From: Candidatus Methanoperedens sp.
GTDB taxonomy: Archaea; Halobacteriota; Methanosarcinia; Methanosarcinales; Methanoperedenaceae
NCBI GenBank assembly: GCA_027460525.1
Contig: JAPZAS010000021.1
Span: 1 to 64,000, forward strand
Direction of reading: 5' to 3'
Length of the DNA: 64,000 nt
The notes below the pieces were generated by a model, which made no database searches, was not told the DNA's origin, and was given only the letters and a program-made list of their open reading frames with translations. The position numbers were made by a program, and so were the translations under genes. Below are positions 1 to 64,000 of this stretch, one piece after another (positions within the stretch are counted from its first letter, which is position 1; each line of letters begins with the position of its first letter).

Positions 1-838
1 CATCGCCGCCGCAATCGCTCCAGGTGCGGAACTTCTCGACGATCCACGCACACAGTCCGGCCGGCGAGTCGTTCAATCCGTATGCCAGCGTCTGCGGCTT
101 GGTGCCCTGAATCCACTGGTAGCCGGTCTCATGGGTGCGGAATTTTTCCAAGTCAGCCAGGAAAACTTTCTCTTCTGGCGTTAGCTCGGGAGCATTGCGG
201 CCCTCGGCCGGGCCCACCGCAATCATGTTGAGATGAATCCCGTACACGCTCGCGGCGTGCACCTCGCCGATTCGCGACGTTATCGCCGCGCCCCAGTCCC
301 CGCCCTGCACCGCATAACGATTGTAGCCGAGCACCTGCGTCATCAGCTTGTGAAAAATATCGGCCATCGCCTGGATATTCATCGCACGGGCACGCGCGTG
401 ATCTGAAAATCCATAGCCCGGAAGCGACGGCGCGATCACGGTGAACGAATCTTTCGCGTCGCCGCCGTGCGCCGCCGGATCGGTGAGCATCGGGATAATC
501 TTCATGAACTCGTAAATCGATCCTGGCCATCCGTGAATCAGCAGCAGCGGCTTGGGATTCGGTCCCTTGCCTTTCTCGTGGATGAAATGAACGCCCAGCC
601 CGTCGACACTTGCCTTGAAGTGCGCGAAGCGGTTGATCTCACGCTCGTTGGCGCGCCAGTCGTATTTTGTCCTCCAGTACTCAACCAGTTCCTTTACGTA
701 GGCGAGATTGGCCCCATACTCCCACCCAGTATCGGGCACCTCGTCGGGAAACCGCGTCCGCGCCAGCCGCTCCCTGACGTCGGCAATCACCGCGTCGGGC
801 ACTTCGATACGAAACGGAACCGCCTTTCCATCTGCCAT
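1..838 (-). CDS. Epoxide hydrolase, EHN-type alpha/beta hydrolase (3' end outside window)
   Basis: The reading frame is open from an ATG at 838 to the window edge, so only the N-terminal 279 residues are visible. It begins MADGKAVPFRIEVPDAVI and continues with the epoxide hydrolase N-terminal region (RTRFPDE, GWEYG, WRANE), then the alpha/beta-hydrolase core. The oxyanion-hole HGWPGS motif is near residue 104 and the nucleophile-elbow-like GGDWGA near residue 160. The family opens epoxides to diols in the cytoplasm. GC content and codon use are those of a GC-rich bacterium and unlike everything after 2.8 kb, so this gene belongs to the bacterial part of a chimeric sequence. The family call is firm; the substrate is unknown. 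Confidence 0.85.
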   Translation of the reverse strand, partial: MADGKAVPFRIEVPDAVIADVRERLARTRFPDEVPDTGWEYGANLAYVKELVEYWRTKYDWRANEREINRFAHFKASVDGLGVHFIHEKGKGPNPKPLLLIHGWPGSIYEFMKIIPMLTDPAAHGGDAKDSFTVIAPSLPGYGFSDHARARAMNIQAMADIFHKLMTQVLGYNRYAVQGGDWGAAITSRIGEVHAASVYGIHLNMIAVGPAEGRNAPELTPEEKVFLADLEKFRTHETGYQWIQGTKPQTLAYGLNDSPAGLCAWIVEKFRTWSDCGGD

Positions 839-948
839 ATTAGCTGGACCTCGGATTTTGGTCTCGGGATTACGCTCAAAGTGCTACAAGGAATCGTGTG
901 ATTTCGTCAACCCGATTTCCCGCGCTGGAGCACCCGCGCGCAATTGTA

Positions 949-1044
949 TGCGGGGCTCGCGCCCCGCACCCCCGGCAGGGCACTGCCCTGCACCCTCTAC
1001 GTCTCCTGTGTACCTTGTTACCCTCGCCCGCTTGCGGGAGAGGG
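949..1044. repeat. Cluster of short GC-rich hairpins in bacterial intergenic DNA
   Basis: Three perfect or near-perfect hairpins follow each other: TGCGGGGC/GCCCCGCA at 949-968 with a 4-base loop, GCAGGGC/GCCCTGC at 975-991 with a 3-base loop, and CCCTCGCCCGC/GCGGGAGAGGG at 1021-1044. Short elements like these are scattered between genes in many GC-rich bacteria. They lie in the 388-base gap between the epoxide hydrolase and the HEAT protein, which holds no convincing gene. Confidence 0.6.
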
Positions 1045-1226
1045 AACGACGTCCGCGCCTAGGGTGAGGGTGCTTTCGGAAAGATGCGGGCTACGCCCTG
1101 TTAGGAAGTTAAGGCGCGAGGACGCGAATCCCCTCCAAGCGCAACCGCGTGGCACTATCCGAGGCGTAGCGAACGCGGAGTCGAGGGAAATCAAAAGTGC
1201 CGCGAGCCCCGCATACGATCGATCGC

Positions 1227-1754
1227 CTATGGTTGCTCGGCAGCCGCCGCGGTCTGCGACTCCGCGTAGCGCTTGAGCCCCCAAGTCGCCCACGTCCGCA
1301 GCTTCGGATCGGTCTCGTCGCGCAGGATGCAGCGGAATATCTTGGCGATGCGCCGCTGCGGCTTTTGAATCGCCAGCGTCAGCGCCGCGGTACGGCGCAC
1401 CTTGATGCTCTTGTCCTCGCGCAGCCTTTCGGCAAGCAACGGCACCGCGTCGATCGGATTCTCACCGTTCTTGCATCGGTCGCAGCCGAGCGAATGCACC
1501 GCCGCCTTGCGAACCTTCAGCTTCGGATCGTGCAGCGTCAGCACCAGGCGCTGAAGCGATTCGACGTCCCAATTGTGGTCGAGAAACATCGCGCACCACT
1601 GTCTGACACGCCACTCGGAATGCGACAGGCCGGCGCGGATGTGCGGCAGCGCATCGTCGCCAGCTTTCTGCAACTCGGCCCACGCGGCATTCAGCGTCTC
1701 GCGGTTGGCAAGCTGTTCGACGTATCGCGAAATATTCTGTTTTTGCTCTGCCAT
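1227..1754 (-). CDS. HEAT-repeat domain protein
   Basis: The ATG at 1754 is preceded by GGAGG seven bases upstream, which favours it over longer reading frames. The 175-residue product (MAEQKQNISRYVEQL...) is a row of helical HEAT-like repeats: WRVRQWCAMFLDH, LKVRKAAVHSLG and IKVRRTAALTLA each carry the Val-Arg-x-x-Ala pattern. Such proteins are usually cytoplasmic scaffolds, and some bind phycobilin lyases or nucleic acids; nothing here fixes a partner. It lies in the bacterial portion, between two repeat-rich intergenic stretches. Confidence 0.7.
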   Translation of the reverse strand: MAEQKQNISRYVEQLANRETLNAAWAELQKAGDDALPHIRAGLSHSEWRVRQWCAMFLDHNWDVESLQRLVLTLHDPKLKVRKAAVHSLGCDRCKNGENPIDAVPLLAERLREDKSIKVRRTAALTLAIQKPQRRIAKIFRCILRDETDPKLRTWATWGLKRYAESQTAAAAEQP

Positions 1755-1905
1755 TTTTTTCCTCCAGCCGCCAAATCCCGCGCCCGCAAACGAATTAACC
1801 CCGTGTTTGCCTGACCGGATATTCGGTCTGACGAACACGGGGTGTCCCCGTCTTCGCTCGGGCGATGCGCCGAATCTGTCGGCAGCAAGGCCCGGATATG
1901 TTTAC

Positions 1906-2134
1906 GCCGCCGTGTCGGACGTCAGCGACCGCTGGTTTAGGGCGGCCGTCTTCCCTCGCGGCACGGTCGGCACGTCGATCATATCGACCCGACGCTCAGT
2001 GTCAACACTGCGCCTACGCGCAATTATCAATGGACTTCGAGCGCAAGCGGTGATGCCGCCGTGTCGGACGTCGGCGTGACGCTTTTTTAGGGCGCCACGT
2101 CTTCCCTCGCGGCACGGTCGGCATACCGATCATA
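1906..2134. repeat. Two direct repeats of about 78 bp
   Basis: Positions 1906-1982 and 2055-2134 share GCCGCCGTGTCGGACGTC, a central TTTAGGGCG and then CTTCCCTCGCGGCACGGTC, ending in GATCATA. The copies are about 149 bp apart, start to start, with an unrelated spacer. They fill most of the 430-base gap between the HEAT and YqeY genes, where I see no gene. They are probably a dispersed intergenic element of the bacterial source genome. Confidence 0.7.
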
Positions 2135-2184
2135 GTACCGCGCGATATGCAGTCAACATGTGAAATCAAAGTTCGCGCGGCGGG

Positions 2185-2628
2185 CTATTTCTTCGCGAGC
2201 GCTTCCTTCGCGAGTTCGCTGGCTGTCTTGCCGTCCAGGCTGGCGCCGAACTTTTCGCGCAGGGCCTTCATGATAGCGCCCATCTGAGACGCGCCACCCG
2301 CCATCGCCGCCGCAATTTCGGCACGCACTTGATCGGGCGATGCCGTCGCGGGCAAATACGACTCGAGAATCCTCGCTTCGATCTCATTCTGCTCGATCAA
2401 ATCGACGCGCGCCGCCTTGCGCGCGAACTCCAGCGACTCTTCGCGCTTGGCCCGTTCGCGTTTGAAGATTTGCAGAATCTCGTCCGTGGTCGCTTCGGTG
2501 TTGGGCGCCCGCTTCTCGGCTTTTTCGAGCCTCGAAATCTCCGTCATCACTCCGCGCAGCGTCATCGTGCGCAGCTTGTCGCCGCTTTTCATCGCGGCCT
2601 TCAAATCATCCTGTATTTTTTGTTTCAC
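2185..2628 (-). CDS. GatB/YqeY domain-containing protein
   Basis: A 147-residue protein of the usual length for the YqeY family, beginning MKQKIQDDLKAAMKSGDK and containing the family's LRGVMTEISRLEKAEKR region and the C-terminal QMGAIMKALREKFG motif. The domain is related to the tRNA-binding tail of the GatB amidotransferase subunit; free-standing YqeY proteins have no agreed function. In many bacteria yqeY sits next to rpsU and dnaG-rpoD. Only a lysine-ending gene tail is visible upstream here before the sequence switches to archaeal DNA. Confidence 0.88.
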   Translation of the reverse strand: MKQKIQDDLKAAMKSGDKLRTMTLRGVMTEISRLEKAEKRAPNTEATTDEILQIFKRERAKREESLEFARKAARVDLIEQNEIEARILESYLPATASPDQVRAEIAAAMAGGASQMGAIMKALREKFGASLDGKTASELAKEALAKK

Positions 2629-2738
2629 AATTTGGATTTCTGTTTCGCGATGATTGCAGCGCGACGCGGCCCGCGAATTCGCGAGCCGGAGTCCGCCGCC
2701 GTCCTAGTATGAGTACCGGCGGCTGTTTCGGCGTCCGG

Positions 2739-2793
2739 CTACTTTTTCTTCGCCGGCGCCGCGGCTTCGGCGGCGCCCGGAGCGGCCGCGACC
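2739..2793 (-). CDS. C-terminal tail of a bacterial protein, cut by the chimera join
   Basis: On the minus strand a frame reads VAAAPGAAEAAAPAKKK and ends at a TAG at 2739-2741, 110 bases upstream of yqeY. An Ala/Pro-rich tail ending in several lysines is typical of small bacterial ribosomal or nucleic-acid-binding proteins. Its 5' part is replaced by archaeal DNA at about 2,795. The identity cannot be read from 17 residues. Confidence 0.35.
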
Positions 2794-2805
2794 CCACGTA
2801 AGTAT
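2785..2805. other. Chimera join between bacterial and archaeal DNA
   Basis: Left of about 2,795 the DNA is very GC-rich (gcggccgcg); right of it the sequence turns abruptly to AT-richer archaeal DNA (gtatgggtataggaaag). The join cuts coding sequence on both sides. The archaeal nucleotidyltransferase loses its C-terminus after ...YVLSYTHTYVG, running on into an Arg/Pro-rich nonsense tail, and the bacterial gene keeps only its tail. This is the pattern of a misassembly. Confidence 0.75.
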
Positions 2806-3574
2806 GGGTATAGGAAAGCACGTAGCTTATATCAGGATGCCGGATTTTATAAATTGCTGGGCTGTCGAATGAAAAATCCGCGTTTGTCACAACTGCCTCG
2901 ATTGTCCGGGCGCCGGCATCAACTCCACGAAGACATGGGGCAATCTCCTCCCAGTCCCGCACGTACAGGAGGTCAAAATATGTTTCTCCCACCATGCCCC
3001 TGTTCCCCTTCCTCTTTTCATGAGTCAGGAATTCATCGAAAGATAGCTCAGGCTTGCGTTTCTTATAGATTTCATGCCACATCTGGTCGCTTATCTCTGC
3101 TATGGGATTTTTTTCCTTCTTTGCACGCGCAATAATATCCCTGGCTTTGAACCATGAACGTCCATACACAATGAAATCAATGTCCGACGACTCGTTTTCC
3201 AGACCTGCAAGAAGCGACCCCGTAACTCCCATTTTATCAGGCGGGATAGAGCTAAGTGTGCTCACAATAGCCCTGACTTTGCTGTTTTCCGCTGCCACCA
3301 GCGCCAGCCCACTGCTGGGCGCAAGTACCTGCCTGACACAATCCCACGGAACTATATGGACGTCGCTCACCCATTCAGGGCGCGCTGCTTTCATAAACTC
3401 AAATGCAGCATCAAAATCCAGTTTGCGGTATTTTTTATGTTTCCCCCTTTCACCCATGGCATCAGGCACGTACCTGAGAATCGAGCGTACTCCCTTTTCA
3501 TGGCAGTAGTCTGCCACTGCAAATATCCAGTCATCGTGTGTAATTATAAAATCCCGGAGGCGGGTTCTTGGCAT
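2797..3574 (-). CDS. Archaeal nucleotidyltransferase-domain protein (3' end lost at the join)
   Basis: Starts MPRTRLRDFIITHDDWIFAVADYCHEKG and keeps about 259 native residues. The middle has the polymerase-beta-type nucleotidyltransferase signature GVTGSLLAGLENESSDIDFIV, that is a Gly-Ser motif followed by the Asp-x-Asp metal ligands. It resembles archaeal predicted nucleotidyltransferases of unknown substrate. The frame continues to 2606, but everything after THTYVG is Arg/Pro/Lys-rich bacterial DNA read in the wrong context, so the real C-terminus is missing. A TATA-like tttatataaat at about 3595-3605 lies just upstream of its ATG, on the minus strand. Confidence 0.7.
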
Positions 3575-3593
3575 CGATTACTCTACGGAATCG

Positions 3594-3660
3594 GATTTAT
3601 ATAAAGAGTACGCATATCGCATCTGATTTTATTTAATTTTAGCAAAGTTTTATATATCGT
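3594..3660. promoter_or_regulatory. Divergent archaeal promoters
   Basis: The gap between the nucleotidyltransferase (minus) and the TRAM gene (plus) has a TATA-like element for each: tttatataaa near 3596-3605 for the minus-strand gene and gttttatatatcg near 3646-3658 for the plus-strand gene. The TRAM gene would then have a leader of about 100 bases. Confidence 0.45.
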
Positions 3661-3783
3661 AAGGATAATTATCAAACAAGATTAAAGCTGTTTTAAGCGG
3701 CATTTACAGCAGTAAAGGTTTGACTATTTCTGCAGTTATGTTTGCCCCGACAGATGATAATCGAACGTTAAGGATGTGTAATA

Positions 3784-3993
3784 GTGAAAGAATTTCAGGA
3801 AAGAATTGCTCCGGTAAAAGCCGGGGAAACGTATGATGTATCGATAGACGACCTAGCAAAAGAAGGCGACGGTATCGCCAGGATAGAGGGCTTTGTTATC
3901 TTTGTGCCTGCAACAAAAGTAGGCGATAAGGTCAAGATCAAGGTAAACAAAGTAATGCGGAAATTCGCAATCGCCGAGAAAGTAGAAGCCTAA
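3784..3993 (+). CDS. TRAM domain protein
   Basis: A 69-residue protein that is essentially one TRAM domain ([20 protein letters not shown], then [17 protein letters not shown]). It starts with GTG at 3784, a few bases after the purine-rich aaggatg. Stand-alone TRAM proteins are abundant in methanogenic archaea, and the family is known to bind RNA, with cold-related RNA-chaperone activity shown for some members. It is a single-gene unit: its 3' end runs into a T-rich terminator shared with the convergent helicase. Confidence 0.92.
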
Positions 3994-4036
3994 ACAATTA
4001 TTTTTCTTATTTTTCTATCTTAATTATTAATTTTTT
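3994..4036. terminator. T-rich terminator between convergent genes
   Basis: Runs of T (tatttttcttatttttct, then taatttttt) follow the TRAM stop codon directly. Archaeal RNA polymerase terminates at oligo-T, so this fits a TRAM-gene terminator. The complementary strand is A-rich here and would need other signals for the helicase gene. Confidence 0.5.
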
Positions 4037-6201
4037 GCATTATTTTTCTTGATATCATTAAAAAAATTCATAAGAGAATACTTCACGTTTTCGGGCTTGA
4101 CATCGATTATCTCTTCCCGTTCTGTTTCCGGAAAGATATTGAATACGGAATATTTCCCCAGTTTCTTAGCCGATGAAGAGGTGTATCGCCCGTCAAGCAG
4201 CACTCTGACACCAAAGTCCTGAGGTGAACGCACCACCCTGCCGAGCGCCTGCCGTACTTTTCTAATTGTGGGGATCTCAATCGCATAATCCCAGCCGTGC
4301 CCGAACTCTGCCTCGTACGCAGCCTCGATTGCCCTCGTCCTATCGCTCAAAGCCGGATATCCCACGCCCACGATAACCACGGTTCTCCCCCTTCCATTCT
4401 TATAGTCCACACCTTCGGTGAGGGTTCCCCACATATATGATATGAGCACAGCCTTTTTGCCATTTTCCCCTATCCTGAAGAACTCATCCCTGATGGTCTG
4501 CGCCGAAACGCCAACCTCGTCGAGGAAAACGGGAACACTGCATTTAAGCCTGCTTTTGTACAGCAGAGCCTCATTGAAGCTCGGAAAAAATATGAGCACA
4601 TTGCCATCCGACTGCTCAATTATATCGCCCAGAACTTTGGTGACAAGCTCCTTTGTCTGTGGCATATCCCTGTCCTTGGCAAAAAGAGGCGGAACCGAGA
4701 CTGCAATGGTCTGTCGTCTTTCTCTTGGAAAGCACAGACCAAACGCCAGTTCACTGGTTTCGCGCGCTATGCCAAGAGTGGTCTTGATGGTCGCAAACGG
4801 CGCAAGCGTGGCTGACATTAATACTGCTGCATGGAGAGAATTAAATAGCGGCGCAGTTACGTTTTTTGGGATGCAGGTGAATAATTCAAGCCGTCCGTAA
4901 ATTTCATTGTTCAGGCGCCGCACACCCAGAACAGGGTAATATCCCATATCGTTTGAAAATTTAAAGTAATTCGAAAGGAAACCTGCTGTAGCAAGGCTGC
5001 TGGATATTTTTTTGACGGGGCTTTTTCCTTCCATGAATTGCTTCTCGTAAAACGCATCAATAGTCGCCCCGAAACTCCGTATATGTTCTATTGTCTCCTC
5101 GGTTTTCTTAATCCCTGCTCCGTCCAATGCCCGCAGAAGTCGAGCCCTGAACATATCCATCCTTTCTTCTGGGTCTGATATTCGAAGGTCGTGCCACTCC
5201 TTGCCAATCCTTTCCCGTTCACCGAATTTCTTATCGAGGATGTAGTTATATGTCGATTTCAGGGTATCAAGAAAGACGCGCAAAAACGTTTCAACTTCCT
5301 GCGAGGGGAGAGTGTCCCTGTTCGCTTCAACCTCATCGAGCGCCCTGTTTATGGTAAGTTCTGAAAGTTTCATGGACGAATGAGAGCGCGCTGCGGATTC
5401 AATATTATGGGCTTCATCAAAAATTGCAATAATATCCGCCAGGCTTTTATCCATCCACCCCAGCACATTGGTGCGGATATCCTCATCAAGAAAATGATGA
5501 TAATTGCATATCAAAAGGTCGGCTTCTTTCATAAACCTTTTAAGTAATTCGTACCCGCAAGCTTTATGTGATAATGCCCACTCAGCGACTTCTTCCGGAG
5601 TGCGCACACCGGAAAAAAGCCATGTACGGAACTCTTCATTGTCGCCCTTTAGCAGTTCAAGCAGCATATCGCATGAATTTTTCCTCTGCTCATGGAGATG
5701 CCGCTCTTCTTTATCGAACTCAATACTGAGTTCCCTTTGAAGTTCGATTAACCCCGAATCTTTGACTCGCTTCAGTTTGTCCTTGACGGATTTTATTTCG
5801 GTTTTCAATTGCCCGAAGTCTTTCTCCTGCTCGATCAGTTTATACGTATTATCCCGAAGCAAACTGCATGTGTCGTAATCCATATTCGGCTTCGGGCACA
5901 TCAGCATTTTACCTTTGAGCACTATCACTTTAATATCGGTTTGTTTTTTTATTTCCCTTGCCTCTTCTATGAACTGAGCCATCTGCTGGTGGACGTTGGT
6001 GGCGATAACCACGGTCTTTTTCTCTGTTTTCGCAATATGAAGGGCTGGTGTAAGCGCGCTCAGCGTCTTCCCTGTACCGCACGCTCCTTCAAACAATGCG
6101 ACCTGTTTCTTTATTAAAGCCTCGTGTATGGCATCCATCGCTTCCAGTTGGTTTGGATAGTATGAGCTCTTCGGAAAGTAGTGCAGGTAGTCCTTTTTCA
6201 T
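4027..6201 (-). CDS. XPD/Rad3-family ATP-dependent DNA helicase
   Basis: About 724 residues, close to the usual size for archaeal XPD-like superfamily 2 helicases. Walker A is EGACGTGKTLSA near residue 40, the DEAH box is FDEAHNIESAAR near residue 267, and the C-terminal helicase motif VRQALGRVVRSPQDFG is near residue 657. Cysteines at MLMCP, DTCSLL, NSCDML and KACGYELL between Walker A and the DEAH box are candidates for the four 4Fe-4S ligands, although their spacing is wider than in classical XPD. The ATG at 6201 (MKKDYLHYFP) is preferred to a TTG two codons upstream. The role is DNA unwinding in repair; no partner gene is adjacent. Confidence 0.9.
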   Translation of the reverse strand: MKKDYLHYFPKSSYYPNQLEAMDAIHEALIKKQVALFEGACGTGKTLSALTPALHIAKTEKKTVVIATNVHQQMAQFIEEAREIKKQTDIKVIVLKGKMLMCPKPNMDYDTCSLLRDNTYKLIEQEKDFGQLKTEIKSVKDKLKRVKDSGLIELQRELSIEFDKEERHLHEQRKNSCDMLLELLKGDNEEFRTWLFSGVRTPEEVAEWALSHKACGYELLKRFMKEADLLICNYHHFLDEDIRTNVLGWMDKSLADIIAIFDEAHNIESAARSHSSMKLSELTINRALDEVEANRDTLPSQEVETFLRVFLDTLKSTYNYILDKKFGERERIGKEWHDLRISDPEERMDMFRARLLRALDGAGIKKTEETIEHIRSFGATIDAFYEKQFMEGKSPVKKISSSLATAGFLSNYFKFSNDMGYYPVLGVRRLNNEIYGRLELFTCIPKNVTAPLFNSLHAAVLMSATLAPFATIKTTLGIARETSELAFGLCFPRERRQTIAVSVPPLFAKDRDMPQTKELVTKVLGDIIEQSDGNVLIFFPSFNEALLYKSRLKCSVPVFLDEVGVSAQTIRDEFFRIGENGKKAVLISYMWGTLTEGVDYKNGRGRTVVIVGVGYPALSDRTRAIEAAYEAEFGHGWDYAIEIPTIRKVRQALGRVVRSPQDFGVRVLLDGRYTSSSAKKLGKYSVFNIFPETEREEIIDVKPENVKYSLMNFFNDIKKNNAKN

Positions 6202-6259
6202 CAGCAACTATACGATGCAGGCATGATATAAACAGTACGATAGGTTATTCGAGCACTCC

Positions 6260-6306
6260 AGTACTAATTAAGTAGTACTAAATTAGCACCACTATATATA
6301 TTGGTG
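6260..6306 (+). promoter_or_regulatory. Promoter/operator region upstream of the DUF356-fwd genes
   Basis: A TATATATAT box at 6293-6301 is enclosed by an inverted repeat, CACCA at 6287-6291 and TGGTG at 6302-6306. A second symmetric element, AGTACT at 6260-6265 and again at 6274-6279, lies just upstream. The box is about 60 bases before the ATG at 6358. The symmetry around the TATA box suggests a repressor site. Its regulator is not identifiable here. Confidence 0.45.
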
Positions 6307-6357
6307 TTACTACTTTTTAATTTAAAAATGGATAGTGCTAAAAAACAGGGGGAAACT

Positions 6358-6750
6358 ATGAATTCAATGGCTGTGGTGAGAGCTGATGACGTATCAAAAG
6401 TTAAAATAGCTCTCTGCGATCTGGTGAGATACGGACATATGACTTTTGCAGATAGTGCAAGAAAACTGGAACCCACTTTTGCAGATAATATTCTCGTACA
6501 CATAATGAAAAGCCCGCTCAGGGCAAGCTGTTCGGCTGCGGCCATAGTGCCGCTTGAGGATCAGGCAAGCATTGCAATCGGGAGGCTTAGGAAAATCCAT
6601 CCGCCTGCCCATGTGATTATCGTAAGCCCAAGGCATGAAATATACCACGAACTGGTTAACTATGTGGACATATTGCCTGAGATAGACCTGATGCTTGAGC
6701 CCTGGGCTGAGCCTGAGCAGGTTCTGCAGGCAGCCGAAGCCCAGGTTTAA
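6358..6750 (+). CDS. DUF356-like conserved archaeal protein
   Basis: 130 residues from the ATG at 6358, which has GGGGG five bases upstream. It contains LCDLVRYGHMTFADSARKLEPTFADNI and RKIHPPAHVIIVSPRHEIY, and it resembles the methanogen-restricted DUF356 family of unknown function; that assignment is from memory of the family pattern. It is the first gene before fwdD and reads in the same direction with a 90-base gap, so it may be linked to methanofuran metabolism. The product is probably soluble, with no signal peptide or membrane segment. Confidence 0.6.
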   Translation: MNSMAVVRADDVSKVKIALCDLVRYGHMTFADSARKLEPTFADNILVHIMKSPLRASCSAAAIVPLEDQASIAIGRLRKIHPPAHVIIVSPRHEIYHELVNYVDILPEIDLMLEPWAEPEQVLQAAEAQV

Positions 6751-6840
6751 CCTGGCTCGTTTTAGTTTTTACGTTTTTCCGGTTTTGTGAATCGAACAAA
6801 ATCACATACTTTTTAAACATGGAAGTAAAAAGAAGAGACC

Positions 6841-7212
6841 ATGACATTAAAAGTAACCTTGATAACAGGAAGAACAATCAGCCAGGGAGTAAATCTTGAA
6901 AACAAGACCTCTTCTGATTATATGGAAGCAACCGCTTCCTGTGAATTGAATTCAAAGGATATAGAGCTCTTGGGTAAACCAAAGTATGTGAGGGTTAAAA
7001 CGGAATACGGGGAAGTGATTGTGAAGTTAAAAGAGAACGACGCCAATCCGGACAGCATCGCATTCATCCCGATGGGCCCATGGGCAAATGCTGTTGTCGA
7101 CCCCGACACCAAAGGCTGCGGGATGCCAGGATTCAAAGGAATCCCTGCTGAAATCGAAGCTACGGAGGATAAAGTACTGTTATTGAAAGAACTGATGGCG
7201 AGGTATAAGTAA
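6841..7212 (+). CDS. fwdD: Formylmethanofuran dehydrogenase subunit D
   Basis: A 123-residue molybdopterin-dinucleotide-binding beta-barrel domain (TLITGRTISQGVNLENK, then FIPMGPWANAVVDPDTKGCGMPGFKG). It covers the pterin in the FwdB active site. Its stop codon overlaps the fwdB start by one base (TAATG), so the two are translationally coupled. A TTTTTAAA element at about 6811-6818 could serve as an internal promoter. The complex reversibly reduces CO2 and methanofuran to formylmethanofuran; in a methane oxidiser it would run in the oxidative direction. Confidence 0.93.
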   Translation: MTLKVTLITGRTISQGVNLENKTSSDYMEATASCELNSKDIELLGKPKYVRVKTEYGEVIVKLKENDANPDSIAFIPMGPWANAVVDPDTKGCGMPGFKGIPAEIEATEDKVLLLKELMARYK

Positions 7213-8543
7213 TGAAAGTAATAACCGACGCGCTCTGCCCTTTTTGCGGCTGTCTGTGCGATGACATCACAGTGGTTGTAGAGGATAACAAGATAATTGA
7301 AGCAAAACATGCCTGCATGCTGGGCTCTGCAAAAATACTGGGGCACTGCAGGCTTGGCGGGACAAACATAGAGACGCACCACACCATAAAAGAACCCATG
7401 ACCAGAGCAGATAAAAATGCGAATTTCAGGGAAGTATCCTATGATGAAGCCATCAACGAAGCGGCAGGGATACTTGCCAAATCAAAGAGACCTCTTCTGT
7501 ACGGCTGGGCTTCTGCATCATGCGAAGTCCATAAAAAAGGCCTCCTTTTAGCCGAAGAACTTGGTGCGATAGTAGACAATACAGCATCTGTATGCCACGG
7601 TCCAACAGGGCTTGCGACCCATGAAAAGGGCGCCCCGTCTGCCACACTGGGACAGATAAAGAACCGCGCTGATGTTATCGTGTTCTGGGGCTGCAATCCT
7701 GTGCAGGCACATCCAAGGCACATGGGACGTTATTCGACTTTTGCACGGGGATTTTTTTCGGAAAAGGGAAGAAAGGGACGCAAGATTATCGTAGTGGATG
7801 TACGGAAGACCGACACTGCAAAAATGGCTGATGAATATGTGGAAGTACAGCAGGGCAGTGATTATCTGGTTCTATCGGCGCTGCGCGCCATACTTTCAGG
7901 ACATGCTGATGTCGTGCCTGAGACTGTGGGCGGCGTTTCGAAGGCTTCACTTGTAAAGGTTGTGGAGACATTAAAGACAGCCAATTTCGGTGCGATATTT
8001 TTCGGCATGGGACTCACCCAGAGCAAATCCAGGTATAAGAACATCGACAATGCCGTTTCGCTGACCTTTGAATTGAACTCGTTTACAAAATATGTAATCA
8101 TGCCCATGCGCGGGCACTACAACGTGACGGGTTTCAACCAGGTGTGCACATGGGAAACGGGTTTCACAACGGCAGTGGATTTTTCGCGCGGGATACCCTA
8201 TTATAATCCAGGCGAGACAGCAGCCAATGACGTGCTTTACAGGAATGAAGTGGATGCCGCGATGATTATAGCTGCCGACGCTGCTGCGCATTTCCCTGCA
8301 AATTCGGTGCGCCAGCTTGCAAAGGTACCTTTAGTTCAGATCGACCCCCACTGGAGCGCCACAACAGAGATAGCCAATGTGGTTATACCCACAGCCATCT
8401 GCGGTATTGAAGTGGAAGGAACAGCGTACAGGATGGACGGCGTTTCCTTGCGCCTTCGAAAGATGATAGAACCAACGCATATGACAGATGAAGAGGTGCT
8501 GGAAAGAATAACCCAGCGTGTAAGAGAGCTGCGGGGTGAGTGA
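7212..8543 (+). CDS. fwdB: Formylmethanofuran dehydrogenase subunit B (catalytic, Mo/W)
   Basis: 443 residues, the normal FwdB/FmdB length. The N-terminal CPFCGCLCDDI supplies 4Fe-4S ligands. Cys128 in NTASVCHGPTG is in the position of the metal-coordinating Cys/Sec; here it is a Cys codon, not TGA. HPRHMGRYS and PANSVRQLAKVPLVQIDPH are further conserved stretches. It forms the CO2/formate site of the complex. Whether the metal is tungsten or molybdenum cannot be told from the sequence. Confidence 0.95.
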   Translation: MKVITDALCPFCGCLCDDITVVVEDNKIIEAKHACMLGSAKILGHCRLGGTNIETHHTIKEPMTRADKNANFREVSYDEAINEAAGILAKSKRPLLYGWASASCEVHKKGLLLAEELGAIVDNTASVCHGPTGLATHEKGAPSATLGQIKNRADVIVFWGCNPVQAHPRHMGRYSTFARGFFSEKGRKGRKIIVVDVRKTDTAKMADEYVEVQQGSDYLVLSALRAILSGHADVVPETVGGVSKASLVKVVETLKTANFGAIFFGMGLTQSKSRYKNIDNAVSLTFELNSFTKYVIMPMRGHYNVTGFNQVCTWETGFTTAVDFSRGIPYYNPGETAANDVLYRNEVDAAMIIAADAAAHFPANSVRQLAKVPLVQIDPHWSATTEIANVVIPTAICGIEVEGTAYRMDGVSLRLRKMIEPTHMTDEEVLERITQRVRELRGE

Positions 8544-8544
8544 C

Positions 8545-10263
8545 ATGGAACTTCTAATAAAGAACGGTGCTGTTTACGACCCGATTAATGGTATTGCAGG
8601 CGACAAGACCGATATCTCAATTAAAGACGGGAAAATCGTGGAAAAAGTGAGCAGCAGTGCTTCAGTAATCGATGCGGGCGGAAGGCTTGTCATGCCCGGG
8701 GGTGTTGATGCCCACTCTCATATAGCAGGCGCAAAAGTGAATCTGGGCAGGCTGATGCGCCCCGAGGATTCACGAATAGGATTAAAACCCAGAACAAAAG
8801 TAACCAGGGTATATTCGGGATATACAGTTCCGAATGTCTATGCCATGGGATACCGCTATGCTCAGATGGGCTATACCACGGTTTTCGAGGCTGCGCAGGC
8901 AATCATGAAGGCGCGCCATACCCATGAGGAGCTGGAGGAGATCCCCATAATAGACAAAGGCGCGCTCACGCTGTTCGGGAGCAACTGGCCTACAATGGAT
9001 TACGTTCGCGAGAAGAACCTTGACAAACTTGCAGCATATGTGGCATGGGGACTGCTTGCCTCCAGAGGCTTCGGTGTAAAGGTTGTGAATCCAGGCGGAG
9101 GAGAGATGTGGGGCTTTGGAAAGAACGTCACAAGCCTTGATGATGTAGTCCCGAATTTTGACGTCACGCCAGCACAGATAATCGTGTCGTTGATGAAAGC
9201 CAACGAGATGCTGGGGCTGCCGCATTCCGTGCACCTTCACTGCAACAATCTGGGAAAGCCGGGCAATTATAAGACCACGCTTGCGAGCATGGAACTGGCG
9301 AAGCAGGTCAAGCCCAGCAAGGAAAGGCAGGTGCTGCACGTCACGCATCTCACATTCAATGCATGGGGCGGAACGAATTGGGGCGACTTTGAATCCAAAG
9401 CAGATGAGATTGCGAATTACCTCAATAACAGTGAGAACGTGACAACCGATATGGGTCAGCTTATCTTCGGCAGCGCAACGACCATGACTGCCGACGGTCC
9501 TGTGCAGTATGCCAATGCAAAATTGCTGCATGCCAAGTGGGGCAACGGCGATGTAGAGCTTGAGGACGCCTCGGGTGTTGTTCCCATCTTTTATGCCAGG
9601 CAAATCTCCATTCATGCCATCATGTGGGCGATAGGGCTTGAACTTGCGCTGCTCACGAAAGACCCGTATAAGGTCTTATTAACCACTGACCATCCAAACG
9701 GCGGACCATTCGTGAACTATCCCGAGGTCATAGCCCTTCTCATGAGCAATAAGAAACGGCAGGAAGAAATAAAGACCCTTCACGAGGCGGTTCATAAAAG
9801 GACAAAAATACCCGGGATTACGCGGGAGCTTGACTTCAACGACATAGCGATAATGACAAGGGGAGGTCCGGCAAAAGTGCTCGGGCTTCTTGAATCAAAA
9901 GGGCATCTCGGAGTTGGCGCGGACGCAGATGTTTCCATATACGACATTTTACCCGACCAGATAGACCCGTCAGTGGAGCACGCAAGGATAAAGAGCGCTT
10001 TCTCATCAGCAGCCTATACGCTCAAGGGCGGTGAGGTTGTGGTGAAAGATGGGCAGGTTGTGGCTACACCCATGGGCAGGACTTTCTGGGTAAATGCCTC
10101 TGTGCCTGAGCAGTACATGAATGAAGTTATGAAGGATATGGAAATGAAATTCCGAAATTACTACTCCATACAACTTGCAAATTATATGGTACAGGATGCA
10201 TATGTCACGCATCCGAGAGTGGTCAGGGCTGGTGTCGCCCCTGTGATGGCGGAGGTGGAGTGA
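8545..10263 (+). CDS. fwdA: Formylmethanofuran dehydrogenase subunit A
   Basis: 572 residues of the amidohydrolase superfamily. GVDAHSHIAG (His57, His59) gives the first zinc ligands, GVKVVNPGG contains a lysine that may be the carboxylated ligand, and LTTDHPNGGPF carries the catalytic Asp. The subunit condenses formate with methanofuran. I chose ATG 8545 because GGGGTGA sits five bases upstream; a GTG at 8536 would add three residues. It begins two bases after the fwdB stop. Confidence 0.95.
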   Translation: MELLIKNGAVYDPINGIAGDKTDISIKDGKIVEKVSSSASVIDAGGRLVMPGGVDAHSHIAGAKVNLGRLMRPEDSRIGLKPRTKVTRVYSGYTVPNVYAMGYRYAQMGYTTVFEAAQAIMKARHTHEELEEIPIIDKGALTLFGSNWPTMDYVREKNLDKLAAYVAWGLLASRGFGVKVVNPGGGEMWGFGKNVTSLDDVVPNFDVTPAQIIVSLMKANEMLGLPHSVHLHCNNLGKPGNYKTTLASMELAKQVKPSKERQVLHVTHLTFNAWGGTNWGDFESKADEIANYLNNSENVTTDMGQLIFGSATTMTADGPVQYANAKLLHAKWGNGDVELEDASGVVPIFYARQISIHAIMWAIGLELALLTKDPYKVLLTTDHPNGGPFVNYPEVIALLMSNKKRQEEIKTLHEAVHKRTKIPGITRELDFNDIAIMTRGGPAKVLGLLESKGHLGVGADADVSIYDILPDQIDPSVEHARIKSAFSSAAYTLKGGEVVVKDGQVVATPMGRTFWVNASVPEQYMNEVMKDMEMKFRNYYSIQLANYMVQDAYVTHPRVVRAGVAPVMAEVE

Positions 10264-11022
10264 ATGCAGGAAGTTTTTTTAAAGCCGAAGGCGGAATTTA
10301 AGATTTCAGTCGAGGCTGAGAACATTTCTCCTGACAAGTTCGCAGGCAGGACGGAAAAAGAGATACAATCCCTGGAAGCCTGGATGGGAAATCATAAAAC
10401 CACGCTCGGAGAGCTGTTCTCGGTTAATGTGAATGGAACAGGAGCGGCAGCAGATACAAAAATAATTATGGAAGGTGACTTCTCGCGCGTCAAAAGAATC
10501 GGAGAAGGTATGACAGCGGGTCTCGTCACGATCAAAGGCAATGTTGATATGCATCTTGGCTCGAAGATGAGCGGCGGTAAAATATCAGTGGCGGGAAATG
10601 CAGACTCATGGGCTGGCAGGGAGATGAAAGGCGGGGAAATCATAATCGAAGGAAATGCAGGCTACTACCTCGGAGCAGGATACCGGGGCGAGACGTGCGG
10701 TATGCGCGGAGGCAAAATCACGGTTTCAGGAAATGCCCTTGACTTTCTTGGGGAACATATGTGCGGGGGTGAAATTGTTGTGAAAGGTAATGCAGGAATA
10801 CTCCCGGGATTGAGCAACAACGGGGGAAAAATCGTAATCGAGGGCAGCACCTCCCGACCGGGAAGCGAGATGGCAAAAGGCACAATAATTGCCGGCAGGG
10901 TGGAGGAAATGATGCCTGTGTTCAAGCTTGAAGGAACGGAAGCTTTGGACGGAGTTATGTACAGGAAATACGTGGGCGACGTAATAGTAAATGGAAAAGG
11001 CATGCTGTATGTGAAGGAATGA
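10264..11022 (+). CDS. fwdC: Formylmethanofuran dehydrogenase subunit C
   Basis: 252 residues with a run of Gly-Gly-x-Ile/Val-x-Val-x-Gly-Asn-Ala repeats (MSGGKISVAGNADSWAG, MKGGEIIIEGNAGYYLG, MRGGKITVSGNALDFLG). This is the right-handed beta-helix related to the C-terminal domain of glutamate synthase, a structural subunit of the complex. The ATG directly follows the fwdA stop, with GGAGGTGGA as ribosome-binding site inside the fwdA end. Its own last bases overlap the next gene (ATGA). Confidence 0.94.
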   Translation: MQEVFLKPKAEFKISVEAENISPDKFAGRTEKEIQSLEAWMGNHKTTLGELFSVNVNGTGAAADTKIIMEGDFSRVKRIGEGMTAGLVTIKGNVDMHLGSKMSGGKISVAGNADSWAGREMKGGEIIIEGNAGYYLGAGYRGETCGMRGGKITVSGNALDFLGEHMCGGEIVVKGNAGILPGLSNNGGKIVIEGSTSRPGSEMAKGTIIAGRVEEMMPVFKLEGTEALDGVMYRKYVGDVIVNGKGMLYVKE

Positions 11023-11621
11023 AAGCTGAAACGGTTATTTATTTAATTGTTTTAGTGGTAATCGGGCTTGTAATCGGCATATTTTTCTCTATTTATTCGC
11101 CTAATAGATCTTCCCTCGAAGAATCAAAAGTTGAATCATCTTCAGCTGGAACGCAGACAAAAGATATACAAACCTCGAATTTCACCGCTCTGATCTCGGC
11201 TGGACAGAATATATGCGAAGGCTGCCATCTTTCAGGAAAGAAATACATTCCACAGGCATACGAGGTAAAACAGCATGTGGATGGGGGCGCCTATTGCCTT
11301 AAGTGCCATAAAATCGACCACAATATCCATCCTATCAACAAAAATGTTACATGCGAGCGATGCCATGGACCTACAAGCCCGAAGGTTCCTGAATTTAGAA
11401 ATGGTACCATAGTATGTGCAGAGTGTCATGATTTTCCAGACCCGCTAAAACCGAGTAATGACAATCTTATAGTAATACACCGTCCAAGAAATGTGGATTG
11501 CATCAGCTGCCATTTAGACTCCTTCGAATCGTGTTTTAAGTGCCATAATGAAATCAAGAACGATACAAGGTGGGAAACAAGGCTCACCCATTTCAACACA
11601 CTTCTGAAGACATTGCAGTAA
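11019..11621 (+). CDS. Membrane-anchored hexaheme cytochrome c
   Basis: 200 residues. An N-terminal hydrophobic segment (residues 6-27) is followed by a Ser/Thr/Glu linker and six CxxCH haem-binding motifs: CEGCH 66-70, CLKCH 93-97, CERCH 112-116, CAECH 133-137, CISCH 161-165 and CFKCH 172-176. Extra histidines (HNIHP, HRP) could be distal ligands. The haem domain would face outside the cell membrane. Its start codon overlaps the fwdC stop (ATGA), so it is coupled to a cytoplasmic C1 enzyme. Small multiheme cytochromes are typical of ANME-2d and related archaea. Confidence 0.9.
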   Translation: MKAETVIYLIVLVVIGLVIGIFFSIYSPNRSSLEESKVESSSAGTQTKDIQTSNFTALISAGQNICEGCHLSGKKYIPQAYEVKQHVDGGAYCLKCHKIDHNIHPINKNVTCERCHGPTSPKVPEFRNGTIVCAECHDFPDPLKPSNDNLIVIHRPRNVDCISCHLDSFESCFKCHNEIKNDTRWETRLTHFNTLLKTLQ

Positions 11622-11629
11622 CCGCAAAA

Positions 11630-11676
11630 TTTATATTCAATGAACATAATTGTACATCAGAGTACTAAAATGTACA
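11630..11676 (+). promoter_or_regulatory. trp promoter with two TGTACA boxes
   Basis: A TATA-like tttatatt at 11630-11637 is followed by TGTACA at 11651-11656 and at 11671-11676, with the related AGTACT at 11661-11666 between them, giving a strict 10-base period. TGTACA is the TRP-box consensus bound by the TrpY repressor in Methanothermobacter. The boxes overlap the expected start of transcription before trpC at 11689. Confidence 0.6.
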
Positions 11677-11688
11677 GTAAGATAATTT

Positions 11689-12483
11689 ATGCACCCGACA
11701 ATCAATGAAATACTCAGATTAACAAGAAAGAGGATTCTGCCTCTTAGAAATGAGGAAAAAAAGGTTATAGCCTCGAGGAATTTCCACGACATCATAAAAG
11801 CCAGAAAACAACAAAACCTGATTCCTGTGATCGCAGAGGTAAAACCCTCCTCGCCTGCACAATTTATCAGAAACGTAACCCCAAAGGATGCGGCGCAAAT
11901 CGCAAGAGAAATGGAAGCTGGCGGTGCTTCCGCTATTTCCGTGCTCACAGAACCGCAATTTTTTAAGGGAAGCATCGAAAACCTGGTCTCGGTGCGGCAG
12001 GCTGTAAGCGTTCCTGTGCTGCGAAAAGACTTCATCATCGATAAAGCACAGATTTGTGAAGCAGATAGCGATCTGATACTGCTCATCGCAGGGATCCTTG
12101 GTGATAAATTGAATGACTTCGTGGACGAGTCCATGTCCTGCGGCCGTGAGCCTCTGGTAGAAGTTCATAACAAGAAGGAAGTGGAAAGTGCCCTTTCCAC
12201 GCACACCGGCATCATCGGGATAAACAACCGCGATCTGGACACATTAGAGGTGGACATAACAACTACGGAAAAACTGGCGCCGCTCATCAGCGACAGGATA
12301 ATTATCAGCGAAAGCGGAATATCCACCCCTGAAGAAGCGGTCCGAATGATAGACGCAGGGGTGGATGCTGTTCTCATCGGAACATCCATCATGCAGGGAA
12401 ATATTTACGATAAAACATACGAGTTAGTACACGCATTGAACAGTCCAGATGAAAAAATAAAAACCGCAGATAAACACAGATGA
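11689..12483 (+). CDS. trpC: Indole-3-glycerol phosphate synthase
   Basis: 264 residues of a TIM barrel. [11 protein letters not shown] holds the catalytic Lys, LRKDFIID the second Lys, [12 protein letters not shown] and IISESGIS the phosphate and substrate loops. It closes the ring of carboxyphenylamino-deoxyribulose phosphate in tryptophan synthesis. It leads a trpCBA unit; trpE, G, D and F are not in the window. The last nine residues (KIKTADKHR) are encoded inside a copy of a dispersed repeat, so the native C-terminus may have been extended. Confidence 0.95.
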
Positions 12484-12496
12484 ACGCAGATGTCCA
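12464..12496. repeat. Dispersed 'cgcagatgaacgcagat' repeat, copy in trpC 3' end
   Basis: The stretch ccgcagataaacacagatg followed by aacgcagatg matches the element at 43772-43803. It spans the trpC stop codon and contributes the C-terminal residues of TrpC. Confidence 0.65.
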
Positions 12497-12514
12497 CCTG
12501 TCGGGAATAAAACT

Positions 12515-13702
12515 ATGAAACAGGAACTCAAATCAGCAAAATTCGGCAGATACGGCGGGCAGTTCGTGCCCGAAGTACTGATGCCAGCCCTTGAAGAGCT
12601 GGCGGAACAATATGAAAAATACAGGGACGACCCTGTTTTCAATGAGGAATTGAATTATTATCTCAGGGATTTCGCAGGGCGCCCCTCGCCGTTATATTAC
12701 GCCAGACGACTGAGCAAAGAGTACGGTGTCAAGATTTATTTAAAGCGCGAGGACCTTATCCACGGCGGAGCCCATAAACTGAACAACACGCTCGGGCAGG
12801 CGCTCCTTGCCAGATATATGGGGAAAAAAAGGATTATCGCTGAGACTGGTGCGGGTCAGCATGGAACCGCATGCGCAATGGCTGGTGCAACCTTCGGCAT
12901 AAAAACCGAGGTTTACATGGGCGCCAAGGATACGCAGCGCCAGCGAATGAACGTTTACAGGATGGAATTGATGGGCACAAAAGTAATACCTGTGAAAAGC
13001 GGCTCGAAGACCTTGAAAGACGCCATCAACGAGGCAATGCGTGACTGGGTCGCCAATGTCGAGACCACGCATTACATGATAGGTTCTGTCGTGGGTCCGC
13101 ATCCTTTTCCAACCATCGTGCGCAACTTCCAGAGCGTCATAGGAAAAGAGGTGCGCACGCAGATAATGGAGAAGGAAGGAAGATTCCCGGATTCCATCGT
13201 GGCATGTACGGGCGGAGGCAGCAATGCCATGGGAATTTTTTACCCTTTCATAGAGGATGACGTTTTGCTTTTTGCAGTCGAGGCAGGGGGAAGCGGAATG
13301 AAGACCACGGATAAGGAGGCGCTGCATTCAGCATCCCTGTGCGCAGGCGAAGAAGGGATACTCCACGGCATGCGCACCAAAGTGCTTCAGAATAAGTATG
13401 GGCAGATACTGGAGTCAAGCTCGATAGCAGCCGGGCTGGATTATGCGGGCGTTGGTCCAGAGCTTGCCTACCTTGCGGAGATCGGAAGGATTAAACCCAG
13501 AAATTCAATGGATAGCGAGGCACTTGGGGCATTCCACGACCTGTGCAGGCTTGAAGGCATAATACCTGCCCTTGAGTCCTCGCATGCGATAGCGTATGTG
13601 AAAAAGGCGGCAGCATCGGGAGAACTGGGAGACGTTGTGGTGATAAACATTTCAGGCAGAGGCGACAAGGACCTGGAGACCGTGCTGGGTGTTAAGCAAT
13701 GA
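12515..13702 (+). CDS. trpB: Tryptophan synthase beta subunit
   Basis: 395 residues with the canonical TrpB1 features: [10 protein letters not shown] at the N-terminus, HGGAHKLNN with the PLP lysine, ETGAGQHG, and GGGSNAMG binding the PLP phosphate. It makes tryptophan from indole and serine together with TrpA. It follows trpC after 31 bases and overlaps trpA by four bases (ATGA). Confidence 0.97.
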
Positions 13703-14499
13703 AGATTGGTGAAAAATTCGGGGAATTGAAAAAGAAAAAAGAAGGGGCTTTGATCGCTTATATCTGCGCAGGAGACCCGACTCCAGAGAAAACAAAAGAG
13801 TACGTAGAGGCACTTGTAAGAGGCGGCGCCGATATTGTGGAACTTGGGCTTCCTTTCTCAGACCCTGTGGCTGACGGTCCCACCATCCAGGCAGGGCTTG
13901 AGCGGGCGCTCAACGGCGGGATGACGCCTGATATTTATTTTGAGACCGCCGGCTCACTTTCCGTAAACACACCTCTTGTGGTGATGACCTACTATAACCT
14001 CATATTCAGAAGAGGGCTTGAGAAATTCGTAAAAGACTGCGTATCTTCGGGTATATCTAGCATAATAGTCCCCGACCTTCCCGCAGAGGAATCGGGGGAG
14101 CTTGCGGCTTTCTGCAAGAAACACGGTGTTGATCTCATTTTCCTCGTTGCTCCAACGACCACGGAATCCAGGATGAAGCGGATTCTGGCGCAGGGGACGG
14201 GTTTTATCTATCTTGTGGCGCGCCTCGGCGTCACAGGGGCGCGGGCTGATGTTGCGGGCTCGACGCGCGAGTTGATTAAAAGGGTGAAGACCACGACGCC
14301 GAAGGCTGTGGGATTTGGGATCTCAAACGGCAAGCAAGCTGCCGAAATCATGCGTGCCGGCGCTGACGGGGTGATTGTGGGCTCAGCGTTCGTGGATATT
14401 ATTGCGAGCGGCAATAACGCTGCGGAGAGGCTTGAGGCGCTGGCGAGGGAGTTGAAAGAAGGGATAAGGGCGGCGCGGGGGAGTAAATTTCTTCGATGA
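13699..14499 (+). CDS. trpA: Tryptophan synthase alpha subunit
   Basis: 266 residues. [18 protein letters not shown] carries the catalytic Glu and Asp, and [10 protein letters not shown] and [18 protein letters not shown] are the phosphate-binding loops. It cleaves indole-3-glycerol phosphate to indole, which is channelled to TrpB. Last gene of the trpCBA unit. Confidence 0.96.
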
Positions 14500-14520
14500 G
14501 TTTATGGTACTTTTGGCAGG

Positions 14521-14553
14521 AAATATTATATAACACATTCAGATATAGTATCT
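14521..14553 (+). promoter_or_regulatory. Promoter with palindrome upstream of the antitoxin gene
   Basis: TATA-like aaatattatataac at 14520-14533 is followed by AGATATAGTATCT at 14541-14553, a perfect inverted repeat of five bases around TAG. It lies in the expected start-site region of the antitoxin gene, which would suit autoregulation. Confidence 0.4.
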
Positions 14554-14583
14554 ATTAAAACGGATACCAACGAGGAAACCACA

Positions 14584-14817
14584 ATGCAAACCGTTCACGC
14601 AATTTACAAAGGAAAAACCTTCCACCTAAAACAACCACTGGATTTAAAACCCGGTCAGGAAGTGGAACTTATAATAAAAGAGTTGGAGCCTGCCGAAAAA
14701 GACCCGTCATTTGACTTAGCCTTCTTAGCCGTTGAAACAGGAGTATCCGACCTTGCTGTAGAACACAACCATTACCTGTACGGCACTCCAAAGCGCGGTA
14801 AAAAGAATGCCAAGTAA
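14584..14817 (+). CDS. AF2212-like (DUF104) antitoxin
   Basis: 77 residues starting MQTVHAIYKGKTFHLKQPLDLKPGQEVEL, the beta-strand pattern of DUF104/AF2212-type antitoxins that pair with PIN-domain toxins. The end overlaps the start of a degraded toxin frame, which confirms the pairing. The toxin is broken, so the antitoxin is now an orphan or acts on another toxin. Confidence 0.75.
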   Translation: MQTVHAIYKGKTFHLKQPLDLKPGQEVELIIKELEPAEKDPSFDLAFLAVETGVSDLAVEHNHYLYGTPKRGKKNAK

Positions 14818-14924
14818 GGTTTGCTACGTAGATGCTGTCTGTTGGATTTGCGCTTTTAAATAAAACCGAACTGATTCACCAGCCATCCCGCCAAATAGCA
14901 AAAGGTAAATACGTTGTGTTATAA
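14807..14924 (+). pseudogene. Remnant of a VapC-type PIN-domain toxin
   Basis: An ATG inside the antitoxin end opens MPSKVCYVDAVCWICAFK and stops at a TAA. This looks like a PIN N-terminus (xVYxDxNVWIxAF) with the first Asp kept. Dropping one A at about 14858-14860 continues the frame as NKTELIHQPSRQIAKGKYVVL to a stop at 14922. The remainder of the usual 130 or more residues is gone. The gene has therefore a frameshift and a large 3' deletion. Confidence 0.6.
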
Positions 14925-14955
14925 TCTAAGCGAGTTCTTTGAGAGGAGATTATAG

Positions 14956-15894
14956 ATGGAATTAATCAATGAAAAAACCATAGAAGCATACGTTAAAAAC
15001 GTCACTTTAAAACAGATGCTCATAATTCCTTCAATACTGCTTATATTATCACTCTCCATTCTGGCTTATACATACTATAAAACCGGTTCACCTGTGGAAC
15101 TGGGAATGGAATTCAAAGGCGGAACGGCGATAATTTTCGACAGCCCAAAAACCCCTGACCAGTTAAAAGAGGAGTATTCCGCATATCCTGGGGTCGAGGT
15201 AAGAGAATACAGCGCCGGAAACCGTAAAATAATGGAATTCAGTCCGATGGATCCAACGTTAAAAGATGATCTCATCAAAAAAGTCAAATCTGAAACTACC
15301 AACCCGGATACTGTTCAAATAAATGATATGGGAGCACAATTCAGCCAATCGCTGCAGTACCAGACAGTTCGAGCCATAATTATTGCGTTCATATTCATGG
15401 CAGTCGTGATTTTCATAATCTACAGAACGTTTGTCCCCTCCATTGCAGTAGTGATTTCAGCGTTTGCCGATATCACCTTCGCAGCCGCAATGACGGATGT
15501 ATTCGGTATATTCCTGTCCCTTGGAACTGTTGCGGCTCTCCTGATGCTTATCGGTTATTCCGTGGATACGGACATACTCCTGACCACACGCCTCCTCAAA
15601 CGCAAGGGCGAGCTAAACGATAAGTTAAAGGATGCCATGATAACAGGACTGACCATGACATCAACTGCGCTCGCAGCTCTTATTGCCATGTTCTTTGTAT
15701 CATCAGGTCTTGTAATATCATTCACACGCATTGATATAATAAGGGATATCTCTGCAGTCCTCATTTTCGGCTTGATTGCAGATATTATAAACACATGGAT
15801 GACAAATGCCGGGATTTTGAGATGGTATGCAGGGAAAATCCAGCGAGTTGAAAAGCGAATCGAGAAACCAAAAAAGAAGAGGCAGAGAGCATGA
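14956..15894 (+). CDS. secF: Protein translocase subunit SecF
   Basis: 312 residues with six predicted membrane segments: one near residues 22-41, then a group of five from about 137 to 290. The periplasmic-type domain after the first segment contains GMEFKGGTAIIF, the conserved SecF GGT motif. AADITFAAAMTDVFG and LMLIGYSVDTDILLTTRL are typical RND-family SecF sequences. AGGAG lies just upstream of the ATG. With SecD it uses the proton gradient to help export through SecYEG. It overlaps secD by four bases. Confidence 0.95.
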   Translation: MELINEKTIEAYVKNVTLKQMLIIPSILLILSLSILAYTYYKTGSPVELGMEFKGGTAIIFDSPKTPDQLKEEYSAYPGVEVREYSAGNRKIMEFSPMDPTLKDDLIKKVKSETTNPDTVQINDMGAQFSQSLQYQTVRAIIIAFIFMAVVIFIIYRTFVPSIAVVISAFADITFAAAMTDVFGIFLSLGTVAALLMLIGYSVDTDILLTTRLLKRKGELNDKLKDAMITGLTMTSTALAALIAMFFVSSGLVISFTRIDIIRDISAVLIFGLIADIINTWMTNAGILRWYAGKIQRVEKRIEKPKKKRQRA

Positions 15895-17549
15895 CCGATG
15901 AAGCACCTTTTTATAAAAACTTTCGCGTTGTACTGCTCATACTGGTAATTCTGGGCTCTATTGCCTCCATAGCAACATTTCATTTAAATTACGGTATCGA
16001 CCTGGATGGCGGTTCATGGCTGCAGGTGCAACTGCAGGGAGCCGTTGCACAGGTTGACGCAGATGAGGGAAAAATAATCCAGGCTGAATTTGGAAGACTT
16101 CTTAATGACACGTCAATAAAAATCGATAGCGTATTTGCTGGTTCTGTCACCTTTACCACATCAAAGGACACCACAAAAAAAACCATTGATTCATTTGGAT
16201 TTGGCATATCCAACGTATCAAGCGCACCCGGCGGCGGTACCATGGTGACGCTGCAAACAACCAAGAACGTTCTAATCCAGCAGTATCTGAAGGACAGTCT
16301 GAATGCAGACGTACAAGAAATCCCAACCAGTCCGGGCAGACCCCTGACTTATGAAATAAGAACAGCTGTAACCCAGGATTCATTAAATGCTAATTTAACG
16401 CTTGTTGGTGGAAAGGTCATCCCGCCTTTCAAGCTCGGCGTGACCCCGGCAACAAGGGATGAGACCGCAAAGAGACTGGCTGAGAAGCTTAACCCGATAT
16501 CCCTTAAACAAATTACTATTACGCCAATCGGCGATAATTACCTGCTCATCGACCTGCCCGGCGTATCGATAGAAGAAGCAAGAAATCTTGCCCTTACGCC
16601 TGGGAAATTCGAAATCAGGATACAGGTCAGCGGTAACGTGACAGAACATGTCCTTTACGGCGACCAGATCGTAGGCGTGGGAGTACCGCAGCAAGAAAGC
16701 GGAACAGCATGGGGCGTGTCTTTTGAGCTCAGTGATGCCGGTGCGGCGGCGCTTCGGGATGCAGCGATAAAATATGGGGCAGTAGCCAACCCGAATGCTC
16801 ATTACCTGAGCATGTACCTTGATAATAACCTTGTATTTAATGCACCTCTTGCTGCAGATCTTGCAAGGAACATACAGAGCGTGCCTGTGAAAAACATGAT
16901 CGCAACTACAGGCACAGGGGATACCGGACAGACAAAAGCAAAAGAACTCCAGCTTCACCTGAGAGCCGGAGCGCTGCCCGTCAATGTGAATGAGGCAGGT
17001 TCGGGCACAGTCCCTGCACCGCTTGGGCAGAGATTTAAGGAACAGGTAGCAATTGCTGGAATAATTGCCCTGATACTGGTTGCGTTCGTTGTGGCATTGC
17101 GATATAAGCAGCCCAATATCATCGTCCCGATGCTTGCGACCTCCTTCAGCGAGATCATCATCATACTGGGATTTGCCTCGCTTCCTTTTATTGGACTGCA
17201 GCTTGACCTTGCGACCATCGCAGGCATAATTGCGGTTATAGGCACAGGCGTGGACCATCTAATAATCATAACGGATGAGGTGCTCGCCGGCGGTGCCATG
17301 CCGCCTGGGAAGGTATACCTATCACGCATCGCGAAGGCGTTCGCAATTATTTTTGCTGCCGCAGCCACGGTACTTGTGGCGATGTTGCCCCTCATACTGG
17401 CTATGGATTCCAGTGCGCTGCGGGGTTTTGCTGAAATCACCATAATAGGCGTGCTTATCGGTGTATTCATAGCGCGCCCTGCGTATGCTGTCATTATCCA
17501 GGGCATGCTCGTGGAAGAACCTGGAAAAGAGTTTGTTGATGAGGATTGA
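15891..17549 (+). CDS. secD: Protein translocase subunit SecD
   Basis: 552 residues. An N-terminal membrane segment leads to YGIDLDGGSWLQVQL (the SecD D-GG motif), a large external domain with the P1 region, then five C-terminal membrane segments with ATIAGIIAVIGTGVDHLIIITDEVL. Archaeal SecD and SecF are always paired. Here the order is secF-secD, joined by an ATGA overlap. Confidence 0.95.
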   Translation: MTDEAPFYKNFRVVLLILVILGSIASIATFHLNYGIDLDGGSWLQVQLQGAVAQVDADEGKIIQAEFGRLLNDTSIKIDSVFAGSVTFTTSKDTTKKTIDSFGFGISNVSSAPGGGTMVTLQTTKNVLIQQYLKDSLNADVQEIPTSPGRPLTYEIRTAVTQDSLNANLTLVGGKVIPPFKLGVTPATRDETAKRLAEKLNPISLKQITITPIGDNYLLIDLPGVSIEEARNLALTPGKFEIRIQVSGNVTEHVLYGDQIVGVGVPQQESGTAWGVSFELSDAGAAALRDAAIKYGAVANPNAHYLSMYLDNNLVFNAPLAADLARNIQSVPVKNMIATTGTGDTGQTKAKELQLHLRAGALPVNVNEAGSGTVPAPLGQRFKEQVAIAGIIALILVAFVVALRYKQPNIIVPMLATSFSEIIIILGFASLPFIGLQLDLATIAGIIAVIGTGVDHLIIITDEVLAGGAMPPGKVYLSRIAKAFAIIFAAAATVLVAMLPLILAMDSSALRGFAEITIIGVLIGVFIARPAYAVIIQGMLVEEPGKEFVDED

Positions 17550-17599
17550 GCATACAATTAAATGATAACAGAGCTAATCATTACCTGCGAGGTTAGTTC

Positions 17600-18940
17600 A
17601 TGAAGACAAGAGTTTTAATAATGGGTGCGGCAGGTCGGGATTTCCACAACTTCAATGTATTTTTCAGGGATAACAGGGATTACGAGGTGGTGGCCTTCAC
17701 GGCTGCACAGATTCCTGGAATCGCAGGGCGCGTCTATCCCAGGGAGCTGGCGGGTTCGCTGTACGAGGGAGGCATACCGATATACCCGGAAGAGGAATTA
17801 ACAGAACTCATAAAAAAATACGGCGTCGACCAGGTGGTTCTGGCTTATTCAGACCTGTCACACGAGACAGTTATGCACAAAGCCTCGCTTGTTCTGGCGG
17901 CAGGCGCTGATTTCAGGCTCATGGGGACGGGGAGCACCATGCTGGTGTCAAATAAGCCGGTTATTTCCGTATGCGCTGTGAGAACCGGCTCAGGGAAAAG
18001 CCCGACCTCGCAAAAACTTGTGGACATATTGAAAGCAAAGGGATGGAAAATAGTGGTGATACGCCATCCCATGCCGTATGGGGATTTAAGGAAGCAGGAA
18101 TGCCAGAGGTTTGCTTCGATGGAAGATTGCATTAGCAATGAGTGCACCATCGAAGAGAGGGAAGAATACGAGCCTTATATCTGCTGCGGAACCGTGGTTT
18201 ATAGCGGTGTTGATTTTAAGAAAATCCTGAGCAGGGTGGAAAAGGAAGCCGATATTATTATCTGGGACGGCGGGAACAACGACCTCCCTTTCTACAAGCC
18301 TGACCTCCATATTGTAGTGGCAGACCCGCACAGGGCTGGGCATGAGCTGACGTATTATCCCGGGGAGGTGAACGTGCGCCTTGCTGATGTGGTTATTGTA
18401 AACAAGGTGGATTCAGCCAGAGAAGAGGATGTGGAGCTGGTCATTAAGAACGTCAGATCAATAAATAATAAGGCTATAATCATAAAAGCTAATTCGGTTA
18501 TAACTGCCGATAAACCTCTCCTGATAAAAGGGAAACGTGTTTTAGTGGTGGAAGATGGACCCACTCTAACGCACGGTGGGATGGCTTTCGGGGCAGGGAT
18601 AATCGCTGCAAGTAAATACGGGGCTAAAGAAATTATCGACCCCCGCCCTCATGCTGTCGGCTCGATTTCAAAAATATACAGGGATTTTCCGCATCTTGGC
18701 GCTGTGCTTCCTGCCATGGGTTATAGCGTTGTCCAGATGAAAGAACTGGAGATGACCATAAATGCTGCGGACTGCGATGCTGTGATTGCAGGTACGCCCG
18801 TCGACCTCGGCGGGCTGCTGAAGCTTAATAAGCCTGTTGTCAGGGTGAGGTACAGGATTGAGGAAGTGGATGTTAAGCTGGAAGATATTGTTGATAAATG
18901 GTTGAAATCAAAAGAGATACGGAGCCGCATTAAATTATAA
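17600..18940 (+). CDS. Cyclic 2,3-diphosphoglycerate synthetase-like protein
   Basis: 446 residues, beginning MKTRVLIMGAAGRDFHNFNVFF. A Walker-A-like VRTGSGKSPTSQK occurs near residue 133 and a GTPase-type VIVNKVDSAREED near residue 266, followed by VVEDGPTLTHGGMAFGAG. This matches archaeal proteins annotated as cyclic 2,3-diphosphoglycerate synthetase or as GTPases of that family. Cyclic diphosphoglycerate is a thermoprotectant and storage compound in some methanogens. Many homologues occur in organisms without it, so the reaction is uncertain. Confidence 0.75.
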   Translation: MKTRVLIMGAAGRDFHNFNVFFRDNRDYEVVAFTAAQIPGIAGRVYPRELAGSLYEGGIPIYPEEELTELIKKYGVDQVVLAYSDLSHETVMHKASLVLAAGADFRLMGTGSTMLVSNKPVISVCAVRTGSGKSPTSQKLVDILKAKGWKIVVIRHPMPYGDLRKQECQRFASMEDCISNECTIEEREEYEPYICCGTVVYSGVDFKKILSRVEKEADIIIWDGGNNDLPFYKPDLHIVVADPHRAGHELTYYPGEVNVRLADVVIVNKVDSAREEDVELVIKNVRSINNKAIIIKANSVITADKPLLIKGKRVLVVEDGPTLTHGGMAFGAGIIAASKYGAKEIIDPRPHAVGSISKIYRDFPHLGAVLPAMGYSVVQMKELEMTINAADCDAVIAGTPVDLGGLLKLNKPVVRVRYRIEEVDVKLEDIVDKWLKSKEIRSRIKL

Positions 18941-18967
18941 ACGCGGATTTCGTAATCTGATATCATT

Positions 18968-19498
18968 ATGAAACTCATCGTCTTATCTGATACTCATATC
19001 AGGAAAGGGCAGTCGCTGCTTGCGCTTCTTCCGCAAGACCTTATAACTATCATCAAAAGCTCGGATATCATCATCCATTCCGGGGATTTTGAAACTCTTG
19101 AATGTTATAAGGAACTTCGAGGCATGGGAAAGCTAGCAGCTGTACATGGAGATACCGACGTTCCTGAACTTGTGAGGATTCTTCCCGAGCGCAAGGTCAT
19201 CAAGGTTGAAGGCGTGAGAATTGGTATAATCCACAAAGGACAGCTCACATCAGAGCATATGGACGGGCTGCGCTACCTCGCAAAAGAGATGGGTGTGGAC
19301 GTGCTGATATTCGGGCATTTCCATCACCCGATCGTTGAAAAAACCGATGTATTGCTGCTCTCTCCTGGCAGCGCCACGGTTCCTGGGATTGCGGAGCCGA
19401 GCGCAATCGAGCTTGAAATAATAAAAAATACCGTAAAGGGGAAAATTATCAGATGCACAGGGGATGTGTGCAGTTATTTTGAATACAAAAAATCCTGA
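18968..19498 (+). CDS. Metallophosphoesterase, YfcE/MJ0936 family
   Basis: 176 residues with the calcineurin-like metal motifs in order: LSDTHIRKG, HSGDFET, VHGDTDVPEL (in place of GNCD), HKGQ and FGHFHHPIVEK. Size and motif order match the small archaeal phosphodiesterases such as MJ0936. It is active on cyclic or bis-phosphodiester substrates in vitro; the physiological substrate is unknown. It is separated by 27 bases from the upstream gene and converges on the flavoprotein gene. Confidence 0.88.
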   Translation: MKLIVLSDTHIRKGQSLLALLPQDLITIIKSSDIIIHSGDFETLECYKELRGMGKLAAVHGDTDVPELVRILPERKVIKVEGVRIGIIHKGQLTSEHMDGLRYLAKEMGVDVLIFGHFHHPIVEKTDVLLLSPGSATVPGIAEPSAIELEIIKNTVKGKIIRCTGDVCSYFEYKKS

Positions 19499-19499
19499 G

Positions 19500-20057
19500 C
19501 TACTTCTTGCTTTCGATGTGCCTTTTGACAATCTTTCTTATCTCATCAGGATGCCCGAGCACTGTTATCCCTGCCATTTTCCGAAGTTTATCCACAGCCT
19601 CGATATCAACATCCCGCATCGTAAGCGTGAGCTTCTTGCCGCCGGGTAAATCCGTGGTGATGTCGCCTCTTACCTGGTCGGCAGGGAAAATATAGACAGG
19701 CACTTTTGCCTTCATAGCCAGCGCAGCAGCATTGGAGAGCAGGGCGTCGGATATGCCTGCAGCAATTTTCCCGACTGTGTTGGAGGTGGAGGGCATGATG
19801 AGAAGAAAATCGTATTTGCCAGTTTGCAGATCTCCTCCTAAAAAAGGAATGTTTGGTGATTTTTCACTAAAGGTCTTTGGGAAGCTGGTTTTCAGCTCAT
19901 CATAGAGCCTGTACCATTTTACCACCATCTCGCCTGCCTCGGAGAGAAATACTCTCACGTCGAGATTATGCTCTCTTGCGAGTTCTTTCATTATATCAAG
20001 ACTTTCCATGAGATGGTCGCCGCAGCCTGTGATTCCCCATGCGATTTTTAAAGCCAT
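19500..20057 (-). CDS. Flavoprotein of the AfpA / dihydromethanopterin reductase (DmrB-like) family
   Basis: 185 residues, MALKIAWGITGCGDHLMESLDIMKELA, with IMPSTSNTVGKIAAGISDALLSNAAALA as the flavin-binding core of the FMN-binding flavoprotein fold. Archaeoflavoprotein AfpA accepts electrons from ferredoxin, and the related DmrB-type enzymes reduce dihydromethanopterin. Length and start fit either; I cannot separate them by eye. Monocistronic and convergent with the phosphoesterase gene, one base apart. Confidence 0.7.
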   Translation of the reverse strand: MALKIAWGITGCGDHLMESLDIMKELAREHNLDVRVFLSEAGEMVVKWYRLYDELKTSFPKTFSEKSPNIPFLGGDLQTGKYDFLLIMPSTSNTVGKIAAGISDALLSNAAALAMKAKVPVYIFPADQVRGDITTDLPGGKKLTLTMRDVDIEAVDKLRKMAGITVLGHPDEIRKIVKRHIESKK

Positions 20058-20295
20058 ATCTATCTTAGGAACACGTGGATGAACGTACTATTAACTCTTT
20101 TGGTTGATACAGTAGATGGACAGGTGGGTACAAGCATCGCCATGTACTGCGTGGATGCATTAACAACCAGTATGCTTAATTAATGATTAAATATATTTAT
20201 CTATTCTGGAACCAAAAAACATATACTTGCTTTTATCTCATCTTATATTGGGGTGAGGCGGAAAGCCAGTAAAAAATTGACAAGGGTAAAAAAAT

Positions 20296-20685
20296 ATGAT
20301 ATACATAAAGCTCAGGTTCTGGAGATTGTGGGAAAAATACGTAATGGGTCTCTTTAAACATGAAAGAGAGCCGTATTATATTGGAAAAACTCAACTGGAC
20401 GATGTTGATACAATAGAGTCTAAACTTATTGGCATTGGTTATCAACCTGACTATTTTTCTTTCGAGGATAAAGGACAGATGACTTCAATGCGAATAATAT
20501 ATATTTTAGATACCAAGTGGAGGCAGGTTCATGTCAGGGTATTTGATGACTGGTCAGTAACAATTCATGACGAACTGACGTACGAGGAAGACGTAGATGG
20601 TCATATAAATGGCGTTTCACTCAGGATGCCTTCCCCGGAGAATGTAGCAAAAGTAACAGGAGCATTAAATGTGATAAACCCTTAG
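20296..20685 (+). CDS. Uncharacterised protein
   Basis: 129 residues from an ATG with aaggg upstream; a second possible start is the Met of MGLFKHEREPYYIGK at 20344. It is rich in Asp/Glu and Tyr/Trp with no membrane segment, Cys motif or known active site (LDTKWRQVHVRVFDDWSVTIHDEL). A TATA-like taaatatatttatc at 20187-20200 precedes it. I do not recognise the family. The 238 bases before it hold no other clear gene. Confidence 0.55.
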   Translation: MIYIKLRFWRLWEKYVMGLFKHEREPYYIGKTQLDDVDTIESKLIGIGYQPDYFSFEDKGQMTSMRIIYILDTKWRQVHVRVFDDWSVTIHDELTYEEDVDGHINGVSLRMPSPENVAKVTGALNVINP

Positions 20686-20703
20686 TCAGATGGAATTTTG
20701 AGT

Positions 20704-21138
20704 TTATTTCACGATGATTTTTCCACTCATGCTGGGATGGATTGAACAGCCATAATCGAATGTTCCAGCCTCATTGAACGTATGGCTGAAGGTCTGCCCC
20801 TGACTGAGAAGACCTGAATCAAAGCCGCTTCCTGATGCGATTGTTACCGAGTGCGAAACACTATCTTTTTGTGTCCATACCACGGTGGTTCCTTTCGGGA
20901 CGGTAATGGTTGCAGGGTTATATGCAAAACCTTTAATCTCGACAGCAACCGCTGCCTGTGTGGATGTGGGCTGTGCGGTTGTCGGCGCAGGTGTGGATGT
21001 CTGTGTTAGTTGTACGGTGGATGTTGTGGATGCGGGTGTCGGAGTTGAAATTGATGTATTTTGTGGGGTTACTTGCTTATCTACACATCCAGAAACAGCA
21101 AGGGCAACCACCAATAATATCAACAAAATTGCTTTCAT
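20704..21138 (-). CDS. Plastocyanin/amicyanin-like cupredoxin lipoprotein
   Basis: 144 residues. A signal peptide ends in the lipobox AVSGC (Cys18), followed by a Thr/Ser/Pro-rich linker to about residue 62 that is probably glycosylated. The blue-copper domain has its type-1 ligands at His96 (SHSV), Cys131, His134 and Met137 (YGCSIHPSMSG). It is anchored outside the membrane and should carry single electrons. Its C-terminal motif resembles the two copper domains at 26.8-28.1 kb. Confidence 0.9.
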   Translation of the reverse strand: MKAILLILLVVALAVSGCVDKQVTPQNTSISTPTPASTTSTVQLTQTSTPAPTTAQPTSTQAAVAVEIKGFAYNPATITVPKGTTVVWTQKDSVSHSVTIASGSGFDSGLLSQGQTFSHTFNEAGTFDYGCSIHPSMSGKIIVK

Positions 21139-21310
21139 GCTTATAAGTCCTGTGGAGAAATTATGCTTACCATTCTCACACTGTCTTTTTCATCCACCAT
21201 GTTGAAATTGCACCCGGGCTTTACCATGCGAGGATGGTATATTAAAATACCGAAACCATGCTGTTCATAATGAGCCAGATATATATTCCCCTAAAACATT
21301 ATTGATTCAA

Positions 21311-22375
21311 ATGCCCAGCTCTCAATTAACAGACGGAATGTCTGTGTTAATAAAACACAAATGGAAAATCGTGGTTGCGGTCAGCCTATTTCTGGTTGCT
21401 GCCCTGTTCATAAACATCATATTTCCTCTTCTGGATGGAATAATCATGGGCGTGGTGCTTGCGTACGTTGCGCGACCGCTGAAAAACATTTTCGACAGGC
21501 ATGTACCGAAATTATCCCCTTACCTTGCTACAACTGCCATTGTTCTTCCGATTTTTCTGATCACAGGATTGGGTGTTATTGAAATTTTCAATACGCTTCT
21601 CTGGGCAATCAATAATCAGGACTATGTGGTCGGGGTTTTATTAAGCAGCCTGGAAAGACTAAACCTGCCGCAGTTCGCCCGTGGCAGGGTCATTGATATC
21701 ATATCGAATTTTTCATCCTATCTTCTGCCAATATTGAGAGGGCTTCCAGTCGGCGCAATCGCAAAAGCCGCTGCGATTTTCATAATTAATATCCTGATCG
21801 CGGTAGTCCTCTGTTTCTACCTGCTGGTTGACGGCGGCCGTCTTGTCGATAAGATAAACGATATAATTCCCGATGAAATAAAGGACTTCTCAGGGAAATT
21901 CATGCAGCACTTTGACTGCATCCTTTCCGCATTATTCATTGGAAATATCTACAGCGCGATTGCGGTCGGGATTTTATCATTGATCGTTTTCTGGGCATTT
22001 GGGTTCGCAGACGTGCTTGCGCTCTCAGCCCTCATGCTTATTGCCGCCATCGTTCCATTTCTGGCAGGCTGGATGGTGATAGCGCCGCTTGTGATATACC
22101 GATATTTTGAACAGGGAGGCCAGAGCGCGCTAATTTTCCTGGCAGTATCATTACTGGTATTAATAATCCCGCCTGAGATATTAATCAGGCCGTATATCAT
22201 CCAGTCCCGCTCGAAGATACATCCTATGCTGATTATCATTGCATTCCTTGGAGGCGGGCTGGTCGGGGGAATTGCAGGGTTCTTCATCGCGCCGATACTG
22301 CTCGGAGCGATCGTCGCAGCATACCGGGCGAGCGCTGAAATCAGGAAGGAAGATTTAACGAAGGTTGATTTGTGA
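21311..22375 (+). CDS. AI-2E family transporter (UPF0118)
   Basis: About 354 residues and roughly eight membrane helices. The long hydrophobic N-terminal pair, the central PVGAIAKAAAIFIINILIAVVLCFYLLVDG and the C-terminal VPFLAGWMVIAPLVIY and GGGLVGGIAGFFIAPI stretches are typical of the family. I used the ATG at 21311 rather than the TTG three codons upstream. Family members include putative autoinducer-2 exporters and Na+/H+ antiporters. The substrate in archaea is unknown. Confidence 0.88.
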   Translation: MPSSQLTDGMSVLIKHKWKIVVAVSLFLVAALFINIIFPLLDGIIMGVVLAYVARPLKNIFDRHVPKLSPYLATTAIVLPIFLITGLGVIEIFNTLLWAINNQDYVVGVLLSSLERLNLPQFARGRVIDIISNFSSYLLPILRGLPVGAIAKAAAIFIINILIAVVLCFYLLVDGGRLVDKINDIIPDEIKDFSGKFMQHFDCILSALFIGNIYSAIAVGILSLIVFWAFGFADVLALSALMLIAAIVPFLAGWMVIAPLVIYRYFEQGGQSALIFLAVSLLVLIIPPEILIRPYIIQSRSKIHPMLIIIAFLGGGLVGGIAGFFIAPILLGAIVAAYRASAEIRKEDLTKVDL

Positions 22376-22440
22376 CATTTTCAATTAAAGATAAATAGTA
22401 ATCTGCCCAATCTTCCTATCAATCATGAGGAGGACTGAAT

Positions 22441-22848
22441 CTGGAAGTTGAAGAAATACTCCGTTTACTAAACGAGGACTTTGTCAGGGAACTGGAAGCT
22501 TCGATGATCTATGTGAGGAACGCCTTCGTAATCCCAAAGTGCGACCCGAGCAGGGTTACAGAAGCCATATCCATCGATGAGATGAGGCACATGAACTGGC
22601 TTGCCGATCTTATCATGAGGCGCGGCGGGAAGCCGAGTATGGAGCATAAAGAGCTTGACTTCGGTGGAGATGACTTAAGAAGCCAGTTAGAAAAGCAGAT
22701 AGCGCTTGAGACAGAAGCCGTGGAGAGGTATAAAAAGCATATTGAAATGATAGACGATGCTGAAGTGGTCGGAGTGTTAAGGCACATACTCGATGAGGAA
22801 AAAAGGCACAGGAAAGAGTTCAGGATGAGGCTTGAGCGAATAAAGTAA
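22441..22848 (+). CDS. Ferritin-like (bacterioferritin-type) protein with probable CTG start
   Basis: 135 residues if started at CTG 22441, which has GGAGG at 22429-22433 seven bases upstream; no ATG, GTG or TTG is available in frame before the TGA at 22426. The next in-frame ATG (22504) would remove the first helix VEEILRLLNEDFVRELEASMIYVRN, whose Glu is a metal ligand of the four-helix bundle. Later ligands are in DEMRHM, LETEAVERYKKH and DEEKRHRKEF. The protein is likely to bind a di-iron centre and act in iron storage or peroxide protection. Its stop codon is four bases from the next gene's start. Confidence 0.75.
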   Translation: MEVEEILRLLNEDFVRELEASMIYVRNAFVIPKCDPSRVTEAISIDEMRHMNWLADLIMRRGGKPSMEHKELDFGGDDLRSQLEKQIALETEAVERYKKHIEMIDDAEVVGVLRHILDEEKRHRKEFRMRLERIK

Positions 22849-22852
22849 ATTT

Positions 22853-23341
22853 ATGATACTGGATGGTTTTGATGAGCTTGTTGTTGATAAACAGCGCTCT
22901 GAGATTAAAATACCTGTGATGGATGTGGAATTATCCCTCAATGTCAGGTATTTCCTCGGGAAAGGGGTAGGCTACTGCGGTTTGTTGATTACCGAAGTTT
23001 CCGGAAAAGGTTTGAGAGGACGTATAAAAGCAGCCGCAGCAAGGGTTTTTGTGGGAAGGACAATCTTCGTATTTTTATCCGAGCTCGAAGATGGGAAAAA
23101 GCTCATCACGGTGCCGGCATTGTTTGAAAAAGAGCCGTCGTTCGATGGGAATGTGGACTTGAGCGGGCTTGTTATAAACACGTATTATCACGATGATTTT
23201 AAGAGGACAGCAGAGGAGGTCTACAAAGAGCATACGAATGCCATGGCAGGTAAAAAGATATGCGATGATAAGGATTGCCTCAGCAGGAGCATTCTTGAGC
23301 TTCCGGCAAAAGGGATTGAGATACTGAAGTCCTACAGGTAA
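22853..23341 (+). CDS. Uncharacterised protein downstream of the ferritin-like gene
   Basis: 162 residues, MILDGFDELVVDKQRSEIKIPVMDVELSLNVRYFLG, mixed alpha/beta without membrane segments. Three cysteines (YCGLL, KICDDKDCLS) do not form a recognisable motif. It is probably co-transcribed with the ferritin-like gene and converges on sdhB. I do not recognise the family. Confidence 0.6.
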   Translation: MILDGFDELVVDKQRSEIKIPVMDVELSLNVRYFLGKGVGYCGLLITEVSGKGLRGRIKAAAARVFVGRTIFVFLSELEDGKKLITVPALFEKEPSFDGNVDLSGLVINTYYHDDFKRTAEEVYKEHTNAMAGKKICDDKDCLSRSILELPAKGIEILKSYR

Positions 23342-23353
23342 TATTCTTTTTTC

Positions 23354-24058
23354 TCAAAAGCGCCGTGTAAAATACTTCCTTTTCAAAAACTCGATTGCAT
23401 CCGTAATGGGTATATCCTTTGGGCAGTACTCAGTGCAGCGGAATATCGTCCTGCAGCGCCAGATGCCTGTTTCGTCCCCGATTATTTCAAGCCTCTCTTT
23501 TCCTCCAGAATCCCGTGAGTCGCGGTTAAACCTGTACACCTTGGTGAGCGCCATGGGCCCTACGTACTTTTCCCTGCTCGTCCATGATACAGGGCAGGAT
23601 GACTCGCATACCGCGCACAGGACGCATCTGACATGAGGCTGCATCAGGTTCACCTCCTCCTGCGTCTGGATATTCTCTTTATCAGGTGTGTCTTTTGGTA
23701 TGAGATACGGTTTGATTTTCCGATAATTATCAAAAAAAGGTTCAATGTCGACGACAAGGTCTTTAATTACATCGAACCCGGGCAGTGGGTCAATGGTAAG
23801 GGTGCCGCTGTAATCCGAGATTTGCGTCTCGCAGGCAAGTCTGCATTTGCCGTTGAGGGATACGGCGCAGGAACCGCATATCGCCCACCTGCATGAATAT
23901 CGGAATGCCAGCGTCCCATCCTGATTATCAAGCACCTCAAAAAGCGCCCCAAGGACGGTCATGCCAGGTTGTGTCTCTACGGTATATGTCTGGTAATGGG
24001 GGTTTTCGTATTCGGGATCGAATCTGAATATCTTGAGGTTGAGTTTGGTGGGCATCAA
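23354..24058 (-). CDS. sdhB: Succinate dehydrogenase/fumarate reductase iron-sulfur subunit
   Basis: 234 residues. The [2Fe-2S] ligands are in RYSCRWAICGSCAVSLNGKCRLAC, and the C-terminal ferredoxin ligands are in CVLCAVCESSCPV and CRTIFRCTEYCPKDIP, giving [4Fe-4S] and [3Fe-4S] centres. It carries electrons between SdhA flavin and the membrane subunits. Last gene of sdhCDAB, overlapping sdhA by four bases. Note that position CRTIFRC replaces the usual C-x-x-I/C-x-x-C arrangement expected for the 3Fe-4S site. Confidence 0.94.
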   Translation of the reverse strand: MMPTKLNLKIFRFDPEYENPHYQTYTVETQPGMTVLGALFEVLDNQDGTLAFRYSCRWAICGSCAVSLNGKCRLACETQISDYSGTLTIDPLPGFDVIKDLVVDIEPFFDNYRKIKPYLIPKDTPDKENIQTQEEVNLMQPHVRCVLCAVCESSCPVSWTSREKYVGPMALTKVYRFNRDSRDSGGKERLEIIGDETGIWRCRTIFRCTEYCPKDIPITDAIEFLKRKYFTRRF

Positions 24059-25749
24059 TACACCCTCTTTTCAGGTTTGAACTTTGTTATTGCGACATCC
24101 TTGTATTCGATTGTAACACCATCAGGCGTGGAGCGGGCTATTGTATGCTTAAGAAAGTGAGCATCGTCGCGTTCAGGATAATCCGTTCTGAAATGAGAGC
24201 CCCTGCTCTCTTTTCGCAAGAATGCCCCTTTTGCTATTATCCCTGCGAGCGCAAGCATGGCATCGAGGTCAAGAGCATGCAGCAGGTCGAGGTTGTACAC
24301 AGTGCCGCTGCTTACATGTACGTGCCTGAACCTCTCGGATAACGTACTGATCTCATCCAGAGCTTCCTTCAGCAGGTCTTCCCTTCTGAATATCCCCACC
24401 TTTTTGGTCATGAGCTTCCCGAGGTCGTTGCGTATGGCTGCAATTTTTTCCTTCCCATCCCTGCCTTTTATCCTTTCACCAACTTTTTCATATTCCCGTT
24501 CTATCGCATCCAGAGCGCTCTGGCTTAATTCCTGTTCACGCGCCGCAAAGGCAGCGGCGGACTCACCCACGCGTTTGCCAAAAACCAAAGTCTCAAGGAG
24601 CGAGTTCCCACCCAAACGATTGGCTCCATGAACGCTCACGCAGGCACATTCTCCAGCCGCATACAGACCTTCAATCTCTGTCTCGCCGTTCACATTGCAG
24701 TCTATCCCGCCCATTGTATAATGCTGTGCTGGTTCAACCGGGATGAGGTCCCGAACCGGGTCCAATCCTATAAAACTCTGGCACAGCTTCCTGATACCGG
24801 GTAATCGTTCATCGATCTTCTTTTCACCAAGATGGCGAAGGTCAAGATACACATACTTATTACTGGCGCCTCTTCCCTCCATGATTTCCGTGGCAATAGC
24901 TCTTGCCACAATGTCTCTTGGTGCAAGTTCCAGAGCTTTTGGTGCACACCATGCCATGAACCTCTCACCCTTGCTGTTCAGGAGATAACCGCCTTCGCCC
25001 CTGCACCCTTCCGTGAGCAGGATGTTGATCTGAAAAAGCGAGGTGGGATGGAACTGCATGAACTCCATGTCTTTTAATGCCGCGCCGGCACGGAACGCAA
25101 GATAAATGCCGTATCCGCTCATTATCAGGGAATTGGTGGTCTCGGCATATATCCTGCCCGCGCCTCCTGTGGCAAGCACGACGGAATGAGCGGCGTATGC
25201 CTCCAGTTTACCGCTCAGCCTGTTCAGAGCTATTACGCCTGCTACCTTCTTATCCAGAACAACAAGCGAGACAACAAAACGTTCAGGGTACACCTTGATA
25301 TCATTTTTTACCGCCCGCTCATTCATGGTGTGAAGAAGAGCATGACCCGTGGTATCCTCGGCATAGCATGTCCTTGGGAATTCTGCGCCTCCGAAAGGGC
25401 GCTGTGCGATCTTGCCCTCGGCGGTGCGGGAAAACGGCGTACCCCAGTGCTCCATCTCGTATACCCGCTCACGAGCTTCCTTTGTAAGTATCTCCACCGC
25501 ATCCTGGTCAGCAAGAAAATCAGACCCTTTCACCGTGTCATAGGCATGCTTCTCCCATGTATCGTCCTTACCTTCAGGCGCGTTCCCGAGCGATGCATTA
25601 ATCCCGCCCTGGGCGGCGCATGAATGAGACCTGACGGGATATACCATCGACAGCACAGCCACATCGCAGTATTTCTTAGCTTCAAGCGCAGCACGCAGTC
25701 CAGCAAGACCGCCACCTATCACAAGCACCGGATGGAAGATCGGCGCCAT
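24055..25749 (-). CDS. sdhA: Succinate dehydrogenase/fumarate reductase flavoprotein subunit
   Basis: About 564 residues. The FAD-binding VIGGGLAGLRAALEA is at the N-terminus, SHSCAAQGGINASLG contains the covalent-flavin His (SHS), and HPTSLF, GRGASNKYVYLDL and QHYTMGGIDCN are active-site stretches. It interconverts succinate and fumarate. I use the ATG at 25749, one codon after a GTG that overlaps the sdhD stop. Confidence 0.96.
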   Translation of the reverse strand: MAPIFHPVLVIGGGLAGLRAALEAKKYCDVAVLSMVYPVRSHSCAAQGGINASLGNAPEGKDDTWEKHAYDTVKGSDFLADQDAVEILTKEARERVYEMEHWGTPFSRTAEGKIAQRPFGGAEFPRTCYAEDTTGHALLHTMNERAVKNDIKVYPERFVVSLVVLDKKVAGVIALNRLSGKLEAYAAHSVVLATGGAGRIYAETTNSLIMSGYGIYLAFRAGAALKDMEFMQFHPTSLFQINILLTEGCRGEGGYLLNSKGERFMAWCAPKALELAPRDIVARAIATEIMEGRGASNKYVYLDLRHLGEKKIDERLPGIRKLCQSFIGLDPVRDLIPVEPAQHYTMGGIDCNVNGETEIEGLYAAGECACVSVHGANRLGGNSLLETLVFGKRVGESAAAFAAREQELSQSALDAIEREYEKVGERIKGRDGKEKIAAIRNDLGKLMTKKVGIFRREDLLKEALDEISTLSERFRHVHVSSGTVYNLDLLHALDLDAMLALAGIIAKGAFLRKESRGSHFRTDYPERDDAHFLKHTIARSTPDGVTIEYKDVAITKFKPEKRVY

Positions 25750-25751
25750 CA

Positions 25752-26102
25752 CTACCTGCCTGCCATAAAAGGATACAGCGAATAAAAACCGAAAATGACC
25801 GTTGCTATTCCGACGATTAGCAGGATAAGCGAGAGGGATCTGTTGTGAGGGAGAATTGATGGATAATCAAGAACGATATTCCTGATGCCGTTTAAACCGT
25901 GAAATACCACCAATATAAGAAGCATGGAATCTACGCTTACAAATATAGCATTTTGAAGCCGCATTTGCACGCCTGCAAAGGTTATGGATGCTCCCAAATT
26001 GGCATAATGTCCTACCCAGAAATGGATGAAAAGGAGAACAACAAGAATCCCGGCGCTTATGCGCTGCATCAGCCAGGGAATGGTACTAAAACCTCTGCCC
26101 AT
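25752..26102 (-). CDS. sdhD: Succinate dehydrogenase membrane anchor subunit (SdhD-like)
   Basis: 116 residues with three membrane helices. Histidines in LLFIHFWVGHY (helix 1) and VVFHGLNGIRNIVLDY (helix 2) are candidate haem b ligands. It sits between sdhC and sdhA with three bases or fewer on each side. The assignment as SdhD rather than SdhC rests on gene order. Confidence 0.85.
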   Translation of the reverse strand: MGRGFSTIPWLMQRISAGILVVLLFIHFWVGHYANLGASITFAGVQMRLQNAIFVSVDSMLLILVVFHGLNGIRNIVLDYPSILPHNRSLSLILLIVGIATVIFGFYSLYPFMAGR

Positions 26103-26105
26103 AAA

Positions 26106-26504
26106 TTACCCCTTCCCGAAAAATACCGGAATCAAAAGCTCAGCCGCCAGCACCGCAATGATACCGGTCAATACCAGAGCGAGTACAAAACTCAGTTTCT
26201 GTTTTTTTATTCCTATCCCAAGATCGAAAAATATTATCCGAAGCCCGTTGAAAACATGAAAAGTTGCAGCTGCAAGTAGAGCAACATCGAGGGCAAGAAA
26301 CAGAGGCTGGTTAAACGTTCCCAGTTTTGCATCGAATGCCTGTGGGGATACGGTAGAAAGGGAGATGGTCGATAGATGCAGGAAGAGGTAACCTGCCAGG
26401 ATTAAGCCTGTCAGGCGGTGGAATACATACGCAAGGGTACCGGGCTCGCCGCAGTTGGAAAAAGTTCGAATAAGAATCTTGAGCTGTGAATCATTCGCTG
26501 GCAT
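26106..26504 (-). CDS. sdhC: Succinate dehydrogenase cytochrome b subunit (SdhC-like)
   Basis: 132 residues with three membrane helices. AYVFHRLTGLILAGYLFLHL is the SdhC signature, with the HRxTG motif, and ATFHVFNGLRIIFFD holds a second haem-ligand His. First gene of sdhCDAB. It should pass electrons to or from menaquinone or methanophenazine. A TATATAA box at 26531-26537 is only about 30 bases from the ATG and there is no ribosome-binding site, so the message may be leaderless. Confidence 0.87.
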   Translation of the reverse strand: MPANDSQLKILIRTFSNCGEPGTLAYVFHRLTGLILAGYLFLHLSTISLSTVSPQAFDAKLGTFNQPLFLALDVALLAAATFHVFNGLRIIFFDLGIGIKKQKLSFVLALVLTGIIAVLAAELLIPVFFGKG

Positions 26505-26530
26505 ACAGGTTATACATGGTTGGTATAAAG

Positions 26531-26537
26531 TATATAA
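26531..26537 (-). promoter_or_regulatory. TATA box of the sdhCDAB operon
   Basis: The element reads ttatata on the minus strand within a longer AT-rich stretch, about 30 bases upstream of the sdhC ATG, which places transcription start at or next to the start codon. Confidence 0.5.
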
Positions 26538-26719
26538 TTTTCATTGTGTTATCGGATTGGAACAACACGACTGACTTTAGTCAAGGACTCCGCACTGGAA
26601 GGACAGCATCGACGTCAGACATTTCACCGAATCCTGAGTTTCATATACCGTGATAATTAGTATAAAAAAAATTAGTATCAGTAGATAGTTTTATTAGGCG
26701 CAAAAACCAGTATCTATTG

Positions 26720-26766
26720 TGAGATACAGCAGTGTATCTCAAGTAATGCATTTGTAACAACAAATG
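26720..26766. promoter_or_regulatory. Two perfect inverted repeats upstream of the cupredoxin fusion gene
   Basis: TGAGATAC at 26720-26727 pairs with GTATCTCA at 26734-26741, and CATTTGT at 26749-26755 pairs with ACAAATG at 26760-26766. Both end about 30 bases before the start codon at 26799. They may be operators or RNA hairpins in the leader. The rest of the 294-base gap holds nothing else I can support. Confidence 0.45.
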
Positions 26767-26798
26767 ATCAGGGTTTAGTAGAACAGGGAGGGATTAGT

Positions 26799-29111
26799 AT
26801 GAGTAAAAATAAGGCGGCTATTTTGTTTTTTACGACAATAATAGTCATTGCAGCCATAGGTATGGTATCTGGAAAGCCAGATGCGATGGTAAAAAATACG
26901 ACATGGAATGTGATAGCAGGCGGGCAAACTAAAGACATGGCAATACAGGGAATGGCTTTCTATCCCGGGATAATTATTATCAATGTTGGAGATACCATTA
27001 AATGGAAAATTGGAGGAAATTTCCACACTATAAGTTTCTTGTCCGGGCAGGCACCACCGCCGGCAGGTAGTCCAGAATCATTAGCCCCTAACGGAAGTTC
27101 GGAATATAATGGAACAGGATTTGTAAGTTCAGGAATCCTGTCAACAGGGGGTATCTATTCGCTGAAATTCACTGAACCCGGAGTATTTTCATATAGTTGT
27201 TTAATCCATCCGGGAATGCAGGGCATCGTCATTGTACAGCCATCCGGAAGCAAATATCCTTTTACACAGAAAGAATACAATAATCAGGGCGAGACGGATC
27301 TGCAAAAAGACATAGATGTTGGAAGAGAATTGGCAGATAAAGTGAAACATATGGTGACATCATCCCCAGGACCTGATAATACGACTATGTGGAAGATATT
27401 TATCGATATTCCATTACCGGAAATGGTTAATGTAAATATAAAAAAAATAAATTCTTCCCATGTAAAAGGAAAGGCAACCCTGGACATGATAAGTCCTGTG
27501 GATCTTAATGTCAAAATAGATGTTACCGGATTAGAACCAAATAGTAATAATCCTTCAAATATCAAGATAGGAAGCTGTGATATGCCTGGTTCAACAGTAT
27601 TTTCGCTTGGTGATATCACAGCAGACTCAAATGGCAAGGCATCATTTATGACAGACATTACCGTTCCTCCTGGATCCGGAATAATGAATAGAGGCTGGAT
27701 TGTTTCAATAGACAACGGTATTAAGACGGTTGCTTGCGGTGATGTTGTAAAACATGATGCAGCCTACCTGAGATTTACTCCGGATACGCTGAAGATTAAC
27801 CAGGGAGATAATGTAAATTGGACTCAACTTAATCCTATGGAGATACATACAGTATCGTTCCTGGCAGCCGGCCAGACTCCTCCTGAATTCTTGCTTCCGG
27901 GCTTTAATATAAATCCTGTAGCAGCGGGTCCTTCTGGAGTTGATGGCTATAATGGAAGTGGATTTTATAACTCAGGAATATTAATTCCAGGAGCAACCTA
28001 CAATCTCACATTCACCGAACCGGGTGACTTTAAATATCTATGCCTTATCCACGATGAAATGAAGATGATGGGTGAGGTAGTTGTGAAGCCGCCCAAAGAA
28101 AGCGCCTCAAAGCATTATCGCCAGACTAATCTTGTCTCTGACGTCCCGGGTCTGGCGAAAATTACCGATCCCAACCTCGTGAACTCCTGGGGCATTGCGC
28201 ATCCCCCAGCGGGTCCATGGTGGGTTGCAGACAATGGGGTGGGCGTTTCAACCCTGTACAACGGAACAGGCGTCCCTTTCCCTGTAGGTAGTCCGCGGAT
28301 CGTTACAATCCCTCCGCCCACAGGTGGGAGCGGTCCAGCAACCCCGACAGGAATCGTTTTCAATAACGATTCGGATTTCAACGTAACACCTGGCAATGCC
28401 TCCAGGTTCATTTTCGTAACCGAAGATGGGACAGTATCGGCCTGGAACCCGACAGTCGATCTCCACAATGCTATTCTTAAAGTGGACAACTCGCCTGCCG
28501 CCGTTTACAAGGGCGTGACCATTGCGAAGAAAGGCAACGCGAATTTCCTCTACGTCGCAAACTTCCGCGGCGGAACTGTTGACGTATTTGACACAAACTT
28601 CACTCCCGTCACGCTGGGCGCAGGCGCTTTTATGGACACAAAAATTCCTGCGGGCTTTGCCCCCTTCAATGTGCAAAATATTAATGGCAAGATATTCGTT
28701 ACCTTTGCCAAGCAGGATCCCCAGAAGCATGATAACCTGAACGGCCACGGTCTTGGTTTCGTAGTTATGTTTGACCCGGATGGAAATCTGCTGATGCGAT
28801 TGAAACATGGGAATTGGATGGATGCACCCTGGGGTATAACGCTTGCACCCTCAGATTTCGGCAAGTTCAGCGAAGATTTGCTGGTTGGCAATTTCGGAAG
28901 CGGACAGATTGCCGCCTTTGATCCTGAAAAAGGGAACTTCCAGGGCTTTCTGAAAGGTCTTGATGGCAAGCCTGTTGTTATAGACGGGCTCTGGGGTTTG
29001 GGCTTTGGCAACGGCGCAACTGCAGGGCCGGTTAATACCCTGTTCTTTGCAGCGGGAATCAACGATGAGCAACATGGTCTCTTTGGAACCATTACACCGG
29101 TCAACAAATAG
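26799..29111 (+). CDS. Secreted protein: two cupredoxin domains fused to a TIGR03118-type domain
   Basis: 770 residues. Signal peptide or membrane anchor at 6-24. Cupredoxin 1 has ligands His76, Cys134, His137 and Met140 (SCLIHPGMQG). A linker domain at about 160-310 (DLNVKIDVTGL, SMPGSTVF-like) follows. Cupredoxin 2 has His350, Cys415, His418 and a Met at 421-424. From about 439 (YRQTNLVSDVPGLA) it becomes a TIGR03118-like beta-propeller-type domain (NSWGIAHPPAGPWWVADNGVG). GGGAGGG precedes the ATG. DNA before about 28,090 is AT-rich with archaeal-style codons, while the part after it is visibly GC-richer, suggesting that the C-terminal domain was acquired separately. An electron-transfer or surface role is likely; the reaction is unknown. 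Confidence 0.85.
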   Translation: MSKNKAAILFFTTIIVIAAIGMVSGKPDAMVKNTTWNVIAGGQTKDMAIQGMAFYPGIIIINVGDTIKWKIGGNFHTISFLSGQAPPPAGSPESLAPNGSSEYNGTGFVSSGILSTGGIYSLKFTEPGVFSYSCLIHPGMQGIVIVQPSGSKYPFTQKEYNNQGETDLQKDIDVGRELADKVKHMVTSSPGPDNTTMWKIFIDIPLPEMVNVNIKKINSSHVKGKATLDMISPVDLNVKIDVTGLEPNSNNPSNIKIGSCDMPGSTVFSLGDITADSNGKASFMTDITVPPGSGIMNRGWIVSIDNGIKTVACGDVVKHDAAYLRFTPDTLKINQGDNVNWTQLNPMEIHTVSFLAAGQTPPEFLLPGFNINPVAAGPSGVDGYNGSGFYNSGILIPGATYNLTFTEPGDFKYLCLIHDEMKMMGEVVVKPPKESASKHYRQTNLVSDVPGLAKITDPNLVNSWGIAHPPAGPWWVADNGVGVSTLYNGTGVPFPVGSPRIVTIPPPTGGSGPATPTGIVFNNDSDFNVTPGNASRFIFVTEDGTVSAWNPTVDLHNAILKVDNSPAAVYKGVTIAKKGNANFLYVANFRGGTVDVFDTNFTPVTLGAGAFMDTKIPAGFAPFNVQNINGKIFVTFAKQDPQKHDNLNGHGLGFVVMFDPDGNLLMRLKHGNWMDAPWGITLAPSDFGKFSEDLLVGNFGSGQIAAFDPEKGNFQGFLKGLDGKPVVIDGLWGLGFGNGATAGPVNTLFFAAGINDEQHGLFGTITPVNK

Positions 29112-29151
29112 AACGAAGACCAGGATTGACCCAGAGTAAGCAGTTAGAGGA

Positions 29152-29175
29152 AGAGAGCGCGAAAGGCTGCTCTCT
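29152..29175 (+). terminator. Hairpin after the cupredoxin fusion gene
   Basis: AGAGAGC (29152-29158) and GCTCTCT (29169-29175) form a seven-base stem with a ten-base loop, 40 bases after the stop codon. No T-run follows, so its role as terminator is tentative. Confidence 0.35.
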
Positions 29176-29188
29176 CCCAATTGATAAA

Positions 29189-29250
29189 TTGAAATGTCCG
29201 GAGCTACATATCGGCGTTGGAGGAGTCTGACATGTCTGTGGACATTTCAA
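29189..29250. repeat. 11-bp inverted repeat, 40 bp apart
   Basis: TTGAAATGTCC at 29189-29199 is perfectly complementary to GGACATTTCAA at 29240-29250. The arms and spacing look like a miniature element's ends or a remnant of an insertion sequence. Confidence 0.5.
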
Positions 29251-29485
29251 CTAATTTTCAGCCTCGTTCAGATTCTCATCACTTTCCAGAGCATTAAATC
29301 CCCAACCTGCAGCACCGACCGCCGTTTTCGAAAAGCGGGGCATCAATGCGATGCTCGAGGGTTTAAGGTTTCTGTCATTTTTCTTATTTGTTAAGCTTAA
29401 ATTCAGGCGCAGTATTCAGTTCAGGGAAGTCGATCAGTATCTTGGCGTACTCTCGCAATCTAAAAATCGACTTTATCTACCCTGA
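29232..29485 (+). pseudogene. Frameshifted small gene remnant
   Basis: GGAGGAG at 29219-29225 sits six bases before an ATG at 29232, which opens MSVDISTNFQPRSDSHHFPEH and stops at 29295. Shifting frame at about 29291 gives a continuous ALNPQPAAPTAVFEKRG... to a stop at 29483, including MLEGLRFLSFFLFVKLKF and QYLGVLSQSKNRLYLP. The good ribosome-binding site plus a second open frame suggests a broken gene, perhaps from a mobile element. The family is not recognised. Confidence 0.3.
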
Positions 29486-29487
29486 AC
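29419..29487. repeat. Nested inverted repeat
   Basis: GTTCAGGG (29419-29426) pairs with CCCTGAAC (29480-29487), and inside it AGTCGAT (29428-29434) pairs with ATCGACT (29466-29472). The result is a long interrupted stem immediately downstream of the PH-domain gene on the other strand. It could be a shared terminator or the end of a decayed element. Confidence 0.45.
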
Positions 29488-29496
29488 TTAATCACC

Positions 29497-30096
29497 TTAA
29501 TTTCCAGAAGATTTTTCCATTAGTTCTCTAATCTTAACTAATTCATCAAGAATCTTCAAGTTAATTTCTTCTTCGTAAGTTCCTACTGCCAGGGGTTTTT
29601 TGCCTCTCACAAATCCCATTATTAACTCTCTTAAATCCTCAAATTGTTCCATTCCTTCTATTCTTATTTCGGCTAACATACCTCCACCACCTGATTGGCC
29701 TGAATAGCCTGCAGTTTGAATTTTGATCGATGCTATTCCAAAACTTCTTGAAACAGGACCTTGAACAATATCGATATTGGTTATTCTGTTGTAAGGCACA
29801 ATTCCTGTGTTTTTGAACCATACCCCTCTTCTCCAAACGATTTCATTTTGAGTAAGTTTGTAAAGCATCGTATCGTAGTATTTTGGGATCCAGTAGGATA
29901 CGAATATCAAAATAGCAAGAATAGGTATTAAATAGCCTACCATTACTATAAATGGGGCAAAAAGTAAAAAAACAGGAATATACCATGGTAAAATACCAAA
30001 GACAATTGCTAACAATAAATAAACGTAATAGAGCTTTTTAAATTGTGGAGCTGGTCTAAATTCTTCACCGATTTTTATTTTTTGAAGTTCTCTCAT
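29497..30096 (-). CDS. Bacterial-type PH domain membrane protein (YdbS/DUF304-like)
   Basis: 199 residues. Two adjacent membrane helices at about 24-70 are followed by a bPH2 domain (KLTQNEIVWRRGVWFKNTGIVPYNRITNIDIVQGPVSRSFGIASIKIQTAG), the standard layout of the YdbS-like family. The C-terminal helix EEINLKILDELVKIRELMEKS may be a short coiled coil. Function is unknown. It is a single gene in unusually AT-rich DNA; the 319 bases upstream (30097-30415) contain no gene I can support. Confidence 0.8.
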   Translation of the reverse strand: MRELQKIKIGEEFRPAPQFKKLYYVYLLLAIVFGILPWYIPVFLLFAPFIVMVGYLIPILAILIFVSYWIPKYYDTMLYKLTQNEIVWRRGVWFKNTGIVPYNRITNIDIVQGPVSRSFGIASIKIQTAGYSGQSGGGGMLAEIRIEGMEQFEDLRELIMGFVRGKKPLAVGTYEEEINLKILDELVKIRELMEKSSGN

Positions 30097-30415
30097 GTTA
30101 GTTCACCTTTTGCTTTCCTTCGCCTCAAAAGCAAGTTTTGGGAATCTCATTGACATATTGCTCAACTTTTCCATATACTACCCCCTCATTTCTTTTAATT
30201 CCATAGTGTTAAAAGGACTTATAATTTTCCTCTCAAAAATGTGCGCCTATTTTAATATAATTAAATAAGGTTGTTTTGTATATCTATTACCTTAGTAATG
30301 TTCATGCGCAGAGGATTATAATTTAAGAGATAACATTAAATAACAACTCCCTACCCACAGACTTTATGCTGCAAAACATAGGTTTAATGATTGTTGATAT
30401 TAGTAATAGTGTTTT

Positions 30416-30802
30416 ATGAATCCGAAGGAAATCGTGAATACAAGCGAAGCGCCAAATGCTATTGGCCCTTACTCACAAGCTATCAAGGTTAATAAAATGG
30501 TCTATCTGTCAGGTCAGATCGGAATCGACCCTAAGACTCAACAGTTCATTGATGGTGATGTAGAGACCCAGACAAAAAGAGTTCTTGATAACCTGAAAGC
30601 TGTTATTGAAGCATCGGGGAGCAGCCTTGAAAGTGTGGTCAAGACAACTATTTATCTAACAGATATTAATGATTTTTCAAAAGTGAACGAGATTTATGCG
30701 TCTTATTTTTCTTTGGGCAAGCCTGCCCGTTCTACTGTGTGTGTTACAAAGCTTCCAAAAAACGCAAAGATAGAGATTGATGCGATTGCAGAGATTATTT
30801 GA
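30416..30802 (+). CDS. ridA: RidA/YjgF family enamine/imine deaminase
   Basis: 128 residues of the usual RidA length, with IGPYSQAIKVNKMVYLSGQIGIDPKTQ at the N-terminus and KPARSTVCVTKLPKNAKIEIDAIA at the C-terminus, including the conserved Arg of the active site. The family hydrolyses reactive enamines made by PLP enzymes. It stands alone and converges on bioD, 13 bases away; the neighbouring PLP enzyme bioF is probably coincidental. Confidence 0.93.
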   Translation: MNPKEIVNTSEAPNAIGPYSQAIKVNKMVYLSGQIGIDPKTQQFIDGDVETQTKRVLDNLKAVIEASGSSLESVVKTTIYLTDINDFSKVNEIYASYFSLGKPARSTVCVTKLPKNAKIEIDAIAEII

Positions 30803-30815
30803 AATGGGAATTTCC

Positions 30816-31529
30816 TTAAATCGAAAGGAAGGAAATGATTTTTTCTATATCAACATTCTTTTCCACTAACGATACAATATTTCCGTGACTTCCGCCCTCC
30901 ACATTTATTTTCGTATCGTGTGGGATAATCCCAAGTATATGGACTCCGGTAAGTTCTGTTATTATCCCTGGGTTTGTTTCCTCGACTTTTCCACCCCGGT
31001 AATTGTTTACAATCACCCCGATCACAGGTATCCCCCAGTTCTTTGCATGCTCGATGGTAAGAAAGGTATGATTTATTGTACCAAGTCCTGCGCGGGAAAC
31101 GATTATAGCAGGAGTGCCAAGGCTGGTTATCAGGTCTGAAATGAGGATTCTATTTTTCAAGGGCACTGCAATTCCACCCGCGCCTTCCACAATCACGATG
31201 TCATGGCGCCTCCCAAGTTCCTGATAAGCATTGTTGATGAGTTCGAGGTCCACAGGCTTTCCCTCAATTTCTGCAGCAACGCTTGGCGCCAGCGCCTCTT
31301 TCAAAAGTACGGGGCATACCAATTCTGGCTCATCGCACGTGTCCAGAACTTTCATCAGGAACTCTGCATCCTGGGAATACAGCCTGCCGTTTCTTTCCAT
31401 GGCGCCGCTCTGTACGGGTTTCATCACCCCGACGCTGTACCCCCTCTTTTCCAAAGCCCCAGCCAGTCCGGCAGCCACAGCGGTTTTCCCGACGCCGGTG
31501 TCGGTTCCTGTTATAAATATCCCTGTCAT
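30816..31529 (-). CDS. bioD: Dethiobiotin synthetase
   Basis: 237 residues with the P-loop GTDTGVGKTAVAAGLAGAL, the MKPVQSGA substrate motif and VEGAGGIAVPL. It closes the ureido ring of dethiobiotin from 7,8-diaminopelargonate, CO2 and ATP. Last gene of the biotin operon; it overlaps bioF by four bases. Confidence 0.95.
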   Translation of the reverse strand: MTGIFITGTDTGVGKTAVAAGLAGALEKRGYSVGVMKPVQSGAMERNGRLYSQDAEFLMKVLDTCDEPELVCPVLLKEALAPSVAAEIEGKPVDLELINNAYQELGRRHDIVIVEGAGGIAVPLKNRILISDLITSLGTPAIIVSRAGLGTINHTFLTIEHAKNWGIPVIGVIVNNYRGGKVEETNPGIITELTGVHILGIIPHDTKINVEGGSHGNIVSLVEKNVDIEKIISFLSI

Positions 31530-32683
31530 GAAAGATCGAACTTTTCCTTGATTATGGAAATGGCAAGAAGTGCCTCTGCTATATCCACTTCGCTATGGGT
31601 AGCCATGAGTGAAGTCCTGATCCGTCCTTTGCCCTGTGGCACGGTTGGAGGGCGTATCCCCTGTGCGAAAACGCCGAGCCTCAGAAGCTCGCTGGCTGCT
31701 TTTACAGTCTCCTCTGTACCCCCTGTCATGAGAGGAATAATCTGGGTCTCGCTCGTAATGGTAATTCCCATGTCTTTGAGCCCTTTTTTATAGATAGCGG
31801 TATTCCTCCAGAGTTTTTCAGCGGGATTCTCCTCCTCGATGACATCTATGGCAGCCTTTGCAGCAGCAACAGCAGGCGGGGGGAGTGCGGTTGAATAGAT
31901 GAACGCTCTTGCCTTGTTTCGAAGATAATCGATCAATTCACCACTTCCTGCCACGTAGCCGCCGATGCTTGCAAGCGCTTTGCTTAATGTCCCCATGTTT
32001 ATATCCACATCCACGTTAAAATAATCTGGCGTGCCCCTTTTGTGTTTTCCAAGAACGCCCGTGGCATGGGCATCGTCCACCATGACCATAGCATCGTATT
32101 TTTTCGCAAGCTCGGAAATCTCTGGCAAAGGAGCTACATCGCCATCCATGCTGAAGATGCCGTCTGTGACTATCAGTTTTTTTTTGTGTTTCGAATTGCG
32201 AAGCTGGTTTTCTACGTATGCCGTATCCTTGTGGGGATAGACCGCCACGTCGGCTCGGCTCAGCCTGCATCCATCGATTATGCTTGCATGGTTTCGCTCA
32301 TCGCTCAGGATAAGGTCGCCTTTTCCTGCTATCGCCGCGATCGTTCCGATATTTGCCATGTATCCCGTGCTGAAAACGATGGCATCCTCCGTGCCTTTGA
32401 ATTTCGCTATTCTCTCCTCCAGCCTGCCGTACAGCTCATGGTTGCCGGTGGTAAGGCGCGAGCCTCCAGAACCTGTGCCGTAGTGCTCCACTGCCTCAAA
32501 GGCTGCCTTTTTTACTTTGGGGTGATTGGTTAATCCCAGGTAGTTGTTGGAGGAGAGAAGTATGAGTTCCTTTCCATCTTGTCTTATCCTTGGCGTCTGC
32601 GCGCTTTCGATTGTGCTGAGGCTTCGATACAATCCCTTCTTTTTTAGCTCCTCAAGCTCGCCTGCAAGCCACTTCATCTTCAT
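31526..32683 (-). CDS. bioF: 8-Amino-7-oxononanoate synthase
   Basis: 385 residues of the alpha-oxoamine synthase family: SSNNYLGLTNHPKV, GTGSGGSRLTTGNHELY, DDAHATGVLGKHKRG and NMGTLSKALASIGGY, where the Lys binds PLP. It condenses pimeloyl-CoA with alanine to give the amino-oxononanoate used by the next enzyme. It overlaps bioU and bioD by four bases each. Confidence 0.94.
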   Translation of the reverse strand: MKMKWLAGELEELKKKGLYRSLSTIESAQTPRIRQDGKELILLSSNNYLGLTNHPKVKKAAFEAVEHYGTGSGGSRLTTGNHELYGRLEERIAKFKGTEDAIVFSTGYMANIGTIAAIAGKGDLILSDERNHASIIDGCRLSRADVAVYPHKDTAYVENQLRNSKHKKKLIVTDGIFSMDGDVAPLPEISELAKKYDAMVMVDDAHATGVLGKHKRGTPDYFNVDVDINMGTLSKALASIGGYVAGSGELIDYLRNKARAFIYSTALPPPAVAAAKAAIDVIEEENPAEKLWRNTAIYKKGLKDMGITITSETQIIPLMTGGTEETVKAASELLRLGVFAQGIRPPTVPQGKGRIRTSLMATHSEVDIAEALLAISIIKEKFDLS

Positions 32684-33681
32684 TGCACAAATCTCGGCAT
32701 AATCTCAGCCGACCCGAAAACCCCGTATATGCCGCGGAGATGGAACTCAAGTCCTGCTTTCATCCAGCCAAGGGCTGGTCCTACGACGTTGGCAGCCATC
32801 GTGCTCTCATCCCCGAGAATGAACCTGTGGCTTGAAATAGCGCCGTCAAAAGTCCTGCCCGTCAGGGTCATTGTGGTGCTTACAGGCTTTCTGGGATTCC
32901 GCGTATCCACCACGCCGCCGACTTTTACTTTTTCCCGCGATACAATTCCTGCCCTCTCAAGAAGTACATCATCCGCATGCTCCATACTGCCAAGATGGAG
33001 TATGCCTCTTCTCCTGTCGAGTTCTTCTTTAATCTGTGCGCAGGTCATGCTTGCTGCTTTTTCAAGGTTGAATCCCTCAAGGTGCGCAATATCCTCGCGT
33101 ATCGTTGCGCGATACGATTCCCAGTTATCTACTCCCACGCCGAAGTTGATGTCCACGCTCATCACTTCCATAAAGGAATTTGCCGCTATCGCAGCGGCGC
33201 ACGTAAGCAAGCCTGGCGTGGCGCCCGCACCTGTGATGTATGTGATTCCGGCGTCCTTTAACTGGCTGTCCAGCCCGAAAATCATCTCCACTGCCTGCGA
33301 GCGTTTCAGTGCGTCCACCATTACACCGTTGTAACCGTGCCCGGCAAACCTCAACGCAACCTGAGGGATAAACTCGTTTGTGAGGTTTGGAAGAGCAATA
33401 AAAATACCGTCAAAACCATCTGAATTTTTAATCATTGAGCCTATTGCATCGTCAGTTTTCTCGCCGATATCCCCTGGTTTTTTATTCTCAAGGCTCTTCG
33501 GGTCTATGCCATCAGGATCAATCAGGCAGCCGCTTTTATCTGCTATGGCTACAAGTTTCATCTCCTTTTTCCCTGCAATCATTTTTGCAGCCGCCATTCC
33601 AAGACCGCCTGCTCCCAGAACTGCGATATTAGCTTTACTTGCGGCTCTTCCTCTTGTTTTCATTATCTGCTGCTGTTTCAT
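32680..33681 (-). CDS. bioU: BioU-like suicide enzyme, (S)-8-amino-7-oxononanoate to diaminopelargonate
   Basis: 333 residues of the saccharopine-dehydrogenase-like fold, with the Rossmann NIAVLGAGGLGMAAAKMI at the N-terminus. Known BioU proteins of cyanobacteria and haloarchaea give up an active-site lysine amino group to make 7,8-diaminopelargonate in place of the transaminase BioA. Lys126 in VMVDALKRSQA lies where BioU uses its donor lysine (Lys124 in Synechocystis). The gene is in the middle of the biotin operon, between bioW and bioF, and no bioA is present. The functional call is therefore from context plus fold and remains an inference. Confidence 0.78.
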   Translation of the reverse strand: MKQQQIMKTRGRAASKANIAVLGAGGLGMAAAKMIAGKKEMKLVAIADKSGCLIDPDGIDPKSLENKKPGDIGEKTDDAIGSMIKNSDGFDGIFIALPNLTNEFIPQVALRFAGHGYNGVMVDALKRSQAVEMIFGLDSQLKDAGITYITGAGATPGLLTCAAAIAANSFMEVMSVDINFGVGVDNWESYRATIREDIAHLEGFNLEKAASMTCAQIKEELDRRRGILHLGSMEHADDVLLERAGIVSREKVKVGGVVDTRNPRKPVSTTMTLTGRTFDGAISSHRFILGDESTMAANVVGPALGWMKAGLEFHLRGIYGVFGSAEIMPRFVQ

Positions 33682-33690
33682 ATTATCCTC

Positions 33691-34467
33691 CTATATTTTT
33701 ACGGTAAGCTCCTTTATTCCGCCGAACTTATTGACAAGGACAGGAGCTTTCTCCATTTCATGAATGTAACTATCAAGGTCTATACCGTCCACGAAAAACA
33801 CCCTCCCCCCGCGGGAATCTCCTTCGGGTTTCAGATGCGGGATGCGCACATAGCCGATCTTCGAAGCAACATAACCTGCTGTATAGGACGGGTCATCAGA
33901 CCAGCACAGTTCGGCAATGTTCCCATTTACCGAGGCAACTTTTGTGGCTAGCACAAGCGCCTCGCTAATATAAGCGTAATATGATGACAATCCGGCATCC
34001 TTGATAGAACGCGCAAGTTCTGCAGAGGCTTCCTCTGTAATATCCATGCGTGATGCTCTTATGCCTCGATATTTGTCAGGCTCAAGCCGCTCCCCGCTCA
34101 TATTCATTATCATTGCCCCCCTCATGCTCTCCCCGCCAGCAGCACCGTTTCCAAGGAGGGTTATTGCCTTTTCTATGCAGAAAAGAGGTATCCCAAGAGA
34201 TAACAACAGCTTTCCTGCAAGTGCCCTGCCTTCTGCAGCATTCCTGACATGCGTTAAAATAAGCGGTAACGAGGTTATGTTTTTGATGGGAATCTTTAAT
34301 TCTTCAAGAGATATATTTATAAAATCCGGTTTTCCTTTTTCGTGAGAAAGAGCCCTGTCTATCAGCGACTGCGCAGCAGAAAATATTTCATGGTCACCGG
34401 TTATCCGCTCCGCCCCAGATATGTGTTTTCCATCTTTTTCCGCCCTCATTCTAACGCTGTACATCAA
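33691..34467 (-). CDS. bioW: 6-Carboxyhexanoate-CoA ligase (pimeloyl-CoA synthetase)
   Basis: 258 residues. YSVRMRAEKDGKHISGAERI is the BioW signature, RGIRASRMDIT and GRVFFVDGIDLDSYIHEME are other conserved stretches. It activates free pimelate with CoA and ATP to start biotin synthesis, so this organism must have a source of pimelate. It overlaps bioB by four bases and is nine bases from bioU. Confidence 0.93.
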   Translation of the reverse strand: MMYSVRMRAEKDGKHISGAERITGDHEIFSAAQSLIDRALSHEKGKPDFINISLEELKIPIKNITSLPLILTHVRNAAEGRALAGKLLLSLGIPLFCIEKAITLLGNGAAGGESMRGAMIMNMSGERLEPDKYRGIRASRMDITEEASAELARSIKDAGLSSYYAYISEALVLATKVASVNGNIAELCWSDDPSYTAGYVASKIGYVRIPHLKPEGDSRGGRVFFVDGIDLDSYIHEMEKAPVLVNKFGGIKELTVKI

Positions 34468-35432
34468 ACGCCTCCGGGAACAAGTCCAAGGTCACGAATC
34501 ATACGGATATCCTCACTGGGAACTCTGCCCGGGGTTGTGAGATAGTTGCCCAAGAGCAACCCGTTGGCGCCGGAAAGCAGGCAGAGGCACTGGAGGTCTC
34601 TCAGGTTCTTTTCCCTGCCACCGGCCACACGTATATTTTTTTGAGGAAGGACGAGGCGGAAAACCGCGATTGTTTTGAGCACTTCCATCGGCGTTATCGG
34701 CACTGCGCAGGAAAGAGGTGTCCCAGCTATGGGATTAAGGATATTGATTGGTATGGAATCGACATCTATATCACGAAGCATGAAGCCAAGCTCGATTCGG
34801 TCGCGTATGGATTCTCCCATCCCTATTATCCCGCCGCAACAGACCTCAAGCCCCGCATTTTTTGCTATATTTACAGTTCGTATTTTTTCATCGTATGAGT
34901 GCGTGGTGCAGATATTCCTGAAAAAGCTCTCGGAAGTCTCAAGATTGTGATGTATCCTTATAACGCCTGCGTTTTTAAGCGCGTTAGCACTTTCTTCGGT
35001 GAGCATCCCGAGGGAAACGCAGATGGATAATCTTGTCTCTTTCCGTATTCTCCTTATGGCGCTCGATATACGTTCAAAATCCTGGTCGTCAGCCTCTTTT
35101 CCGCTTGTAACAATGCAGAATCTCGCCGCACCTTCGTCCTGCATCATCAAAGCCATATCAAGAATTTCCTCCTCATCCATCAGGGGATGAGGGGTTACCT
35201 CAGCGTCGTTATGTGCAGACTGGGCGCAGAATTTGCAATCCTCGGGGCAAAGACCGCACTTTGCATTGACAATCGAGCAGAGGTCAACCCTGTCGCCGAG
35301 CTTTGAGCGCACGCTGTTGGCTAAGGAAAAAAGCTCCATGCATTCGCTGCCATGGAGATTCATGAGCGCCACGGCTTCTGGAAAGTTTATGGGGTCGCCG
35401 TTTTCGAGTTTTGATCTGACGTTTTGGAGCAT
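34464..35432 (-). CDS. bioB: Biotin synthase
   Basis: 322 residues of the radical SAM family; CGLCPEDCKFCAQS gives the C-x3-C-x2-C cluster ligands, and the downstream Cys residues (FCIVTSG, EVCCGGIIGMGE) and the Arg in RVAGGREKNL are in place for the second cluster. It inserts sulfur into dethiobiotin. First gene of bioB-W-U-F-D, with a BirA-type operator directly upstream. No clear ribosome-binding site precedes the ATG, so translation may be leaderless. Confidence 0.96.
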   Translation of the reverse strand: MLQNVRSKLENGDPINFPEAVALMNLHGSECMELFSLANSVRSKLGDRVDLCSIVNAKCGLCPEDCKFCAQSAHNDAEVTPHPLMDEEEILDMALMMQDEGAARFCIVTSGKEADDQDFERISSAIRRIRKETRLSICVSLGMLTEESANALKNAGVIRIHHNLETSESFFRNICTTHSYDEKIRTVNIAKNAGLEVCCGGIIGMGESIRDRIELGFMLRDIDVDSIPINILNPIAGTPLSCAVPITPMEVLKTIAVFRLVLPQKNIRVAGGREKNLRDLQCLCLLSGANGLLLGNYLTTPGRVPSEDIRMIRDLGLVPGGV

Positions 35433-35439
35433 AATTTTG

Positions 35440-35472
35440 ATTGTGAACCTGTTTTACCTGATGGTTAACAAT
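35440..35472 (-). promoter_or_regulatory. BirA-type biotin operator upstream of bioB
   Basis: ATTGTGAACC (35440-35449), 13 bases, then GGTTAACAAT (35463-35472). This equals the bacterial BirA operator half-sites and the 13-base spacing of the Bacillus operator with one mismatch. It ends eight bases before the bioB ATG, and an AT-rich AAATTTTAAG-like TATA element lies at about 35475-35486. Bound BirA would sit on the transcription start. Confidence 0.75.
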
Positions 35473-35549
35473 GGCTTAAAATTTGCGATTTGAGATTGTT
35501 TTCTTTCGTGGGATATCTTTATCTGAAATGATTCAGTATCTTCCTGCAA

Positions 35550-36017
35550 ATGCCCTACATCGCCGACTCCTCCCTTTTCATCATCAGAAAGCGCCTCGAA
35601 GGGAGCGTAATAACCGTTCCTTCGGTGGTTCTCGAACTTAGGGATGAGAATGCCCGAACAACGCTGGAATTGATGAACGTGAGTATTGAGCCTCCACTTC
35701 CAGGTTTCATAAAAGAGGTAAGGTCAAAAGCTGGCATCACAAAGGACAGCGAGGAACTTTCAGCTACCGACATCGATATTCTTGCAAAGGCGCTTGAATA
35801 TTCAAGCCGTGGGGGAATCCTGGTCACGGATGATTTTGCAATCCAGAACATCGCGCTCCAGCTCGGGATTAAAGTAACGCCGGCAGGAGGAAGGAAGATA
35901 AAAGACGTCCTGCTCTGGGAAAAGCGGTGCATCGGATGCAAGAGGCGTTTCCCGCAGGGGGATGTATGCCCAGTGTGCGGCTCGCCTTTGAAAAAAATCA
36001 GGAAAAGGAAAGTTTGA
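35550..36017 (+). CDS. nob1: rRNA maturation endonuclease Nob1
   Basis: 155 residues. An N-terminal PIN domain (IADSSLFI with the first Asp, SATDIDILAKALEY, VTDDFAIQNIA) is followed by a zinc ribbon at the C-terminus (CIGCKRRFPQGDVCPVCGSPL). This is the archaeal Nob1 layout and length. It trims the 3' end of 16S rRNA. Divergent from bioB, with a 117-base shared upstream region. Confidence 0.92.
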   Translation: MPYIADSSLFIIRKRLEGSVITVPSVVLELRDENARTTLELMNVSIEPPLPGFIKEVRSKAGITKDSEELSATDIDILAKALEYSSRGGILVTDDFAIQNIALQLGIKVTPAGGRKIKDVLLWEKRCIGCKRRFPQGDVCPVCGSPLKKIRKRKV

Positions 36018-36093
36018 AGGACACTTTGCGTTCTTAGCGTCTTTGCGGTGTTTGGTTTTATTCACCGCAGAGGCGCGAAGGTCGCAAAGATAC
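36014..36093. repeat. Dispersed 'ctttgcgg...caccgcagag' element
   Basis: Tttgcgttcttagcgtcttt followed by gcggtg and, inverted, caccgcagaggcgcgaagg with cgcaaag. Relatives lie at 40070-40085 and 43845-43920. The element separates the convergent nob1 and pheT genes and overlaps the nob1 stop region. Confidence 0.55.
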
Positions 36094-36095
36094 GA

Positions 36096-37694
36096 TTAAA
36101 GCTCCACTTCAAACGCAATGATGGGGTGCTCAAGCCCGAAGTTTGAGATGACTTCGGGGTGGATTTCTCCAAATACCCCTGCCCTCTCACCTTTGATTAT
36201 TAAATCAGCACGCCTGCCTTCAATGAATGCCGGGTCGTCCGATTCCGTGACCTCGTATGCGATGCCCCTCTCCCTCATCACGGCATCCACCACAGCCTGG
36301 ATTTCGGTAAAATTAGCCTGCGGGTGAATGGCAACGGCTCCGAGGCGCTGCTCAGTCTTGCAGCTAACCACCACCTCTCCCACTTCGAATATCCGCTGCG
36401 GCAGTTCGCGGTGCTTGTTTATGGAGAGAATCTCAAGAAGGTTGGGAAGGAGCGTGGGGCGAACGATGGTATGTTCTTCGCTTATGGGATACAGGATATG
36501 TGTTATACCCGAAGCCTTTTCCCTGCGCATCATCCCGAACTGCACGCGCTCGCTGGTAAGGGTGAAAGGCATTACTTCAAAATAACCCAGTCCTACCATT
36601 ATTTCGCGGATAGAATCCCTGAGTTTCGATATCTGATGGGCTTTGCCGATCGTGGAAGTGGGCGGAAGTTCTAACTTGATGTTATCAAAACCATATCCTA
36701 TGGCGATATCCTCTATCAGGTCCCAACTGTGCAGGATATCTGCCCGGTAAGCCGGGACTGAAACCTGGATGGCGTTTTTTAAAATTCGCGCGCCGTATCT
36801 CATCTTTTCAAGGCAATGAATGAGTTCGTCGTGTGTTAGTTTAATCCCGAGAAGTTCCTCGACTTCTTTGCATCTCAGGTTCATGGTCATTGGCTCAAGC
36901 CTTGGCGTTTGGATTTTGTCACCAATGGTAACCGATTCAATCCTGCATCCCCGCTCTGCTAGCGACGACACCACGATGTTCAGGGCTACTGAAACAGCAG
37001 GGTCAAGCCCCGTGACCTCGATAAATAAATCTCTTGTGTCTTCAGTTACCCTTGTAAGCTCGCCGTTGATTATGGGCGGGAATGAGAGCACGTTGTCCTC
37101 AGCATCAAGAATTAGCGGATATTTATCGAATTTTTCAAGGATATATGCAAATTTGATGCCTTTTGGATGTTTTTCAAGTATCTCCTTCATCGTCATCGGC
37201 TCTGCGAAGTCAAGAGGCGTGAACTTAAATTCCGGGGATTGCGCTATGTACCTGAAAGGCGGTTTTATTCTTGCAAGGTCATGCACTCCTATGGATACCT
37301 TCTTGCGATTCCTGCCCAGCGCCCAGTGGAGCGACTCCTGCAGCGCCATCAGGGATTCGATGGAGCGCGAATTGAACTGCATGCCCCGGATTACAGCGCA
37401 GGCAAGATAGGGTCGGGTTTTTTCAATTCCTTTGTCTTTTGTTATTTTGACGTCCGATGGTGCGACATTGAACTCCCGGATCCCAGTCTCAATGCCGAGA
37501 AATCCTTTAAGCGCCCGCGCCACGCCTTCTGTGCTGTAAAGGTCGGGTCTATTGGGAAAGAACTCGATGTCCACGTGGTCTTCCCCGATGCGTTCGATAT
37601 CGCATCCCATCATGGGGATCCTCTTGATGACCGTGTCTTTATTAATCCCGGAGAGTTCTTCAAGGTCGTCGTAATATAACGTAATAACAGGCAT
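36096..37694 (-). CDS. pheT: Phenylalanyl-tRNA synthetase beta subunit
   Basis: 532 residues, the archaeal/eukaryotic size. [38 protein letters not shown] is the conserved B1-like region, followed by the B5 domain ([20 protein letters not shown]) and a catalytic-like core ([22 protein letters not shown]). It pairs with PheS to charge tRNA-Phe. pheS is not adjacent, so the two subunits are encoded separately. Confidence 0.96.
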
Positions 37695-37749
37695 TTTTAT
37701 CAGCCGAAAAACGAGCGGAAGATATATTAATCATTCTATTTGATGAATT

Positions 37750-37793
37750 AAAACAACCAACTGATACGAACTCGTAAGAACTTTAGCGGCGCA
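37750..37793. repeat. 44-bp direct repeat, copy 1
   Basis: AAAACAACCAACTGATACGA continuing with ACTCGTAAGAACTTTAGCGG and CGCA. It matches 40108-40150 with about five differences and one gap. The pair brackets the first VapBC pair, the hsdS fragment and the Fic gene. Confidence 0.7.
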
Positions 37794-37811
37794 GGGGCGG
37801 GGGTGCTGCGT

Positions 37812-38255
37812 TTACTTCTTTCCAATTTTTGCTTTTAACTCTTTTAAACTTTCAATTCTCACGATACCTTCAACCGCATCGAAATGTTCCCTGTCAAAAG
37901 ATACAATTAGTTCTATTCCCTGCCTGTTCATGATAGCGCATATGATAGCATCAAAACTTGGCATAGGATGAAGCTTGAATATTTCCAGTTCATTTAGTAT
38001 ATCGTCAATATCGCTGTTCAGCACTGTAACATCTTCAGCTTCGATCAAACCCAGCGTCTTATCAACTGCTGTTAGTAGGTCTATTTTCTTCCATAGCACA
38101 TACTGCAGCTCAAGCACCGTTACATCGCAGGTATAAAGATTCAGGTTAATCTCCTCTGCATCGATTATTTCAGTTGCCTGCTTATGGAATTCGTCCTCTA
38201 TATTGAAGTAAGCCACCAGCGCGCTGGCATCGAGGAAGAGGTCGTAGTGCTTCAT
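37812..38255 (-). CDS. VapC-type PIN-domain toxin
   Basis: 147 residues. FLDASALVAYF carries the first PIN Asp, TVLELQYVL the Glu, and PSFDAIICAIMNRQG with SFDREHFDAV the later acidic residues, so the RNase site is complete. It overlaps the antitoxin gene upstream by four bases. The family cleaves tRNA, rRNA or mRNA when unopposed. Confidence 0.85.
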   Translation of the reverse strand: MKHYDLFLDASALVAYFNIEDEFHKQATEIIDAEEINLNLYTCDVTVLELQYVLWKKIDLLTAVDKTLGLIEAEDVTVLNSDIDDILNELEIFKLHPMPSFDAIICAIMNRQGIELIVSFDREHFDAVEGIVRIESLKELKAKIGKK

Positions 38256-38527
38256 AGGCTGTATTCTTTATCCACGAGCTCTTCTGCACTTACTTTTGAG
38301 AGGTCTCTCCCGCCACGGATGCTTCCTTTCAGTTCCTTAATGGATTTGACAGGTTTTCTGAAATGTACCCTTATCTCTCCATTTTTATCGTACCAGACAA
38401 CCTGCATTCCCTGTTTCACAGCATAGGCTCTTCGGATTTCTTTTGGGATTGTGGTTCGGAATCCATAGGCTACATTTGTTTTAGCTACTCTGGTTTTTGA
38501 TAAACCTTTGAGTCTGATTTTAACCAT
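38252..38527 (-). CDS. AbrB/SpoVT-fold antitoxin
   Basis: 91 residues. The N-terminal VAYGFRTTIPKEIRRAYAVKQGMQVVWYDKNGEIRVHF is a swapped-hairpin AbrB-type DNA-binding domain, and the C-terminal part (RGGRDLSKVSAEELVDKEYSL) is a typical toxin-binding tail. It precedes and overlaps the PIN toxin, so together they form a toxin-antitoxin operon that is likely to be self-regulated. Confidence 0.8.
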   Translation of the reverse strand: MVKIRLKGLSKTRVAKTNVAYGFRTTIPKEIRRAYAVKQGMQVVWYDKNGEIRVHFRKPVKSIKELKGSIRGGRDLSKVSAEELVDKEYSL

Positions 38528-38755
38528 ATTACTACATCTATTTTTGGCGCATATTATAGTTTATGGTTGGATTTAGAATATTTGCCATGAAATGATTATT
38601 CGGGTTAATTAAGAGTCTTAACTAAACTTCCTGCGGCGCCTTCAATGATTAGAGGCGCGAATGAGGCGCAGGCACCTGTCGGAGACACGCATGTGGGGTT
38701 TGTGTATGGGGCGGGATTAGCAGTGTATTGATTGTACTTGGATTTAACAGATTGG

Positions 38756-38975
38756 CTAAAATAATTGTACCGTTATTCCCCTCTCCCTCCAGCAAAAATT
38801 CGCCCGCGTCGTCGAGAAGATCGACTCCATGCGCCAGTACCAGAGCCAATCAAAGCAGCAGATAGAGGACTTGTTCAGTGCCCTGATGCAGAAGGTGTTC
38901 CCGGGGGAACTGGCGTGTATCTCTTTTTACAGCAATATCCATACTGTCAAAATAATGAACTTTTGGAAGGATTAA
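38756..38975 (+). pseudogene. C-terminal fragment of a type I specificity subunit (hsdS)
   Basis: The plus strand reads AKIIVP, then after a small frame slip LSLQQKFARVVEKIDSMRQY and QSKQQIEDLFSALMQKVFPGEL, ending at TAA 38973. It matches the last 45 residues of the intact HsdS at 43.9-45.2 kb (LQQKFARIVEKVESMRQNQK) with several substitutions. It is a relic of a paralogous hsdS, not a recent copy. The rest of the 570-base gap (38528-39097) has no gene. Confidence 0.75.
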
Positions 38976-39097
38976 TTGGATTGTCAGGATAAAATATCAA
39001 ATAACATCCCGTTAATCCTGTTATCCTGTCTTACCCCTACATTTTATTAAAAAAACAAAACTTTATAAGTTTGTAGGGATAATACGGTATTAATCTT

Positions 39098-39994
39098 ATG
39101 GTAGCGATCAGAAAAAAAACAGTAGGGAAACAAATATATTATTACCTTGAGCACAGCTTCCGTGAAAAAGGCAGGGTGGAGAAGAAGGAAAAATACCTTG
39201 GAAAAACCTTGCCGCAAAATATCGAAGAATTGAAGCATCAGTTTATTTCTGAAATTTACAGGGATAAATGGTTCGGTCTTTTTGACAAAATAAAAGAAGA
39301 ATATTCTGCGCAGGAAAAAAGAGCCACCCCGTCGGCAAAGGAAAAAGAACTGGAGAACTTCGCCATCAAATTCACATACGATACGAACAGGATAGAAGGT
39401 TCGACCCTGACGTTCAGAGAAACTTCTTTGCTGCTTGAAAAAGGCATAACTCCAAATGCAAAGCCTCTGCGTGATGTAAAAGAGGCGGAAGCGCACAGGA
39501 AAGTATTTTATGAAATGTTGGATTATAAAAAAGAGTTATCGCTTGATACCGTTCTGTCCTTTCACAAAAAATTATTTGAGGACACAAAAAAAGACATAGC
39601 AGGGAAGATCAGGCAGCATCAGGTGACGATTGCGGGAAGTAAATTTACACCGCCTTTTCCCGCTGAAGTATATCCTTTGCTAATGGATTTTTTCAGATGG
39701 TATCGTAAAAATAAAGACAAGATGCACCCAGTGGAGCTGGCGGCACTTGTCCATCTGAAACTTGTAACTATTCATCCGTTTGCAGACGGGAACGGAAGAA
39801 TCAGCAGGCTGATGATGAACTTTGCTTTAAATAAATATGGTTTTCCTATGCTCAATATACCTTATGAAAAAAGAGCGGGTTATTATAGCTCTTTAGAGCG
39901 GTCTCAGATAAAAAAGGATGAAACTATATTTTTGCAGTGGTTTTTCAAAAGATACCTGAAAGAACATACGAAGTATCTCAAAGAAGAGTCTTGA
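39098..39994 (+). CDS. Fic family AMP-transferase-like protein
   Basis: 298 residues. The Fic motif HPFADGNGRISRL starts at His226. Just ahead of the core, TNRIEG at residues 96-101 matches the (S/T)xxxE(G/N) auto-inhibitory motif of class II Fic proteins, so it is probably self-restrained. The N-terminal 80 residues (KKTVGKQIYYYLEHSF) look like a substrate-binding arm. Fic enzymes AMPylate target proteins. It is in a defence island between an hsdS relic and hsdR, which makes a role as toxin or guard plausible. Confidence 0.88.
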   Translation: MVAIRKKTVGKQIYYYLEHSFREKGRVEKKEKYLGKTLPQNIEELKHQFISEIYRDKWFGLFDKIKEEYSAQEKRATPSAKEKELENFAIKFTYDTNRIEGSTLTFRETSLLLEKGITPNAKPLRDVKEAEAHRKVFYEMLDYKKELSLDTVLSFHKKLFEDTKKDIAGKIRQHQVTIAGSKFTPPFPAEVYPLLMDFFRWYRKNKDKMHPVELAALVHLKLVTIHPFADGNGRISRLMMNFALNKYGFPMLNIPYEKRAGYYSSLERSQIKKDETIFLQWFFKRYLKEHTKYLKEES

Positions 39995-40107
39995 TTTAGA
40001 CGGGATTAACCTGTACTTAAATTATTTCAACAGTGGCGGCGCCGATAGAGAAACGATGTTACCACTGAGGGCGAAGAACGCAAAGTATAGCAGCAATCTT
40101 TTTCGAC

Positions 40108-40150
40108 AAAACAACGAACTTATACGAACTCGTACGAACTCAGCGGCGCA
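40108..40150. repeat. 44-bp direct repeat, copy 2
   Basis: AAAACAACGAACTTATACGA continuing with ACTCGTACGAACTCAGCGGC and GCA, closely matching 37750-37793. It lies in the 270-base gap between fic and hsdR, which otherwise only holds a short 'gcgaagaacgcaaag' fragment. Confidence 0.7.
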
Positions 40151-40264
40151 ATGTCAGTCTGCGGCGCCAGATTCATTTTCGTTCATTTCATGGTTAAAAA
40201 AATTTAAGTATGACTGGGTACTTCTAATACTACAGGGTACTAACTGTATGAGGAAAGCTTGAGC

Positions 40265-43105
40265 ATGGAACTGAACGAATTTCTTACTCGAAAACAGATG
40301 ATCGATGTCATGCTTAAAGAGCAGGGATGGGTGGTCGGCGATAGAACCAAAGTAATTGTTGAAGTCGATACAAAGCAGTCGGATTTTCGCGCTCAGAACT
40401 ACAAAACCGTCTCAGAGACGCTTAGAAACGATATGGATAGTAAGTATGTCGATTATCTGCTCCCAGACAGTGCTGGCGCGCCTATAGCTATTGTTGAGGC
40501 TAAACGCACATCAAAAGATCCCATTCTCACAGCACAAAAGCAGGCAGAAGAGTATGCAAACGATATCAAAGCGCAAACAGGAAAAGACGTTTTTATTTTC
40601 TTATCCAACGGGTATGAAATATGGTTCTGGGACAGGGAACGCTATGGTCCCAGAATTGTGAAAGGATTCTTTTCTCAGAAAGACCTTGAAAGGCTCAGGT
40701 TCCAGGTTGTAACGAAGAAAAATCTAACAGATTTTGACATTGATGGAAAAATTGTAGATCGTACAAAAAGCATAGAATGCACAAAAAGGGTATTAGAGCA
40801 TATTCAGAAAGGGAACCGCAAAGCACTCATCGTCATGGCTACCGGGACTGGAAAAACAAGAGTGGCAATGGCGATCATTCATGTCCTTCTAAAGGCGAAT
40901 TGGGCTCAAAAAGTCCTGTTTCTTGCTGATAGAAAGGCGCTTCGGGACCAGGCATACGATGAAGGGTTTAAACAGTTTTTTCCTGAGGAGGCAAAATCAA
41001 AGATTTTTTCCGGCGTATTTAACAAGAACTCAAGGCTTTATGTATCCACAATCCAGACATTCATGGAGATATACAACCAGAAGGACAGCTCAGGGAAATA
41101 TCAGATTTCACCTTCCGAATTTGACGTTATCATCTCTGACGAAGCCCACCGCTCCATATACAACAAATGGAAGGATGTTTTTACATATCTTGATGCTATC
41201 CAGATTGGGTTGACTGCGACACCTGCTGAATTCATAGAGAGAGATACTTTCAGGTTCTTTAACTGCGAGAATAAGGTAGCTACGGCTCTCTATGATTATG
41301 AAGATGCTGTAAGGGATGGGGTGCTGTGCGACTTCCGGAAAAACATATCCGGCGCACGAACACATTTCCAGATTGAAGGCGTTAAAACACCGGATTTGCC
41401 CCTGGGCGAGATAAATAGACTATCCGAAGAGGGTATTGACCCTTACGAAATAAACTTCGAAGGAACCGAGCTTGAGAAAAAGGTCGCTGTAAAAGGAACA
41501 AGCGAAGCTCTTGCGCGGGAGTTTATGGATAATTGTCTGGTCGATCAATCAGGAAATCTCCCTGCAAAATCCATTGTATTCGCCATTTCAAAAAAGCACG
41601 CAAAAAGATTGTGGGAAGCCTTTGAGAAACTCTATCCTGAGTACAAAGGAAGGCTTGCGAGGGTGATTGTTTCCGATGACCCGAGGGCGCAGGCTTCAAT
41701 CAAAGAGTTCAAAACAGAATCGCTGCCCAGAGTGGCGATATCTGTTGATATGCTGGATACAGGCATCGATGTGCCGGAAGTCTGCAACCTTATTTTTGCT
41801 AAGCCCGTATTTTCAAGAATCAAGTTCTGGCAGATGCTTGGGAGAGGTACGCGGTCTGATAAGACATGCAAGCATAAGGAATGGCTGCCAGATGGGAAGA
41901 AGGAATATTTTAAGGTGTTTGATTTCTGGGACAATTTCGAGTACTGGGACATGCATCCCGAGGGCGACCAGAAAGAGTCCGGGGAAGCCATTACCAACAG
42001 GATATTCCTTATCAGGCTCAGGCAGCTTGAGCATTTCCTGAATATCGGTGACACAGAGAAAGCCGGGAAAGTTAAAACGAAGATTTTTGAAGATATTGCA
42101 TCGCTGCCAAAGGATTCCGTGAGCGTGAGGGAGAACCTGAGGGATGTTGAGAAAGCACTATCTCCAAAGCTCTGGGACAATGTTGGACTTGATCCTGTAG
42201 ATTTCCTGAAGAAGAAAATCACTCCACTTATGAGATTCAAGCAGGATGTCAACCTGAACGAGGCTTCTTTCACTCTTAAATGCGAAAAACTGGGAGTTGC
42301 AATCCTGCATGGTGACAGGGAGGAAATTGAGAGGTTAAAACCCAAGATAGGAGAAATGGTGGACTGCCTGCCTGATGAGTTAAATGTGGTCAAACCAAAG
42401 ATTGCATTTAAAGAAAAGGTTCTTTCCAGCAGGTTCTGGGAGAGTATATCATTTGAGGACTCGCAGATTCTCATCTCTGAACTTGCAAACCTGATGAAAT
42501 ACATGGCGCCTGAACCCAGGAAAACCATTGTTCTTGACATGGATGACATGATCCAACAAAGGACGCTTATCGAGTTCGGACCGGATGCAAAACAGGAGTA
42601 TGTCAAGGTCTATAAGGAGAAGGTGGAGGATAGGATAAAGAGGTTGGCAGATGAACATCCGGCTATCATAAAAATCAGGAGGGATGAGGCGCTGACCGAG
42701 GAGGACCTGCACGCACTTGAAGAGACTCTCAATAACCCTGAATTGTATATCACCGAGGATGTGTTGCAGAAGGTGTATAACCGGAGCAAGGGCACGCTGG
42801 TTCAGTTCGTCAAGAATATTCTTGGCTTATATAAATTCCCTGAACCAGAGACCAGGATAAAGGATGCCTTCAATACCTATATTATCGAGAATAGCAGGCA
42901 CTACAGCGCCGACCAGCTTAATTTTATCAGGACTGTGCAGACGGTATTTTCGAAGAAAAAACACATAGAGTACACCGAGCTATTCGATGCACCGTTCACG
43001 AATTTTGGTATTAATGCGCCCATGCCAATGTTCACTGAGAATGAGTTGAATGACTTTATTAATATTTGCGGAACTTTGGAGAAGGAGATTTATGCGGAGG
43101 CTTGA
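40265..43105 (+). CDS. hsdR: Type I restriction enzyme R subunit
   Basis: About 946 residues. The N-terminal nuclease domain (DYLLPDSAGAPIAIVEAKR) has the PD-(D/E)xK-type E-x-K. The translocase has Walker A VMATGTGKTRVAM near residue 193, DEAHRS near 300, GLTATP, and motif VI MLGRGTRSD. The C-terminal helical part binds HsdM. AGGAAAG lies seven bases before the ATG 40265; the TTG at 40259 is too close. HsdR cuts unmethylated DNA after translocation. It heads the hsd locus but is separated from hsdS by a toxin-antitoxin pair and a repeat. Confidence 0.95.
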   Translation: MELNEFLTRKQMIDVMLKEQGWVVGDRTKVIVEVDTKQSDFRAQNYKTVSETLRNDMDSKYVDYLLPDSAGAPIAIVEAKRTSKDPILTAQKQAEEYANDIKAQTGKDVFIFLSNGYEIWFWDRERYGPRIVKGFFSQKDLERLRFQVVTKKNLTDFDIDGKIVDRTKSIECTKRVLEHIQKGNRKALIVMATGTGKTRVAMAIIHVLLKANWAQKVLFLADRKALRDQAYDEGFKQFFPEEAKSKIFSGVFNKNSRLYVSTIQTFMEIYNQKDSSGKYQISPSEFDVIISDEAHRSIYNKWKDVFTYLDAIQIGLTATPAEFIERDTFRFFNCENKVATALYDYEDAVRDGVLCDFRKNISGARTHFQIEGVKTPDLPLGEINRLSEEGIDPYEINFEGTELEKKVAVKGTSEALAREFMDNCLVDQSGNLPAKSIVFAISKKHAKRLWEAFEKLYPEYKGRLARVIVSDDPRAQASIKEFKTESLPRVAISVDMLDTGIDVPEVCNLIFAKPVFSRIKFWQMLGRGTRSDKTCKHKEWLPDGKKEYFKVFDFWDNFEYWDMHPEGDQKESGEAITNRIFLIRLRQLEHFLNIGDTEKAGKVKTKIFEDIASLPKDSVSVRENLRDVEKALSPKLWDNVGLDPVDFLKKKITPLMRFKQDVNLNEASFTLKCEKLGVAILHGDREEIERLKPKIGEMVDCLPDELNVVKPKIAFKEKVLSSRFWESISFEDSQILISELANLMKYMAPEPRKTIVLDMDDMIQQRTLIEFGPDAKQEYVKVYKEKVEDRIKRLADEHPAIIKIRRDEALTEEDLHALEETLNNPELYITEDVLQKVYNRSKGTLVQFVKNILGLYKFPEPETRIKDAFNTYIIENSRHYSADQLNFIRTVQTVFSKKKHIEYTELFDAPFTNFGINAPMPMFTENELNDFINICGTLEKEIYAEA

Positions 43106-43158
43106 GGGGCATTGTCAATCATAATTACTATATACAAAGGCAACCTTTTCAGTTATAA

Positions 43159-43362
43159 ATGAGAGTAAGAGCGATTTACCGGGATAAGATATTGAAACCA
43201 AAGAAGAAATTGGCCCTCGCCGAAGGGGAAGAGGTTACCATAGAAATACGAAAATCCAAAGTTGACAAGCTTGCAGGTCTTCTGGGAGATATAGATATTG
43301 ATTCAGTCGAATTACAGCACAGAACGAAAGAAGTCTGGGCAAAGAAAAGCTTATCTTATTGA
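43159..43362 (+). CDS. AF2212-like (DUF104) antitoxin
   Basis: 67 residues, MRVRAIYRDKILKPKKKLALAEGEEVTIEI, the same family as the orphan at 14.6 kb. A TATA-like actatatacaaa at 43127-43138 gives it its own promoter behind hsdR. The 3' third overlaps the toxin frame by 65 bases. Confidence 0.8.
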   Translation: MRVRAIYRDKILKPKKKLALAEGEEVTIEIRKSKVDKLAGLLGDIDIDSVELQHRTKEVWAKKSLSY

Positions 43363-43759
43363 CACGAATATTTTTCTTGAGCTTCTCCTAAATAGAGCTT
43401 TTAAGAATGATTGTGCTCGACTCCTAAAAGAGGTTGAGATTGGTAACTTAGAGGCTTATGTATCTTCATTTTCCATTCATTCAATAGAAGTTATATTGAG
43501 CAATTTCAATAAACAAAAAGAACTCAAAATATTTTTAAGCAGTATAATAGATTTCGAAGGATTAGCTGTTTATTCAACGAATCTGGAAGAAGAGCTTGAG
43601 GCTATTGAAGAGATGAAAAAAAGTCTGGATTTTGATGATGCACTGCAATCATTTATTGCAAAAAAGCTAAAAGCATCAATAGTCAGCTTTGATAAGCATT
43701 TCGATAAGGTCAAAGGATTGAAAAGGCTTACTCCTGCCGACATATTAAAAACTTTATAA
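43298..43759 (+). CDS. PIN-domain toxin
   Basis: 153 residues from TTG 43298, the only usual start codon ahead of the PIN core; GGGAG is nine bases upstream. AYLIDTNIFLELLLN holds the first Asp, and LDFDDALQSFIAKKLKASIVSFDKHFD the later acidic residues. The first 15 residues overlap the antitoxin gene in another frame. It forms a toxin-antitoxin pair with the upstream gene. Confidence 0.8.
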   Translation: MIQSNYSTERKKSGQRKAYLIDTNIFLELLLNRAFKNDCARLLKEVEIGNLEAYVSSFSIHSIEVILSNFNKQKELKIFLSSIIDFEGLAVYSTNLEEELEAIEEMKKSLDFDDALQSFIAKKLKASIVSFDKHFDKVKGLKRLTPADILKTL

Positions 43760-43767
43760 TGGTGGAT

Positions 43768-43925
43768 TATGGAACCGCAGATGAACGCAGATGAACGCAG
43801 ATTTAATAATCAGGTATCCTCATTCATCCGCGCCTTAAAATCGGTCTTTGCGCCCTCTGCGGTCCTCTGCGGTGAGATTAAAATATGCACCGCAAAAAGA
43901 ACGCGAAGAACGCAAAAGGGGGAGC
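43768..43925. repeat. Dispersed repeats between the PIN toxin and hsdS
   Basis: First gaaccgcagatgaacgcag with a tandem atgaacgcagat (43771-43803), then an inverted pair: ctttgcgccctctgcggtcc with ctgcggtg (43845-43877) against caccgcaaaaagaacgcg with aagaacgcaaaag (43886-43917). Elements of this type are common between genes in Methanosarcinales. They fill the whole gap. Confidence 0.6.
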
Positions 43926-43930
43926 TATAA

Positions 43931-45154
43931 ATGGATGCTCATGAGCGGCATGCGCTGCCGGAGGGGTGGGAATGGAAGAGGCTGGAGGATGTGGCAACCG
44001 TTGGCGCAGGAAATAGCGCGCCTCAAGGTGATGAATTTTTTGTTGACGGCGAATATCCTTTTGTTAGAACGCAAGATGTAGGCAGGGAAAAAGCTACGAT
44101 TTGTTTGATTAATACAACAGACAGGATAAACGAACTTGCCGTAAAAGAGTTTAACCTAAAGCTATGGCCTGCCAAAACGCTTCTTATTCCGAAAAGTGGG
44201 GAATCGACATTCTTGAACCGTCGTGCACTTTTAGGCGTACCGTCATTTGTCTCTTCTCATTTGGCAACAGTAATCGCATGCAATAATTTAGCACCAGAGT
44301 ATCTGTATTTCTGGTCTTTGACTGTTGATGCCAAGAAACTGACTCATGATATCAACTATCCTTCGCTCAGGCTTTCAGAGCTCGAATCTGCTAAAATCCC
44401 CCTCCCCCCTCTCCCAACCCAGCGCCGCATCGTGTCAATCCTTGAGAAAGCCGAGGAGACTACGAGGCTGCGGGCGCAGGCGGATGAGCTTACGGACAGG
44501 CTGCTGCAGAGCGTGTTTCTGGAGATGTTCGGGGACCCGGTGAAGAATTCAATGGGGTGGGAAATTAAAAAGATAGGTAATGTGGCAGAGCATGTTTCCA
44601 GTGGTTCAACGCCAAAAGGTGGTCAAGAAGTTTATCAAGATAATGGGATTCTCTTTATACGAAGCCAAAATGTACATATGAATAAGCTTATTTTAGAGGA
44701 TATAGCGTTCATTTCAGAAGAAATTCATAATGCCATGAAAAGGACATGGGTAAAGAATGGGGATGTTCTTATTAATATTACAGGTGCTTCCATTGGCAGA
44801 GTGACTTGGTTTTCAGGTGAAGATAACTCTGCGAATGTAAATCAGCACGTTTGTATTATTCGACCTGAAAAAAATTCAATACAAACTGAATTCTTATCAT
44901 ATCAGATTTCAATGCCGCATTATCAAAAGAATATAATAGCAAAACAATCAGGTGCAACAAGACAGGCTTTTAATTATTCGCAGATTAAAGATTTTGATAT
45001 TATTGTCCCTCCCATCCCTCTCCAGCAAAAATTTGCCCGCATCGTCGAGAAGGTCGAATCCATGCGCCAAAATCAAAAGCAATCCTACCAACAAATCGAC
45101 TCCCTTTTTAACACGCTTATGCAAAAAGCATTCATGGGGGAGTTGGTAGCGTGA
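43931..45154 (+). CDS. hsdS: Type I restriction-modification specificity subunit
   Basis: 407 residues with the classic two-half design: target-recognition domain 1 (WKRLEDVATVGAGNSAP), a central conserved helix (PLPTQRRIVSILEKAEETTRLRAQ), target-recognition domain 2 (WEIKKIGNVAEHVSSGSTPKGG) and a C-terminal conserved helix (PIPLQQKFARIVEKVESMRQ). Each domain reads half of the bipartite target. The end overlaps the HEPN gene by four bases (GTGA). Confidence 0.95.
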   Translation: MDAHERHALPEGWEWKRLEDVATVGAGNSAPQGDEFFVDGEYPFVRTQDVGREKATICLINTTDRINELAVKEFNLKLWPAKTLLIPKSGESTFLNRRALLGVPSFVSSHLATVIACNNLAPEYLYFWSLTVDAKKLTHDINYPSLRLSELESAKIPLPPLPTQRRIVSILEKAEETTRLRAQADELTDRLLQSVFLEMFGDPVKNSMGWEIKKIGNVAEHVSSGSTPKGGQEVYQDNGILFIRSQNVHMNKLILEDIAFISEEIHNAMKRTWVKNGDVLINITGASIGRVTWFSGEDNSANVNQHVCIIRPEKNSIQTEFLSYQISMPHYQKNIIAKQSGATRQAFNYSQIKDFDIIVPPIPLQQKFARIVEKVESMRQNQKQSYQQIDSLFNTLMQKAFMGELVA

Positions 45155-45903
45155 CAGAAAAAAGGGAACCAAATCTTTGGGATTCATTCACTGCAGAATT
45201 CTGGGCAGAATTATTGGCTGAAGCAATTTCTGATACTTTAAAAACACCAATTCAGAATTTTAAATTTAACATCTTGAAAGCTAAGGCGTTACATGCAACC
45301 GCTATGGAAGTAAGTTATATTTGGGAAAAAATGTTAGAAAAAGTGACAGAAAGCAATGCTGAAATTGTCCTTGTTCTATATTATGTTTATACCGAGCAGG
45401 CGTTAGTCACGGCGGTAAGTGCATCAGAGGTTTATTTCAAAGACAGGCTAGCTTATGCGATTCAAAATGAGAAAAGATTATTAAAACGTTACTTGGATAA
45501 GGAAATCACGGTGAAGAGAATTTTAGATACAGACTTGAATCTATCCGAAGACATTGGAATTTTAATAGTTGAGAACCTGAACCTTCAAATTGAGGAAGTC
45601 CAGAAAGAATACAAAAGAGTGTTTTGTTTTGAACCGTTCACCAAAGACGAATTGAAAAGATTGAAAGAGATTCTCAAAATTCGAAATGTAATTGTTCACA
45701 AATCTGGAATCGTTGACCATTTGTTCGTTTCAGAAACTGAATTAGATTATCAAGTTGGGCAAAGACTCTTTTTTGAACGGGATGAAATACTGGAAATGAT
45801 TGATTTTATTGAAAATATTGTAACCAAAGTTGATTCGGAATTGAATGAGAAATTAAATGTGGAGGACGCATGCGACTCGCCCCTGAACTCAAATCCAAAA
45901 TAG
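45151..45903 (+). CDS. HEPN-domain protein nested in the hsd operon
   Basis: 250 residues, all helical. ASEVYFKDRLAYAI in the middle and RNVIVHKSG with Arg178-x4-His183 give the Rx4-6H signature of HEPN RNases, most like the RiboL-PSP-HEPN type. The GTG start overlaps the hsdS stop, and the 3' end overlaps hsdM by 34 bases, so it is made together with the methylase subunits. HEPN proteins are often RNA-cleaving effectors in defence and toxin systems. The HEPN reading is from motif and helicity only. Confidence 0.65.
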   Translation: MTEKREPNLWDSFTAEFWAELLAEAISDTLKTPIQNFKFNILKAKALHATAMEVSYIWEKMLEKVTESNAEIVLVLYYVYTEQALVTAVSASEVYFKDRLAYAIQNEKRLLKRYLDKEITVKRILDTDLNLSEDIGILIVENLNLQIEEVQKEYKRVFCFEPFTKDELKRLKEILKIRNVIVHKSGIVDHLFVSETELDYQVGQRLFFERDEILEMIDFIENIVTKVDSELNEKLNVEDACDSPLNSNPK

Positions 45904-47378
45904 ACGCCCTCTGGGACAAGTTTTGGAGCGGCGGCTTGTCAAACCCGCTCTCAGCCATCGAGCAGATGTCATACCTGATTTTCATGAAGCGCCTTGAGGA
46001 TATGGACGCGGCAGAGCAGAAAAAGGCGCAGGCTAAGAAGCAGCCCTTTAAATCCGTTTTCGAAGGTCATGAGGATTGCAGGTGGTCGAGCTGGAAGCAC
46101 TATCCGGCTGAAAAGATGCTCATCCATGTGAGGGACGTTGTGTTTCCCTTTATCAAGAACATACACGATGGAGAAAAAACGCTCTTCTCAGAGCACATGA
46201 AGGACGCGGTTTTTATCATCCCCAAGCCCTCGCTTCTTCAGGAAGCGGTTTCCATTCTCGATGACCTGAATATAACAGCGCAGAACAGGGATACGCAGGG
46301 GGACATCTACGAGTACCTCCTCAGCGAGCTTAAGATAGCAGGCAAGAACGGTCAGTTCAGGACGCCAAGACATATAATCGGTATGATTGTGGAGCTTGTG
46401 GACCCCGATATCGGGGACAGGATATGCGACCCTGCATGCGGAACGGCAGGTTTCCTTATCAACGCCTACGAGTACATAATCAGGAAGCATACAAGCCCTG
46501 ATATGGTTCAGGAGGACGATGAAGGGAAATATTATGGGCTGTATGGTGATAAAATAACAGACAAGAACGCATGGACGCTGTTATGGAGTTCTTTCTATGG
46601 ATATGACTTTGAGCCCACGATGGTAAGAATATCCCTCATGAATATGGTGCTTCACGGCATTGCGACTCCTAATATCGAAATGACCGACACCCTATCCAAG
46701 GGATTCACGGAGGAGAACGAATATACGGTAGTGCTTGCCAATCCGCCTTTTAAAGGAAGCATCGACAAGGGCGATATAAACGACCATTTGACAGTCGGCA
46801 CGACAAAGACCGAACTTCTCTTTGTTGAGAGGATGATGAACCTTCTTCAGATTGGAGGAAAATGCGGCGTCATCGTGCCTGATGGGGTGCTGTTCGGGAC
46901 TTCAAATGCGCATAAAAAACTGCGACAGATCCTGCTTGAAAAATGCCAACTTGAAGCTGTAATATCCATGCCTTCCGGGGTTTTCAAGCCGTATGCAGGG
47001 GTTTCAACTGCGGTTCTGGTTTTCATAAAAGGGGATAAGACAGAGAAGGTCTGGTTCTATGATATGGAAGCAGATGGTTATTCGCTGGACGATAAGAGGA
47101 ATTTCATCGATGGGAAAGGAGACCTACCAGATATCATCGAGAGATTCAGAAAGCGATATGAAGAGAACTCTGTGGACAGGAAAGGGAGGTGCTTCTTTGT
47201 TCCGGTTAGCGAGATTAAGGAAAATGGGTATGACCTCTCGATTTCAAAGTACAAAGAGATTGAGTACGAAGAAGTAGCCTATGAAAAACCAGAAGTTATA
47301 ATGGGGAAAATAGAAGGGTTAGAGGAACAGATAAAAGCTAATATTGCTGAATTGGAAATCATGTTGAAGCATGCTTAA
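45870..47378 (+). CDS. hsdM: Type I restriction-modification methyltransferase subunit
   Basis: 502 residues. The N-terminal helical domain (LSAIEQMSYLIFMKRLED) is followed by the SAM-binding DPACGTAGF at 187-195 and the adenine-methylase NPPF at 291-294. GGAGG is four bases upstream of the ATG, inside the HEPN gene. The order hsdR-S-HEPN-M is unusual, as hsdM normally precedes hsdS. Its last 20 bases overlap a convergent gene. Confidence 0.96.
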   Translation: MRLAPELKSKIDALWDKFWSGGLSNPLSAIEQMSYLIFMKRLEDMDAAEQKKAQAKKQPFKSVFEGHEDCRWSSWKHYPAEKMLIHVRDVVFPFIKNIHDGEKTLFSEHMKDAVFIIPKPSLLQEAVSILDDLNITAQNRDTQGDIYEYLLSELKIAGKNGQFRTPRHIIGMIVELVDPDIGDRICDPACGTAGFLINAYEYIIRKHTSPDMVQEDDEGKYYGLYGDKITDKNAWTLLWSSFYGYDFEPTMVRISLMNMVLHGIATPNIEMTDTLSKGFTEENEYTVVLANPPFKGSIDKGDINDHLTVGTTKTELLFVERMMNLLQIGGKCGVIVPDGVLFGTSNAHKKLRQILLEKCQLEAVISMPSGVFKPYAGVSTAVLVFIKGDKTEKVWFYDMEADGYSLDDKRNFIDGKGDLPDIIERFRKRYEENSVDRKGRCFFVPVSEIKENGYDLSISKYKEIEYEEVAYEKPEVIMGKIEGLEEQIKANIAELEIMLKHA

Positions 47379-47826
47379 TTTCCTCAATGCCCGCGCCGCC
47401 TTCCGCGTGCGCCGCCGCATACCTCTCCGTAATCAGCGCGCGCCTGAGCCTGAACAGCACCTTCTGCTTATCAAAACCATACTGCTCCGCAAGCGTCTTG
47501 ACAAGCCTCTTCTTTGAACCGCCTTTCAGGTTCATCTCAGCCATTACAGCGTCCACGAACTCCTTGCCCGGTTCGGCTTCTTTCTTGGCTTCAGCTTTTG
47601 CAGGCTCTGATTTTGCAGCTTCAGGTTTGACTTCAGGCTCTGTCTCTGTTTTAACTTCGGCTGTTGGCACCTCAGGCTTTACTCTGGCTACCTCTTTTAC
47701 TGCTTCGGCTTTCTGAACCTGCGACGGCGCTTTAACTGCCACAGCATTTTTCGCCTCTGGTTTTACAAGCCCTATCAGTGTTGCCTTCGCTGCTTCCTTA
47801 ACCGCTTTTTCTTCAGCCATTGCCAT
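47359..47826 (-). CDS. Ala/Lys/Glu/Pro-rich protein at the end of the Hdr operon
   Basis: About 155 residues. The first 85 are a low-complexity linker of Ala, Lys, Glu, Pro and Val (KPEVPTAEVKTETEPEVKPE). The last 65 form a compact domain (GKEFVDAVMAEMNLKGGSKK, then LAEQYGFDKQKVLFRLRRAL). Its start overlaps the stop of the FdhA-like gene (TGATG). It has no cofactor motif. Translational coupling suggests an assembly or tethering role for the Hdr complex; I do not recognise the family. Confidence 0.65.
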   Translation of the reverse strand: MAMAEEKAVKEAAKATLIGLVKPEAKNAVAVKAPSQVQKAEAVKEVARVKPEVPTAEVKTETEPEVKPEAAKSEPAKAEAKKEAEPGKEFVDAVMAEMNLKGGSKKRLVKTLAEQYGFDKQKVLFRLRRALITERYAAAHAEGGAGIEEIKHAST

Positions 47827-49295
47827 CACCTCGATACCTGAACAGGCGTAATAGTTCCTTTCTCTATCCCGAACTTCCTGCCTGTGAGCAGTACATTATC
47901 CTGCACAGGCGCCACTTTGAACTTCTTTTCAATCACGCTTCCATTTGACTTTATCTTGAGCGTCCCGCCTTTTAAGAGCTTGAGCGCCCTGACCGTATTC
48001 AGGTTCAGCTCCACGAAGTCGTTGTCGTCAGGCAAGCCGTACCACATGAACGGGTTGTACACGCTCACAAGCGCAGTTTTGGCTTCAGCCTGTTTCTGCG
48101 CAGCCTGTATCGCGCCGTAAGGCGGTCTTTCGTATTTCGGTATCGTGAATTCATCAACTGCAGCTATGCCGAGCGCCTTTTTCACGGATTCGTGAAGGGC
48201 ATCGTACTCGAACCTGGTGCCTGCAATAATTCCAAGCGCCTCAAGTCCGTTTGTCCCCGCGCCGCCCAGAGCCGCCGCCCGCCCCTCATTGTTGATGAGC
48301 GTGCCCTTCTTTTTGTAGAGAGGCTCGTGGGCTATCACGATGTTCGCTTTAGTTGTGAGCGCGCTTGCCCTGCCGGTCTGGACTATCAGGTTGGTGAGTT
48401 TCCCGAGCGTCTCCTGCGGGATTAACTCGCCCGGGTATGATTCAAGACAGAACAGTGTTTTTATCGTTCCTTTATTAATATCCTCAATAAGCTGCCCCAG
48501 CGACTTCTGTTTTGCATCCTTTGAAAGAATATACGCGCCCGTTGAATTTGCAAAAGGCTTAAGGAAAGTTATTCTTGCGCCATTGTTTTTCGCAAGAGAA
48601 AGTATGCTTTTAACCTGCTCCACATCAGAAAGCGGATGGAAATCAGAAATAACAAGCGAATCCTTTGTGAGCTGAAGTTTTGAAATATCAGAAGGTCTTA
48701 TATTCCCATCAGCCAAAGGCAAGTCCTTCCACCATACAGAGGTTATTTTTGCTCCTTTCTTTTTGGCTGAAAGCAGGCGCCTTACGATAAGTGGATACTG
48801 CTCGTAGGGGTCGATGAATAAAACAATATGTTTTGCTGCCTCGATTTCACCGTATGGTATTCCAACACTCAGGGTCTGGTAAGTATCCTTTGGAAGCGCT
48901 TCAAAATCAACGCCTGTGTATAATGTGCCGAAAGATTCAGCAAGTTTCCGGAACGCAAGGAGTTCCTCGCATGTGGTGTTGCCGAAGGAGAGAAAAGCCA
49001 CAGAACCTTTGCCGGCTGAAATCCTCTTGGCTGCCTCTTTAGTAGCTTCCTCAAAAGCTGTCTCCTTGCCATCTACAATAGACTTCACAGGCGTGTAGAG
49101 GCGTGGAAGGCTCATCCCGAACCTGCACAGCTTCCCTGCATTAGAAGGAGAGGATTTCCTGAAATCCACTTCGAGTCTTTCATTCTTTGATGAACCAAAT
49201 GTTATCTGTTCTTTTTTGACGGTTTCATCAAACTCGCGAATGTATAACCCGCAGCCGAAGTTGCATCCGGGGCAAATGGTCGAATAAACGTTCAT
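47826..49295 (-). CDS. Molybdopterin-oxidoreductase-like (FdhA/NuoG-type) iron-sulfur protein
   Basis: 489 residues. CPGCNFGC (Cys8, Cys11, Cys15) plus Cys57 bind a 4Fe-4S cluster as in formate dehydrogenase alpha. The core has FLSFGNTTCEELLAFRKLA, and NNEGRAAALGG resembles NuoG. I see no Cys or in-frame TGA (Sec) where FDH has its catalytic residue, and the residues after Cys57 are Arg-Phe instead of Leu-Lys. It is also shorter than FdhA. It therefore is probably an electron-transfer subunit. Separated by three bases from the FrhB/FdhB gene. Confidence 0.75.
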   Translation of the reverse strand: MNVYSTICPGCNFGCGLYIREFDETVKKEQITFGSSKNERLEVDFRKSSPSNAGKLCRFGMSLPRLYTPVKSIVDGKETAFEEATKEAAKRISAGKGSVAFLSFGNTTCEELLAFRKLAESFGTLYTGVDFEALPKDTYQTLSVGIPYGEIEAAKHIVLFIDPYEQYPLIVRRLLSAKKKGAKITSVWWKDLPLADGNIRPSDISKLQLTKDSLVISDFHPLSDVEQVKSILSLAKNNGARITFLKPFANSTGAYILSKDAKQKSLGQLIEDINKGTIKTLFCLESYPGELIPQETLGKLTNLIVQTGRASALTTKANIVIAHEPLYKKKGTLINNEGRAAALGGAGTNGLEALGIIAGTRFEYDALHESVKKALGIAAVDEFTIPKYERPPYGAIQAAQKQAEAKTALVSVYNPFMWYGLPDDNDFVELNLNTVRALKLLKGGTLKIKSNGSVIEKKFKVAPVQDNVLLTGRKFGIEKGTITPVQVSR

Positions 49296-49298
49296 AAC

Positions 49299-50450
49299 TC
49301 ATACCTCCAGCTTTGCTTCAAAGTATGGCGGTTTTCGCAAATCCATCCCGGGCTCGTACTTCAACTCCTCCTGCACAGGGTTTGCAATTCTCCTGTAAAG
49401 CCTCGTGAGCGGGATATCCACAGGGCACACGTCGCTGCACTGTCCGCATCCGATGCACGAGTCTGCAAGATGCAGAAATCGAACTAAATGATACATGGAC
49501 ATCCTGTAAGAGTCTCCACGCATGTGGAACTCGGTGCATTTTGAAACATCGCCGCACGAGCAGGTAGGGCACACAGCCTTGCATGCGCCGCAGTCTATGC
49601 AGTGCTCAAGCTCTTTCCTGAAATACTCAAGCCTGTTATCAACAGGAACGAACACTTTTTCCTTCCATTTCTTGCTCATGCCTTCCATGGCACTTTTTAT
49701 CTTAGCCCGCCCCGCAATCCCTTTCTCATCAGGTTTCTGAATTTGAATATATCCGGCATCAATGGCATTCTGCAGGAGCTTTGCGCCTTTATCTGAATTG
49801 ATTTCCACAAAGGTGGCTTTGCCTGCAAGCTCTCCTGTTACGCCCCAGTTCCCGCATGCAAGGTCGGCATTACTGGGTATCTTGATGGTGCAGTATCTGC
49901 AGCTCTCACGCCTTCCGTACCCTTTTTCCTCAAGCTCATCGATGGTAATGGCATGCTCTTTCCCATCCTTTGTCTCGAAGATGAGTTTTCCTTTTTCGAT
50001 TTCTTCCCCGTGCACGTCCTCTGGTTTGATCTTGTACATGACCTCAAGCATCTCTCGCGTCGTAACAGGATGCATCGATCCGCCGCAGTTCAATCCAACG
50101 ATATACGTGTTATCAAGGTTTACAGCGTTGCGCTTTGCCTGCTCGATGATCCCGCGCACATCGCATCCCTTCGCAGGAAGAGCGACTTTGAGGTTCCTAT
50201 TTGTGATGAGTTTTGCAAAGTTGCTCGGCACCGAATGTAAGGAGCCTGCGGAATTCAACACTTCATTCACATCAGAGGTTATTATAGGTACAGCCTCGAA
50301 CTCATTAACTTTCTTTAGCACAACAACGGCATCAACCAGCTTCTTTTCAAGCGCTGCTGCAAGCATTGATGTCACAAGACCTCCTGAGCCGCCGCGCTTC
50401 CTCACATCCTCTTTGGTTGACCAGCCCACGAACATCTCACCCTTCTGCAT
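49299..50450 (-). CDS. Coenzyme F420 dehydrogenase beta-type subunit (FrhB/FdhB/FpoF family)
   Basis: About 383 residues. RGGSGGLVTSMLAAALEKKLVDAVVVL is the FrhB/FdhB start, ALPAKGCDVRGIIEQAKRN and CRYCTIKIPSNADLACGNWGV the conserved core that binds FAD and a cluster, and the C-terminus adds two ferredoxin motifs (CIDCGACKAVCP, CIGCGQCSDVCP). The family exchanges hydride between F420 and FAD. The extra ferredoxin part would pass electrons to the neighbouring MvhD/HdrA. The ATG overlaps the MvhD stop (TGATG). Confidence 0.9.
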   Translation of the reverse strand: MQKGEMFVGWSTKEDVRKRGGSGGLVTSMLAAALEKKLVDAVVVLKKVNEFEAVPIITSDVNEVLNSAGSLHSVPSNFAKLITNRNLKVALPAKGCDVRGIIEQAKRNAVNLDNTYIVGLNCGGSMHPVTTREMLEVMYKIKPEDVHGEEIEKGKLIFETKDGKEHAITIDELEEKGYGRRESCRYCTIKIPSNADLACGNWGVTGELAGKATFVEINSDKGAKLLQNAIDAGYIQIQKPDEKGIAGRAKIKSAMEGMSKKWKEKVFVPVDNRLEYFRKELEHCIDCGACKAVCPTCSCGDVSKCTEFHMRGDSYRMSMYHLVRFLHLADSCIGCGQCSDVCPVDIPLTRLYRRIANPVQEELKYEPGMDLRKPPYFEAKLEV

Positions 50451-50902
50451 CAAACCACCCCCTCGGGCTTCAGGGGACTCGGTCCCAGCTTCTTAATCTG
50501 CTCTGTGACACCGCGGATGAAATTAGCAAACTTCTCTCCCTCGCTTGCCGATATCCAGTTAAGCTGCAGCCGTTCCTTTTCAAGTCCAAGCTCTCTGACC
50601 ACGTTTTCGAGGAACCTGTATTTGATCTTTGTCTTATCGTTTCCGTTGACATAGTGGCAGTCCCCTATGTGACAGCCTGTGACCAATACTGCGTCTGCCC
50701 CTTCAAGGAAGGCGTTGAACACATGCAGGGGGTCTATCCTTCCTGAACACATCACGCGGATTATCCTTGCCGTAGGCGGCTGCTGGAACCTCCCCATGCC
50801 AGCGCTGTCCGCGCCGCCGTAGGAACACCAGTTGCAGCAGAACGCCACAATCTTGGGCTCCCATCCGTTGCCAGCCTGCGCAGGCTTGGTTTCAGTGCTC
50901 AT
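50450..50902 (-). CDS. mvhD: MvhD-type hydrogenase/Hdr delta subunit (copy 2)
   Basis: 150 residues from MSTETKPAQ at 50902. IVAFCCNWCSYGGADSAG, MCSGRIDP and TGCHIGDCHY supply the cysteines of the MvhD [2Fe-2S] cluster. MvhD wires an electron donor to HdrA. It overlaps hdrA (copy 2) by four bases. About half identical to the copy at 52.9 kb, so hdrA-mvhD is a duplicated pair. Confidence 0.92.
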   Translation of the reverse strand: MSTETKPAQAGNGWEPKIVAFCCNWCSYGGADSAGMGRFQQPPTARIIRVMCSGRIDPLHVFNAFLEGADAVLVTGCHIGDCHYVNGNDKTKIKYRFLENVVRELGLEKERLQLNWISASEGEKFANFIRGVTEQIKKLGPSPLKPEGVV

Positions 50903-52881
50903 GCCGCTACCTCCCGGAACCTGAACACGTTCTTCACCTGCGCCAGAACTTGCGAGTTCTTGAAGTGGCTCTGCTCCAGTGCACCTGTTGGGCAGGCAGT
51001 GACGCATGTACCGCAGCCTTTACACAGCGCCTTCATCACATTTGCCCTGCCTTCTTTCTCATCCATCTTTATAGCCTGGAAAGGGCACATGGGTATGCAC
51101 ACGCCGCATCCCACGCATACATCAGGATTCACCACAGCGGTTATACCCTCGGTGATGGCTTTTTTATTTATAAGAAGAATCGTGGCGCGGCTTGCGCATG
51201 CACTCCCCTGCGAAACGGCATAGGGAATGTCCTTGGGACCTGATGCTGCGCCAGCCAGGAATACGCCGTCTATGGTAGTATCCACAGGTCTGAGCTTGGG
51301 GTGCGCTTCCATGAGCAGGCCGTCAGCCGCCTTTGATAATTTGAGGAGCTGCTGTATCTGGTTAATGCCCTCATGCGGGACAATGCCAGTTGCAAGAACC
51401 AGAAGATCAAATTCAAGATTCCTTATCTCATTGGCGAGTGTATCCTCGACCCGCACCTTGATATTCTTGGTAACAGGGTCTTCCTTCACGTCAACAGGTC
51501 TTCCGCGCAGGAACTTCACGCCCAGGTTTCGCGACCTGTTATAGCTCTCTTCATATCCCCGAAACGGTGTCCTGATATCGATATACATTATCGTCTGGTC
51601 TGTCTCCGGGCGCTTTTCCTTTAGAAGCTGCGCATTTTTTATGGTGACCATGCAACATACACCAGAGCAGTAAATATTAGTATTTTTATCGCGGGAGCCA
51701 ACGCAGTTCACGAATCCAACTCTTATGGGTTCTTTGCAATCCGAAGGTCTTACAACATGCCCGCCCGTGGGCCCTGCGGCATTGAGCAATCGTTCAAATT
51801 CCATGGCTGTTATGACATTATCGTATAAACCATAGCCATAGTCATGCCTTGGCTCAGGGTCGTAGGTCTTGAAACCCACTGCGCCGATGATGACGCCCAC
51901 ATTGATATCGCTGTAAGAGGTCTCCTGGTCATAATTAATCGCCTGGCTTGCGCATGCTTTGACGCAGGCTTTGCAGTTGATGCAGTTCTCCTTGTCCAGT
52001 ACTGCCCGCAACGGCACAGCCTGCGGGAACGGCACGTATATCGCCTTGCGTGTCCCGAATCCCTCGTTAAAATCATATGGAACTTCAACAGGGCAAACCT
52101 CGCTGCATTTGGCGCAGCCGGTGCATTTGGTAATATCGAGATGCCTTGGTTTATGCTCGATCTTGACGTTGAAGTTGCCGACATAACCATCCACTGCTTT
52201 TACCTCTGAATAGCTCATTATCTTGATATTCTTGTTCCTTGCCACTTCCACCATCTTGGGACCAAGTATGCAGATGGAGCAGTCGTTCGTGGGGAAGACT
52301 TTATCGAACCTCGCCATCCTGCCCCCGATGGATGGCTCCTTCTCAACGAGATAGACCTGGAATCCCATATCAGCAAGATCCAGCGCAGCCTGCATTCCCG
52401 CAACGCCGGCTCCAACAACAAGAGCCTTATCAGTCACAGGCACCTCGCTTGCCTGCAGGGGTTCAAGCAACTTTCCGCGCTCAATACCCATCCTTATGAG
52501 GTCTTTTGCCTTTTCGGTGGCTTTCTCCTTCTCCCACATGTGGATCCATGAGCAGTGATCCCTTATATTTACGAATTCAAGGAAGTACTGGTTCAAGCCC
52601 ATCTGCTCGATGCAAGCCCTGAATGTGGGCTCATGGGTCTTGGGAGAGCATGCAGCCACAACAACACGGTTGAGGTTGTGTTCTTTGATCTTTTGCTGTA
52701 TGTCAGCCTGACCTGAATCAGAGCATGTGAACTTATTTACGGATGTGACCTTTACCCCTGGCAAAGTGGATGCATACTCAACAACTGCCTTTGTATCCAC
52801 CACACCTCCGATATTCACGCCGCACTCGCATACAAAGACGCCCACCCGTTTTTCTTCCTGATTATCCTTTGCTTCGCTCAT
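50899..52881 (-). CDS. hdrA: Heterodisulfide reductase subunit A (copy 2)
   Basis: 660 residues, the usual complete HdrA. GVFVCECGVNIGGVVDT is the N-terminal domain, VVGAGVAGMQAALDLADMGFQVYLVEKEPSIGGRM binds the bifurcating FAD, and four ferredoxin motifs follow: CTGCAKCSEVCP, CINCKACVKAC, CVGCGVCIPMCP and CKGCGTCVTACP. HdrA splits electron pairs between ferredoxin and heterodisulfide. It abuts the upstream mvhD (one base) and overlaps the downstream one. Confidence 0.96.
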   Translation of the reverse strand: MSEAKDNQEEKRVGVFVCECGVNIGGVVDTKAVVEYASTLPGVKVTSVNKFTCSDSGQADIQQKIKEHNLNRVVVAACSPKTHEPTFRACIEQMGLNQYFLEFVNIRDHCSWIHMWEKEKATEKAKDLIRMGIERGKLLEPLQASEVPVTDKALVVGAGVAGMQAALDLADMGFQVYLVEKEPSIGGRMARFDKVFPTNDCSICILGPKMVEVARNKNIKIMSYSEVKAVDGYVGNFNVKIEHKPRHLDITKCTGCAKCSEVCPVEVPYDFNEGFGTRKAIYVPFPQAVPLRAVLDKENCINCKACVKACASQAINYDQETSYSDINVGVIIGAVGFKTYDPEPRHDYGYGLYDNVITAMEFERLLNAAGPTGGHVVRPSDCKEPIRVGFVNCVGSRDKNTNIYCSGVCCMVTIKNAQLLKEKRPETDQTIMYIDIRTPFRGYEESYNRSRNLGVKFLRGRPVDVKEDPVTKNIKVRVEDTLANEIRNLEFDLLVLATGIVPHEGINQIQQLLKLSKAADGLLMEAHPKLRPVDTTIDGVFLAGAASGPKDIPYAVSQGSACASRATILLINKKAITEGITAVVNPDVCVGCGVCIPMCPFQAIKMDEKEGRANVMKALCKGCGTCVTACPTGALEQSHFKNSQVLAQVKNVFRFREVAA

Positions 52882-53295
52882 CTATTTCACTTCCTTCACC
52901 GGGTTTTGACCCAATTTCTTAATCTCTTCTGTAAAATCTCGAATAACTTCTGAAAATCGCGCACCTTCACTTGCTGATATCCACTCAAGCCGGAGCCTCT
53001 TATCAAGCCCGAGCTTTGCAAGTGCTTTTTTAGTGTTATTAATCCTGACCTCTGCGTTCTTATTGCCGTCGATGTAATGGCAGTCCCCTATGTGGCAACC
53101 CGCAATCAGCACGCCGTCCGCACCGTCCTTCAGGGCTTTCAGGATAAATGCTGGTTCAACCCTGCTTGAACACATCACCCTCAAGACCTTAACGCTCGGC
53201 GGGTACTGGAAGCGGCTCACGCCTGCAAGGTCTGCGCCTGCGTATGAACACCAGTTGCAGCAGAATGCAAGTATGTTGGGTTCAAATTCGCTCAT
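52882..53295 (-). CDS. mvhD: MvhD-type hydrogenase/Hdr delta subunit (copy 1)
   Basis: 137 residues. ILAFCCNWCSYAGADLAG, MCSSRVEP and AGCHIGDCHY carry the [2Fe-2S] cysteines. It overlaps the double HdrA by four bases, so each HdrA in the operon has its own MvhD. Confidence 0.92.
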   Translation of the reverse strand: MSEFEPNILAFCCNWCSYAGADLAGVSRFQYPPSVKVLRVMCSSRVEPAFILKALKDGADGVLIAGCHIGDCHYIDGNKNAEVRINNTKKALAKLGLDKRLRLEWISASEGARFSEVIRDFTEEIKKLGQNPVKEVK

Positions 53296-56200
53296 ACCAC
53301 TACCTCCACCACGCCCGTCTCAATCGAAATACTCCTCACACCTTTATTAAAAGCATCGATTGCCTCTCCTATCTCCTTTGATGAGAAATGCTGGGCTTTT
53401 ATCGCTCCGGCAGGGCAGGCAGCTGCACATGAACCGCATCCTTTGCATGCGGCGGGATTGATGCGTGACTTCCTTGCCTTGTAGGTGACTTCTTCTGCTG
53501 TGACTGTTACTTCAGAAAGCAAAGGTGCATTGTACGGGCATACGGTGGCGCATGTCCCGCAGCCTATGCATCGTGCTTCATCCACTACCGATATTGCACC
53601 TTCGGTCTCGATGAATTTGCGGGACAATATGGTACATGCACGCGAAGCTGCTGCGCTTGCCTGCGATATGGCTTCCTCCATGAGCTTTGGCGCCTGCGCA
53701 CTTCCGCACAGGAACACCCCATCCGTGGCGAAATCCACAGGTCGAAGCTTGGGATGTGCCTCGAGGAAGAATTTGTTCCTGTCAAGCGGTATCTTGAAGA
53801 GCTGGTTTGTCTCTTCATTCTCTCCTGCCACCAATGGCGTGCTCAGCACGACAAGGTCTGAAGATATCTCGATATCCTCGTTGAGCATGGCATCATGGAC
53901 TGTAACTTTACCCTCCTGTACCGTGGGCGGTTTTTCGGCATCGTATCTGATGAATATTACTCCAAGTTCCCTTGCCTTCTCGTACAGTTTCTCAAGCACT
54001 CCATACGTCCTCATGTCGCGGTATAAAACAAAAACATTCGAGCTGTTATTTCCCTTCTTAATCCTTATGGCGTTCTTGACCGCATCCACACAGCATGTCC
54101 TCCCGCAGTATTCCCGCTCTTTATTCCTTGCCCCGACGCACTGTATCATCGTTATATTATTAGCGCTGATGCCACTGCCCAGCATTTTTTCAAGCTGAGC
54201 CTGCGTTATCACACCTGGGTCTTTTCCATAGTTGAATAGTCCTGAAGGTTCAAAGTTCCGTGCGCCCGTAGCCACCACCGCCGCGCCGAAATCCACAGGT
54301 ATCTCTTTTCCATTTGACTTGACAGCACCTTTAAAATTGCCGAGATAACCTTCCACTTTGATGAGTTTTGCCTCGTTTATGACTTTGATATTTTTATTTT
54401 CATGTACCCTGAGGATGAGGTCTTTCAATACATCCGAAGGCTTCTTTCCGTCGTATAATTCCGTCATTTCCCTGAGCATCCCTCCGAGTTCTTTTTCCTT
54501 CTCGACAAGGGTAACAGGATAACCGTTATTTGCAATATCAAGGGCAGCGGTCATTCCTGCCACGCCGCCGCCGAGTACCAGTGCCTTGTTGATCAGGGAT
54601 ACTTTTTGCTTGTATAGGGGCTGGAAAAGAGCCGATTTAGCCACAGCCATTTGCACGATTGCCTTGGCTTTTTCAGTGGCTTTCTCCTTTTCCTTCATAT
54701 GTACCCAGGAACAGTGCTCACGGATATTGGCAAGCTCGAAAAGATACGGGTTAAGCCCGGCTTCGCGGCAGGTATTCTGGAATAAAGGCTCATGGGTGCG
54801 CGGTGTACATGATGCAACCACCACTCGGTTCAGGTTATTCTTGGCAATGGCGGCTTTTATCGCCACCTGCGAGTCAGAGGAGCAGGCATACAGCATCTCC
54901 TGGGCATGTGCAACATTGGGCAGGGTCTTAGCATATTCAACCACCCCAGGAACATTGACCACGCTGCCTATGTTTATCCCGCAGTGGCACACAAACACGC
55001 CTATGCTTGGCTCCATGGAGATCGGCTTCTCCTCTGGGAACTTCCTCTCTTTTATCAATGTTCCCCTCTCCCCTGATAAGAGCGCAGCAGCCTTTGAAGC
55101 TGCAGCACTTGCCTGCGCCACGGTATCGGGTATGTCCTTTGGCCCCTGTGCCACGCCGCATACATAGATCCCGGCAACACTGGTCTCAACAGGGTTCTCG
55201 ATACATGTGGCGATATTTCCGAATTCATTGAGAGCAATGCCAGAAGATTCGGCTATCCTCCTTGTGGAATCCGAGGGGTCAAGTCCTATGGAAAGTATGA
55301 CCATGTCAAAGGCTTCTGTCCTGAGTTTTCCGGAATTGAAATCCTCGTATTTAAGTGCGAGAGCGTTCTTCGAGTCCACATTCACTTCGGGGGGGCGCGA
55401 GTTGATGTATTTGATGCCGTACTCCTTCTGTGCCCTGTTATAGAACTCCTCAAAATTCTTGCCGAATGCCCTTATATCAATGTGGAATATGGTAATATCA
55501 AGCTCGGAGTCGTGCTCTTTTGCAATCATTGATTCTTTGGTGGCATACATGCAGCACACTGAAGAGCAGTGTTTCCTGTTGATTCGCGGGTTGCGTGAAC
55601 CAACGCACTGGATAAAAGCTATTTTCTTTGGAACCTTGCCGTCTGACTGCCTTGTGACATGTCCCTGCGTCGGGCCGCTTGCGCTTAAGAGCCTCTCGAA
55701 CTGGAGCGATGTAATGACATCAGGGTGGTCGAACCTGTACTGCTTGAGAATGGATGGGTCAAAAGGTTTGAAGCCCGTGGCGAGGACCACAGAACCCACA
55801 TTCAGCTCGATCTCCTTGTCTTTCTGCTCATAATCCACGGCTTTGGGTCCGCATACTTTCTTACATACGCCGCACTTTCCTTTTGTGAGATATAAACAAT
55901 GAGCGGAATCTATCGTTGCGACACGAGGGATTGCCTGTGCAAATGGAATGTAGATGGATTTGCGTTTGCTCATGCCGGCATTGTATTCATCCGGAACTTT
56001 TGAGGGGCATTTTTCTGTACAGTTGCCGCAGCCCGTACATTTTGTATCATCCACGTAGCGTGCTTTTTTTACCACATTTACCTTGAAATCCCCGGCTTTC
56101 CCCGTTATGGATTTGACATCGCTGTAAGAGAGTAATTCAATATTCGGATGCCGTCCTGTTTCCACAAGTTTTGGCGACAGGATGCACATGGCGCAGTCGT

Positions 56201-56351
56201 TGGTGGGGAAGGTCTTGTCCAGCTGCGACATCACCCCGCCGATGCTCGGTCTTGATTCTATGAGATAAGTCTTGAATCCGCTGTCAGCAAGGTCAAGCGC
56301 AGCCTGTATTCCGGCTATCCCGCCTCCGACGACTGCGACCGAGCCAATCAT
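53292..56351 (-). CDS. hdrA: Double-length HdrA fusion
   Basis: 1,019 residues made of two HdrA units. Unit 1 (about 1-445) starts directly with the FAD motif VVGGGIAGIQAALDLAD, has the inserted ferredoxin CTGCGNCTEKCP (105-116) and a second Cys group at 152-167, but lacks both the N-terminal domain and the C-terminal ferredoxin. Unit 2 (about 449-1,019) has the N-terminal GVFVCHCGINIGSV, its own FAD motif GGGVAGMTAALDIAN (594-), and the C-terminal CIGCGTCATVCP and CKGCGSCAAACP, but lacks the inserted ferredoxin. The two halves are thus complementary in clusters. Each has a FAD site, so two flavins per chain are expected. It overlaps hdrB and mvhD by four bases. Confidence 0.93.
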   Translation of the reverse strand: MIGSVAVVGGGIAGIQAALDLADSGFKTYLIESRPSIGGVMSQLDKTFPTNDCAMCILSPKLVETGRHPNIELLSYSDVKSITGKAGDFKVNVVKKARYVDDTKCTGCGNCTEKCPSKVPDEYNAGMSKRKSIYIPFAQAIPRVATIDSAHCLYLTKGKCGVCKKVCGPKAVDYEQKDKEIELNVGSVVLATGFKPFDPSILKQYRFDHPDVITSLQFERLLSASGPTQGHVTRQSDGKVPKKIAFIQCVGSRNPRINRKHCSSVCCMYATKESMIAKEHDSELDITIFHIDIRAFGKNFEEFYNRAQKEYGIKYINSRPPEVNVDSKNALALKYEDFNSGKLRTEAFDMVILSIGLDPSDSTRRIAESSGIALNEFGNIATCIENPVETSVAGIYVCGVAQGPKDIPDTVAQASAAASKAAALLSGERGTLIKERKFPEEKPISMEPSIGVFVCHCGINIGSVVNVPGVVEYAKTLPNVAHAQEMLYACSSDSQVAIKAAIAKNNLNRVVVASCTPRTHEPLFQNTCREAGLNPYLFELANIREHCSWVHMKEKEKATEKAKAIVQMAVAKSALFQPLYKQKVSLINKALVLGGGVAGMTAALDIANNGYPVTLVEKEKELGGMLREMTELYDGKKPSDVLKDLILRVHENKNIKVINEAKLIKVEGYLGNFKGAVKSNGKEIPVDFGAAVVATGARNFEPSGLFNYGKDPGVITQAQLEKMLGSGISANNITMIQCVGARNKEREYCGRTCCVDAVKNAIRIKKGNNSSNVFVLYRDMRTYGVLEKLYEKARELGVIFIRYDAEKPPTVQEGKVTVHDAMLNEDIEISSDLVVLSTPLVAGENEETNQLFKIPLDRNKFFLEAHPKLRPVDFATDGVFLCGSAQAPKLMEEAISQASAAASRACTILSRKFIETEGAISVVDEARCIGCGTCATVCPYNAPLLSEVTVTAEEVTYKARKSRINPAACKGCGSCAAACPAGAIKAQHFSSKEIGEAIDAFNKGVRSISIETGVVEVVV

Positions 56352-57286
56352 TTTGCCACCTCTTTTTCTGTTTCTTCTTCTACCTTATTTTCAACTTTAA
56401 TTTCCACTTTTTTCTCTTCCGGTTTTGTTTTGCCGATTAATTCTATAAGCTCTGCAGGAGAAACCATGTTCTTATCAAGCTCAAGCTCCTTCTCGCTCAA
56501 ACCCATGGCAAGGCCGATAAGCTGGGTAAAATAAAGTACAGGTAAATCGATTTTGGTATTGACCGCCTTCTCAATCATCGACTGCTGTCCGTCAAGCAGC
56601 ATATGGCACATGGGACATGCAACCACGATGACGTCTGCCCCAACCGCTTTTGCTTCATCGAACAGCTTCTTTGTGAGTAAAAATGCATAGTCCTGTTTGC
56701 TCATCAGGAGATTTCCCCCGCAGCATTTTGTCTTCTGGGTAAAAGGCAGGCATTCTGCGCCTGTGGCTTTTATGAGGTTATCAAGAGATGTGGGATTTTC
56801 GGGATTATCGAATTTACTCACTTCGGAAGGACGGACAAGGAGACATCCGTAATAAGGAACGGCTTTAATACCCTTCAATGGTTTTATGAATTTCTTCGCC
56901 AGAGCATCTGTTCCCACATTATTTACCATGACATCCAGAAGATGCTTGATTTTAACACCATTGTATTTTTGTCCAAGCGCCTTTTCAATCCTTGCCCTGA
57001 AAGCCTGGTCGGTTTTCATGGCTTTATCGGCTCTTGAAAGATTATGCGAGCAGATACTGCATGGTATCACAAGGTCAAGCCCGGTTTCCTGCGCAAGCAT
57101 GTTATTCCTTGCAGATAAGCCCATGGATAATTCCTTATCGAAGATTGCTTCGAGTGCACCGCAGCAGTTCCAGTCTGGAATCTCTGTAAGTTCGATGCCT
57201 GAAGCTTTGCATACCGCTTTTGTGGAGGCGTCGTATTCGCGAGCAGTTCCGTGGAGGGTACAGCCGGGGTAATAAGCGAGTTTCAT
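56348..57286 (-). CDS. hdrB: Heterodisulfide reductase subunit B
   Basis: 312 residues with two CCG domains: WNCCGALEA with the downstream CSICSHN, and KTKCCGGNLL with CPMCHMLL. These bind the non-cubane 4Fe-4S clusters that reduce the CoM-S-S-CoB disulfide. The C-terminal 35 residues are an added Lys/Glu/Val-rich tail (KKVEIKVENKVEEETEKE) like the linker in the gene at 47.4 kb. It overlaps hdrC and hdrA by four bases. Confidence 0.94.
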   Translation of the reverse strand: MKLAYYPGCTLHGTAREYDASTKAVCKASGIELTEIPDWNCCGALEAIFDKELSMGLSARNNMLAQETGLDLVIPCSICSHNLSRADKAMKTDQAFRARIEKALGQKYNGVKIKHLLDVMVNNVGTDALAKKFIKPLKGIKAVPYYGCLLVRPSEVSKFDNPENPTSLDNLIKATGAECLPFTQKTKCCGGNLLMSKQDYAFLLTKKLFDEAKAVGADVIVVACPMCHMLLDGQQSMIEKAVNTKIDLPVLYFTQLIGLAMGLSEKELELDKNMVSPAELIELIGKTKPEEKKVEIKVENKVEEETEKEVAK

Positions 57287-57849
57287 TTTTCCACCTCTTC
57301 GAAGATGCTCTTTATCTGATCGGTGCCTTTGATTTTATGGGGCAGGATGCTGAGTTTTCCTTTCTTGAATAATTCAAGCCCCATCGGTGCGTAATCAAGT
57401 GCTCCTTTCAGACCTTTTGTCTTTAGCATGAAGCTTCCGCTCACGCCGGCTTCATACCACCTGCCGTTCTTCTTTACCGAATCAATGAAAAGGTTATCAA
57501 AAAGAGGCTTTGGATTGTTAAGCTTGAGCTTCCCGGCTTTTGCCTCGCGCTGTGCTATTGCGCGGATAGCTCCCATGACTTCAGTGATTTTCACATCCTG
57601 CGGGCATCGCTCATAACATATATAGCAGGAAGCGCACAGCCAGAGAGAGTCGTCTGTCAGCACTTCATTGCGCATTCCAAGCAGGGCTTTTCTGATGATC
57701 TTTCGAGGGTTATATACGCTGTCTATCTCGGTGACAGGGCATCCTACGGTGCATCCCGTGCAGTTAAAACAGCGCTTGATGTTTTCGCCGCCCGGCTCGT
57801 TTGCGATCTCGTATTTGAAATTAGGGTCAAGCTCGCTTGTTTTGATCAT
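57283..57849 (-). CDS. hdrC: Heterodisulfide reductase subunit C
   Basis: 188 residues with two ferredoxin motifs, CFNCTGCTVGCPV and CASCYICYERCPQDV, of the HdrC type. It carries electrons from HdrA to HdrB. The family context AKRK-like helices VMGAIRAIAQREAKAGKL follow. It overlaps the neighbours by four bases. Confidence 0.94.
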   Translation of the reverse strand: MIKTSELDPNFKYEIANEPGGENIKRCFNCTGCTVGCPVTEIDSVYNPRKIIRKALLGMRNEVLTDDSLWLCASCYICYERCPQDVKITEVMGAIRAIAQREAKAGKLKLNNPKPLFDNLFIDSVKKNGRWYEAGVSGSFMLKTKGLKGALDYAPMGLELFKKGKLSILPHKIKGTDQIKSIFEEVEK

Positions 57850-58883
57850 TTGCCCGCCTCCATTTGCCGCGCAAGGAATACGCTGAGGTCAACCACATCA
57901 AAATCATACTTCTTTACTGCATCTTTTTCATTCTTCAGGCAGTTAAAATGCGCAAGGCATTTTGGGCAGGTGGTTATCAATGTTTTAGCACCTGTCGCCT
58001 GGGCTTCATCCATCCTGGCTATACGCAGGGCTTTTGTCTGCTCATTGCAGTTCATGAAACTGCTTACCCCGCAGCACAGGGCTTTTTCTCTCGAGTGTTC
58101 CATCTCCCTAAGGCCGGCGCCGTTGGAGGTGAGAGCCTTCCGCGGAGCGTCGTATATCCCCATGTGCCTTCCAAGCCTGCAGGGATCATGATATGTAACC
58201 TCTGCGTTTACCTTCAATCCGAGTTTGTCCAGGAGTTCTGAGATGTGGAGCACCTTGATCCCGAGATCGTAATCCTTTGAAAAGGTACGGTAACATTCTG
58301 CGCAACTGGTAACAAGGGTTTCGATGCCGCTGTTTTTTATGTAATTAGTATTGTAATTTTTAAGTTTTTCAAAAACATCCTTTTTACCCTGCCAGAGCAC
58401 ATCATGACCGCAGCATTTCATTTGCATAATCTGGGGTTTTATGCCGATTCTGTCAAGAAGCTTGAGGGATGATGTGGTGATTTCCCCGAAATCGGTTTTG
58501 ACATCGTGCAAGAATAAACCCAGCGAGTCCACGCATCCCGGGAAATAGCCGTACTTCGAATCAGCTGATTTCTCGATAATGTTTCCATCAAGCCTTGAAC
58601 TCAATTCCGCAAGTTCCGTGAAAACGCCAAGATGTGCAATCTCAAGCGGCTGTTTTCCAGTCCTCTCTTCTTTTATAAAACTTAAGAAATCCACCTGCTG
58701 GGGACACTCCTGGGGACATAAGCCGCATGTAAGGCATGTCCAGATGTCTTTTGTATCAAGCCCGTACACATTGGAATTATAAATAGAACTGCGCGGGGAT
58801 GTTTTTGAGACTCGGCGCATCGGGCAAATAGATGTGCATTTACCGCACTGATAACAGGTTTGTACGTTACTCGTTGTACCCAT
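57846..58883 (-). CDS. HdrD-like protein (HdrC-HdrB fusion)
   Basis: 345 residues. An N-terminal double ferredoxin (CYQCGKCTSICPM, CLTCGLCPQECPQQ) is fused to two CCG domains (MKCCGHDVLWQG with CAECYRTF, and ALCCGVSSFMNCNEQ with CPKCLAHF). This is the HdrD/GlpC-like layout, without a haem partner nearby. First gene of the ten-gene operon. It may act as a second disulfide-reducing site or as electron carrier next to HdrBC. The 125-base gap upstream (58884-59008) shows only a purine-rich caaggaaaa before the ATG. Confidence 0.9.
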   Translation of the reverse strand: MGTTSNVQTCYQCGKCTSICPMRRVSKTSPRSSIYNSNVYGLDTKDIWTCLTCGLCPQECPQQVDFLSFIKEERTGKQPLEIAHLGVFTELAELSSRLDGNIIEKSADSKYGYFPGCVDSLGLFLHDVKTDFGEITTSSLKLLDRIGIKPQIMQMKCCGHDVLWQGKKDVFEKLKNYNTNYIKNSGIETLVTSCAECYRTFSKDYDLGIKVLHISELLDKLGLKVNAEVTYHDPCRLGRHMGIYDAPRKALTSNGAGLREMEHSREKALCCGVSSFMNCNEQTKALRIARMDEAQATGAKTLITTCPKCLAHFNCLKNEKDAVKKYDFDVVDLSVFLARQMEAGK

Positions 58884-59008
58884 CAGATTTTCCTTGATAT
58901 GTAACCTTTTTATTATTTAGAAGGTGTAATCTGCTTTAAAGATTTCTATTATGATGCCGCAGCATCATGATTAATAATGTTGTTTATCGTTCTCCTGTGA
59001 TTGAGCTA

Positions 59009-59521
59009 TTATTTTTCTTCCTCTTTCCCGATTACGCAGATGTTGCCTTCAGCTTTTGCATCCGGGTCTGTTAAGCCAAGCATCCTTTCATCATCAAGAT
59101 TGATTCTTTCATCTGTCCTGCTCCTGAACCCGTACTTGCCGTAATCGGTAAGGGTGGGTCTTCTCTTTATGAAGTGCCCGCGCTTGAACTCGAAGGGGAA
59201 GGGAAGCCCCTGCTCACATGCTTTTCTGACCTTCTCGGCAGCACTTTCATCCTCGACTTCTACCAGTATCTCTCCGACGATAATATGCAGCTCGAGTGCA
59301 CAATCCCCGACATTAATAACTTTCCTGTCAGGATGGTTGACATCAGCGCCAGTGCCGGGTCCGCATGTGACCTTTCTGGGCAGGTTTTTCCCGTTGATGA
59401 GCATTCTTATTACCCCATCGACCTTGTCTATCTCGTTCAAAACTCTTTCAGCCGTAGCCGCCTGCAGTAGCCGCTGCGGAAATACTCTTATCTGGATGGG
59501 GGTTGGGGCTGTTTTTACCAT
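59009..59521 (-). CDS. mcrD: Methyl-coenzyme M reductase operon protein D
   Basis: 170 residues from ATG 59521; a TTG at 59542 directly after the upstream stop would add seven. PIQIRVFPQRLLQAATAERVLNEI and CGPGTGADVNHPDRKVINVGDCALELHIIVGEILVEV, then FPFEFKRGHFIKRRPTLTDYGKYG, are typical of McrD. The protein binds Mcr and takes part in its assembly or activation. Here it is not with mcrBGA. Its presence shows that the genome encodes methyl-coenzyme M reductase, as expected for a methanogen or methanotroph. Confidence 0.93.
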   Translation of the reverse strand: MVKTAPTPIQIRVFPQRLLQAATAERVLNEIDKVDGVIRMLINGKNLPRKVTCGPGTGADVNHPDRKVINVGDCALELHIIVGEILVEVEDESAAEKVRKACEQGLPFPFEFKRGHFIKRRPTLTDYGKYGFRSRTDERINLDDERMLGLTDPDAKAEGNICVIGKEEEK

Positions 59522-59542
59522 AAAATTTCCTGTTTTATTCAA

Positions 59543-59701
59543 TTATCTGGCTACTGCTCCACGGTCACCTATCGCTATTATGAGGTTGTTAACTTCCTCG
59601 CTTGTGGGTTCCCTGTTGTTCTCCATCTCGAATATGTCTATTATTGCACTATACGTACAGTGCAATCTGTCGTTTGTTCTCCTTCGTGCGTGCCTTGTCA
59701 T
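59543..59701 (-). CDS. Small ORF upstream of mcrD
   Basis: 52 residues from ATG 59701 to TAA 59543: MTRHARRRTNDRLHCTYSAI, then EMENNREPTSEEVNNLIIAI and GDRGAVAR. It has a basic N-terminus and an acidic helix (EEVNNLI), with no homologue I recognise. Its stop is immediately followed by the mcrD start region, so the two would be translated together. Codon use looks normal. Confidence 0.5.
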   Translation of the reverse strand: MTRHARRRTNDRLHCTYSAIIDIFEMENNREPTSEEVNNLIIAIGDRGAVAR

Positions 59702-59894
59702 ATTTTACAATTGATGTAAACGACTGGAAACGTATTAAATGTTTTGGTTCGTCAAGATACGAATAAAATAAATTATTATAGAAACACCTGTCAACTTTTC
59801 GGATGAGCTTTCAGTCTTTCTTTTTGACAAGGAAATAGTAAATCAGCGACCCGATAAATCCAGCAATTTTTGACCTTTGACCAAAAAAATGGAT

Positions 59895-60701
59895 TTAGCG
59901 TACAGCTAAGTCAATGGAAAAGTTATTCAGGGGTGCTACATCCTTTTCCCACGACCGACGATAGACTAATTTAAGAGTTGTTTGCCCTGTGTTTATAACT
60001 TCAAATTGAAAGGTCTGCATTACAGGAGCACCTACCATAGGATGTTCGCTGGTGAAGTTGGAAATTTGCTGGTATTCTGCTTCTCCAATTTGGTGTATTA
60101 TATTCTTGTTGAGTTCTACCACTTCCCATGAATAACCTGTACTTGGATTTGCCTCAAGAGTTACGTTTAAGGTTTGCCCTTTAGTAAGTTCCATTTGCCG
60201 TCCATTGTAATCTATATTTAAATTAATTTTATCGGCTACATGGATGGGTGCAGGGGTTGTAGACGGCGTTGAAGTGGTTTTTAACAGCCCGTTTTCCATC
60301 CAATCGTACTGGATCGTTACGTTTACTTCTGTTTTCGGTACTGTCCTCTCTCTTAAATATTCTGAATCAAATTCCATAAATAGCCCTTTGTTCGGGAGCA
60401 GGTCTCCTCCCACCGGGACAGTTTTCCTGACAACTTTGTTATGTGCTGCGTCTGTAAATATTACTGTGGCAGTCAAATTTTTGGCAACTAAGTCCCCCTC
60501 ATTCCAGAATGTTCCGTGCACTTTCACACTTTCCATTTCCGTATTATTTTCTGCCGCTCCCTGCGAAATACTGGTTTCGCTAACAATTATTACTCCTGCA
60601 GTTCTTTGCAGGGGGGCAAACCAGGCAAGTACAATTATTGCGCAAACTGCCAGAATTGCAAGCACAATGTAAATCAAATTCTTTCTTGCTATTTTTTTCA
60701 T
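59895..60701 (-). CDS. Membrane-anchored protein with chagasin-type (I42) protease-inhibitor domain
   Basis: 268 residues. A basic start and a hydrophobic segment at 9-31 anchor it outside the membrane. The middle (about 55-150) is an Ig-like domain of the FxLYD type (VHGTFWNEGDLVAKNLTATVIF). The C-terminal domain carries the chagasin motifs NPSTGYSWEV and YRRSWEKD, which in that family inhibit papain-like proteases. The usual third loop is less clear (HPMVGAPVMQTFQF). It precedes two other exported-protein genes on the same strand. The 193-base gap before it (59702-59894) holds nothing else. Confidence 0.72.
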   Translation of the reverse strand: MKKIARKNLIYIVLAILAVCAIIVLAWFAPLQRTAGVIIVSETSISQGAAENNTEMESVKVHGTFWNEGDLVAKNLTATVIFTDAAHNKVVRKTVPVGGDLLPNKGLFMEFDSEYLRERTVPKTEVNVTIQYDWMENGLLKTTSTPSTTPAPIHVADKINLNIDYNGRQMELTKGQTLNVTLEANPSTGYSWEVVELNKNIIHQIGEAEYQQISNFTSEHPMVGAPVMQTFQFEVINTGQTTLKLVYRRSWEKDVAPLNNFSIDLAVR

Positions 60702-60729
60702 AGTTTATCCATTATTTTTTTCTGCACTC

Positions 60730-61329
60730 TCATTTTATTCCTCCTGGTTTATCACCCTGCTGTGCACCTGCTTTCCAAACCTGCACCACCTTCTGCTCAT
60801 CAGGATCGATCAGTGCAGAAACCCCTCCCCATGTCACGCTCAGAAGCGTTTTGGGTGCATAGAATTTTTCGGATGTCTTTGGTAAGATTCGCCTTACGGT
60901 TGGAGTACCTGTAGCAGCCGAAGCTGCAACTTCCTGGTTTCCAAGAGCAATGCCGATTACTTCGTTCCTGTATTGGAAAGGTATTGCCTCAAGGAGATAG
61001 CCGGTCAGGAGTAATTCCTTGCCATCGTACACGAAATCATAGATATCCGGTTTATCTGCGTCTTTTGCAGTAGCCATTACTTTCAGGCGCAATCCTTCGC
61101 TCGCGGTACTGGCGCTTATATTTACCGTTTCATATTCCGTTCTATACGGGGTTATTTCTGCCCACAGCAGTTCTTCTATCTTTGCAGCCTCGCCTGGCTT
61201 ATCCTGCCATTGCACCTGATGCACCCATGAAGGTTTTACATCCTGTTGTTTCTGGCTTAAACTGAGCCCAATGCCAAGGGTTAACATTATAACAATAAGT
61301 CCAATTAGGAGTTTTGTCTTTGTAACCAT
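60730..61329 (-). CDS. Exported protein of unknown function
   Basis: 199 residues with an N-terminal signal or anchor (LLIGLIVIMLTLGIGLSL, 7-24). The mature part has alternating beta-type sequence (YDFVYDGKELLLTGYLLEAIPF, SVTWGGVSALIDPDEQKVV) without cysteines. It is 28 bases upstream of the chagasin-domain gene and probably in the same transcript. The family is not recognised. The 207-base gap upstream (61330-61536) holds no gene. Confidence 0.6.
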   Translation of the reverse strand: MVTKTKLLIGLIVIMLTLGIGLSLSQKQQDVKPSWVHQVQWQDKPGEAAKIEELLWAEITPYRTEYETVNISASTASEGLRLKVMATAKDADKPDIYDFVYDGKELLLTGYLLEAIPFQYRNEVIGIALGNQEVAASAATGTPTVRRILPKTSEKFYAPKTLLSVTWGGVSALIDPDEQKVVQVWKAGAQQGDKPGGIK

Positions 61330-61536
61330 GATTCCATCGCCCTTTTTATTATCTTTCCAATCCTGAACTGCCGTGACCTGAGAAACCTGTTATTCATGCT
61401 ATCGCTCAATCCCCTCTTTTTCCTAAATCTATTTTAAGACAAGCGTGATAATAGCGAGTAGCAGCGGAATTGGCTCATGATTTTTACTCATGCTCTCACC
61501 GCCATTGCAGATAAGTAGGAATAAAAAAGGAGGGGT

Positions 61537-62811
61537 TTACCCTCCAATTGTTATGGAGTAATCAAACCCCTGCGTATTCCGGGGCAGCACCGAAAGCTTC
61601 CATTCGCCAGGTGAGCCGTCCGTTCTATATGTTACTATACGCTGGACTCCCATCTCCTGGTATATGGACGCACTGTCAATCTCCCACGGCGGTCTGTCGC
61701 CTCCCATGTTCACGTTCCCTTTTATTACGGTCTTGGTAACATTTAGCGAAGCCTTTCCTCCCGGGCCTTCAAGGCCTGTCTCAAATGAGGGTTCAGGGGC
61801 ATTTGTTCCCTGGCCATTTGTCATGGGATAGCCGTAGTAGTTGTTTGAGCTGACCTCCACGGTGATGGTAGCTGCCTCAGTCAGGTTGAAGCTCCTGACA
61901 AAAGCTTCTGTTGGCTGCGTCCAGATATTGAAGTTAAGTTGTACCCTTCCTTCCCAATCATTGACCGACGGGTCGTCTATTCCCAGATCTATATAGCCGT
62001 TGTAATAACCCTTGGCATCGGCAGGCACCTTGACGTGGATTTTTACTGCATCGGTAGCGCCTGCTGGAATATTCTGGGGTGCTGTTATGGTTATCGAATC
62101 CTCGGTCAGGGCAGGTGCTGTCATGCCGTAGGGACCGCCGTAGGGCATATTATCACTGCCCAATTTTGGATTGATTCCTATCGCCTGGTCACCTGTATTT
62201 TTCAGCTTTATCTCGTAATTATATTCTTTCCCTGCCTCAAGCTGGTCGCTTATATAAGGCATCATTATCTGGAGCTTGGGCGGTGTCCAGACATCGATTG
62301 AAAGCTGGAAGGCATGGATATAATTGGGGATTGGCTGCGGATAAGGTACGGGCATTACCTCGTCAGTAAAAGCGACCTGGAGACTTGAACTTCCTATGGA
62401 TGCATCCTTTGGCACTGAAGCCTTTATTGTGAATTTCTGGCTGCCTCCTGCAGGTATCTCTGCGCTGCCCGGTGTAGCTGTTATCCAGCCTGTATCCACT
62501 ACATACCCGCCGTACGGTAATATCACGGTATTGGGCTTAACACTGACTGCCTTTTTCTCTTTGTTTCTGATTGTTACCGTTATTTCTTTGCTCTCGCCAG
62601 GCTGCAATCTGAAATTGCCGTATTGCGGCGAGATATCAATCTTTGTGAAGTTTCCTGTCTGCTCTGCCACCGAAGGCGTTCCAGTAGCTGGAGCGCTTAC
62701 CTCCTGCACGGCTGCATCTTGAGCCTGAACGGGTATTATGTTGCCTGCTTCTATACCTGCAAACATACCCAGGACAAGAATTACAGCCACTATAGTTGCA
62801 TATTTATTCAT
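61537..62811 (-). CDS. Large exported protein with NEW3-like beta-sandwich domains
   Basis: 424 residues from ATG 62811, which has GGAGG seven bases upstream. A signal peptide (VAVILVLGMFAGIEAG) is followed by two or three Ig-like repeats of the NEW3/alpha-galactosidase-associated type: FRLQPGESKEITVTIRNKEKK, IPAGGSQKFTIKASVP, LEAGKEYNYEIKLKNTGDQAIG. The C-terminus (PGEWKLSVLPRNTQGFDYSI) is another beta domain. It is likely a cell-surface protein. Its promoter contains a 16-base palindrome, and a regulator gene lies divergently next to it. Confidence 0.68.
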   Translation of the reverse strand: MNKYATIVAVILVLGMFAGIEAGNIIPVQAQDAAVQEVSAPATGTPSVAEQTGNFTKIDISPQYGNFRLQPGESKEITVTIRNKEKKAVSVKPNTVILPYGGYVVDTGWITATPGSAEIPAGGSQKFTIKASVPKDASIGSSSLQVAFTDEVMPVPYPQPIPNYIHAFQLSIDVWTPPKLQIMMPYISDQLEAGKEYNYEIKLKNTGDQAIGINPKLGSDNMPYGGPYGMTAPALTEDSITITAPQNIPAGATDAVKIHVKVPADAKGYYNGYIDLGIDDPSVNDWEGRVQLNFNIWTQPTEAFVRSFNLTEAATITVEVSSNNYYGYPMTNGQGTNAPEPSFETGLEGPGGKASLNVTKTVIKGNVNMGGDRPPWEIDSASIYQEMGVQRIVTYRTDGSPGEWKLSVLPRNTQGFDYSITIGG

Positions 62812-62838
62812 ACTATTCCTCCTATACAGATTCAAATA

Positions 62839-62854
62839 TGTCTATATATAGACA
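62839..62854 (-). promoter_or_regulatory. 16-bp perfect palindrome containing the TATA box
   Basis: TGTCTATATATAGACA is a perfect palindrome, and its centre TATATA is placed about 35 bases before the start codon of the exported protein gene. A factor bound to it would compete with TBP. The winged-helix gene at 62964 reads away from it and is an obvious candidate regulator. Confidence 0.55.
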
Positions 62855-62930
62855 GATTTAATCTTTAATTAGCAAGTCTTGATATTTAAACATTTCGATT
62901 TATAGTCAAGTTCACTTAAAAAAGGCAAAA

Positions 62931-62938
62931 CTATATAA
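62931..62938 (+). promoter_or_regulatory. TATA box of the winged-helix regulator gene
   Basis: Actatata in aaactatataagtaaa, about 26 to 30 bases before the ATG at 62964. The short distance suggests a leaderless or nearly leaderless message, and there is no ribosome-binding site. Confidence 0.45.
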
Positions 62939-62963
62939 GTAAATAACCAAATACGATTAAAGT

Positions 62964-63266
62964 ATGAGTGCTCTTGAAGAAATATTCGGTAAAACCGCTC
63001 AGCTTAGCGTTCTTGAATATCTTATACAAAATAAAGGGGAAACCACATATCTTTCAGGAATAGCGGAAGGAACCGGACTATCCCATTCAAGCGTGGCAAG
63101 AGTGATAGAACCCCTGCTGGAAAATAACATAATTATAGAGAAAAAGCTCGGGAAACAGATTCGAACCTTTACTTTAAATGAGGAGAGCAAAGCTACGAAG
63201 CTGGTAATGAAGTTCTATGACGAGCTGAAAAACGTGATAAAAAGCGATGGCGGTGGTAAGCGATGA
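62964..63266 (+). CDS. Winged-helix transcriptional regulator
   Basis: 100 residues. SVLEYLIQNKGETTYLSGIAEGTGLSHSSVARVIEPLLENNIIIEKKLGKQIRTFTLN is a complete winged-helix domain. The C-terminal helix ATKLVMKFYDELKNVI could dimerise. It overlaps the following response regulator gene by four bases, which links it to a signalling pathway, and it is divergent from the exported protein gene with the palindromic TATA box. Confidence 0.85.
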   Translation: MSALEEIFGKTAQLSVLEYLIQNKGETTYLSGIAEGTGLSHSSVARVIEPLLENNIIIEKKLGKQIRTFTLNEESKATKLVMKFYDELKNVIKSDGGGKR

Positions 63267-63778
63267 AAAAAGATGCCCTCGACAATAAAATCATAGAATT
63301 GATAAAGAAAGATGAAAATATATCCAATCCTGAAATATCCCGGATACTCGGAATTGCGGAAAAGGAGGTCGTGGAAAGAATCAGGAATTTTTCTGATACA
63401 AGACCGAAGATACTGATAGTGGACGACGAGATGGATACGCTTCTTCCGTTAAAGAGGTCTCTTGAAGCCGAGGATTATATTGTCCTTGAAGCTTACGAAG
63501 GAAACGAGGCGATAAAGAAGTCAAAGGCAGAAATACCGGATTTGATAATCCTTGATTTGATGCTTCCCGGAATGGATGGCTACGATGTATGCAGCAGGCT
63601 AAAAAAAGATGCGCGTACAGGGAATATTCCCGTGATAATGCTAACCGCCAGAGATGAGGTAAGAGATAAGGTGGAAGGTCTGGAAACCGGCGCTGATGAT
63701 TATGTAACAAAACCTTTCAATCTCAATGAACTGAAAGCCCGGATAAAAAGCGTGCTGCGAAGATCACTAAGCATATAA
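63263..63778 (+). CDS. Response regulator with N-terminal HTH and C-terminal receiver
   Basis: 171 residues. Residues 1-45 (LDNKIIELIKKDENISNPEI, then ISRILGIAEKEVVERI) look like an AsnC-type helix-turn-helix. The receiver at 48-165 has ILIVDDE, the phosphoacceptor Asp in LIILDLMLPGMDGYD, LTARDE and VTKPFN. Receiver domains usually come first, so the order is reversed. The sensor gene follows 17 bases later, and the regulator gene precedes it with a four-base overlap, so all three form one signalling operon. Confidence 0.88.
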   Translation: MKKDALDNKIIELIKKDENISNPEISRILGIAEKEVVERIRNFSDTRPKILIVDDEMDTLLPLKRSLEAEDYIVLEAYEGNEAIKKSKAEIPDLIILDLMLPGMDGYDVCSRLKKDARTGNIPVIMLTARDEVRDKVEGLETGADDYVTKPFNLNELKARIKSVLRRSLSI

Positions 63779-63795
63779 TCCAAAACGAGGGATAC

Positions 63796-64000
63796 GTGAG
63801 CATACGGTCAGAATTAATCGTTTTTTTTCTGATAATTTCGGTAATACCGCTGTCCGCTGTTGTTTACATATCCTACGATTACAGCAGGGAAGCCATCCGT
63901 AACTCTGTTATAGACAATCTGCGCGGCGCGACCGAAAATACCGGCCATGCGATAGATAACTGGATGGCTGCAAGAGAAGACGATATACGCGTAATCTCCC
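63796..64000 (+). CDS. Sensor protein (probable histidine kinase), N-terminal part
   Basis: 68 residues visible from GTG 63796, with GAGG five bases upstream; the gene runs off the window. MSIRSELIVFFLIISVIPLSAV is a membrane helix, followed by YDYSREAIRNSVIDNLRGAT, typical of the start of an extracellular Cache/sensing domain. The position after a response regulator suggests a histidine kinase; the kinase domain itself is not in the window. Confidence 0.65.
   Translation, partial: MSIRSELIVFFLIISVIPLSAVVYISYDYSREAIRNSVIDNLRGATENTGHAIDNWMAAREDDIRVIS

Follow-up and report, generated by a model that had tools for sequence, protein, structure and literature searches.

A ten-gene Hdr, MvhD and FdhAB-like operon of Candidatus Methanoperedens, predicted to link F420, ferredoxin and heterodisulfide

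Results

Organization of the operon

The window, a stretch of 64,000 nucleotides of contig JAPZAS010000021.1, comes from the genome of Ca. Methanoperedens (ANME-2d). An ORF check confirmed ten ORFs on the minus strand, running from 58883 to 47359 in the order hdrD-like, hdrC, hdrB, double hdrA, mvhD, hdrA, mvhD, frhB/fdhB, fdhA-like and gene 10, whose domain content was checked against Pfam, NCBIfam and PDB sequences.

57846..58883, minus strand: hdrD-like, 345 aa; fusion of an HdrC-type 2x[4Fe-4S] part with two HdrB-type CCG domains
57283..57849, minus strand: hdrC, 188 aa; 2x[4Fe-4S]
56348..57286, minus strand: hdrB, 312 aa; two CCG motifs for non-cubane [4Fe-4S]; predicted heterodisulfide site
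53292..56351, minus strand: double hdrA (type II), 1019 aa; two FAD-site Glu/Lys pairs
52882..53295, minus strand: mvhD1, 137 aa; [2Fe-2S]; separate clade
50899..52881, minus strand: single full-length hdrA (type I), 660 aa; Glu363/Lys415 and Cys204
50450..50902, minus strand: mvhD2, 150 aa; FdhB-adjacent MvhD lineage
49299..50453, minus strand: frhB/fdhB, 384 aa; F420/FAD subunit with Fe-S clusters
47826..49295, minus strand: fdhA-like, 489 aa; N-terminal [4Fe-4S] kept; no Mo/W-ligand Cys
47359..47829, minus strand: gene 10, 156 aa; unnamed family; Ala/Lys/Glu-rich tail and ~60-aa helical domain

The gap-free ten-gene operon of the preliminary description is borne out to the base: seven junctions are 4-nt overlaps, one pair abuts (52882/52881) and one gap measures 3 nt (49296-49298). 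For the second MvhD, the start was placed at 50902, where it overlaps the hdrA stop by 4 nt, and not at the upstream in-frame ATG at 51007.

Cofactor residues of the Hdr and MvhD subunits

By comparison with Pfam, NCBIfam and PDB, the hdrD-like protein carries two complete CCG motifs and two 4Fe-4S sites, and its CCG cysteines are kept in 24/24 sequences; those of hdrB are kept in 43-44 of 44. The two disulfide-type sites described previously are supported, and by their sequence would be of the heterodisulfide type. The N-terminal half of the double HdrA has a Cys197-type ligand and an inserted Fd domain and lacks the N-terminal Fe-S domain, while the C-terminal half has an N-terminal Fe-S domain and a C-terminal Fd domain and lacks Cys197. 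The residues of its first FAD site, E219 and K272, are present in all 40 sequences, and those of the second in 35/40 (E721) and 37/40 (K759). Within the window, every Fe-S cysteine is present, as are the Glu and Lys of all three HdrA FAD sites; this pair marks bifurcating HdrA and supports a bifurcation-type assignment for the three sites. Together with the FAD of FdhB, the predicted count is four flavins, exceeding the earlier figure of at least three. Both HdrA-MvhD pairs noted previously are present, but they are not equivalent: MvhD1 and MvhD2 are distinct clades, MvhD1 standing apart from every FdhB-adjacent MvhD in a clade that is apparently undescribed.

The reported lack of a hydrogenase extends, for the [NiFe] type, to the whole genome, in which no large subunit with the cysteine motifs was found; the only PF00374 match (27 bits, a 532-aa ORF) was rejected for want of the NiFe cysteine motifs. 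The genome encodes hdrED elsewhere.

The F420 arm

The full-length FdhB resembles structurally solved F420 subunits closely (7bkb_E, 6e-98; 8rvu_E, 5e-91). It has the F420/FAD domain and Fe-S clusters expected of an FdhAB, with 16 cysteines kept in 71-72 of 72 sequences. Its partner, the FdhA-like protein, retains the N-terminal [4Fe-4S] ligands C8, C11, C15 and C57 and an FDH/NuoG-like fold along its full 489 aa, and has lost the ligand residue; it scores 31.9 bits against TIGR01591 (cut-off 666). A Mo/W-ligand Cys occurs in 0/58 FdhA-like sequences, F, Y, L or V occupying the FwdB-Cys column, and neither a Cys at the FwdB-aligned position nor a Cys-His remnant occurs in any of 28 sequences from Methanoperedenaceae, among them the two copies of BLZ2; single columns are alignment-dependent, since realigning the Mo-ligand loop shifted the gaps, which leaves unaffected the absence of cysteines between residues 110 and 282 of the window protein. 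By this sequence test, the protein lacks the Cys/Sec Mo/W ligand and bis-PGD binding of an FdhAB. No relative was found among viral contigs.

Gene 10, counted in the preliminary description and left undescribed there, encodes a conserved helical domain of ~60 residues (~86-145) behind an Ala/Lys/Glu-rich N-terminal tail. Searches of Pfam, NCBIfam and PDB gave it no significant match; its similarity to linker histone (best E 0.014), to DEK and to a SAP domain is too weak to be significant, and these candidates were rejected. A profile search detected no fusion of gene 10 to longer FdhA proteins, and the AlphaFold model is moderately confident (pLDDT 73, pTM 0.39). The gene is present in 43/43 loci with a single HdrA preceding FdhBA and in 0/13 loci where only a double HdrA does so, and it defines a conserved family that is apparently undescribed.

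Conservation and modularity

The complete ten-gene order was recovered in ~16 named Methanoperedens loci and in five loci from other ANME lineages; this recurrence, common to Methanoperedens, other ANME-2 and ANME-3-like genomes, excludes a chance arrangement. In ANME-2c (locus family f4, including L118 'ANME-2c-GOS' and, under Methanogasteraceae, L095 and L108; f3 denotes other ANME-2), the two five-gene halves, HdrD-HdrC-HdrB-double HdrA-MvhD1 (module A) and HdrA-MvhD2-FdhB-FdhA-gene 10 (module B), are unlinked or divergent units. Methanolobus and Methanosarcina have single-core forms, and in Methanolobus module B stands alone with its own HdrCB. Because of these separate and single-core forms, a single complex is not required. 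The plasmids searched yielded distant bacterial HdrA only.

In three Methanoperedens genomes, a QmoC-like membrane protein and a divergent double hdrA replace hdrC-hdrB and the double hdrA; this QmoC-like gene is missing from the window. The 369-aa ORF of these loci (L009, L011 and L020) is not an HdrC-HdrB fusion, a candidate that we rejected, but is QmoC-like, with 191-197 bits against NCBIfam NF038018, below the 300-bit equivalog cut-off. As in Qmo, these three variant loci, and they only, encode a fusion of an HdrC-like Fe-S domain with some five hydrophobic helices beside HdrA; unlike Qmo, they are coupled to MvhD, HdrD and the F420 arm. This apparently undescribed form is probably membrane-linked and may connect the complex to menaquinone.

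Discussion

Proposed mechanism

We propose, with a probability of roughly 0.6, that the ten genes specify a soluble F420-ferredoxin-heterodisulfide enzyme that has two HdrABC-like cores and no hydrogenase, and that bifurcates or confurcates electrons at its flavins. Sequence shows which subunits and cofactor residues are present, that the Mo ligand has been lost, how the genes are ordered and that they are modular; the physical complex, its direction, its electron flow (serial or parallel) and the pairing of disulfide sites with FADs are inferred. The F420/ferredoxin/heterodisulfide role advanced in the preliminary description agrees with published proposals (PMC4683180, PMC9012536, PMC12054007). 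Core 1 would consist of HdrCB with a self-dimerising double HdrA, and core 2 of the single HdrA with HdrD and/or HdrCB as its partners; a single F420 arm (FdhB, the FdhA-like protein, MvhD2 and gene 10) would feed this two-core enzyme. FdhB would exchange a hydride with F420, and its electrons would pass through Fe-S clusters and MvhD2 to an HdrA FAD, where they could be split to, or merged from, CoM-S-S-CoB (at HdrB/HdrD) and ferredoxin (at the HdrA Fd domains). During methane oxidation, the net reaction would most likely be Fd(red) + CoM-SH + CoB-SH -> 2 F420H2, which would then enter Fqo. Our calculation gives +15 or -12 kJ/mol under standard conditions for this 1:1 Fd:thiol confurcation to F420, at an E0' of -143 or -281 mV, so that, at the ratio made by methane oxidation, the reaction lies near equilibrium. 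According to Lyu 2025 (PMC12054007), biochemistry is absent for any type II HdrA. Two cores exceed the need of a 1:1 confurcation, and the QmoC-swapped variant fits poorly with a purely soluble thiol-confurcating role.

Alternative readings

The two halves could instead be two enzymes in one operon that assemble independently, a reading we consider unlikely, though with appreciable weight. Their separation in ANME-2c, the free-standing module B of Methanolobus, the distinct MvhD clades and the exchange of the HdrCB/HdrA part of module A with module B untouched all argue for it. Strict translational coupling of the ten genes in several lineages argues against it, and module A alone would have no electron-input subunit beside MvhD1, while module B of the ten-gene form would depend on HdrD for a disulfide subunit, having none itself. 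Rather improbable, in our estimate, is a reductive serial double bifurcation (Lyu 2025, PMC12054007), 4 F420H2 + 3 CoM-S-S-CoB -> Fd(red) + 3 thiol pairs, in which electrons of F420H2 would be split once and the low-potential product a second time, through the other HdrA, so that three heterodisulfides would be spent on a ferredoxin of very low potential. This scheme accounts for the two cores, the extra MvhD1 clade and HdrD; if the heterodisulfide potential is taken at its revised value of -281 mV, a single stage would reach only about -439 mV and two about -597 mV, and the QmoC-swapped variant favours the reductive direction, menaquinone being a high-potential acceptor. However, its 1:3 Fd:thiol ratio does not balance the 1:1 ratio of methane oxidation, which already supplies ferredoxin, and the reverse reaction is unfavourable, at +19 to +99 kJ/mol (standard).

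Published texts conflict on the formate role of the FdhA-like cluster, and one of them implies that the BLZ2 cluster encodes a genuine formate dehydrogenase-Hdr complex, with formate as its product or substrate (PMC13079737). Homology to FdhA/FdhB, the upregulation of BLZ2 fdhA and hdr genes under CO, where formate forms, and the Cys-His pair retained in ANME-2c, other ANME-2, ANME-3 and Methanolobus speak for it. We nevertheless regard it as highly improbable in view of the candidate positions without Cys in all 28 Methanoperedenaceae sequences, the cysteine-free 110-282 segment of the window protein and the Pfam result, which there finds the Fe4S4 domain alone. Because the Mo/W-ligand cysteine is lost, the FdhA-like protein is better viewed as a putative Moco-less scaffold of the F420 arm in the Methanoperedenaceae lineage, with formate an unlikely substrate; the FdhA homologue of the preliminary description stands, but sequence argues against a formate/Mo catalyst, which removes one published reading.

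Returning to the proposed two-core enzyme, we tentatively suggest, at a little under even odds, that it is a modular machine with exchangeable parts, in which the high-potential branch of the QmoC half would lead to menaquinone rather than CoM-S-S-CoB, and gene 10 would be an unrecognised subunit docking the F420 arm to the single HdrA. If true, the QmoC type would be an F420-ferredoxin-menaquinone-thiol enzyme at the membrane. How reduced ferredoxin and the CoM/CoB thiols are oxidised again in ANME, with neither hydrogenase nor Rnf to do it, is a live question in methane biogeochemistry, and published Methanoperedens models rely on the enzyme of the double-HdrA operon; gene 10, the MvhD1 clade and the QmoC swap offer handles on its assembly and direction, as co-purification targets and a natural variant.

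Relation to known systems

HdrABC-MvhADG (PDB 5odc) and Fdh-Hdr-Fmd (7bkb) share the HdrA/B/C and MvhD folds and cofactor residues with the locus; unlike them, the window has neither the [NiFe]-hydrogenase subunits MvhA/MvhG nor an active FdhA, and their HdrA is a single, symmetric homodimer. Closer, and a precedent for the proposed enzyme, is Elp-Hdr of Methanothermobacter marburgensis, an F420H2-dependent Hdr with a Mo-less FdhA homologue that has been purified and solved (Nomura 2025, PMC12350162; PDB 8rvu/8rvv/8rvy), and whose ElpA is a sequence and structure neighbour of the FdhA-like protein. In gene content and sequence, both have an FdhB-type subunit, a Mo-less FdhA and an MvhD arm for HdrABC, without hydrogenase. 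Elp-Hdr differs in having one HdrABC core per half and an ElpA of ~340 aa that lacks the entire Mo-binding domain, a truncation that the full-length FdhA-like protein does not share, and no double HdrA, HdrD or gene 10 is reported for it (PMC12350162).

The cluster is not new as a type, having been published in outline by Arshad 2015 (PMC4683180; HdrABC-FrhB), Chadwick 2022 (PMC9012536; the HdrA2/HdrA3 cluster, of the same arrangement) and Lyu 2025 (PMC12054007). Those texts hold no description that we found of gene 10, the MvhD1/MvhD2 split or the QmoC-swapped form, and the supplementary figures of Chadwick 2022 place question marks on unannotated conserved genes. The window has the genes and arrangement of the type II HdrA-Molybdop-FdhB cluster of Lyu 2025 expanded by type I HdrA and HdrD: HdrBC, MvhD, FdhB and Molybdop lie adjacent together with type I HdrA and HdrD, the double HdrA has the two thioredoxin-reductase/FAD domains, and the Molybdop protein is without the Mo/W-ligand Cys. 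Both share the F420 subunit, the Mo-less FdhA homologue and the hypothesised bi- or confurcation.

Operon organization and genomic setting

The ten open reading frames of the preliminary description are confirmed on the minus strand, running from 58883 to 47359, with the second mvhD starting at 50902. From 5' to 3', the junctions comprise four 4-nt overlaps, abutting mvhD1 and hdrA, two 4-nt overlaps, a 3-nt gap between fdhB and fdhA, and a last 4-nt overlap. Comparisons with Pfam, NCBIfam and the PDB assign nine products (HdrD-like, HdrC, HdrB, double HdrA, MvhD, HdrA, MvhD, FdhB, FdhA-like) and yield no match for the tenth.

The host genome belongs to Ca. Methanoperedens, judged by its family and by the closest named loci. 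It spans 2.44 Mb, is 99.5% complete and contains MCR genes, with hdrE-hdrD and two further HdrA genes elsewhere. For [NiFe] enzymes, the reported lack of a hydrogenase extends to the whole genome, where the one match of this type, a 532-aa ORF, is devoid of the metal cysteine motifs. This large-subunit-like ORF (G000:C16:67794, in the same genome; L060:751-2349, minus strand) reads RVSGDNS and DPSFCNW at the motif sites and perhaps belongs to a hydrogenase-related complex without NiFe. Type I restriction-modification genes adjoin the operon (40259-47378; hsdR at 40259, hsdS at 43931, hsdM at 45870), and in the stretch 6841-11621 an ORF for a multihaem cytochrome c (11019-11621) comes after fwdDBAC-like genes. 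Positions 1 to ~2780 are probably a chimeric contig end: GC is about 0.60 versus about 0.45 in the remainder, the YqeY and HEAT ORFs look bacterial, and a nucleotidyltransferase ORF (2606-3574) shifts in character near 2780.

Two modules, gene 10 and two MvhD lineages

The gene order, whose search in ANME genomes had been proposed as a check, is complete in about 16 named Methanoperedens loci and in the named loci L099, L101, L104, L106 and L119 from other ANME-2 and ANME-3-like genomes. In ANME-2c, module B (HdrA-MvhD2-FdhB-FdhA-gene 10) either stands by itself or is divergent with respect to module A (HdrD-HdrC-HdrB-double HdrA-MvhD1), as in L097; Methanolobus has module B with HdrCB; Methanosarcina, Methanimicrococcus, GoM-Arc1 and JdFR-19 combine HdrCB and double HdrA with MvhD-FdhB-FdhA and lack gene 10. 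The operon thus looks like two five-gene modules joined. At the Methanoperedens locus L015 (L071), a divergent HdrC-HdrB-double HdrA cassette (56, 50 and 64% identity) lies between standard flanks, and the double HdrA appears as two ORFs at L006:3929-6988 and L029:3963-7037, which may reflect a frameshift or an assembly error.

Profile searches define the core of gene 10 as a conserved helical domain of ~60 residues, (F)VDE.M...LKGASKKRLIKFLG..Y.WDKQKV.FRLKRALIAERYA, to which Methanoperedens adds a tail rich in Ala/Lys/Glu. The gene occurs in 70 of the 238 genomes of the class, full-length cases lying nearly all directly 3' of fdhA-like. Counting the named loci whose downstream sequence extends for 250 nt or more, gene 10 is present at all those in which the single HdrA precedes FdhBA (43/43) and at none of those in which only the double HdrA does (0/13), and it also follows fdhA in some ANME-1 loci. 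We infer that its product would be a small subunit that serves specifically to dock the F420 arm to the single HdrA. In ANME-1 L134:9921-11474 and L132:3527-5083, MvhD-FdhB-FdhA-gene 10 was seen with no HdrA found nearby. The window's gene 10 has a C-terminal end unlike its relatives'; it and hsdM are convergent, their 3' ends overlapping over 20 nt (47359-47378).

In the MvhD tree, MvhD1 forms a single clade (support 100/99), apart from all FdhB-adjacent MvhD, irrespective of the HdrA type. The FdhB-adjacent MvhD therefore follow the F420 arm. In the ten-gene form, MvhD1 goes with the double HdrA as a part in its own right, and could possibly bridge the cores.

Cofactor sites and the missing molybdenum ligands

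The glutamate and lysine of the N5-FAD site (E356/K409 in M. thermolithotrophicus HdrA, as defined in PMC12054007) occur in all three HdrA units of the window, the single HdrA and each half of the double HdrA. Among relatives they are kept in 46/47 single HdrA, 40/40 N-halves, and 35/40 (Glu) and 37/40 (Lys) C-halves, Methanimicrococcus and Methanofrustulum being the exceptions. FdhB retains its cysteines and is near solved F420-FdhB/ElpB chains. Four flavins are predicted, where the preliminary description gave at least three, and the two proposed disulfide-type sites are borne out by HdrB and HdrD, each with both CCG motifs complete and conserved.

In the FdhA-like subunit, the four cysteines of the N-terminal [4Fe-4S] cluster are invariant, and the column aligned with the Mo/W-ligand cysteine of FwdB holds F, Y, L or V in 58 of 58 sequences. 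A Cys-His pair a few residues beyond is kept in ANME-2c, other ANME-2, ANME-3 and most Methanolobus-like sequences; among the sequences compared, it occurs in none of 28 Methanoperedenaceae, nor in the Methanosarcina group, GoM-Arc1 or ANME-1. Judged from the alignment, both candidate Mo-ligand sites are missing in the window's lineage. The AlphaFold model (pLDDT 84, pTM 0.86) matches formate dehydrogenases, ElpA and NuoG. In NuoG, this fold has no working Mo site. The same holds for ElpA (PMC12350162). Chadwick 2022 (PMC9012536) and Lyu 2025 (PMC12054007) disagree, the Mo-ligand cysteine being retained in the former and absent in the latter, which may be because the Cys-His pair survives in some lineages only.

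A QmoC-swapped variant

In three Methanoperedens loci with an otherwise standard cluster, hdrC-hdrB is replaced by one ORF for a QmoC-like membrane protein:

L009:3382-4491, plus strand, QmoC-like ORF (locus L009/L069)
L011:2433-3542, plus strand, QmoC-like ORF (locus L011/L087)
L020:2485-3609, plus strand, QmoC-like ORF (locus L020/L082)

The 369-374 aa product combines HdrC-type Fe-S motifs with about five hydrophobic helices; its QmoC matches (E 1e-56 to 1e-58) lie below the equivalog cut-off. The gene is translationally coupled to HdrD, and the neighboring double HdrA forms its own long-stemmed clade with all catalytic residues kept. HdrD, MvhD1, HdrA, MvhD2, FdhB and FdhA-like are 72-92% identical to the window's. 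By FdhB, the variant loci fall at two or more positions among standard loci, which suggests that the cassette was exchanged repeatedly, apparently at least twice. Genes of hdrB type are retained elsewhere: ones of 51-52% identity in at least two of these genomes, and more distant ones in all three.

Within the class, full-length homologues are confined to these genomes; the next nearest (44-48%) belong to one family of the same phylum, perhaps akin to Archaeoglobaceae, and lie beside separate HdrA pairs and MvhD. At L166:8815-13609 (different family, same phylum), a QmoC-like gene precedes a pair of unfused HdrA genes (431 and 651 aa) plus MvhD, an arrangement that mirrors the double HdrA module in split form. 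In the literature searched, no paper mentions QmoC together with Methanoperedens.

Direction of electron flow

Using standard potentials as quoted in the cited papers, and thus as standard-state arguments only, oxidation of ferredoxin plus one thiol pair to yield 2 F420H2 amounts to +15 kJ/mol (E0' -143 mV) or -12 kJ/mol (-281 mV), and the serial 1:3 reaction in the confurcation direction to +99 or +19 kJ/mol, respectively. Since ferredoxin and thiols arise 1:1 in methane oxidation, 1:1 confurcation is the preferred reading for the standard form. With menaquinone as high-potential partner, confurcation costs +27 kJ/mol and F420H2-driven bifurcation to ferredoxin is favourable, again at standard state; the QmoC form more likely bifurcates.

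Relation to known systems

The ANME-2d cluster and the proposal of F420/ferredoxin/thiol confurcation date from Arshad 2015 (PMC4683180). Chadwick 2022 (PMC9012536) reports that ANME genomes widely carry HdrA2/HdrA3 clusters containing FdhAB-like genes, and a complementary Cys197/N-terminal-domain pattern in fused HdrA; Lyu 2025 (PMC12054007) describes a type II HdrA-Molybdop-FdhB cluster, enlarged by type I HdrA and HdrD, and proposes two serial bifurcations. A 2026 paper (PMC13079737) gives the cluster as hdr beside fdhAB on the strain BLZ2 chromosome and a mobile element, and depicts HdrABC making formate. The cluster type is real, conserved and already published, and the preliminary description is therefore a correct rediscovery with a plausible mechanism. 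What this analysis adds is that both candidate Mo ligands are lost in the window's lineage, that gene 10 is module-specific, that MvhD1 forms a clade apart and that some relatives carry a QmoC-swapped variant.

The closest experimental precedent is Elp-Hdr of M. marburgensis, for which F420H2-dependent Hdr activity was measured and cryo-EM structures were solved (PMC12350162). It similarly places FdhB-like, Mo-less FdhA-like and MvhD-like subunits on HdrABC, but has one core, and its published description (PMC12350162) includes no double HdrA, HdrD or gene 10. Elp-Hdr strongly supports the reading of MvhD2, FdhB and FdhA-like as an F420 arm.
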